A stretch of DNA of 28,186 nt from a virus. The stretch spans positions 1 through 28,186 of IMG/VR virus record IMGVR_UViG_3300005613_000331, one strand, 5' to 3'. Position numbers and translations under genes: made by a program. The notes beneath the pieces were generated by a model, which saw only the letters and a list, made by a program, of their open reading frames with translations, did no database searches and was not told where the DNA came from. This document shows, piece by piece, positions 1 to 28,186 of the stretch (its first letter is position 1; every line of letters starts with the position of its first letter).

Positions 1-35
1 GACAGAGAAAGACTGGAAGGACGGGAAGCTTATGA
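1..35 (+). CDS. C-terminal end of an upstream gene (partial)
   Basis: An open frame enters from the left edge (first full codon at base 3), reads QRKTGRTGSL and stops with TGA at 33-35. That stop overlaps the ATG of the next gene (32-34) as ATGA, the same coupling used throughout this window. Too little is present to assign a function. It could be chance, since only ten codons are visible. Confidence 0.35.
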   Translation, partial: QRKTGRTGSL

Positions 36-289
36 AGAGAGCGGAGCTTCGATCGCGAGAAGTCGAAGCTCTGACGATCCCCTTGGTTGAGTTCGTGCTC
101 GCGAATCCGCTCTGCTCCGCCACGGCGATCGAGGAGGCTCTGGGCGGATCCCGCGAGAGGGTCCGAGACGCGAGGCGGATCGCGATCGCAGATGGGCGGA
201 TCGAAGCAGTGACAGTCGGAGCCGGAAAGAGAAAAGTCTTTCGGGCAGGCTCTGCGATCGACCCAGATCTGGAAGAGGAGATCGACTAG
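32..289 (+). CDS. Small winged-helix-like DNA-binding protein
   Basis: An 85-residue protein, one of the few plus-strand genes. Residues about 15-70 look like a winged helix-turn-helix: a helix, a second helix in which SATAIEEAL is followed by a recognition-like segment RERVRDARRIA, then a short beta wing (GRIEAV...KRKVFRAG) and an acidic tail. The ATG follows GGGAAG, and an upstream stop overlaps it as ATGA, which supports this start. It converges on the tail-tip gene; the two stop codons share the palindrome CTAG (286-289), so there is no intergenic terminator. The likely role is DNA binding in the non-structural (early or regulatory) part of the phage that continues left of the window. The family assignment comes from fold-like pattern only. 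Confidence 0.65.
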   Translation: MKRAELRSREVEALTIPLVEFVLANPLCSATAIEEALGGSRERVRDARRIAIADGRIEAVTVGAGKRKVFRAGSAIDPDLEEEID

Positions 290-1581
290 ACGGGGACTCC
301 TTCCCCTCTCACAGATTCATAGAGGGGGGAATATGGGGTCTGGTTTCCTCGATAATAGTAGCCTCCCCCGGTGACCTCATGGCCTTCTGACATTGGCTCA
401 ACTGCGATCGTCCTCCCATCTCCGGGGAATTCGTATCGAGACCCGACTGGAGCATAGGGGAGATCCAGGCCCGAGATTCCAGGGTTGTATTCATAACTGG
501 GGTCGGTGCGGTGAACCTGCTTGAAGATCTGGGCCTGATTAGGCTTCCATTCCCCAATCGTTGGGAGTGTCCCTGCAGATTCGGTGATTACTTCGTCTGA
601 GTACCAAGGGGCTTCGAAGTCAATATAGTCTGACCCCTCTGGCCAGAATCCCGTTGCGTAGAATCTCCCGACTGCGAGATGCCTCTGGAGAGCATGAGTC
701 TGCGCTTCGTAGAGATTCGCGTAAATTCTCCCACTTCCGATGATAGCAGTCTCCCAAGGGATCCCCATTGCGGTCCCTGGGTTCTCGTCTGGGTTGTTGA
801 CGACTTCTGGGGGGACTTCCGTTTGGCTGGTGATGAGTAGGTTCGCGGGCTCATGATATCCCAGGGGTGTCACGTTGGGGTCGAACCAATTCCCATCCCC
901 TCGCCTCCAAAGAGATTTGATTGGAGACCACTCATAGGAGATGTGGAAGTAACTCACTCGGGTGAAATGCCCGAAGCAGCATTGAGTCAGGACGTCTCCA
1001 GGATTGTTCTCCGAGACATTCCATTCAATCTCGACCTCGAGCTCCTGGCGATCGTACTGATAGGACTCTGGAAGAGTGAAGTCCAGCCCAACATCGCGCG
1101 CGATTCGAGTCGCCAGAGCAGCGTCTTCTCCATCCGCATAGTTGGTGATGTCTTCTCCTCCCAGGAATACTCGATATTTGTGTTGAGTGGTGTTGAGGAC
1201 CGAATTCTTGACTCCAATCGTTGGGGGTCCAATGGAAATGCTCAGGAGGTTCTGAGGCCTCATCGAGTTTGACCTGGAGAGAAGACCGACCTGAACACCC
1301 TGCGCGATTCGCGGGTTATACATTATATTCGAGTAGGAGTTGGATGGATTCGAGAGGTCCGGAGTCGTCGAGAAGCGAAAAGGAGGAGCGTAGGTGTCTC
1401 CACTCTGGACCGTGTATTGATTCGCGAATCCGAAAGAAGGGAAGAGCGTCCTTCGGTTGCTTTCCGATCGATAGACCCTTGTCCATCCCGGAGCGGTCTG
1501 GAGGTCTGCGAGTGTGAAGATCTCCCCTCCAGGATACGTGATGATGGGGTCCTTCTTGCAAAGACAACATCTCCCAATCAT
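286..1581 (-). CDS. Putative tail-tip or receptor-side structural protein, last gene of the late block
   Basis: A 431-residue protein that I do not recognise as a named family. The N-terminus has a cysteine cluster (CCLC, residues 5-8) followed by many short Gly, Asn, Pro and Tyr-rich stretches typical of beta-rich virion proteins. There is no signal peptide or membrane segment. It is the most distal gene of the late operon, two genes after the tape measure, where tail-tip, adhesin or host-contact proteins usually sit. GAGG lies 7 nt upstream of the ATG. The downstream end overlaps the convergent winged-helix gene by four bases. Inference from position: a virion tip or receptor-binding component. 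Confidence 0.6.
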   Translation of the reverse strand: MIGRCCLCKKDPIITYPGGEIFTLADLQTAPGWTRVYRSESNRRTLFPSFGFANQYTVQSGDTYAPPFRFSTTPDLSNPSNSYSNIMYNPRIAQGVQVGLLSRSNSMRPQNLLSISIGPPTIGVKNSVLNTTQHKYRVFLGGEDITNYADGEDAALATRIARDVGLDFTLPESYQYDRQELEVEIEWNVSENNPGDVLTQCCFGHFTRVSYFHISYEWSPIKSLWRRGDGNWFDPNVTPLGYHEPANLLITSQTEVPPEVVNNPDENPGTAMGIPWETAIIGSGRIYANLYEAQTHALQRHLAVGRFYATGFWPEGSDYIDFEAPWYSDEVITESAGTLPTIGEWKPNQAQIFKQVHRTDPSYEYNPGISGLDLPYAPVGSRYEFPGDGRTIAVEPMSEGHEVTGGGYYYRGNQTPYSPLYESVRGEGVPV

Positions 1582-1583
1582 GC

Positions 1584-1982
1584 TCAGGCCTCGCTGCTCA
1601 GGATGTCACAGTCCGCTCCCTTAAGCTCCCATTCCCCGTCGATCCATCCGTAATGGACCCGAGTCCCTGCTTCGAGGGTCTCCAGATGCTCCCATCGATT
1701 GACGACATCATCTTCCTCTCCAGTCTTCTCGCTCGACCCATCCGCAAGCTTGCGGATCCGGTCGACTTTTGCAGTTGGGCAGGATCCAGAGTGGGTATCG
1801 GAGGCCGGACCGAGTTGAGCCTTGAGGACTCCGACCCGATCCAGAGGTTGACCCGTCCCGAAGCCTTTGTACCTCCGCAGCATCCCGGCGACTGCGACTG
1901 CAAGAGATTGCAGGTCCTGAGCTTTGAGGACCTGCCCTGGAGCGAAGGAGGGTAGGGGAGTCTGATTCGATGAGTCTGTCAT
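1584..1982 (-). CDS. Hypothetical tail-region protein
   Basis: A 132-residue soluble protein. The N-terminal half has a helix-prone segment (FAPGQVLKAQDLQSLAVAVA) and the C-terminal half ends in a short Trp/Tyr-rich beta-like module (RVHYGWIDGEWELKG). The start codon overlaps the stop of the preceding gene as ATGA (1979-1982), so it is probably translationally coupled. It lies between two putative tail-tip genes, which suggests a small accessory of the tail tip or baseplate. No family was recognised. Confidence 0.6.
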   Translation of the reverse strand: MTDSSNQTPLPSFAPGQVLKAQDLQSLAVAVAGMLRRYKGFGTGQPLDRVGVLKAQLGPASDTHSGSCPTAKVDRIRKLADGSSEKTGEEDDVVNRWEHLETLEAGTRVHYGWIDGEWELKGADCDILSSEA

Positions 1983-2797
1983 GCGAAGAGTGCCGTCAGG
2001 TCTCCCGAAGCGAAGAGCGGTTCGCCCCCATCACTGACAGGGCGATCGTAGGAGTTGGAGTCTGGATTCCAGTGATGATTCCAGCCATAGCTCGAACCTC
2101 CGAGGCCCGTCTGAGACTTTTCGACGAAAGTGTAGGTCAATTTGGTGGAAAGCGTCCCGTCATAGGCCAGAGTCTGTTCGGAGCTTGAATCCTGGAAAAG
2201 GAGGTTTCCTGCGGGGATGACCTGTCCAGTCACCGGGATCGCGAAGCCTCCAGAGTGGAGCTTCCCCTTCAGTGAGCTGATCGCAGACCAAGGGGGAGAA
2301 GTCACCTGGTTGTAGGTGACCTCGTGCCGAGTCGTCAGGATGGGAAGGACTGGGGAGACATCAGGAGGGAGAAGCTTCCCGGTTGTCTCCCATTTCATCG
2401 CGCGGCCGGGAAAGTCGACGAATTCGACCCCCTGGCTCTGCTTGTAGGTCGCGAAGGTCCCGTCTCCCGTCTGATTGCTTGGGTCCAGGGGTTTATACGT
2501 GACAGTGATATGACATTCTGCATTGTGGTCCAGAGCTGTTGTCTCCGGGTCCGAGATCGCGACTGAAATTGGATTGTTGACCGCTCGCTCAATGGAGAAG
2601 GAGTGAGCTCGGAGGTTGGCCCAGTACGTTGAGTACACTCGAGGAAGACCGTAGAGGCCTCCAGTGAACATCTCAGTTAAGAACGTGAAGCGATCAGCCC
2701 AGGCAACAACGAAGATCCGCTTGAAGTCGAAGGACCCTTCTCGGTTTCCAGACTCAACAGGGGACTTCTCATGCTCGACGAAGGGAGGGAATGCCAT
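1979..2797 (-). CDS. Putative distal tail / tail-tip protein
   Basis: A 272-residue beta-rich protein starting three bases after the tape measure stop. In siphophages the gene directly downstream of the tape measure normally encodes the distal tail protein that closes the tube and anchors the tip complex; this is the main reason for the call. The sequence has aromatic-rich beta segments (RIFVVAWADRFTFL near residue 27, HITVTYKPLD near 106) and no membrane segments. I cannot recognise a Dit signature with certainty, so another tip component is possible. Confidence 0.55.
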   Translation of the reverse strand: MAFPPFVEHEKSPVESGNREGSFDFKRIFVVAWADRFTFLTEMFTGGLYGLPRVYSTYWANLRAHSFSIERAVNNPISVAISDPETTALDHNAECHITVTYKPLDPSNQTGDGTFATYKQSQGVEFVDFPGRAMKWETTGKLLPPDVSPVLPILTTRHEVTYNQVTSPPWSAISSLKGKLHSGGFAIPVTGQVIPAGNLLFQDSSSEQTLAYDGTLSTKLTYTFVEKSQTGLGGSSYGWNHHWNPDSNSYDRPVSDGGEPLFASGDLTALFA

Positions 2798-2800
2798 TGA

Positions 2801-4540
2801 TTAAGCCAATACCGGAGAGAGGGAAAGGTTCGAGATGACTTCCGTCTGATTCTGCATCTCGCGGAGGATCTCCTTCTCAGTCAGAGCGGATCCCGCAAGG
2901 ATCTGGTCTGTCTTTGCTGTTCCGTTTCCTTTGGAGTCGATTTGGCTCGCAGCAGCAGCAGAAGTGATCCCATTTGATGCCCCCAGAGTGGAGCGGAGCT
3001 TCCCGAAGATGGAATCTGCGGTACTGATCTGCGCCTGACGAGTCTTCTCATCCTCTTCCCGCTTCACTCGTTCCGAGTCTTTGGTCGCCTCGTCGGTCGT
3101 CTTCGCGACTTCCTTCACTTGTTCTTTGGCGACTTCTGCGAAACTCTTGGTCTGCTCTGCCTTTTTCTCTGTTGCTTTTTTGCTCCGCTCTTCCTGCTTC
3201 TGGAGTCGCTTCGCTTCGTTCTCTGCGATCTCTTGCTCGTAGGCTTCGATGAGTGGAGAAGTCTTCTTGATCGCAGCCTCGGTCAGCTTGGGGCCTTCGG
3301 TTGTCACGGCCTCAAACCCATCGAGCAATCCTGTAAATTCGAAGTTGAACCCATCCCCGGCAAGCCAGGACTTCACTGCGGCGAGAAAGTCTGAGAGGTT
3401 CGCTCCAATGTTGGAGAGGATTGTCATTTGAGCGTTTGCCATGTCCGTGAGAATTCCGACCCAGTTCTCCGCCATCCAGCTCCCCATCTCGACGACATTG
3501 AGGCCAAAAGTCTTGATTCTCTCCCATCCGTTTTGCGCAGCGAGGGAGATATTCTCCATCGCGATCCCCCAGATTGGCCCCATATTCCGAGCAGCAAACC
3601 CGACAAGCTCCCCTGTTTCCGCAATCGCAGGACCAAAGGACTCCGAGAAAGCCCCGACAAGCTCTGTCACTCCCTCGAGGATTGGATTCACAGCAGGGAG
3701 AAACGCGAGGCCCATCTCAGCGAAGGCCGTCTTTGCGTTGCCTGTCAATGTGGAGAGCTTCCCAGATGTCGTCTCCGAGAGCTGGGCCATTCCTCCAGAG
3801 AATTTCCCGCCTTCGCTGGTCATCTGCTCGAAGGCTGCGGTCAGGTGATCTGCTGTGATCTGTCCCTCGCTCGCGAGCTTCTTGATCTCGGACTCCGAGA
3901 CTCCAAACTCAGACGCGAGCGCCTGAACAATGGGGATTCCTCGACCCATCAACTGATTGAGATCCTCTGCGTAGAGGGTCCCCGCAACTTGAGCCTTTCC
4001 ATAGAGCTCTGAGAGTTCCCCGATTGGAGTCCCCGTCAGAGCTGCGATGTCCCCAATTGACTTCAGGCGATCAATCGTCTGATCGGCAGGGACTCCAAAG
4101 GCGACTAGCTGTTGAGCAGCGTCTGCGATCTCGAGCTGCTCGAAGGGAGTCGCTGCTGCGAATTCGTTGATCTCTCCAAGGAGATTCTTCGCTGCTTCCG
4201 TACTTCCCAGCAGGACTCGCAGTTTTGTCTCAGTGACCTCTGCGTCTGCTCCCATTTTGAGGATTGCCCCTGCCCCTGCAACAACTCCAAGTCCTCCCAG
4301 AGCTCCAAGGAATTTCCCCGCCATTCCGGAAGCTCCGCGGAGGCTTCCTCCAGCCCGTTGGGCTTCCTTGGTCACACTCTGGAGCTCTCGGGAGTCGATC
4401 CCGTCGAGGTTGCGATCGAGCCCCTGAGCCTGTCTCGCGGCTTCGAGGAAGTCCCCATCGAGACGGGTCGCGAGCCCCTGGACCTCTTTGAGGCCTCGCT
4501 GGGTGAATTGGACGTAGGCTTCTGCGAGTTCAAACGCCAC
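2801..4540 (-). CDS. Tail tape measure protein
   Basis: A 579-residue protein starting with GTG. Residues about 70-280 match the phage tape measure N-terminal domain: a hydrophobic Gly/Ala stretch (FLGALGGLGVVAGAGAI), then ADAEVTETKLRVLLGS, FAAATPFEQLEIADAAQQL and LMGRGIPIVQALASEFG. The middle holds hydrophobic helices, and residues about 430-500 are a charged Lys/Glu coiled coil. By the usual ratio of about 1.5 angstrom per residue, a tail near 85-90 nm would be expected, which is short for a siphophage. The gene follows the frameshifted tail assembly chaperone, as in lambda-like tails; its GTG lies inside the end of the frameshift extension (which stops at 4530). No lysozyme or peptidase domain is apparent. 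Confidence 0.92.
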   Translation of the reverse strand: MAFELAEAYVQFTQRGLKEVQGLATRLDGDFLEAARQAQGLDRNLDGIDSRELQSVTKEAQRAGGSLRGASGMAGKFLGALGGLGVVAGAGAILKMGADAEVTETKLRVLLGSTEAAKNLLGEINEFAAATPFEQLEIADAAQQLVAFGVPADQTIDRLKSIGDIAALTGTPIGELSELYGKAQVAGTLYAEDLNQLMGRGIPIVQALASEFGVSESEIKKLASEGQITADHLTAAFEQMTSEGGKFSGGMAQLSETTSGKLSTLTGNAKTAFAEMGLAFLPAVNPILEGVTELVGAFSESFGPAIAETGELVGFAARNMGPIWGIAMENISLAAQNGWERIKTFGLNVVEMGSWMAENWVGILTDMANAQMTILSNIGANLSDFLAAVKSWLAGDGFNFEFTGLLDGFEAVTTEGPKLTEAAIKKTSPLIEAYEQEIAENEAKRLQKQEERSKKATEKKAEQTKSFAEVAKEQVKEVAKTTDEATKDSERVKREEDEKTRQAQISTADSIFGKLRSTLGASNGITSAAAASQIDSKGNGTAKTDQILAGSALTEKEILREMQNQTEVISNLSLSPVLA

Positions 4541-5284
4541 GGGATGTTCTCTTCTGTCTTCTGGCCCAGGATTTGGCCTGGTCTTCGTTCAGACGGAGGC
4601 GCCCATCCTCAGGGCAATAAGCCCCGCAAAGGATGAAAGCTTGGTAGGGGGTCAATTCTCCGACTTGGTCCGGTGTGTAGTGATATTTCTCCGTCAGGAT
4701 TCGGAGGACTTGAGCCCAGGGGAATCGTCTCCTTGGTTTTGTGTCGTCTGGCTCGTCTCCGAGCCAGATGAGTTTCCCAGCTCTGCCTCCATCTCCACTT
4801 CATCCCGGATTGTGGTGAGCTCTGAGAGTCGATGACTCCCGAAGGCCTCGATCAGATCGAGAGCCCTCTGGACTCCTTCCCCAGGGGTCAATGTGAATTG
4901 CTTTCCCCCATTGGGAGTTTTGTACCGAATCTCAAGCCCATCCTTCGGAGCTCCAAAGAAGGGAGACGAATCCCGCAGAGCTCGCCAAAGCCAGTACGCG
5001 ATCCCGTGAAGAGAATTGTCGAAGTCTGTCTCATCGGCCAGAGTCACGAATCGGGGCTTCGATGCCTGCTGGATCGCCGTCTCCTCCAGAGACTTCCTGA
5101 TCCTCGCAGGGACCGTCGATGGGAGATTCAGAATTGCCTCAATGGGACTTGAGCCCAGGCTGAGAATATACTGCTCCTTTTCGGCGTGATCGTGGAGAAC
5201 CCCCGTCTGTAGGGTGAACGAAGTCCCGCAGATCTCCTTGTAGATCTGCTTTCGGGAAACGACATTAGAGAGGCCTTCAGACAT
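4530..5284 (-). CDS. Frameshifted tail assembly chaperone (gpGT-type fusion)
   Basis: The 196-residue chaperone contains a canonical slippery heptamer, G GGA AAC, in the zero frame at 4778-4772. A -1 slip there avoids the zero-frame stop at 4694 and enters a frame open to a TGA at 4530, adding 80 residues for a product of about 251. The extension starts LIWLGDEPDDTKP, passes through FPWAQVLRILTEKYHYTPDQ and then VGELTPYQAFILCG, and ends with a basic tail. It reads like a gpT-type domain that recruits the tape measure. The extension has no ATG start of its own, and its end overlaps the tape measure start by 11 bases. Lambda gpG/gpGT uses GGGAAAG in the same gene order, so this is a strong call for programmed -1 frameshifting. 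Confidence 0.87.
4694..5284 (-). CDS. Tail assembly chaperone, unshifted form (gpG-type)
   Basis: A 196-residue protein between the tail tube and tape measure genes, the standard place for the tail assembly chaperone. It starts MSEGLSNVVSRKQIYKEICG. The middle is helical (LNLPSTVPARIRKSLEETAI; GIAYWLWRALRDSS), and the C-terminus becomes a Ser/Gln/Asp-rich disordered tail. The slippery site lies at the start of that tail, so the disordered region exists only in the unshifted product. The expected role is to coat the tape measure and deliver tail tube subunits during assembly, without being part of the finished virion. A 41-base gap separates it from the tail tube gene. Confidence 0.82.
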   Translation of the reverse strand: MSEGLSNVVSRKQIYKEICGTSFTLQTGVLHDHAEKEQYILSLGSSPIEAILNLPSTVPARIRKSLEETAIQQASKPRFVTLADETDFDNSLHGIAYWLWRALRDSSPFFGAPKDGLEIRYKTPNGGKQFTLTPGEGVQRALDLIEAFGSHRLSELTTIRDEVEMEAELGNSSGSETSQTTQNQGDDSPGLKSSES

Positions 5285-5325
5285 TGAAAGGGGTTCCGAT
5301 CAAGCGAGGAGATCTGCGGGAGAGA

Positions 5326-5742
5326 TTACGCAGACAGAGCAGGGACATTCCCGTTAGAGGTCACAGCTCCGTTGAACATATAGTTGTATTCCTGAGAGAC
5401 CTCTCCGCCCTCATCAATGTCGACGGTCAATTCCCCCATACCAGTGATGACGATGGTCCCCGAGTAGTAATTAGATCCACTGTCGTCGATGTGGAGCTTC
5501 GCAGCATAGGATCCCCCGAGGATGATGGGATCCGGATTTGACTGTCCATCCTGCTGGATGACCGTGATCTTGCCCCCAGCAGACCGAGTCCCAACAACGG
5601 TCCCCTTCCATCCTCCCGTCGAGCTGGTCGCGCGCTGGGCCGAAGTGATCGCGGGGGCGATGCTCCACTGTGAGACGTTTGCGAGGTCCGTATCTGCCCC
5701 GCCATATTGTACGGAACCTGATGAGCCTGAGAGATGAGCCAT
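5326..5742 (-). CDS. Major tail tube protein
   Basis: A 138-residue beta-rich protein (MAHLSGSSGSVQYGG...). It contains features common to short phage tail tube proteins: an N-terminal WSIAPAI strand, a central WKGTVVGTRSAGGKITV segment, then PIILGGSYAAKLHIDD and a C-terminal strand plus GAVTSNGNVPA. Such proteins form hexameric rings stacked into the siphovirus tail tube, and this small two-sheet type often occurs in phages of environmental bacteria. The position between tail terminator and assembly chaperone fits exactly. Confidence 0.83.
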   Translation of the reverse strand: MAHLSGSSGSVQYGGADTDLANVSQWSIAPAITSAQRATSSTGGWKGTVVGTRSAGGKITVIQQDGQSNPDPIILGGSYAAKLHIDDSGSNYYSGTIVITGMGELTVDIDEGGEVSQEYNYMFNGAVTSNGNVPALSA

Positions 5743-5743
5743 T

Positions 5744-6130
5744 TCATCCTGCTTTCATTGTCAGAGTAAGAGACCAGAGCCAGACAAGATTCGACTCCTG
5801 CTCATAATTAGAATCTTCGATTCGGATGTTCGAGACCTTGAGACTGTCTCCGATCCATTCCCCTTTGGAAGTTCTGAGCTCCGCCTCGAATGCGTTCTTG
5901 ATCACTCGAGCAGAAGGCCAGTCTTCCGCGTGGATCTCGAAAGTCATCACGGCAGATCGAGATTCTCCGGAAGAGGTTCGCAGTCCTGGAGAGTCGGAGA
6001 CTTCGAAAGTCACGAAGGGCAGAGGGGCCTCCTCATCCTGTTCAGTGACGAGGACCAGTTTCTCTGGAGCGAGGACGTCGGTCAGGTTGGAGCGTTCTGC
6101 CCACCAGGTTTTGAAGACTTCTTCGATCAT
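5744..6130 (-). CDS. Tail terminator / minor tail protein
   Basis: A 128-residue protein whose ATG overlaps the preceding stop as ATGA. It begins MIEEVFKTWWAERSNLTDVL and continues with alternating strands (LPFVTFEVSDSPG; SAVMTFEIHAED; WSLTLTMKAG). This alpha/beta layout is typical of the tail terminator (lambda gpU / HK97 gp10-neighbour type) that caps the tail tube and contacts the head connector. It lies between tail completion and tail tube genes, where the terminator normally is. The function comes from layout and position; no catalytic motif is expected. Confidence 0.7.
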   Translation of the reverse strand: MIEEVFKTWWAERSNLTDVLAPEKLVLVTEQDEEAPLPFVTFEVSDSPGLRTSSGESRSAVMTFEIHAEDWPSARVIKNAFEAELRTSKGEWIGDSLKVSNIRIEDSNYEQESNLVWLWSLTLTMKAG

Positions 6131-6666
6131 GCCCGTCCCCCTGTCGCCATGAGTTTCCCAATGAGGGTCCGATGTTTTTTCAGAGTGGAGATGATCCAGG
6201 GACGTTTCGCGATGCGAGACGTCCCAAGCTCGAGGTAGTACATATAGATTGCGTTCGCAGTGACTCCCACTCGCGCGGTCAGACCATCAAACTCTCGGAC
6301 GATCCCCCTCTGGCCGAAGCCCGTTCTCTTGCGGGGAGGTTCTCCTGGGAGCGAAGCTCTGTTTTGAATCTTCGGAGCTCGAGGGGTTTTCTGAGTGGGT
6401 TTGGAGAGTCCGAGCTTCTTTGCGTAGGAGTTGACCCTCTTCTTCACTGCTTTCCGGACCGCGGAAAGAGCTCGAGAGACAATCCCCTTTTTCTTCTTTG
6501 GCTTTTTCGATTTCTTCTTCAGTCGTCGAGGAGACGGTCCCGCAGTATTGACAACGAGTTTCAGTTGGGAGTGATAGAATTGAACCCCCCGCTTGAGGCC
6601 TCTTTCGGCTCGAGTCTGGAGCAGTCGATCGAACCCCCCGAGATTGCTCTTGATCCGTACACTCAT
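6127..6666 (-). CDS. Tail completion / neck protein (HK97 gp10-like) with a lysine-rich insert
   Basis: A 179-residue protein. I chose the ATG at 6666 because GGAGG lies about 10 nt upstream of it; the ATG at 6675 is only one or two bases from the same GGAGG. The C-terminal half has the gp10-like pattern: NRASLPGEPPRKRTGF, GLTARVGVTANAIYMYYLEL, GTSRIAKRPWI. Residues about 48-95 are an unusual insertion very rich in Lys and Arg (SKKPKKKKG). The likely role is joining the head connector to the tail. The basic insert could contact DNA or an acidic partner in the neck; that is inference. Confidence 0.75.
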   Translation of the reverse strand: MSVRIKSNLGGFDRLLQTRAERGLKRGVQFYHSQLKLVVNTAGPSPRRLKKKSKKPKKKKGIVSRALSAVRKAVKKRVNSYAKKLGLSKPTQKTPRAPKIQNRASLPGEPPRKRTGFGQRGIVREFDGLTARVGVTANAIYMYYLELGTSRIAKRPWIISTLKKHRTLIGKLMATGGRA

Positions 6667-6668
6667 GA

Positions 6669-7295
6669 TCACCATTCCTCCACCAGGATGGTGAACATCT
6701 CCGCAAGGCTTCCCTCATTGGAAGTCCCCAGGACTCGATAGACCTGATTGGTCGTCTCATCGACGATTCGCTTCCCAGTTGTGATCTCGCGAGCAGTCTC
6801 CAGATAAATCTCGAAGGAGGCCTCAAGCTCCTGCTTCTTGTTGTTTCGAGTGTCTTCCTTCTGGAGCCTCTGGATATGAGCGGGGATCCCGGTTGCCTCG
6901 TCAGACCAGCTTCGAGACTGGAACCCGCTCCCCTCGGTCGTGAAGGCTGCGACTTCGACCTTGATTGTTGTGGACATCAATCCCAGAGACAGATCTCGAC
7001 AGACAGCTCGCTGACTTTTGGTGAGTCTCTCAAAAGCCCCAGAGAGAACGACGAAGGAAGTCCCTCCGACCGTGATCGTATCTCCGACTCGGGCCTTGTT
7101 GGCTTCGGTCGTCGTGAAGTGGATTGGGACGTCCGTCAGCTTGTATTGCCCCTGACTCGCTGCGACTTCTCGAGACGTGAGAGATCGACGAAACAGGAAC
7201 GGCAGAGAGACAGGATCACCCCCTTCCCTGCGGGTCAATTGCCCCGATTCGCCCCCATCAATGAGGGCAAGATCTGTTGAAAGATCCATGACCAT
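6669..7295 (-). CDS. Head-tail joining protein, possibly two fused stopper-like domains
   Basis: A 208-residue protein starting at an ATG that overlaps the preceding stop (TGATG). It appears to hold two similar beta modules. The first (about residues 35-104) ends RVGDTITVGGTSFVVLSG then VCRDLSL. The second (about 107-208) starts MSTTIKVEVAAF and ends RIVDETTNQVYRVLGTS then MFTILVEEW. Each resembles a head-closure or stopper domain with the pattern V-x-D/G-T-x-x-x-Y/F-x-V-L, and the gene lies where stoppers occur. A downstream ATG at residue 107 could allow a separate short product. The domain duplication is read by eye and needs structure prediction. Confidence 0.6.
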   Translation of the reverse strand: MVMDLSTDLALIDGGESGQLTRREGGDPVSLPFLFRRSLTSREVAASQGQYKLTDVPIHFTTTEANKARVGDTITVGGTSFVVLSGAFERLTKSQRAVCRDLSLGLMSTTIKVEVAAFTTEGSGFQSRSWSDEATGIPAHIQRLQKEDTRNNKKQELEASFEIYLETAREITTGKRIVDETTNQVYRVLGTSNEGSLAEMFTILVEEW

Positions 7296-7531
7296 CAGGA
7301 GGAGCCCCGAGATTGAACCTCAAAGAATCGATCTTGACCAGATTGAGGATCTTCTTCCACCAATCGCTGGCTGCACCAATCGACGGTCGACTGGAGTTGG
7401 TCCAGGTACTGCTGCCAGCTAAAGGACTGACCCCCGACCGAATAAGTCGGCTTGGGGGTCAGAGTGATTTCTGCAATCAGGGCCAGAGTCTGGGCCTTGA
7501 TCGTCTTGTATCGAGTGACGTCAGTTGTCAT
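7295..7531 (-). CDS. Small head-tail connector region protein
   Basis: A 78-residue protein with ATGA overlap to the preceding gene and TGATG overlap to the next. It is predominantly helical (YKTIKAQTLALIAEI; WQQYLDQLQSTVDWCSQRL) with a short central GGQSFS turn. Small helical proteins of this size, with a G-x-S-F/V-S-W then helix pattern, are common next to stopper genes in phage head-tail modules. The exact role is unknown; a neck or connector accessory is the best guess from position. Confidence 0.6.
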   Translation of the reverse strand: MTTDVTRYKTIKAQTLALIAEITLTPKPTYSVGGQSFSWQQYLDQLQSTVDWCSQRLVEEDPQSGQDRFFEVQSRGSS

Positions 7532-7755
7532 TCCACTTTCAGTTCAGCATCTTCAGACAGGCCTTTGCAGGCTTTCCGGAAGGCTTCCTTTGCCTTTTCT
7601 GGATCTGTCTCGGTCGTCTGGAACGGGAGACCTCCCAAAGCAGGGCAGAAGACCGAAAGCTCTTTCGCAGGAGCGGCCTTCTTCGCGGGAGCGGCCTTCT
7701 TCGTGGGAGCAGGCTTTTCCGTTGGTTCTGTTGGTTCCGTTGGTTCTGCGGGCAT
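7528..7755 (-). CDS. Small protein with Pro/Thr/Glu and Ala/Lys/Pro low-complexity repeats
   Basis: A 75-residue protein. Residues 1-31 are low complexity: three PTE repeats followed by APTKKAAPAKKAAPAKE. The DNA shows this as tandem 9-bp and 18-bp units (about 7663-7745). The remaining 44 residues are a compact folded-looking domain (FCPALGGLPFQTT, then an acidic helical end). It precedes the connector genes and follows a terminator-like hairpin. The flexible linker plus small domain could be an internal or head-surface accessory. No family was recognised. Confidence 0.55.
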   Translation of the reverse strand: MPAEPTEPTEPTEKPAPTKKAAPAKKAAPAKELSVFCPALGGLPFQTTETDPEKAKEAFRKACKGLSEDAELKVE

Positions 7756-7778
7756 GGATCAGGGCTCAGGAAAGGAGT

Positions 7779-7812
7779 GAAAGGGGAAAAGAGAGGAGGG
7801 ACGAAGCCCTCC
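7779..7812 (-). terminator. Terminator-like hairpin after the decoration gene
   Basis: On the minus strand GGAGGG, a CTTCGT loop and CCCTCC (arms 7807-7812 and 7795-7800) are followed by a pyrimidine run TCTCTTTTCCCCTTTC. It lies between the decoration protein stop and the next gene, so it may reduce expression of the connector and tail genes relative to the abundant capsid proteins. The stem is short, so partial termination is more likely than full. Confidence 0.5.
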
Positions 7813-7834
7813 CCATTCTCATCATCTCAGTTGC

Positions 7835-8509
7835 TTAGCTTGGGACGAGTGGGATCGTGTACCACTGGCCCGCAGCGCTCGCGATGAAGATCGCAGGGAT
7901 TGCTCCCGAGGCCAGGCTCATTGCAGCGCTCGCAGAGAGTGCGTTGATCACTCCCCCAGACTGAGGATAGACCTTGAGGACCCCTGCAGTCACTCCCTTG
8001 ATGATGACCTGGGTCCCGACTGTCGCAACGGGAAGTTGAACTCCCTTCGTTCCATCTGCTCCTGTCACGACATTGAAGCCCCGACTCAAGGCAGCAGCGT
8101 CTCCAATCACACTCCCCGCAGCAGTGACGGCAGCGACTGGCAGCAGTCCAGCAGGAACCCGAGGGGCTGCGGTGACCATCGCTCCGTCTGCGACTGTCTC
8201 CAGAGGAATTCCGACCACTTCCCCAGCTCCGTCCTTGAAGACTTCGCCATTCGCTCCCACGGTCAGAGAACATTCCAGTGTGTTGATCGCTTCCCCTGCG
8301 AGGAATTCGATCGTCCCTCCGGTGTTCAACAGCTTGACCGTTCCTGGTCCTGCCGCAGTCGTTGTGGCTAAGAGAGGTCCAATCAATTCGTGACCTGGAG
8401 TGGCTGCGGTCGCAGCAGTATAAACTCCACCAGTTAAAGCGATCATTGTCCCCTTTGCATAGGCTGCATCGAGAGTGACAGTGATCTGAGAGAGGTCCTG
8501 AGCGTTCAT
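7835..8509 (-). CDS. Head decoration protein, two-domain
   Basis: A 224-residue Gly/Ala/Val-rich beta protein directly downstream of the major capsid gene. Residues about 1-115 resemble capsid cement or DUF2190-like decoration proteins (AYAKGTMIALTGGVYTAATA; FLAGEAINTLECSLTVGANG; VVGIPLETVADG). Residues about 120-224 resemble a separate phage module common in head or fibre proteins (GVQLPVATVGTQVIIKG, LKVYPQSGGVINAL, IPAIFIASAAGQWYTIPL). A fusion of cement and surface module is inferred. AAGGA lies about 9 nt upstream of the ATG. Role: stabilising or decorating the capsid exterior. Confidence 0.72.
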   Translation of the reverse strand: MNAQDLSQITVTLDAAYAKGTMIALTGGVYTAATAATPGHELIGPLLATTTAAGPGTVKLLNTGGTIEFLAGEAINTLECSLTVGANGEVFKDGAGEVVGIPLETVADGAMVTAAPRVPAGLLPVAAVTAAGSVIGDAAALSRGFNVVTGADGTKGVQLPVATVGTQVIIKGVTAGVLKVYPQSGGVINALSASAAMSLASGAIPAIFIASAAGQWYTIPLVPS

Positions 8510-8569
8510 ATTGGTTGATCCTTGAGGGGTCCGGAATGATCAGAAAAGGCCTGGGGGGATCCCCTGAAA

Positions 8570-9739
8570 CTAGTTCTTGTTGCGGACGGCATAGCGAGGA
8601 TTGATCACGGCAGCGACTCCCCGCTCGGAAGCCTTGAATTCTGCCACGATGTCCCGCTCGAAACTCAGATAGGAATTCTGAGGGGCCTGAGTCGTCGTCA
8701 GAGGGAAGACTTCCATATAGGCGAAGGCCTTCTTGAAGTCGGCCAGGATCGAGTATTCCTTCGAGTTGCTCGCAGAGACAGAGAGCTCGCTCTGCAATCG
8801 CTGGTACATGATCTGAGATCGGTGGACACCGTAGGCCCCCTGGACAGGGTTCGAGCTCAGCGTCTCGATACTGTTCGCAGAGTGTCGGATCTCCGTCGCG
8901 TTGACGATCCGCTGAGCGGTTCGGTACTTGAAGGAAGTGGTCACCAGATCCATTGCCCCGATCATGATGGGCTCAGACGTGTCTGGGTCGACCATCGCAG
9001 CGAAGAGAAGCTCTGCGTTCTCAATGTCACTCCAATCGACCAAGGGGTTCGAGTGATCATTGATCCACGGAGTAGAGGTCTGATAGGTGTCCGAAGAGAC
9101 CCCCTTCCGCTTGTAGTTGTTGGTCGCTCCGATCGCGAGATCGCAAAGACGTTTCTCTTTGTTGACTCCCAGCCATTCCCCAATGGCAGCAGCTCTACGG
9201 AGGATCAGTCCTGTCCGGTCTGCGAAGACTGCCTCTCGAGTCAGACTGACGATGTTCCCCTTCTTGATGGTGGCAGGTGTCTCGACGTAGTCCTCTCCGA
9301 AAGTGTCTCGGGGATACTGAGCCCCCTCATTGACGGTCTCAGCCTGGTCTCCCAGATGCCCAAGTCCTGGGATCTTCTCCCCATCGAGGAAGTTGGTCGG
9401 GATGGTGGGAATCAGGGATGTGAACACATTAGAGGGGTTGTTGTAGCCCTCCATGATGCGACTGTAGATGATCTGCCCCGTGATATTCGAAAACAAAGTT
9501 GTGTCAACATCGGCTTCCATCGCAGGGGTTGTCCCGTAGCGTGGATCCATATATCGGAGGGCTTCGCGTCCATCCGGGACCAGGTGCTCAAAGAGATCTC
9601 GGATCGAGAAGTCGTCCGACTTCAGCCCCCCGGGTTCCCCGTTGCGGCCTCGCTCCAGAGCTTGCTCCAGACATTCCATCACAACAGTTCGGCCTTCTGT
9701 CTCAGCCAGAAGAGCCAATTCTTTTCCATTCAAAATCAT
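8570..9739 (-). CDS. Major capsid protein
   Basis: A 389-residue protein immediately after the prohead protease/scaffold gene, with the length and composition expected of an HK97-fold capsid protein. Residues about 1-90 are charged and partly helical and may act as a delta or scaffold-like domain. Then come the body segments (IPTIPTNFLDGEKIPG; an acidic loop NEGAQYPRDTFGEDYVE resembling an E-loop; TIKKGNIVSLTREAVFADRTGLILRRA for the spine helix). Near the end, FKKAFAYMEVFPLTTTQ and IVAEFKASERGVAAVINPRY match typical P/A-domain ends. The gene is preceded by a 63-base gap and followed by a 60-base gap holding a GC-rich GGGGATCCCC palindrome. Confidence 0.88.
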   Translation of the reverse strand: MILNGKELALLAETEGRTVVMECLEQALERGRNGEPGGLKSDDFSIRDLFEHLVPDGREALRYMDPRYGTTPAMEADVDTTLFSNITGQIIYSRIMEGYNNPSNVFTSLIPTIPTNFLDGEKIPGLGHLGDQAETVNEGAQYPRDTFGEDYVETPATIKKGNIVSLTREAVFADRTGLILRRAAAIGEWLGVNKEKRLCDLAIGATNNYKRKGVSSDTYQTSTPWINDHSNPLVDWSDIENAELLFAAMVDPDTSEPIMIGAMDLVTTSFKYRTAQRIVNATEIRHSANSIETLSSNPVQGAYGVHRSQIMYQRLQSELSVSASNSKEYSILADFKKAFAYMEVFPLTTTQAPQNSYLSFERDIVAEFKASERGVAAVINPRYAVRNKN

Positions 9740-9802
9740 TTTCTCAATCCCAAAAGGGGGAGGTTGTCAGCAGGAAGCTGGGAGGGACATCCTCTCAGCA
9801 GA

Positions 9803-10888
9803 TTATCGGCGGCGGAGTTTCTGGACGAAGTTCTCAACGGTCAGGCCTGAGCCCCCCGTCGACTCCGTAGCAGTGACAGGCTTGACCGCGGAACCTCTTG
9901 CGGGCTTCGCAGTCTCGAGACGGTCCTGGATGAAGGAGGTCCTGTCTTCTTTGGCCTCCATTGCGAAGAGAGCCTTCTTGAAAGGCTCAGTCACCAGATC
10001 CGCAGGGACTTTGAGCTCTTCGAGCTCTGCGAGAATTGCGTCTTCGAATTCTCGAGCTTTCTTTTCAGCCCGCAGAGCTTCGAGCTCCTCCTTCTCGCTG
10101 GTCTGATTCCCTTCCTGCTCAAGAGCAGTCAGCAAGTCCGGTCGATTGGTTCGAATGTCTTCGAGGGTCAGGTCTTCGAATTTCATGTCTGATTCTTCTC
10201 CAGGCTCCTCATCGGAGCTCTCGGGTGAAAATGCGTTGAGCTCTGCGACGAGATCCGTCGCAATCGTCAGGATGGAGGCTTTCGCCTGGTCAACGGTGAG
10301 ACTCTCGTCCCAAGTGGCTTCGTAGATCAGATCTCGAGCAGCGTCGACGATCTTCCGGAGGGCTTTCTTCTCTTCATCGCCCTCGATCTTTTCGTCGATG
10401 ACTCCTTCGAAGAATCCGCTCGTTGTTGCAGGATCTGCGACGAGATCTGCAGAGCGGACCCCTGCGATCGCTTCAACGATCTGCTTCCCGTTCTTCCTGG
10501 AGACGTGAAGATTCGCGTTGTGTGAGAATCCGAGAGCGGCGGGATTGTGCTCTGCATCCCAGACGATTTGATCCGCGGCGGAGTGTTTCGGGTTGAAGTG
10601 GAAGTCTCCGTAAATTCCAGAGCCTTCGACAAAGCGAGCGGACCGGATCACTCCAATCCGATCATGAACCGATCGGGGATCGGAAGGCTTTTGGGGATGG
10701 TCAATGTTGACCTTCACTCCCTCATAGTGGGGGACCGCGGCCCGCAGCGCTTCCGGGGTATAAGTGCGGTTGTTCCGAGACTCGAACCCGATGAGCTTGA
10801 CTCCGGGGATGATGCTCTTCTCGACGTCAGGCTTCAGGCCCTCGGAGAAAGCTTCGACAATTTGCTCGGAGATGTTTTCTTGTGTCAC
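9803..10888 (-). CDS. Prohead maturation protease fused to scaffold
   Basis: A 361-residue protein. Residues about 25-160 are a prohead serine protease with a likely catalytic His64 in VNIDHP and Ser122 in GFSHNA, plus the conserved C-terminal strand ADLVADPATT. Residues about 165-330 are acidic, Glu-rich and helical (EELEALRAEKKAREFEDAIL), as expected for a scaffold that the protease degrades during maturation. It starts with GTG at 10886-10888; an in-frame stop lies about 35 nt upstream with no other start codon after it, so the start is fixed. That GTG begins only two bases after an intrinsic terminator hairpin and has no Shine-Dalgarno sequence, so expression is probably tied to read-through or refolding of the hairpin. 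Confidence 0.87.
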   Translation of the reverse strand: MTQENISEQIVEAFSEGLKPDVEKSIIPGVKLIGFESRNNRTYTPEALRAAVPHYEGVKVNIDHPQKPSDPRSVHDRIGVIRSARFVEGSGIYGDFHFNPKHSAADQIVWDAEHNPAALGFSHNANLHVSRKNGKQIVEAIAGVRSADLVADPATTSGFFEGVIDEKIEGDEEKKALRKIVDAARDLIYEATWDESLTVDQAKASILTIATDLVAELNAFSPESSDEEPGEESDMKFEDLTLEDIRTNRPDLLTALEQEGNQTSEKEELEALRAEKKAREFEDAILAELEELKVPADLVTEPFKKALFAMEAKEDRTSFIQDRLETAKPARGSAVKPVTATESTGGSGLTVENFVQKLRRR

Positions 10889-10890
10889 GG

Positions 10891-10941
10891 AAAAAGCCCG
10901 GCAGGAAGTCCTTGATTATGGGTCTTCCTGCCGGGCTTTTT
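10891..10941 (-). terminator. Intrinsic terminator / attenuator, copy 1
   Basis: A perfect 18-bp inverted repeat (10891-10908 with 10924-10941; core GCCCGGCAGGAAG) with a 15-nt loop, ending in TTTTT on the minus strand. It lies about 30 nt downstream of a good promoter and two bases before the protease start codon. Upstream CTGCC (in GCTGCCAAAAAGGCCC) can pair with GGCAG of the 5' arm, and AAAAAGGCCC is a near-duplicate of the 5' arm AAAAAGCCC, so an alternative anti-terminator fold is possible. Confidence 0.85.
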
Positions 10942-10969
10942 GGGCCTTTTTGGCAGCGATGATTCTGAA

Positions 10970-10997
10970 ACGGTAGTGATCTGGGAGCGGTTGTCAA
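10970..10997 (-). promoter_or_regulatory. Late promoter, copy 1
   Basis: On the minus strand TTGACA (10992-10997), a 16-nt spacer and TACCGT (10970-10975). The -35 is a perfect sigma70-type match and the -10 keeps T1, A2 and T6. The block CAGATCACTACCGTTT and the following ATCATCGCTGCCAAAAAGG are conserved in the second copy near 25.5 kb. It follows the 88-residue gene and drives the capsid and tail half of the late block. Confidence 0.75.
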
Positions 10998-11003
10998 GAC
11001 CAG

Positions 11004-11270
11004 TCAGAAAAGAGCTCCAGACTCATCCTCTGGGATGTCCAGAGTATTAAGCTCCTCGAAGACCCCCGATCTCATGATCCCCGTCGATTTGTGGATCTCC
11101 TGGACCTCTTTCGCGAAATTCCCTGAGGGGGATCCGGGCTGCAATTCGAATCGAGTGATCTGGAAGTCCAGAGCAGACCGGACGTAGGGATCCCCAATGA
11201 TCAAAGTCCAGTTCCCCAGATGATCCATCTCGCAGATCGTGCCATCATAGGTGAATCTGAGGAGCTTCAT
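11004..11270 (-). CDS. Hypothetical protein at the end of the packaging/head module
   Basis: An 88-residue soluble protein whose ATG overlaps the preceding stop as ATGA. It has a beta-like N-terminal half (MKLLRFTYDGTICEMDHLGNW, LIIGDPYVRSALDFQITRFEL) and a short acidic C-terminal tail (LDIPEDESGALF). No family was recognised. It is the last gene before the internal promoter, so it ends the terminase-portal transcription unit. Confidence 0.6.
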   Translation of the reverse strand: MKLLRFTYDGTICEMDHLGNWTLIIGDPYVRSALDFQITRFELQPGSPSGNFAKEVQEIHKSTGIMRSGVFEELNTLDIPEDESGALF

Positions 11271-13525
11271 GGGAGGAGATCTCCTCGCAACAGACCGACA
11301 ACAAAGTCGAAGAATTCCGGGTCTCGCTGAGCGAAGCCCACCGGATCATCGTAGAGCAGCTCAAGACCCATTGACAGGACTTCTGAGGCCCCCTCATATC
11401 TCTTTCCTGTATAGAAGGCCCTCCCCTTAGCCTGGGCCTTATTCAGCCCAAGAAGTCTCCCAAGGAAGGCTCTCGCGAATTTGTCCTCCCTCCCGAGCTC
11501 CCAGTCTTTATATCGATCTGTCCCAAGGACATCATTCAGGACTTGAAGAGCCTCTCCTTTGGTGCGATGCTGGAGGAATCCTGAGACCAGCTCATGGACT
11601 TCCCCATATTCCTCGAGCGAGTGACCAATCTCATGAGCAACAACGGAGGGACTGCTCCCTTCTGCGATCATGAGGATCTTTCGGCGAGTGGAATAGAAGC
11701 TCCGGAGTCCTTCCTTCTCGGGAAGCTGGGCGATCGCGAGGAAGAGCTTCCCCTTCCCGTCTCCATGCCTCCCGCTTGCTGCATGCTTCCGGGACGTGAT
11801 GGATTCCACGAAGTTCCGGCCTTCCTCCCAGGAGGATCGGACTCCGGGGAAGGCCTTCTTCGCAGGAGCCCCTTCGATCCGGATGGGGTCCTTGACCCGG
11901 AGCAGGGGGAGGACCCTCTCCCGCTGGAGCTCCCGCTCTCTGCGAGCCTTGAGGACTTCCGCCTTGATTCGGATCCACTTTGCGTCGAGCTCTTTTTTCT
12001 CTGCGGAGGTCAAGGTCCCTCCGTTCGCTCGCTTTGCGTCCAGGATGGAGACCCGCTCTGCCAGTTTCTGATATCGGACCCGGTCGAATTTCTTCTCTGA
12101 GGGCTTCAGACGTCCCGCCTCGATGACCTTCTTCCGTATCGCTTTGGCCTGTTTCTTATTCGCCCCCATGACCTGACGGACCCGCTCAATCCGCTCCTGA
12201 GTGATCGGATGAGAGATCTCTTCCGCTGGGTCCTGGAGCTTGAGAACTCGCTTTGTCCGTCGAAGATCCGGGTCCTCGAAGCCTGTCGCTGAGATCTGCT
12301 GGATCATCTGCTTCCGAGCCTCGATCTTCCGAGAGAGGAGTCCTTTCCTGAGGAGAGCGTCCTTCTCAGTCTCTCGGGAGATCTGCTTCGTCGTCAGGAG
12401 CTTTCCGTCCCCATCGATGAAGTCTGTCCATTCAGGCTCCCGGAAGTTGCCGAGCTTCTTCTTCATCAGGTTATACCTCTGAGGACCAACTGCGATCTTC
12501 CTCCGTCCCTCATCAGCAGACTGGAACCAGTGAGCATATTCCTGAGGGTCTGGGATCGCTTCTTTCCCTGCGTTGCGGAATTCTGCTGCAAGCTCAGGAT
12601 CGTCCTCGATCTCTTCTGGGGGGCTCATGACAGGGATATCAAAGCAACGACAATTTGGCTCGTCTGGGAGGACCGGGAGCGTATCTTCCCCGGGTTGCCT
12701 TCCGTCTCGATAGTGAATCCGACCATTCCTCAAAGCATGGTGGGGTCGAGTGTTCTGGTCCAGAGTCGCGAGGATCTGAGTCCCAATCATCAGATCTCCA
12801 AGGTCCTCATAGGACTCTCTCTGCATCTCGTTTGCGACTCGGAGAGATTCAGTCCTTGCAATTCTCCTGGCGGAGGAGCGGACATTCCCAGTCACCTGGG
12901 GGAGGATCTGCTTCGTCAATTGGTCGACATTCTTCCCGGCTGCGAATCCGTCCACCAGCTCCCCGGCGACTTTTTCGGGATCCACCAGGCGGGAGAGATT
13001 CTCGATCCTCTTCTGGTAAGTGACTCCCAGAGTTGGTCGCTCCAGAATCTCCCGGACCTTTGAGGCTGGGGGAGCGGGGAAGACATTCCTCGCGACCCAT
13101 TCTTCCCATTCTGGATCTGTCAATCGGCGACCTGAGATGGGACCGAATTCGTCATCGTACTGGAAGACCTCATCCGGATCCTGATCTTCTCCGACCAGGA
13201 CCGCAGAGGGTTGAATCTTCCGGAAGTAGACCCGAGGCAGGGTCTTTGCAAGGACTTTCGCCGCTTCCTCGTAGGACCAGAGTCCCAGGAGGGACGTCGA
13301 TTTCTCGAAGATCTCGATCAGCCTCTCAGGGATCTTCTTCAAGGCGTCAGAGATATCTGCTGAGCGAGTAGCGGAATCCCGCTTTCGCTGAACGATCTGG
13401 AGGACCTCATCGACGACTCGGTCGACCTCATTCCCAAGAAGATCGGCAATCACTTCCGACCGGAGAATCCTCTCGATTTGCAGATGCTCGAATCTGGCTG
13501 CAAGCTTCTGATTGAGATCAATCAT
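11267..13525 (-). CDS. Head morphogenesis protein (SPP1 gp7 / Mu gpF type) with C-terminal zinc metallopeptidase domain
   Basis: A 752-residue protein; the start at 13525 overlaps the preceding stop as ATGA. Residues about 155-300 carry the minor capsid/head morphogenesis signature: VRSSARRIARTESLRVANE, then a TLDQNTRPHHALRNG strand and a C-terminal PNCRCFDIPV Cys pair. Residues about 310-560 are long basic helices. The C-terminal domain has the zinc motif HEIGH (631-635) and a probable third ligand Glu715 in EGASEVLSMG, like gluzincin-type peptidases. The first part helps DNA packaging or portal assembly. The peptidase may process head proteins or act on the host envelope when carried in the virion; that part is inference. 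Confidence 0.83.
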   Translation of the reverse strand: MIDLNQKLAARFEHLQIERILRSEVIADLLGNEVDRVVDEVLQIVQRKRDSATRSADISDALKKIPERLIEIFEKSTSLLGLWSYEEAAKVLAKTLPRVYFRKIQPSAVLVGEDQDPDEVFQYDDEFGPISGRRLTDPEWEEWVARNVFPAPPASKVREILERPTLGVTYQKRIENLSRLVDPEKVAGELVDGFAAGKNVDQLTKQILPQVTGNVRSSARRIARTESLRVANEMQRESYEDLGDLMIGTQILATLDQNTRPHHALRNGRIHYRDGRQPGEDTLPVLPDEPNCRCFDIPVMSPPEEIEDDPELAAEFRNAGKEAIPDPQEYAHWFQSADEGRRKIAVGPQRYNLMKKKLGNFREPEWTDFIDGDGKLLTTKQISRETEKDALLRKGLLSRKIEARKQMIQQISATGFEDPDLRRTKRVLKLQDPAEEISHPITQERIERVRQVMGANKKQAKAIRKKVIEAGRLKPSEKKFDRVRYQKLAERVSILDAKRANGGTLTSAEKKELDAKWIRIKAEVLKARRERELQRERVLPLLRVKDPIRIEGAPAKKAFPGVRSSWEEGRNFVESITSRKHAASGRHGDGKGKLFLAIAQLPEKEGLRSFYSTRRKILMIAEGSSPSVVAHEIGHSLEEYGEVHELVSGFLQHRTKGEALQVLNDVLGTDRYKDWELGREDKFARAFLGRLLGLNKAQAKGRAFYTGKRYEGASEVLSMGLELLYDDPVGFAQRDPEFFDFVVGLLRGDLLP

Positions 13526-13875
13526 CCTTCGAGACTTTCGCTCCGCTCGAGAGCAGTCTCCGTCCGGATCAAGGCCTCTCGAGTCCTCTCCAGGATGATG
13601 TGTGATTCCCGGTGGACCCGGTGGCATTCATCACTCATCTCGCGGACCAGGGAGGAGTGCTCCTGTTGGATCCCTTTGAGAGATTCGACGTGTTTATCCT
13701 GCATCATCTCGCGAGAAGCCCTCTCCTCGGTCAGGCTGCGGGCAAAGATAGTCAGAGCCTCTGTGTATTTGTCCAGAATCCTGGGGAATCCCTTCATCAG
13801 CCCCCAAAGGAAAGCGATGGAAACGACTCCGAATGCTCCGAGCTGAATCCAGTCCGCAAAAGTCCCCAGTCCCAT
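13522..13875 (-). CDS. Small membrane protein with coiled coil, holin-like (BhlA/UviB-like layout)
   Basis: A 117-residue protein with one membrane segment at about residues 9-28 (LGAFGVVSIAFLWGLMKGF), followed by a long charged coiled coil (residues about 40-115). This layout, one N-terminal TM plus coiled coil, is like BhlA/UviB-type holins. The start at 13875 is chosen because GGAGGGG lies 6-8 bases upstream; an in-frame ATG at 13890 is part of that region. It lies unusually between portal and head morphogenesis genes, away from the other membrane-protein genes. It could be a holin or a membrane-linked virion factor. Confidence 0.65.
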   Translation of the reverse strand: MGLGTFADWIQLGAFGVVSIAFLWGLMKGFPRILDKYTEALTIFARSLTEERASREMMQDKHVESLKGIQQEHSSLVREMSDECHRVHRESHIILERTREALIRTETALERSESLEG

Positions 13876-13876
13876 C

Positions 13877-15322
13877 TCAATCCCCTCCATGTCTCAAAAA
13901 GTCCGTTGGCCGACCTCCCGAGGGGACTCCCCCCGAGCGTTCTCGATGCGTCTCCAGATTGGCCTGCTCTTCCTCGTATTTGTATCCCGCTTCCGCGGAA
14001 GCAGTCTGAGGAGACAGGATCCCCGCAGCCATGTCCATCTGACGTCGAGTCGCGTCCGCAACGGGGTCTCTGACCTCCAGAGGGGGAGCGATCGCAGCGA
14101 CCCGGACCAGCTCTGAGTCTCCTGGCTTCAGCCTCCCGGACTCTTCCGCGTGGCGGAGGACATCCTCAAAGAGCTCCTCATCTGCCTCCTGCTCATCGAG
14201 TTGGAGATTGAGGAAGTTCCGGGTCGCAGGGCTCTCCGCGGCGAGAGCTGTCGCGAGATTCACTTCATCAGCCTTCGCAGTCAGCATAAACTCAGGCATG
14301 ACCCAGCAAACAGCGCAAGCCCTGAGCTCTGCCTGGAGAGCGGAGATATACTTCGAGGGGTCAACTCCCATCGCGGGGAAGTCGTACTCAGTTTGCCCGT
14401 TGGTGTTGAGGATCGTCCCGGGCTGGAATTTCTCATGGAGTGAGTCGGAGTCTGCAGGGACGTCTTCAGTCTTCTTCGACTTCTGATTCTGAGAAGCAGC
14501 CCAGGCCTGAACGGTCCCCTGCGTTGCGTTGACGAATTTCCGGATCATCCCAATTGCGGTCTGGATCTCAGTGACAGTCGATCCGTTGCGGAGGATCTTC
14601 ATCGCTGAGACCAGATTCCTCCGGACTGGCCAGGTGATCGGGGCTCCTCGGGGGTCGTCCGTCCTCTTCCGGTGCTGGATCTCTTCGGGCTCGACCTCTT
14701 TCCCTTGGACATAGTACGCGAGGACAGTCTCTTCGTCCTCTGGATCGAGCTCGATCCCGAATCGGATGTTCTCCCTGTTGGCTCGCTCCGGGGGAGTGAA
14801 CATCGCAGAGGGGGCGACCCATCGGATCCGCAAAATCCCATCTTCAACAGGGAATTTGCGGAGGATCGCTTCCCCGTCTCGATCTCGCCTGAGCAGATTC
14901 TGAGCCTGCCTCCATCTCCATCGATTCAGTCGGAGGAATTCGTCGACTACCTGCTGGACTCTCGCTCGTTGCTCTTCACTCGCGGAATCCGGATAGCGAT
15001 CAACCGCGGAATAGGTGTATCCCCAGCCAATCACGTAGGAGATCCGATTTCTATGGGCGTTGATTGCGAAGGGATTGGTCTTCGCAAAATGCCTCGCGAC
15101 CTGTCGAATCTGCTTCAGACCTCCCTCGTTGACATAAGGAGCGCAAGTCTCATGAAGGAGGTCATGGGTTGTGGACCCAATCGGATCCCAGAGCAGCCCA
15201 TTCTCTCCCAGATAAGGCTCGAGCGGGTCCGCGATGCGACATCCCTCGACGTGAGACTTGAGCTGGGAGGCCAGAGCCCCCGAAGCCTCTGCGACCGTCA
15301 TCATTACGTGATCAATGTTCAT
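13877..15322 (-). CDS. Portal protein
   Basis: A 481-residue protein directly after the large terminase with ATGA overlap. It has the size and layout of a phage portal: an N-terminal region ending HRNRISYVIGWGYTYSAVD, wing segments (LRIRWVAPSAMFTPPERA; IRFGIELDPEDEETVLAYYV), a helical region (VTEIQTAIGMIRKFVNATQG) and a C-terminal conserved CAVCWVMPEFMLTAKADEVN followed by ATALAAESPATRNF. Portals form the dodecameric DNA entry ring at one capsid vertex and contact the terminase. The C-terminal tail is charged and probably flexible. Confidence 0.88.
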   Translation of the reverse strand: MNIDHVMMTVAEASGALASQLKSHVEGCRIADPLEPYLGENGLLWDPIGSTTHDLLHETCAPYVNEGGLKQIRQVARHFAKTNPFAINAHRNRISYVIGWGYTYSAVDRYPDSASEEQRARVQQVVDEFLRLNRWRWRQAQNLLRRDRDGEAILRKFPVEDGILRIRWVAPSAMFTPPERANRENIRFGIELDPEDEETVLAYYVQGKEVEPEEIQHRKRTDDPRGAPITWPVRRNLVSAMKILRNGSTVTEIQTAIGMIRKFVNATQGTVQAWAASQNQKSKKTEDVPADSDSLHEKFQPGTILNTNGQTEYDFPAMGVDPSKYISALQAELRACAVCWVMPEFMLTAKADEVNLATALAAESPATRNFLNLQLDEQEADEELFEDVLRHAEESGRLKPGDSELVRVAAIAPPLEVRDPVADATRRQMDMAAGILSPQTASAEAGYKYEEEQANLETHRERSGGVPSGGRPTDFLRHGGD

Positions 15323-16761
15323 GCTGCGCTTTCCTGAGCGACTCCGAGGGAGACATCATCTCGGACGACTCCTCCCTGGAGCTCAATGAGTGTTCGAAGG
15401 GCCATCTCGAGAGCATCGGGTCCGTCGTCGTGTACTCCTCGGACTTCTTTCATGCTGAAAGTCTCACATTGATCAATCAGCAGACGATTTGAGGGAGTAT
15501 CGAGGAAGTGGAGCTTCTTCCTCGCGAAATAGGGACCGAGACGACTGATCCGAAGCTTCTTGTTCACTGTATTGTTAATCGTGTAGATCGGGAGAGGATG
15601 CAGGCCTCGGTCCTCAATCTGCCTCTCGAATTCTCCGACTAGCAACTCCTGGAATTGGTTGGTCTCAATCGCGAAAGCATGAAGGCTCTCCGCGTGTCGA
15701 AGAGCGAAGTCGATCCCCTCCGAGACGATCGCCTCCGTTGGTCGTCGACTGATACTCGAGTCGATGAAGATCTTCCCCTCCTTCAATCCAGCGAAGACAA
15801 TCGCGGAATAATCCCCCCGGCGCCCTTCCTTCCCTTTGGAGGGGTCGACTCCGATTGCTCCCATGTCGTAGCGTTCCGGGATCGTTGTCTCCCAGATATG
15901 CTCCTTGAAGTAGTCGTCTGGCCATTCAGAAGACCCATGTCTTCCGGGGGCCTGCTGATAGAGGGCTTCCCACCAGTAGCGATCCAGTGACATCTCCCGC
16001 TTGCGGAGCTCCTCGATTGGCCATCTCTCAGGCCAGAGGGCTTCTCCCTTCTTCCGTCCGAGCCAGTCGTCTTCCTCCGCAATCGCGGGCATCCGAAGAC
16101 GAAGGACAGGCTCTCCGTCCCCACTCTGCGAAGCTCTCCAGACACGTCCGGGGAGGTCGTCCTCATGCCATCGAGTCTGAATGAAGATCGTCAGTCCCCC
16201 AGGTTCGATTCGCGTGGATGCTGTCGACTGATACCAGTCCCAGTGACTGTCCCGGATCGTCGGGGAAAGAGCTTCTTCTGCATTCTTGAGGCTATCATCG
16301 ACGATCAGCAGGTCCAGACCTTTTCCGGTCAGAGGACCCCCGATCCCCGCGGTCAGCATCCCCCCGTCGAATCCCTCGAGCTCCCAATTGTCTGAGGCGG
16401 ATTGCGATCGACTCAGAGGGAGTCCCCATTCCCTCCCGAATTCAGTGAATCCTGAGCGGACTTTCCTCCCCCAGGATCTCGCGAAGCCAGCCTCATAGGA
16501 AACAACTCCGACCCTTCGATTCGGAAAGCGATTCAGGAAGTAGGAAGGGACCCACTTTGACAAGAATTCAGACTTCCCATGTCGAGGAGGGGCTTCGACG
16601 ATGACGATCCTAGGACCGCCCCCGTTAATCGCTCGGACGATCTGCCTGTCCAGTTGGACCAGATGATTCGCTGGCTTCCATCGATTCCGACTGTAGTGGG
16701 TCGCGAGAATCGCTGGGGTCAGCAGCCTTTCCGAGAGTTCTTTGGCGGATAAATTCGACAT
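15319..16761 (-). CDS. terL: Terminase large subunit
   Basis: A 480-residue packaging motor. ATPase: Walker A PPRHGKSE (58-65), Walker B LLIVDD (151-156) and a coupling-like TIFIQTRWHEDD (191-202). Nuclease: Asp306 in GVDPSKG, Glu366 in AIETNQF and Asp446/Asp449 in HDDGPDALEMAL. The start is placed at the ATG at 16761. An open frame continues upstream to 17229, but that stretch is the small subunit read in another frame. The gene therefore overlaps terS by 137 bases, much longer than the four-base overlaps elsewhere in the block. Confidence 0.93.
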   Translation of the reverse strand: MSNLSAKELSERLLTPAILATHYSRNRWKPANHLVQLDRQIVRAINGGGPRIVIVEAPPRHGKSEFLSKWVPSYFLNRFPNRRVGVVSYEAGFARSWGRKVRSGFTEFGREWGLPLSRSQSASDNWELEGFDGGMLTAGIGGPLTGKGLDLLIVDDSLKNAEEALSPTIRDSHWDWYQSTASTRIEPGGLTIFIQTRWHEDDLPGRVWRASQSGDGEPVLRLRMPAIAEEDDWLGRKKGEALWPERWPIEELRKREMSLDRYWWEALYQQAPGRHGSSEWPDDYFKEHIWETTIPERYDMGAIGVDPSKGKEGRRGDYSAIVFAGLKEGKIFIDSSISRRPTEAIVSEGIDFALRHAESLHAFAIETNQFQELLVGEFERQIEDRGLHPLPIYTINNTVNKKLRISRLGPYFARKKLHFLDTPSNRLLIDQCETFSMKEVRGVHDDGPDALEMALRTLIELQGGVVRDDVSLGVAQESAA

Positions 16762-17236
16762 AGTCTGGATCGGAGTGAATTTCTTCCATGATGACCTGAA
16801 GACTGGCCCCGCCAGAATGTTCGACTCGGAGATCTTGCTGCTCTTTGAATGCGTCTGGCCTCTGAAGCTTTGCATAGGCCAGAAGGAGGGAGTCTGAGAA
16901 TTCCCTCTCCTCGTATTGCTCCCCTGTCTCAGGGTCGAGGAGCGGGTCTCCCCGGTGGAATTTCTTCCGGACAACTCCCTCAATCCCCCGCTTCCGGATT
17001 GCTCTGAGGGTTCGCTCAAAAGCAGCCTCTTCGACTTCGTCGAATTTGGCCCGGTAGTTGTCGTCAGAATCATACCAAAGGCGATGCTGAGCCCGCAGAC
17101 GATTCCGATCGACCTCCATTGCTTCCGAGACTTCATCGAAAGTGGAGTGAGTCGGCCAAAGCTTGAGAAGAAGCTTGAGGTTCTGAGGAAGTGACTTCTT
17201 CCGCTTGATCTTCCTGGGATTGTCATCATTGCTCAT
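16625..17236 (-). CDS. terS: Terminase small subunit
   Basis: A 203-residue protein directly before the large terminase. The N-terminus is basic (RKIKRKKSLP), then a helix-turn-helix-like segment (HSTFDEVSEAMEVDRNRLRAQ, about 30-50) and a central helical region (AAFERTLRAIRKRGIEGVVRKK) of the kind that oligomerises in small terminases. FSDSLLLAYAKLQRPDAFK (about 113-131) matches the common small-terminase ending. The last 45 residues are Ser/Asp-rich and disordered, and coincide with the 137-base overlap with terL. It binds packaging sites and recruits the large subunit. Confidence 0.82.
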   Translation of the reverse strand: MSNDDNPRKIKRKKSLPQNLKLLLKLWPTHSTFDEVSEAMEVDRNRLRAQHRLWYDSDDNYRAKFDEVEEAAFERTLRAIRKRGIEGVVRKKFHRGDPLLDPETGEQYEEREFSDSLLLAYAKLQRPDAFKEQQDLRVEHSGGASLQVIMEEIHSDPDYVEFIRQRTLGKAADPSDSRDPLQSESMEASESSGPTGQADRPSD

Positions 17237-20200
17237 TTGACCCGATCCTGGGTGAAGCTCAGAGTCCCTGTTGCGAGAGTTTCGATCTCACTGTTCTCCG
17301 TGATCTGCAGGTCCCAGGAATACTCAATCCCCGGGATCCCTTCTTCCGAATAGTCCGCTGTCACTTTGACGTAGATCGTTGTCTCGTTCTCCTCAGCATC
17401 CCAGGTGGAATCTCCAGGAACGACAGTCCCCAGGATCTCCCCTCGGAGGTTATGGGATCCCGCTCCCCAGACAACGGTTGGGGCAGGATCCGCCTGAAGT
17501 CGGTTGTAGAGGACCTGCCCAACATCAGAGAGGACAATCGGAATCCTCCGGGATCCAGAGACGTAGGAGTCTCCCTGCCTCAGGGAGATCTCTCCATCGA
17601 CGATAATTGGGGGAGGGAGATGGACAGATCCTGGGCTCTGGATCAATGCTGTCGCTGTCGCGAGAGCAGTCGTGATCGCGTCGATTTTGGCCTCAATGTC
17701 CGTCTGATTGGCTGCGGTTGCATCTCCCCCAGAAGCATAGGAGGAGGACGCGAGTCGAGTCGATGTCGCGACATCGATCCGAGCAAGCTCCGTCGCGAGA
17801 TTGGTCCGGACCGCAGCTCCGATCGCGGTGAGCTCTGCTGCTGGGAGGTCGAGGCTCGTATTGATCGCAGAGACAATCGCCCCAATCACTGCGTTCCCGT
17901 CTCCCTCATTGAGGAGAGCGGTCTCGATTGCTGTTGCGATCGAGGATCTTTCACTGACAGACAAAGCGAATCCCGTCTTGTCTGTCAGTGTCCTGGCAGC
18001 ATAGCTCCAGATATCTGCCGCGGTTGGATCGTTGAGAGTTGCGACTGAAGCGTCAACCTCGGTCCGGACTTCCCCTGTTGTGACGGTCGACCTCGAGGAG
18101 ATCGCAGCGTCAATCCGTCCGAGCTCTGTTGTGAGATTGGTCCGGACCGCAGCAGCGATCGCGGTGAGCTCTGCTGCCGGGAGGTCGAGGCTCGTATTGA
18201 TCGCGGAGACAATCGCCCCAATCACTGCAGATCCATCAGCCTCATTGAGGAGAGCAGTCTCAACAGCAGTCGCAATCGCAGACCGTTCCCCGGAAGTCAG
18301 GGCGAATCCAGTCTTGTCCGTGATTGTCCGAGTCGCAGCAGCCCAGACGGCAGTCGCGATCGCGGAAGTCGTCGGGATGGAGAGGCCAGAGATCTGATCG
18401 GGGATCGTCGTCCCAGTATCGACCAGGATGTCGTCGACAATGGAATCAACAGCCTCGACCTTTCCTCGAAGCTCATCGACTTCCTGAGCGATCGATCCAG
18501 AGGCGGGAGCTCCCGCAGAGGGAGCGAGCTTGAGAGCGTCTGCGACCTGCTGAGGGCTGAGATCATTCTGAGCCCCAATCGCTGCGATGATTGTATCCTG
18601 TTTCGCTTCTGTCGCGTCTCCCCCGCCCCCTCCTCCAGATCCTGTCCAGGCTGCATCTCCTCGAGCCCGCAAAGCTTCGAGGGATTCCTGAGCAGGATCG
18701 AAAGTCCCTCCAATATCCGAAGGAGTTGAGGAATCAGACCGGAAGACAGAGCGGAAGAATCCGAGGATCGAATTGACTCCCGAGCCAGTGAAGGCCCCGA
18801 TCCGGTTGAGTATCGTTGTCTGATTCGCTGCCGTTGCGTAGCTTGCTGTCGCCAGAGTCCTGGCCTCCATCTCCGCATTCGTTGGGGGATCGTAAGCTGT
18901 CAAAGCGGCAGAGGCTTGAGTGAGAACATCTGAAGTTGATAAGCTGGAACGGGTCGAGATCGCAGCGTCAATCCGTCCGAGCTCTGTTGCGAGATTGGTC
19001 CGGACCGCGGAAGCGATCGCTGCGAGTTCAATCGCGTTGACGTCGAGATCTGAATTGATCGCCTGAACGATCGCGTCGACCACTTGTTGACCGTCCCCTT
19101 CATTGATGATCGCGGCCTCGACTGCAGTCGCGATCGCGGAAGCGCTCGGGACATTCCCAGTGATCGCAGAAGTGATCTGAGCGATTGATGGAATTGTCAG
19201 AGCTGCGATGAGCCCCGGAACGTCGTCCGTCTGGAGCTCATTGGTATCGGCCAGAATCGAGTCGACATTGGCGTCGACGACGTCGACCTTCGAGATGATC
19301 GAATCGATGAGATTGTCCGTCCGGCCTCCATTGGTGATGGTCTGCTGGAGCTCGTCAGTATCCACCAGAATCGAGTCGACATTGGCGTCGATGACGTCGA
19401 CCTTCGCGATCGCAGAAGTCAGGGAAGCCTGAGTCGCCAGAGTGGCCAGAGTGGTCGGGACGTCGTCCGTCTGGAGCTCGTTTGTATCCGCCTCGATCAC
19501 GTCGAGATGGAGGTCGATTGATCCCGAAGCTGGAGATCCAGCAGAAGGAGCGAGCTTCATCGCGTCTCTGACCTGTTGAGCAGTGAGAGCAGTCCCTCCC
19601 GGAGTCCAGGCTGCATCTCCTCGAGCCCGCAAAGCTTCGAGGGATTCCTGAGCAGGATCGAAAGTCCCTCCAATATCCGAAGGAGTTGAGGCATCAGACC
19701 GGAGAACAGCTCGGAAGAATCCGAGGATCGAATTCACTCCAGATCCGGTGAAAGCTCCAATTCGGTTCAGGATCGTTGTCTGATTCGCAGAAGTCGCATA
19801 GCTCGCTGTCGCCAGAGTCCTGGCCTCCATCTCCGCATTCGTTGGGGGATCGTAAGCTGTCAAAGCAGCAGAGGCCTGAGTCAGGACTTCTGCAGTCGTG
19901 ACAGTCGACCTCGAGGAGATCGCAGCGTCAATCCGTCCGAGCTCTGTTGTGAGATTGGTCCGGACTTCCGCAGCGATTGCTTCTTTGTTCGCTGTTGAGA
20001 CTGCGAGGTCTGCGGAGAGAGTCCGGGTCCCATTGCCCCAGACATTCGAGGGAGTATCAGCCTCGATCGTCGCCAGATGCTCGTCGATGGAATCAGTCGC
20101 AGCAGCCCCCGCAGAGGGAGCGAGCTTCATCGCGTCCCGGACCTGCTGAGGAGTCAGACCTCCTCCCCCCGCCGATATGATGTCATCGAGATGATCATCG

Positions 20201-21342
20201 ACAGAGCTTGCGTCCGGAGATCCCGCAGATGGTGCGAGCTTCATCGCGTCCCGGACCTGTTGCTGGGTTAGATCATTGAGCGCGTCGATCTGCACGGGGA
20301 GGGAAGTCCCCGTATCAACCAAGATACTGTCGACAATCCCACCAATCACGTTGACTGATGCCTGAGAGGCTTTGAGGTCAAGGGAAGTCTGAGTCGCCAG
20401 AGTTGCCAGGGTTGCGGGGATCGTTGTCCCGGTGTCTTCCAGGATGGAATCAACTGAGGCCTGAGTCGCCAGAGCAGTGAGCCCGGCCCCGGCTGCTCCA
20501 ATCTCTGCAGTATCGGTCAGGATGTCGGTGACATTGGATCCAATGACATCGACTGAGGCCTGAGTCGCCAGAGCAGTGAGCCCGGCCCCTGCTGCTCCAA
20601 TCTCTGCAGTATCAACCAGGATCGAGTCGACATTGGCGTCGATGACATTGACTGAGGCCTGAGTCGCCAGAGCAGTGAGCCCAGCCCCAGCTGCTCCAAT
20701 CTCTGCAGTATCAACCAGGATCGAGTCGACATTGGCGTCGATCACGTCGACTGAGGCCTGAGTCGCCAGAGCAGTGAGCCCAGCCCCTGCTGCTCCAATC
20801 TCTGCAGTATCAACCAGGATCGAGTCGACATTGGCGTCGATCACGTCGACAGAGGCCTGAGTCGCCAGAGCAGTGAGCCCGGCCCCTGCTGCCCCAATCT
20901 CTGCGGTATCAACCAGGATTGAGTCGACATTGGCGTCGATCACGTCGACTGAGGCCTGAGTCGCCAGAGCAGTGAGCCCAGCCCCTGCTGCTCCAATCTC
21001 TGCAGTATCAACCAGGATCGAATCAACATTGGCGTCGATCACGTCGACAGAGGCCTGAGTTGAGAGGCTGGCAATTGTCCCTGGATAGACATTCAGAGTC
21101 TGAGTAATTGCTCCGGTGAGTTTCATCGAGAAAACGACGTGATCCGCGTTGGTCTCTGCTTGGGTGGGAGCGTAGGTCCATTGCCCGTTCCCCTCATGCG
21201 TAGCAGTCCCAGCCCCCGTCGCTTGAGTCCCACCATCCTTCGTAATGTAGACGGTCGGTGTACCGGTCGTAATCCCGGTCTCCCCATCCGAAGAATCCAA
21301 CATGAAGAAGCCGACAATTTGACCTGAGACATTTTTTCTCAT
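17233..21342 (-). CDS. Long repeat-rich tail fibre-like protein
   Basis: A 1369-residue protein; the start at 21342 overlaps the preceding stop as ATGA. Residues 1-90 form a small beta domain (VSGQIVGFFMLDSSDGETG...THEGNGQWTYAPTQAETNAD) seen in many environmental phage fibre-like proteins. Then come 33-residue repeats with core QASVDVIDANVDSILVDT (at least six), followed by longer helical repeats with QQVRDAMKLAPSAG, LEALRARGDAAW and RTNLATELGRIDAAISSR. These heptad-like repeats suggest a long trimeric coiled-coil shaft. The C-terminal about 120 residues form a beta domain ending TLATGTLSFTQD. The likely role is a host-contact fibre or stalk. It is unusually placed upstream of the terminase rather than after the tail tip. 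Confidence 0.75.
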   Translation of the reverse strand: MRKNVSGQIVGFFMLDSSDGETGITTGTPTVYITKDGGTQATGAGTATHEGNGQWTYAPTQAETNADHVVFSMKLTGAITQTLNVYPGTIASLSTQASVDVIDANVDSILVDTAEIGAAGAGLTALATQASVDVIDANVDSILVDTAEIGAAGAGLTALATQASVDVIDANVDSILVDTAEIGAAGAGLTALATQASVDVIDANVDSILVDTAEIGAAGAGLTALATQASVNVIDANVDSILVDTAEIGAAGAGLTALATQASVDVIGSNVTDILTDTAEIGAAGAGLTALATQASVDSILEDTGTTIPATLATLATQTSLDLKASQASVNVIGGIVDSILVDTGTSLPVQIDALNDLTQQQVRDAMKLAPSAGSPDASSVDDHLDDIISAGGGGLTPQQVRDAMKLAPSAGAAATDSIDEHLATIEADTPSNVWGNGTRTLSADLAVSTANKEAIAAEVRTNLTTELGRIDAAISSRSTVTTAEVLTQASAALTAYDPPTNAEMEARTLATASYATSANQTTILNRIGAFTGSGVNSILGFFRAVLRSDASTPSDIGGTFDPAQESLEALRARGDAAWTPGGTALTAQQVRDAMKLAPSAGSPASGSIDLHLDVIEADTNELQTDDVPTTLATLATQASLTSAIAKVDVIDANVDSILVDTDELQQTITNGGRTDNLIDSIISKVDVVDANVDSILADTNELQTDDVPGLIAALTIPSIAQITSAITGNVPSASAIATAVEAAIINEGDGQQVVDAIVQAINSDLDVNAIELAAIASAVRTNLATELGRIDAAISTRSSLSTSDVLTQASAALTAYDPPTNAEMEARTLATASYATAANQTTILNRIGAFTGSGVNSILGFFRSVFRSDSSTPSDIGGTFDPAQESLEALRARGDAAWTGSGGGGGGDATEAKQDTIIAAIGAQNDLSPQQVADALKLAPSAGAPASGSIAQEVDELRGKVEAVDSIVDDILVDTGTTIPDQISGLSIPTTSAIATAVWAAATRTITDKTGFALTSGERSAIATAVETALLNEADGSAVIGAIVSAINTSLDLPAAELTAIAAAVRTNLTTELGRIDAAISSRSTVTTGEVRTEVDASVATLNDPTAADIWSYAARTLTDKTGFALSVSERSSIATAIETALLNEGDGNAVIGAIVSAINTSLDLPAAELTAIGAAVRTNLATELARIDVATSTRLASSSYASGGDATAANQTDIEAKIDAITTALATATALIQSPGSVHLPPPIIVDGEISLRQGDSYVSGSRRIPIVLSDVGQVLYNRLQADPAPTVVWGAGSHNLRGEILGTVVPGDSTWDAEENETTIYVKVTADYSEEGIPGIEYSWDLQITENSEIETLATGTLSFTQDRVK
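18644..19979. repeat. Pair of long internal direct repeats in the fibre gene
   Basis: The segment near 18644-19019 recurs near 19604-19979 at an offset of 960 bases. The part at 18644-18730 is essentially identical to 19604-19690, including the LEALRARGDAAW coding stretch, while later parts have scattered changes. A further duplication with offset 336 links about 17821-17990 with about 18157-18330. The pattern indicates growth of the shaft by unequal recombination. Confidence 0.8.
20456..21049. repeat. 99-bp tandem repeats, six units
   Basis: Units start at 20456, 20555, 20654, 20753, 20852 and 20951, with a diverged seventh start at 21050 (GAGGCCTGAG). Each unit is 99 bases, so 33 codons, and most are close to identical. 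Each unit keeps the frame of the fibre gene and encodes one copy of the QASVDVIDANVDSILVDT-type repeat. Slippage could change the shaft length in steps of 33 residues. Confidence 0.92.
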
Positions 21343-21908
21343 TGTACCATTCCTGGGATATAAATTCCGTTCGCGTTCGCTGCCCAGGCGGGATTGAATC
21401 CTCCCCCAGCAAGAGTCCCATCGATTGTGAGGCGCATCCAATCAATGTCGAAGTCAGCTTGAGCCCCATTGATCGACCCAACCGCTATGTTGAATTCGAA
21501 CGTACTGGAAGTTGTCGCGGCGCCGAATGAACCTGCCCAACTGGCTTGATAGGATGTAAACGACGATGCGGATACAGTCACAGTGTCAACAGCCGTCCAA
21601 GCCCCTCCATCGATCCGTACCTTGAAGTCAACATCTAGGGGGTCGGTGTCGATTCTCGCCTTCATGTCGAGCTGGAGAGACGTGATGTCGCTGTAATTCG
21701 AGACAGGAGAGGTGCAACCAAAGGTCCGATTCGTATTGTCGTCTGTAGCCCGCCAGACAATGTCCGTGAGGTCGCCTTCGGTCACAATGTTGGCGTAGCT
21801 TGGTCCGCTGTTTGGTGTGAGGACTTCACTCATGGTGAAAGGTTCCGGAGATGGAGAGCATCCAAGGAAAGAAAGCAGCAGAAGAAAGGAACAAGTCTTA
21901 TTGAACAT
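21339..21908 (-). CDS. Beta-sandwich protein with lipoprotein-like N-terminus
   Basis: A 189-residue protein. Residues 1-16 form a hydrophobic signal (SFLLLLSFLGC) with a lipobox-like LSFLGC, predicting acylation at Cys17. The rest is a beta-sandwich-like domain (SYANIVTEGDLTDIVWRATD; SLQLDMKARIDTDP; TFEFNIAVGSINGAQADFDI) resembling carbohydrate-binding or fibre-associated folds. An internal ATG at residue 26 (MSEVLTPNSG) could give a cytoplasmic form without the signal. Its stop overlaps the fibre start. A lipoprotein next to a fibre is unusual: it may be a surface receptor mask made during infection or lysogeny, or the internal start may be the true one. Confidence 0.6.
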   Translation of the reverse strand: MFNKTCSFLLLLSFLGCSPSPEPFTMSEVLTPNSGPSYANIVTEGDLTDIVWRATDDNTNRTFGCTSPVSNYSDITSLQLDMKARIDTDPLDVDFKVRIDGGAWTAVDTVTVSASSFTSYQASWAGSFGAATTSSTFEFNIAVGSINGAQADFDIDWMRLTIDGTLAGGGFNPAWAANANGIYIPGMVQ

Positions 21909-22161
21909 CGAGCGTCCCCATCATGCTCTCAGGTCTCAGATCCTTTGAGTGATCCTCCAGATTCCACTCTTGCCCAATACAGTGAGGGCATCGGTAGAAG
22001 TAGAGACCTCCGGGCTCCTGGATCATTCCGAATTGATGGCAATGGTTGCAGGCCGGAAGAATGGGCTCTCCAGAATCCTGGAAGACGGAGGACAGGAAGA
22101 GCAGAAGGAGCAGCCCAAGAAGGGAATAGGCAACATATCCGATGGGTTCCGGGATCTTCAT
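21898..22161 (-). CDS. Small membrane protein with zinc-ribbon-like Cys pairs
   Basis: An 87-residue protein with one N-terminal membrane segment (VAYSLLGLLLLLFLSSVF, about 9-26) and a following pair of CxxC knuckles, CNHC and CPHC (about residues 38-41 and 57-60), separated by about 16 residues. This suggests a membrane-anchored zinc ribbon. It overlaps both neighbours (ATGA at 22158-22161; eleven bases with the next gene). No family was recognised. Confidence 0.6.
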   Translation of the reverse strand: MKIPEPIGYVAYSLLGLLLLLFLSSVFQDSGEPILPACNHCHQFGMIQEPGGLYFYRCPHCIGQEWNLEDHSKDLRPESMMGTLDVQ

Positions 22162-22544
22162 TCTCCTTCTCCCTCATCAAATAACAGATTGACCAGGAGA
22201 CGACTCAGGAAGGGGAGGACGATCCATCGAATGATGAACCATCCGAGGACCCCTCGAGGGACCAGCTCCGCCTCGGACAAAAGTCCGATCGCTTCTCGAC
22301 TTTCATCTCGGACGATCTGCTTCTGAGATCTCCAGAGGTCAGATCCATAGGCCAGAGCGGTCCGGTCCTTTGCGTCCTCGATCCATCCCTGCGCGTGAAG
22401 ATATGCAGCCCACTGTCCCGCCTCCTCCGAGTAGGAATCTGGGATCCGGGAATCCCAGATCGCAGCGTCGACCTGCATCGCTAAAGGAGCATTCTCCTTG
22501 AGGATCTGGCCTGCAGTTTCTGCTGAGAATTCGGAGGGGTTCAA
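22158..22544 (-). CDS. Small protein with a C-terminal membrane segment
   Basis: A 128-residue protein with ATGA overlaps at both ends. Residues about 1-90 are helical and soluble (NPSEFSAETAGQILKENAPL; GQWAAYLHAQGWIEDAKDR). Residues about 98-121 are a hydrophobic membrane segment (GVLGWFIIRWIVLPFLSRLL) followed by an acidic tail. A C-tail-anchored layout is seen in some phage lysis or exclusion proteins, but no family was recognised. Confidence 0.6.
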   Translation of the reverse strand: MNPSEFSAETAGQILKENAPLAMQVDAAIWDSRIPDSYSEEAGQWAAYLHAQGWIEDAKDRTALAYGSDLWRSQKQIVRDESREAIGLLSEAELVPRGVLGWFIIRWIVLPFLSRLLVNLLFDEGEGE

Positions 22545-22855
22545 AATTTGATCTCGAGGCTTGTCAATCGGAGGTCGATGAGAATCCGGTCTCGATACAC
22601 TCGGGCTCGAAAGAGGTCTGGGTCAAGGGGTCCGTAGATGTCTGCTTCAATCGGTGGGGACCACTCGAGAAAGAAGTGATCGTCTTCTCGCCGTCCCTCA
22701 AAATGAATTCCCTCTGGGAGTCCAACATCTGCCGGACCGATCGAGGTCTGATCTCCATTGAGGAGACCTGAGACTTTCTCAAGAGTCTTCCCCCATTCGG
22801 GATCGAGTTGGATCGATTTCAGGATCACCTGGAATACCGACGGACGGTCGGACAT
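22541..22855 (-). CDS. Hypothetical small soluble protein
   Basis: A 104-residue protein. I chose the ATG at 22855 because GGGGGA lies just upstream; an earlier TTG at 22870 lies inside that site. It overlaps the end of the secreted protein gene by 31 bases in another frame and the next gene as ATGA. It has a mixed alpha/beta pattern (VFQVILKSIQLDPEW; FEGRREDDHFFLEW; YRDRILIDLRLTSLEI). No recognised domain, signal or membrane segment. Confidence 0.6.
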   Translation of the reverse strand: MSDRPSVFQVILKSIQLDPEWGKTLEKVSGLLNGDQTSIGPADVGLPEGIHFEGRREDDHFFLEWSPPIEADIYGPLDPDLFRARVYRDRILIDLRLTSLEIKF

Positions 22856-23592
22856 CGTCCCCCAGGACAATTGCTCTGATACTGAATCTGTGGAGTCGAA
22901 TATCGAACGACAGGCGGAGACGACCTCGAGACGACTCGCGGAGACTTGGGACGATTGATCATCGACCTTGATGCGTACTGCCGTTGAGATTCTTCCTCAG
23001 TGTGCAAAGCCCCGTGGATCTTCCGCAGCTCTGACCAAGTGAAAGACGAAAGTCCCTCTTCGCCCATGCCGTGCTGGACGAGATGACCGATGAGCAAAGC
23101 CTTTGAGGACTGGCCTCGACTGTTCTTGTAGTACCACGGTTGCCCGCGGTACCTGGACAGAATCGCTCGACCTGCGATGGAGCTCTCTGGGATGTTTCCC
23201 ATTGGCTCCTCCACTGCGAGATTGTCTCTCTCGTCAACGATGTTCGCTCCGGGGGCAGGCTCTTCAGGAGGTTCAATGATCAAGGGCTCTGGAGACTCCT
23301 CAATCGCAGCCAGAATTCTTCCCAGAGTGTCTGAATGATCTGCGAGAGTGGACTGGATATCAAAGACAACCTCCTGGACCTCTCCGGAATTGCTCTCCGC
23401 AGCCTGAGCAGTCTCGAGAAGCTCCGTCAATGTCGCATCGAAGTCAGACCGGACTTGATCCATCGAGGGGAGGGCTCTTGGATTTGGTTGGGCTTGCACC
23501 GTCTCTGGTAAGTGGGACTGAATCGCAAGAGTGAAACCTGCGATTGTGAGCAGCAGAAGAGCGAGCCCCTGCAGTCGTTGTGAAATCTTCAT
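22825..23592 (-). CDS. Secreted protein with coiled coil and C-terminal CPGGRCP motif
   Basis: A 255-residue protein with an N-terminal signal or anchor (LQGLALLLLTIAGFTLAI, about 8-25). Residues about 40-110 are a helical coiled-coil-like region (DFDATLTELLETAQAAESN; SDTLGRILAAIEESPEP), followed by a Pro/Glu-rich linker. Residues about 140-200 form a small domain (ILSRYRGQPWYYKNSRG; LLIGHLVQHGMG) and the end is a basic tail with NCPGGRCPTVRR. Such CPGG-x-CP tails occur in planctomycete secreted proteins, which hints at the host. GGAG lies 8 bases upstream of the start. The role is unknown; a periplasmic, spanin-like or envelope function is possible. Confidence 0.62.
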   Translation of the reverse strand: MKISQRLQGLALLLLTIAGFTLAIQSHLPETVQAQPNPRALPSMDQVRSDFDATLTELLETAQAAESNSGEVQEVVFDIQSTLADHSDTLGRILAAIEESPEPLIIEPPEEPAPGANIVDERDNLAVEEPMGNIPESSIAGRAILSRYRGQPWYYKNSRGQSSKALLIGHLVQHGMGEEGLSSFTWSELRKIHGALHTEEESQRQYASRSMINRPKSPRVVSRSSPPVVRYSTPQIQYQSNCPGGRCPTVRRYSR

Positions 23593-23605
23593 CTAGCTTT
23601 CTCCA

Positions 23606-24394
23606 TCAAGCAAAGTGGGGGGAATTCTGGATCCAGTCGATTGGCTCTGCTTTGGGATTTCCAAGGAGACCGACTGCAGACGTCCGTCGATGTCTCAGCA
23701 TCTCCTGCCAGGCTTCGACCGTGATCGTGTATGGTCCGTCGTTGTGGGAATTGGCAGCGAGTGGATTGCCATTCCTGTCATATCCGAGGACACACATTGC
23801 ATGACCTGAGCTGGAATTTCCCGGACGGAATTTGCGGACGATTCGATCACGGGGAATCATCCCGGATCGCCAGGCGATCCCGAAGAGAATCCCGCCTCCA
23901 CCTCCTAGGAAATTCAGCGTCTCGTCGTGGTCATCCCTCGAGACTCTCCATCTCGAGGAAGCTCGATAAGGTTCTCCCGCGGCGTAGTTGTCCGCTGACA
24001 GAATCCGAGCGATGTCTCCTCGTCCCGGATAGGATCGCGGATAGCCGGTGAGCTCCTCTGGGGGGCATCCGACCTCAATCGCCAATTTGCAGGCTCGAGA
24101 GACCGTCGATCCCACTCGGGAATTCCCCAGAGATCCGTCGAGCTTCTGAGTCCCAAGGAATGCGAAGATCCGCGAAAGCTGAACCTTGACCCCTCGGACG
24201 AAGGCAAGTCGCTCCAGGACCGAAGCCATCCCATTCCCGGTGCAAGATCCGATCTGCCCCTGATTCTCGGTCTGATGCCAGTCAATCGGAACTTCTGCCG
24301 GTCGGCTGAATGACCGGAACGATTCGGGAAGCTCCTGAAGACTGGTAAAGAAGAGTCGATCTTCTGCTTCTTCATTCCAAAGGAATTCGCTCAT
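23606..24394 (-). CDS. Papain-like (C1 family) cysteine peptidase
   Basis: A 262-residue enzyme with all C1 landmarks: oxyanion Gln47 and nucleophile Cys51 in QGQIGSCTGNG, His198 in SSGHAMCVLGYD and Asn215 in LAANSHN. It has no signal peptide and no visible propeptide. It is embedded in a run of small membrane and secreted genes (ATGA overlaps), where a lysis enzyme would be expected, yet no peptidoglycan hydrolase is visible in the window. It may cleave host envelope proteins during lysis or entry, or process a virion protein. The class is certain; the target is not. Confidence 0.88.
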   Translation of the reverse strand: MSEFLWNEEAEDRLFFTSLQELPESFRSFSRPAEVPIDWHQTENQGQIGSCTGNGMASVLERLAFVRGVKVQLSRIFAFLGTQKLDGSLGNSRVGSTVSRACKLAIEVGCPPEELTGYPRSYPGRGDIARILSADNYAAGEPYRASSRWRVSRDDHDETLNFLGGGGGILFGIAWRSGMIPRDRIVRKFRPGNSSSGHAMCVLGYDRNGNPLAANSHNDGPYTITVEAWQEMLRHRRTSAVGLLGNPKAEPIDWIQNSPHFA

Positions 24395-24723
24395 TGATAC
24401 TCCCTCAGAAGTCGGGCATGGGCTGCGGGATCCCAGTTCTCATAGGAGCTCGCCTCATGCTCTGCGAGAGGCAGCATTGAGGCCTCTCGAGCTGCCTGAT
24501 TGGCTTCCGCCTCATAGTCTCGAGTCTCCTGAGCCCCTGAAAGAGCTCCCGTCTCGAGGGCTTCCGCTGTTTTCGCTCTCGCGTCTCGCCAGAGCTGCTC
24601 GTATTTGTCGAAAGCCTCGGAGACAATATCTGGCTGAGGCTGCGGGTCTGGGTCCGGCTGGAAGCCCGGCCAGAGAAGCAGCAGCCCCCCAAGGATCATG
24701 CTGAAGGATCCGAGGAGTCTCAT
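24391..24723 (-). CDS. Small membrane-anchored helical protein, spanin-like layout
   Basis: A 110-residue protein with an N-terminal hydrophobic segment (GSFSMILGGLLLLWPGF, about 5-21), a Pro/Asp repeat linker (PDPDPQPQPD) and a charged helical region rich in Ala and Glu (about 35-110). This is the general layout of inner-membrane spanins or of periplasmic linkers. Both ends overlap neighbours by ATGA. Its position directly before the cysteine peptidase supports a lysis-module role; no family match was recognised. Confidence 0.6.
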   Translation of the reverse strand: MRLLGSFSMILGGLLLLWPGFQPDPDPQPQPDIVSEAFDKYEQLWRDARAKTAEALETGALSGAQETRDYEAEANQAAREASMLPLAEHEASSYENWDPAAHARLLREYQ

Positions 24724-25046
24724 GATCCCTCCCCGGGGTCAGGAGAGGGGAGCTGTCCCTCGTTCAACCTCCGGTTTTCTCTTCTCAGGGTCTGGGCCTG
24801 AGTCAATGCCAGGAAATAGTATTCCTCTCGCTGCTCCGGAGTGGCTGATTCTGACTCAGACCGGATCCGTTGCAGATGCTCGACGAACCCGGCAGGGGCT
24901 GGGATATCACTCGACTCCTGATTGAGTCCTGAGTCAGGGCGATAGAAGACCCGACCCAGGAAGACCCCTCCAATCTGCAGGAGAGTCGGCCCAAGCAGAA
25001 GAAGGAGACCTCCTCCGATGAGAACATAGGGCAAGGCGGGACCCAT
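24720..25046 (-). CDS. Small membrane protein with a helical tail
   Basis: A 108-residue protein starting at an ATG that overlaps the previous stop as TGATG (25044-25048). An open frame extends upstream to 25148 but lies inside the previous gene. A membrane segment occupies about residues 5-30 (LPYVLIGGGLLLLLGPTLLQ), followed by a Pro-rich linker and a charged helix (ATPEQREEYYFLALTQAQTL; RRENRRLNEG). The layout is again like small phage lysis-accessory or spanin-type proteins, but not specific. Confidence 0.6.
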   Translation of the reverse strand: MGPALPYVLIGGGLLLLLGPTLLQIGGVFLGRVFYRPDSGLNQESSDIPAPAGFVEHLQRIRSESESATPEQREEYYFLALTQAQTLRRENRRLNEGQLPSPDPGEGS

Positions 25047-25426
25047 CAGTCCTCCAATCCAAAGGAGGCCCCTTTGCGGGCGAATCCCATGATAATCCTG
25101 GCAGCAACCTCCGCGATCTTCGTCAGTCGATCCGACATCAGAGCCCATGCGTATCCTCGGACCTCTGTCTTGATCCCTTCGAGGACTTTCGCTTCCAGGG
25201 TCTCGGAGTGCTTCTTGAATTCCTCATCGTCGAGCCCATCTTCTGCATCAGCAAGAATGGGGCGGAGAAAATAGGGGACCCGCGGCGCGATGACCTCTGC
25301 CAACGGGTCAAAGAGGAAGGAAGTCTCCATCTCCTCAGTGACCAGATCCCCGAAGAGATCGATCCGGGAATTGAGAGATCGGACGATCGAGGCCTTCAGC
25401 TCAGTGTCTGTCATGGAGAGACCCAT
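25046..25426 (-). CDS. Hypothetical helical protein, first gene after promoter copy 2
   Basis: A 126-residue helical protein (LNSRIDLFGDLVTEEMETSF; VLEGIKTEVRGYAWALMSD; LTKIAEVAARIIMGFARKG). It is the first gene after the second attenuated promoter; its ATG at 25426 lies three bases from the terminator hairpin and lacks a Shine-Dalgarno sequence. An alternative ATG at 25414 is also without a clear one. Its stop overlaps the next start. No family was recognised. Confidence 0.62.
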   Translation of the reverse strand: MGLSMTDTELKASIVRSLNSRIDLFGDLVTEEMETSFLFDPLAEVIAPRVPYFLRPILADAEDGLDDEEFKKHSETLEAKVLEGIKTEVRGYAWALMSDRLTKIAEVAARIIMGFARKGASFGLED

Positions 25427-25429
25427 CAG

Positions 25430-25488
25430 AAAAGCCCGGCAGGAAGCCCGGACGCATGAGAGCGGACGGAGATTCCTGCCGGGCTTTT
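25430..25488 (-). terminator. Intrinsic terminator / attenuator, copy 2
   Basis: A perfect 16-bp inverted repeat (25430-25445 with 25473-25488; core GCCCGGCAGGAA) with a 27-nt loop, ending CTTTT on the minus strand. It lies just downstream of promoter copy 2 and three bases before a start codon. The stem arms match copy 1 near 10.9 kb while the loop differs in length and sequence, which points to selection on the stem. Confidence 0.85.
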
Positions 25489-25517
25489 GGGGCCTTTTTG
25501 GCAGCGATGATGGTTAA

Positions 25518-25545
25518 ACGGTAGTGATCTGAGGCCAGATGTCAA
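25518..25545 (-). promoter_or_regulatory. Late promoter, copy 2
   Basis: On the minus strand TTGACA (25540-25545), a 16-nt spacer and TACCGT (25518-25523), with the same spacing and flanks as copy 1. It lies directly after the 25548 stop and drives the membrane-protein, fibre and packaging half of the late block. Confidence 0.75.
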
Positions 25546-25547
25546 GA

Positions 25548-25847
25548 TCAGACCGGATGGACCTCGAGGATCTGCTCGATGGTGATTCGGACCTCTGCTC
25601 TCCCCCTCCTGGTTGGAGATGCTGTCACTTGGGCTCCGCCGATGACTTCATAAGAACCCCCAAGAAGGACTTTCCTCCTTTGGGCCTGATTCGGGGGTTG
25701 CGTATCTTCATAAGGGGTTGAGACTTCCCCCGTCACGACTTCACGGGGTCCGCTGGAAATGATCTTCAGCGTCTCTCGACCAATGCGGAGGGTCTGTCCC
25801 TCTTTGAGCGTCCAGGTTGACCGGCTTTTCACAGGAAGGGATTCCAA
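25548..25847 (-). CDS. Small beta-rich protein
   Basis: A beta-rich protein: strands TWTLKEGQTLRIGRETLKII, REVVTGEVSTPYED, KVLLGGSYEVIGGAQV and RAEVRITIEQILEVHPV. The start is uncertain. TTG at 25847 has AGGAAGG nine bases upstream (99 residues); GTG at 25832 is possible; a TTG at 25922 would extend it without a Shine-Dalgarno sequence and overlap the tiny membrane ORF. No signal or membrane segment. Function unknown. Confidence 0.5.
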   Translation of the reverse strand: MESLPVKSRSTWTLKEGQTLRIGRETLKIISSGPREVVTGEVSTPYEDTQPPNQAQRRKVLLGGSYEVIGGAQVTASPTRRGRAEVRITIEQILEVHPV

Positions 25848-25890
25848 AGAGGATCGCCTTCCTGAGCGAGAGTCATCCGAGGCTGGAATC

Positions 25891-25971
25891 CTACCAGAAG
25901 ACCCAGAGAAGATATAGACCAAGGAGGATCAATCCGAGAATGAGATCTTCCCGCCTGATCCAGCTCCCCAT
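25891..25971 (-). CDS. 26-residue membrane peptide, translationally coupled
   Basis: An ATG at 25969-25971 overlaps the stop of the zinc-ribbon membrane protein gene as TGATG. It encodes MGSWIRREDLILG followed by a hydrophobic run (LILLGLYLLWVFW) and a TAG stop. The charged start plus a single hydrophobic helix fits a tiny inner-membrane peptide. The size is near chance, but the overlap and hydrophobicity make it credible. Confidence 0.45.
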   Translation of the reverse strand: MGSWIRREDLILGLILLGLYLLWVFW

Positions 25972-26162
25972 CAGCAGCGACTCCCGCAGACGGAGCACCG
26001 GAACGATCGCGGAACGAAGATCATCAGAATCCAGGGGATCAGCCAGATCCCAGCAGTGACGATTGAGAGCAGTAGATGGAGAATGTGATTCGGTGTCTGC
26101 ATCACTGCCATTCTTCGTTCTCCACAATGTTTGCATTTTCGGCTGGCTGTTCTCTGACTCAT
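25971..26162 (-). CDS. Small zinc-ribbon membrane protein, possible superinfection-exclusion type
   Basis: A 63-residue protein: residues 1-15 include CKHC, residues about 24-49 include the pattern PNHILHLLLSIVTAGIWLIP and a second membrane turn, and the end is CSVCGSRC. Two CxxC knuckles flanking a hydrophobic PNHILH...W segment are a common small phage or bacterial membrane family. The ATG at 26162 follows GAGGG with a spacing of 5. A promoter (TTCAAA-N17-TATACT) lies directly upstream, separate from the late promoters, so it may be expressed in lysogeny; a superinfection-exclusion role is inference. Confidence 0.65.
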   Translation of the reverse strand: MSQRTASRKCKHCGERRMAVMQTPNHILHLLLSIVTAGIWLIPWILMIFVPRSFRCSVCGSRC

Positions 26163-26179
26163 GGGGACCCTCAAAAAGT

Positions 26180-26208
26180 AGTATACGGATGAACACTATA
26201 CATTTGAA
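26180..26208 (-). promoter_or_regulatory. Promoter for the zinc-ribbon membrane gene
   Basis: On the minus strand TTCAAA (26203-26208), a 17-nt spacer and TATACT (26180-26185), 18 nt before the start codon. The -10 is a 5/6 match and the -35 a 4/6 match to sigma70 consensus. Confidence 0.65.
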
Positions 26209-26212
26209 CACC

Positions 26213-26408
26213 TTCGGGCTCTGTCTACTGAGAAGGAGGACGGAGAGGTCCGGACCGCAGGGGAGGACTGGCGACCTTTAACGGGGCGAGAGCCCGTTAA
26301 AGTCGCCCCTCCGGAGGACTCCTTCTCAGGAGATGCCCTTCGGACCAACGAAAACAAAAACGCGCCGGATTACTATATAACGGCGCGTTTTTGCCGGCGC
26401 TTTTTTTT
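26213..26408 (+). ncRNA. Candidate structured RNA with terminator
   Basis: Nested inverted repeats: GGGC/GCCC (26216-26219, 26335-26338); CTGAGAAGGAG with CTCCTTCTCAG (26228-26238, 26319-26329, 11 of 11); GGAGG with CCTCC (26262-26266, 26308-26312); GGCGAC with GTCGCC (26270-26275, 26302-26307); and TTTAACGGG with CCCGTTAAA (26277-26285, 26293-26301). The apical loop can form a C-GAGA-G GNRA tetraloop on the plus strand, which favours that strand. It is followed by a 12-bp hairpin (26356-26367 with 26381-26392), then CCGGCGC and T8 (to 26408). There is no coding frame with a convincing start. No clear plus-strand promoter was found, so the 5' end is approximate. Confidence 0.55.
26356..26392. 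terminator. Bidirectional terminator hairpin
   Basis: AAAAACGCGCCG pairs perfectly with CGGCGCGTTTTT across a 13-nt A/T-rich loop, giving U-tracts in both directions. An alternative pairing of GCGCCGG (26362-26368) with CCGGCGC (26394-26400) ends in T8, so two competing terminators exist on the plus strand. Confidence 0.75.
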
Positions 26409-26455
26409 CTCCGCGCAAAGTCTTCCCCCTCTGGGGCTTATGTCGACTCTCCCCA

Positions 26456-26605
26456 AAATTGCGCCGGATTGCAATCCGGCGCAATTTGAATCCGGCGCAA
26501 TTGGGCCTCTCAAGTCCCTCTGAAGCTCAATCTGTCAATGAATTTGCTGCTCTTCTGGCCTCCCTGGAAAAGGCGCCGGGTCCGGCGCAATTATCCGGCG
26601 CTTTT
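26456..26605. repeat. Cluster of GCGCCGG palindromes
   Basis: A perfect 32-bp palindrome lies at 26456-26487 (half-site AATTGCGCCGGA). The 12-mer AATTGCGCCGGA or its reverse occurs at 26457-26468, 26475-26486, 26491-26502 and 26581-26592. The 7-mer GCGCCGG in either orientation occurs eight times between 26362 and 26601. Apart from the integrase terminator at the edge, no gene explains this array. Confidence 0.85.
26573..26605 (-). terminator. Terminator overlapping the integrase stop
   Basis: GCGCCGG (26573-26579) pairs with CCGGCGC (26595-26601). On the minus strand the hairpin begins inside the AAAAAAG after the integrase stop and ends in CTTTTCC. It is a plausible end for the integrase transcript built from the same GCGCCGG unit as the neighbouring repeats. 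Confidence 0.5.
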
Positions 26606-27481
26606 TTAGGTCGCCAGTCTCTGAGCGGTTGCGAGGACCAGAGCGCGGGCTTCTGGATCCAGTCGGGAGATGAGATTAGGAATTTCATCTGGACTCGACT
26701 CCCCCGGGTGCCTTTGGAAAGACTCCGGAATCCTCACTCGTCGAGCTGCGGACTGCAAGACCCCTAAGGGGTCCACATAGTGTGACAAAATCCCGAGGCC
26801 GGATCCATGAAGAATTGCTCCGGCCTGCCCATTTGCTTTTGACCATTCCGTAACAGCAGCCTGACGGATCTTCTTGGGCGTGAATCTCGATATCTTTGCT
26901 TCCTCGCAGGTTAGGTCGATCGCTGCTCTTAGCCTCTTGATGTCGTTTTGTGATCCCGTATATGGCAATTCCGGAGCTTCTGTCATTCGGAAGGTAGCTG
27001 GGGGGAAAACGTGCGGAATCCCTGTCTTGCTGGCAACCCAGCGGATCTCCTTCTGTAGCCCCCCAGACGGGATCTCTCGCTGGAGGTCGATCGCGTCACT
27101 CGGACGGAGTCCTGTCCAGTAGGCAATCTCAAGATACTGCTTGAGCCAAAGCGGGGCGACCTCATGAGCTGCGGACAAATTATCAACCGGGGGTGGGTTG
27201 GGGTGTGGTCTCTTCCTCCGCAGTCTTTGTCCTCTCTTCAGATCAGCTCCCGTTGCATACCGGACCAAGGTGAGAACATCAGTGATTGTATTCTCTACGG
27301 TCTCGGGAGCCATTATCTCGCCTGAGAGCTTCCTGAATCGGAGGATTGTCTCGTCTGAGATTCGCAAGACGTTCAGATCAACCCCGAGAACCCGCCTAAA
27401 GCGATTCGCAGAGTAGACAAAGGTCTTCGTCCGGAGTTGCCGGTCTGCTCGATACTGGCCTGACAATTCAGTAAGAGTCAT
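26606..27481 (-). CDS. int: Tyrosine recombinase / phage integrase
   Basis: A 291-residue enzyme. N-terminal core-binding-like helices span about 1-100. Catalytic residues in the C-terminal domain: Arg126 in YWTGLRPSDA, Lys152 in VASKTG, box II as Lys203-x-x-Arg206 in TPKKIRQAAV (the usual His is Lys), His225 in ILHGSG and nucleophile Tyr235 in LSHYVDP, ten residues after the His. It is on the short side because it lacks a long arm-binding domain. GAGGAAG precedes the ATG by 8 bases. It lies next to the tRNA fragment att site, as expected for site-specific integration into the host tRNA-Met gene. Confidence 0.9.
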   Translation of the reverse strand: MTLTELSGQYRADRQLRTKTFVYSANRFRRVLGVDLNVLRISDETILRFRKLSGEIMAPETVENTITDVLTLVRYATGADLKRGQRLRRKRPHPNPPPVDNLSAAHEVAPLWLKQYLEIAYWTGLRPSDAIDLQREIPSGGLQKEIRWVASKTGIPHVFPPATFRMTEAPELPYTGSQNDIKRLRAAIDLTCEEAKISRFTPKKIRQAAVTEWSKANGQAGAILHGSGLGILSHYVDPLGVLQSAARRVRIPESFQRHPGESSPDEIPNLISRLDPEARALVLATAQRLAT

Positions 27482-27605
27482 GGAGCTTACTTCCTCAGCT
27501 CTAGCTCGACTCCATCCCCGATAACCGATCCTTCACAATCTTAATATGAAACAGGATTTGAGTAGTGTAACACGTTTCCCTTGGGGTCATTCCCCCCCCA
27601 CCCTA

Positions 27606-27655
<50 letters not shown>

Positions 27656-27662
27656 AATTCAG

Positions 27663-27699
27663 AACCCCGCGATTGCGAGAGTCGCGGTCGCGGGGTTTT
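27663..27699 (+). terminator. Terminator after the tRNA fragment
   Basis: AACCCCGCGA (27663-27672) pairs with TCGCGGGGTT (27688-27697) followed by TTTT. It lies eight bases after the tRNA fragment, so the segment shared with the host probably includes the tRNA terminator. It also shields the repressor from upstream transcription. Confidence 0.75.
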
Positions 27700-27703
27700 C
27701 ATT

Positions 27704-27724
27704 TTGACCCCTAAAACGGGTCAA
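27704..27724 (+). promoter_or_regulatory. Inverted repeat TTGACCC-N7-GGGTCAA in the repressor promoter
   Basis: Perfect 7-bp arms at 27704-27710 and 27718-27724. TTGACC can also serve as a -35 element for the repressor promoter (with AATAAT at 27729-27734 as a -10, spacer 19). It could be a second operator or simply promoter-overlapping dyad symmetry. Confidence 0.5.
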
Positions 27725-27729
27725 CGTGA

Positions 27730-27747
27730 ATAATCATATACGATTAT
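27730..27747 (+). promoter_or_regulatory. Repressor operator-like site A
   Basis: ATAATC-N6-GATTAT dyad, 21 bases before the repressor start codon. It shares the TAATC-N6-GAT pattern with sites B (28001-28018) and C (28046-28063), consistent with autoregulation by the XRE protein. Confidence 0.6.
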
Positions 27748-27767
27748 CTTGACGAGAGGGACTTGCA

Positions 27768-28004
27768 ATGCCAAACTCTGCGGCCATGACTCTTTTCGCT
27801 CAAAATACGAAACGACTCCTGAGCAAGTATGGATGGACGCAAAAGGATCTGGCCGAAGCTCTGGGGGTCCACCCCCAAAACCTCTCGCGGACGTTGAAGG
27901 GAGCTCACGGCACGTCCATAGAAATGATCGAGGAGGTTGCCAAAATCCTCGATGTTGATATCCGCGAACTCTTTGCACCGCCTGAAGATGTCCAAAGGGT
28001 CTAA
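27768..28004 (+). CDS. XRE/CI-like helix-turn-helix repressor
   Basis: A 78-residue protein with a single XRE domain: helices around NTKRLLSKYGW, then the HTH TQKDLAEALGVHPQNLSRTLKG and MIEEVAKILDVDIRELFAPP. It has no C-terminal cleavage or dimerisation domain, so it is a minimal repressor of the lambda Cro / P22 C2-fragment size. An RBS GAGAGG lies before the ATG. Operator-like dyads lie upstream and at the stop codon and 40 nt downstream. It may be the phage immunity repressor or Cro-like switch; if the tRNA fragment is attR it might instead be host-encoded. Confidence 0.83.
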   Translation: MPNSAAMTLFAQNTKRLLSKYGWTQKDLAEALGVHPQNLSRTLKGAHGTSIEMIEEVAKILDVDIRELFAPPEDVQRV

Positions 28005-28018
28005 TCTAATTTGATGAT
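28001..28018 (+). promoter_or_regulatory. Repressor operator-like site B
   Basis: CTAATCTAATTTGATGAT overlaps the repressor stop codon. It matches site C in inverse orientation at 16 of 18 positions. Confidence 0.6.
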
Positions 28019-28045
28019 TTTTCCAGAATACAGATAAAGACGACT

Positions 28046-28063
28046 ATCATCATATTTGATTAG
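28046..28063 (-). promoter_or_regulatory. Repressor operator-like site C
   Basis: On the minus strand it reads CTAATCAAATATGATGAT. A further TAATC half-site lies at 28068-28072. Sites B and C may control a divergent or early promoter in the 60-base A/T-rich gap. Confidence 0.6.
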
Positions 28064-28105
28064 TCGATAATCTCTCCGTCAGACGGGGAGCAAAACAGTA
28101 CGCGG

Positions 28106-28135
28106 CCCCGTCCGGTTTTCCTGACGGGGTTTTTT
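28106..28135 (+). terminator. Terminator downstream of the repressor
   Basis: CCCCGTC (28106-28112) pairs with GACGGGG (28123-28129) across a 10-nt loop, followed by TTTTTT. It likely ends the repressor transcript. Confidence 0.75.
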
Positions 28136-28186
28136 CGTGTCTACATCTGTCCTTCATCCTGCCTTTGAGGTCACTCCTGCTCTGAG

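What the first reader, a model, noticed from the sequence alone, without database searches (positions are those of the whole stretch)
10891..10997. Twin promoter-plus-attenuator cassettes in the late block (copy 1)
A sigma70-type promoter (TTGACA-N16-TACCGT) is followed within about 30 nt by a perfect 18-bp terminator that ends two bases before the GTG of the protease/scaffold gene. The other copy near 25.5 kb has the same promoter, leader GCTGCCAAAAAGGCCC and stem arms but a different loop. A promoter feeding straight into a terminator implies conditional read-through or a roughly 70-nt RNA product. CTGCC upstream can pair with GGCAG of the stem, so an anti-terminator fold exists. HK022 put sites are the known precedent for leader RNA antitermination placed right after promoters, but the sequence here is different.
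Basis: partly seen in the sequence, partly recalled or inferred. Interest (0 to 1): 0.85.

Follow-up and report, generated by a model that had tools for sequence, protein, structure and literature searches.

The report
Paired promoter–attenuator switches before capsid operons
A phage that probably infects planctomycete bacteria starts each of its two structural-gene operons with a promoter that runs straight into a transcription stop signal, and its chromosomal relatives carry, at the same two places, a previously uncatalogued RNA on/off switch that can hold such a stop signal open or closed.

Summary
On the minus strand, TTGACA-N16-TACCGT (10997-10970) is followed 28 nt later by an 18-bp hairpin plus U5 (10941-10891), two bases before the GTG of a head-protease/scaffold-like gene. 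A second copy (25545-25430) heads the operon that leads to the terminase, portal and minor-head genes. These are the only two TTGACA-N15-19-TAnnnT sites in the window. Capsid relatives in named genomes are all planctomycetal. A terminator directly before this gene is conserved in 84/141 loci (controls 4-9%). In one large clade of chromosomal, mostly single-copy clusters it carries a tandem GGU(A)UC/GAGCC leader, with compensatory changes for two mutually exclusive folds; it is not in Rfam. Twelve genomes have two such leaders 8-12 kb apart, as in the window. The window itself does not match that RNA, its closest relative lacks the arrangement, and its own anti-terminator pairing is not better than chance (P about 0.1). 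Best reading: conditional attenuation of two late operons. The mechanism is open: leader-RNA anti-terminator or a lambda pR'-tR'/Q-like factor; HK022 put is not supported. The tandem leader is the strongest discovery.

The parts
10992..10997 (-). copy 1, -35 element TTGACA (6/6), 7 nt after the stop of the 88-aa gene
10970..10975 (-). copy 1, -10-like element TACCGT (3/6; TAnnnT form as in relatives' promoters)
10942..10963 (-). copy 1, predicted start of RNA (about 10962) and leader with GCTGCCAAAAAGGCCC, identical in copy 2
   Evidence: start site inferred from -10 spacing
10924..10941 (-). copy 1, terminator 5' arm
10891..10908 (-). copy 1, terminator 3' arm ending in U5
9803..10888 (-). 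361-aa gene directly downstream (GTG start, no Shine-Dalgarno), directly upstream of the capsid gene; relatives found in 167 of 187 loci
8570..9739 (-). major capsid protein (Pfam Phage_capsid_4)
25540..25545 (-). copy 2, -35 element TTGACA
25518..25523 (-). copy 2, -10-like element TACCGT
25490..25505 (-). copy 2, leader identical to copy 1
25473..25488 (-). copy 2, terminator 5' arm
25430..25445 (-). copy 2, terminator 3' arm ending in U4
25046..25426 (-). 126-aa gene of unknown function, first gene after copy 2
15319..17229 (-). terminase large subunit, in the operon headed by copy 2
13877..15322 (-). portal protein
11267..13627 (-). minor head protein (Mu F-like)

Best explanation
Each cassette is a conditional attenuator at the head of one of the two late operons. 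RNA polymerase starts near 10962 and near 25510 and by default stops at the hairpin, leaving RNAs of about 75-85 nt. When late genes are needed, something lets polymerase pass (a factor, or a leader fold in which CUGCC pairs with GGCAG of the terminator's 5' arm), and the terminase/portal operon and the protease/capsid operon are switched on together. Shown: the sequence elements, their duplication, their places at the heads of the two operons, and the conserved position of a terminator before this gene in relatives. Inferred: the start site, actual termination, the condition and the agent. The role is inferred from chromosomal relatives in Planctomycetota, where covariation supports two mutually exclusive folds of a tandem leader at the same two places.
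For: Two near-identical cassettes with 16 identical leader bases and identical stems but unrelated loops. The only two TTGACA-N15-19-TAnnnT sites in the window. Strong hairpins. A terminator immediately before this gene in 84/141 relatives against 4-9% at six other offsets. L014 has the same order TTGACA-N16-TAAAAG, 33 nt, terminator, gene, with an 8-bp anti-terminator (P 0.02); L012 is weaker. In the tandem-leader clade both folds have compensatory changes (81 cells against 21.8 shuffled, and 150 against 44; 0/500 each), and the truncated transcript folds into the anti-terminator in 76/81 sequences. Twelve genomes have two leaders 7.8-11.6 kb apart on one strand; in the four read in full the first heads the terminase operon and the second the protease gene.
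Against: Covariance models of the tandem leader do not recognise the window (9-13 bits, and similar scores on the wrong strand). The window sits in a separate viral lineage. Its closest relative L140 (60% capsid identity) has terminator, then promoter, then gene. The window's own anti-terminator pairing is not better than chance (P 0.11; gain test P 0.47). The U tracts are short. In the tandem clade the protease cassette usually has no promoter of its own. No anti-termination protein was recognised in the window.
Confidence: 0.5

Rival explanations
1. Q-type late control, as at lambda pR'-tR': a constitutive late promoter makes a short RNA that ends at a nearby terminator until a phage protein, loaded at the promoter during an early sigma-dependent pause, makes polymerase terminator-resistant. 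The leader RNA sequence then matters little.
For: Same order of parts (promoter, short leader, terminator, late structural genes). Both copies share the spacer half CAGATCAC next to the -10 element and an (A/C)ATCAT (-10-like, NANNAT) around the start of the RNA. Q needs exactly a -10-like sequence in the initial transcribed region and a binding element between -35 and -10 (PMC6606751).
Against: No direct-repeat binding element is visible in the spacer. No Q-like protein was found in the genes scanned, though Q proteins are very diverse and the contig is incomplete.
Confidence: 0.2
2. Ordinary punctuation: the hairpin ends the upstream operon, is leaky by its short U tract, and the TTGACA sites are weak or unused promoters; there is no regulation.
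For: -10 matches only 3 of 6; U5 and U4 tracts; the A-tract/U-tract hairpin could act on both strands; the upstream gene ends 7 nt before the -35 element.
Against: Two copies with identical promoter-leader-stem blocks at the heads of both operons; a perfect -35 in the same register in both, unique in the window; punctuation would normally place the terminator before the promoter, as in L140.
Confidence: 0.22
3. The cassettes are two genes for related small RNAs of about 75-85 nt with different loops; the downstream genes are expressed by leakage.
For: Promoter and terminator are 28 nt apart and the RNAs share their 5' half and stem while the loops differ.
Against: No recognisable target; no Rfam match; placed directly at gene starts; in relatives the equivalent elements are leaders of genes.
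Confidence: 0.08

Closest known systems
Lambda and phage 21 late promoter pR' with terminator tR' (Q-dependent anti-termination)
   Same: Promoter, short untranslated leader, intrinsic terminator, then late morphogenesis genes
   Different: Two such cassettes instead of one; leader about 75 nt; no Q protein or direct-repeat Q site recognised; host probably a planctomycete
HK022 putL/putR
   Same: Two copies of a roughly 70-nt RNA made from phage promoters
   Different: put RNAs have two stem-loops, act on distant early terminators, and do not adjoin a terminator (PMC9378689); here the hairpin itself is the terminator and the genes are late
BglG/SacY/LicT RAT anti-terminators
   Same: In the planctomycetal tandem leader one bulged stem-loop overlaps the terminator and excludes it
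   Different: Different sequence, two bulged helices around a roughly 5x5 internal loop, no known protein partner; the window has only a 5-bp, chance-level counterpart
ANTAR (EutV) dual-hairpin anti-terminators
   Same: Tandem sequence units, the second overlapping the terminator
   Different: Two local hairpins are rejected by covariation (2 cells, 112/500 shuffles); loops are not conserved AnnGnn hexaloops
Tandem GGU(A)UC/GAGCC leader of planctomycetal capsid clusters
   Same: Terminator directly before the same gene; a second cassette heads the terminase operon; TTGAMA-N17/18-TAnnnT promoter at the upstream cassette
   Different: The window lacks the motif, is not found by the models, and has a promoter-like site at both cassettes

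Membership tests
Intrinsic terminator | G+C-rich hairpin followed at once by a U tract | tested here: met
   18-bp stem then UUUUUCC; 16-bp stem then UUUUCUG; z -6.7 and -6.9. U tracts are short.
Sigma70-type promoter | TTGACA, 16-18 nt, TATAAT-like | tested here: inconclusive
   -35 6/6, spacer 16, -10 3/6; same form in both copies; TAnnnT is the -10 form of relatives' upstream cassettes
HK022 put | About 70-nt RNA with two stem-loops acting without trans factor on distant terminators | tested here: not met
   Leader folds only a 3-bp hairpin plus the terminator; definition from PMC9378689
Lambda pR'/Q late control | Promoter, leader, terminator, late structural genes | tested here: met
Lambda pR'/Q late control | -10-like pause element in the initial transcribed region | tested here: inconclusive
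   (A/C)ATCAT at about -1 to +5 in both copies; the start site is not mapped
Lambda pR'/Q late control | Q-binding element between -35 and -10, and a Q protein | tested here: inconclusive
   Shared CAGATCAC in the spacer but no repeat; no Q family hit in the genes scanned
Planctomycetal tandem GGU(A)UC/GAGCC leader | Match to the covariance model of the leader | tested here: not met
   Best 9-13 bits, comparable on the opposite strand
Planctomycetal tandem GGU(A)UC/GAGCC leader | Attenuator directly before the protease/scaffold gene and a second one at the head of the terminase operon | tested here: met
   Window 10.9 and 25.5 kb; relatives
ANTAR target RNA | Two local hairpins with hexaloops, A at position 1 and G at 4 | tested here: not met
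   Local hairpins not supported in the tandem leader; none in the window
Any Rfam 15 family | Score above the gathering threshold | tested here: not met
Rhodopirellula-1 motif (Weinberg 2010) | Sequence and structure of the published alignment | not testable with these tools
   Named only in a table of PMC2864571; not in Rfam; supplement not held

The most novel reading that the evidence does not exclude
A lineage of planctomycete phages and the domesticated, gene-transfer-agent-like capsid clusters derived from it control both structural operons by paired leader-RNA attenuators. The chromosomal branch uses a new RNA switch (tandem GGU(A)UC/GAGCC) that one shared signal can flip; the window's phage carries a sequence-unrelated equivalent at the same two positions, so that the whole particle-making programme is gated at the RNA level.
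Probability: 0.35. Interest if true: 0.82.

Novelty: new variant of a known kind. Interest (0 to 1): 0.62.

Why it matters
If the cassettes are conditional attenuators, late genes of this phage are gated twice by the same RNA-level switch, outside the few model hosts where anti-termination is understood. The comparison exposed an RNA leader family, absent from Rfam 15, in 40 of 97 Pirellulales genomes sampled, attached to a capsid cluster present (nearly always once) in 73 of them. That makes it directly testable whether planctomycetes make gene-transfer-agent-like particles and what turns them on, and points to a shared regulator because the same leader and a TGGCC-bearing promoter also precede other chromosomal genes.

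Tried and rejected
Exact search for the window's leader in IMG/VR: 7 unrelated hits. The phage collection has no similar DNA. A search with the minor-head protein found no relative. Rfam: no match for window or relatives. First structural idea for the tandem leader (two local hairpins, as in ANTAR or boxB) rejected: no covariation beyond shuffles, while cross-pairing has it. A folding-gain test using only 30 nt upstream of the terminator was uninformative for tandem leaders because it cut off the first unit; replaced. A tandem-motif hit in L015's record (L058) lies inside an open reading frame and was set aside. Models built from the tandem leader do not find the window. Homology of window cassette and tandem leader: considered and not claimed. 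Literature: nothing found on such leaders or on planctomycete gene transfer agents in the held library; that library omits most subscription papers.

Full report
OBSERVATION. The described elements are in the sequence at the stated place. Reading the minus strand, copy 1 is TTGACA (10997-10992), 16 nt, TACCGT (10975-10970), a leader ending in GCTGCCAAAAAGGCCC (10957-10942), and a perfect 18-bp hairpin (10941-10924 with 10908-10891) ending in U5, then CC and the GTG of a 361-aa gene (9803-10888). Copy 2 (25545-25430) has the same promoter, the same 16-nt leader and the same arms (16 bp), a longer unrelated loop, and precedes the ATG of a 126-aa gene. The two are 82% identical over 96 nt; both RNAs beat all 200 shuffles (z -6.7, -6.9). 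TTGACA-N15-19-TAnnnT occurs nowhere else in the window (0.33 expected per strand). Weak points: the -10 element matches 3/6, the U tracts are short, and neither downstream gene has a Shine-Dalgarno sequence.

CONTEXT. The window is a 28,186-base IMG/VR virus record. All major genes are on the minus strand. Copy 2 heads an operon that reaches terminase (15319-17229), portal (13877-15322), minor head protein (11267-13627) and an 88-aa gene; copy 1 lies between that gene and the 361-aa gene, capsid protein (8570-9739) and tape measure (2801-4540). Each cassette therefore heads one of two late transcription units. This is read from gene order; transcripts were not measured.

RELATIVES. Capsid relatives in cultured and binned genomes are all Planctomycetota, mainly Pirellulales and Thermoguttaceae; many more come from viral contigs. 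The 361-aa gene lies upstream of the capsid gene in 167 of 187 loci. In 84 of 141 distinct loci a strong terminator (below -14 kcal/mol) sits directly before that gene, against 4-9% at six control offsets and 11% on the opposite strand. So the terminator position is conserved well beyond the window.

THE TANDEM LEADER. In many relatives that terminator is preceded by GGUAUC-N5-GAGCC-stem-GGUAUC-N5-GAGCCC, where the last GAGCCC is the 5' arm of the terminator. A covariance model finds it before the protease gene in about half of the 80 genome loci and in 36 viral loci at E<0.05. On 81 distinct sequences: the inner helix pairs the first GAGCC with the second GGU(A)UC, with changes on both sides in 7 of 8 pairs. 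The outer helix pairs the first GGU(A)UC with the second GAGCC, 99% paired but nearly invariant, with single double changes at two pairs. The terminator helix has double changes in 5 of 8 pairs. Anti-terminator structure: 81 double-change cells against 21.8 shuffled, 0/500; terminator structure: 150 against 44, 0/500. Two separate local hairpins are not supported. Transcripts cut before the terminator's 3' arm fold with the outer helix in 76/81 and the inner in 78/81; the full sequence prefers the terminator (mean -44 against -16 kcal/mol). The sequence thus encodes two folds that compete for the second GAGCC. That competition controls read-through is inference, as is any protein or ligand. 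The outer helix rests mainly on conservation, so its covariation support is thin, and the alignment was fitted to a model of the inner helix and terminator. No Rfam 15 family matches. A 2010 list names a planctomycete motif, Rhodopirellula-1 (PMC2864571), which I could not compare.

TWO CASSETTES PER CLUSTER. Whole genomes usually have two or more hits. In twelve genomes two lie on one strand of one contig 7.8-11.6 kb apart (G023, G025, G030, G039; G056, G062, G065, G072, G083, G095, G103, G122). In the four read in full, the upstream one heads an operon with an NlpC-like gene or similar, terminase and portal, and the downstream one precedes the protease gene. This is the window's layout. The upstream and other chromosomal cassettes have a promoter TTGAMA-N17/18-TAnnnT about 15 nt before GGUAUC (9/20 score at least 8.5, 0.9 expected), and TGGCC/GGCCA in 15/20 (1.3 expected); protease cassettes do not (2/61 against 2.7 expected).

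IS THE WINDOW A MEMBER? No, by sequence. Neither model finds it above noise, and scores on the wrong strand are similar. In the capsid tree (quick method, SH-aLRT only) the tandem leader is concentrated in one clade (71 of 82 rows), and the window sits with L140 and L043 in a separate viral group (support 96). L140 has terminator, then TTGACA-N17-TCTAAT, then gene. L014 has the window's order, with an 8-bp anti-terminator (P 0.02), and L012 similar but weaker. The window's CUGCC/GGCAG fold forms in the truncated transcript (-12 kcal/mol) but 10-20% of shuffles do as well, and the base match itself has P 0.11. So the window shares position and two-copy layout with the tandem-leader clusters, not demonstrable descent of the RNA.

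MECHANISM. Default termination with conditional passage is the most economical reading. Two routes remain. (1) A leader fold, stabilised by a factor, blocks the 5' arm. (2) A Q-like protein loads at the promoter: both copies keep CAGATCAC in the spacer and (A/C)ATCAT around the start site, the positions where Q needs its DNA site and a -10-like pause sequence (PMC6606751); no Q candidate was recognised. HK022 put fails on structure (PMC9378689). Plain punctuation and small-RNA production are not excluded.

VERDICT. Observation confirmed; interpretation partly supported; the put analogy not supported. For the window alone this is a moderately interesting variant of late-gene attenuation. The larger result is the covarying leader family and its association with a widespread, mostly single-copy capsid cluster in Pirellulales (73 of 97 genomes; 38 of the 40 genomes with a leader hit at E<=0.001 have the capsid gene).

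Noticed in passing
L016, L018, L020-L044, L060-L139, L218-L237 (for example L030:5893-5975, L218:1165-1261 and 10422-10506): Tandem GGU(A)UC-N5-GAGCC leader RNA overlapping an intrinsic terminator, with compensatory changes for both alternative folds; not in Rfam 15.
   Followed up: yes
Pirellulales genomes G023-G130: A relative of the window's capsid gene is present in 73 of 97 genomes, in nearly all as one copy, often in short proviral clusters (about 14-16 kb) in cultured isolates: looks like a domesticated, gene-transfer-agent-like element. Not established; vertical inheritance was not tested.
   Followed up: partly
L226-L230, L220-L224, L234-L236 upstream of the leader: Promoters of the upstream and chromosomal cassettes share TGGCC/GGCCA near -50 and/or in the spacer (15/20 against 1.3 expected), suggesting one regulator.
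   Followed up: partly
L222, L223, L228, L233-L235; G037, G109, G043, G088: The leader also precedes genes not recognised as part of the capsid cluster (YD-repeat-like, cyanophycinase-like and acidic proteins); G037 has 21 and G109 13 copies, many of G037's at contig ends, as if on a repeated element.
   Followed up: no
window 17233-21441 (repeats 20351-21142): 1402-aa reading frame with 99-nt tandem repeats just before the terminase gene; no Pfam match; possibly a fibre or coiled protein.
   Followed up: no
window 26381-26502: Two further hairpins (CGGCGCGTTTTTGCCGGCGC-T8 and a 19-bp inverted repeat AATTGCGCCGG) in the gap between the integrase-like gene and the copy 2 region.
   Followed up: no
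window 10888 and 25426: Both genes after the cassettes lack a Shine-Dalgarno sequence and start within 3 nt of the hairpin's end, so the folded terminator would also hinder translation of read-through RNA.
   Followed up: partly
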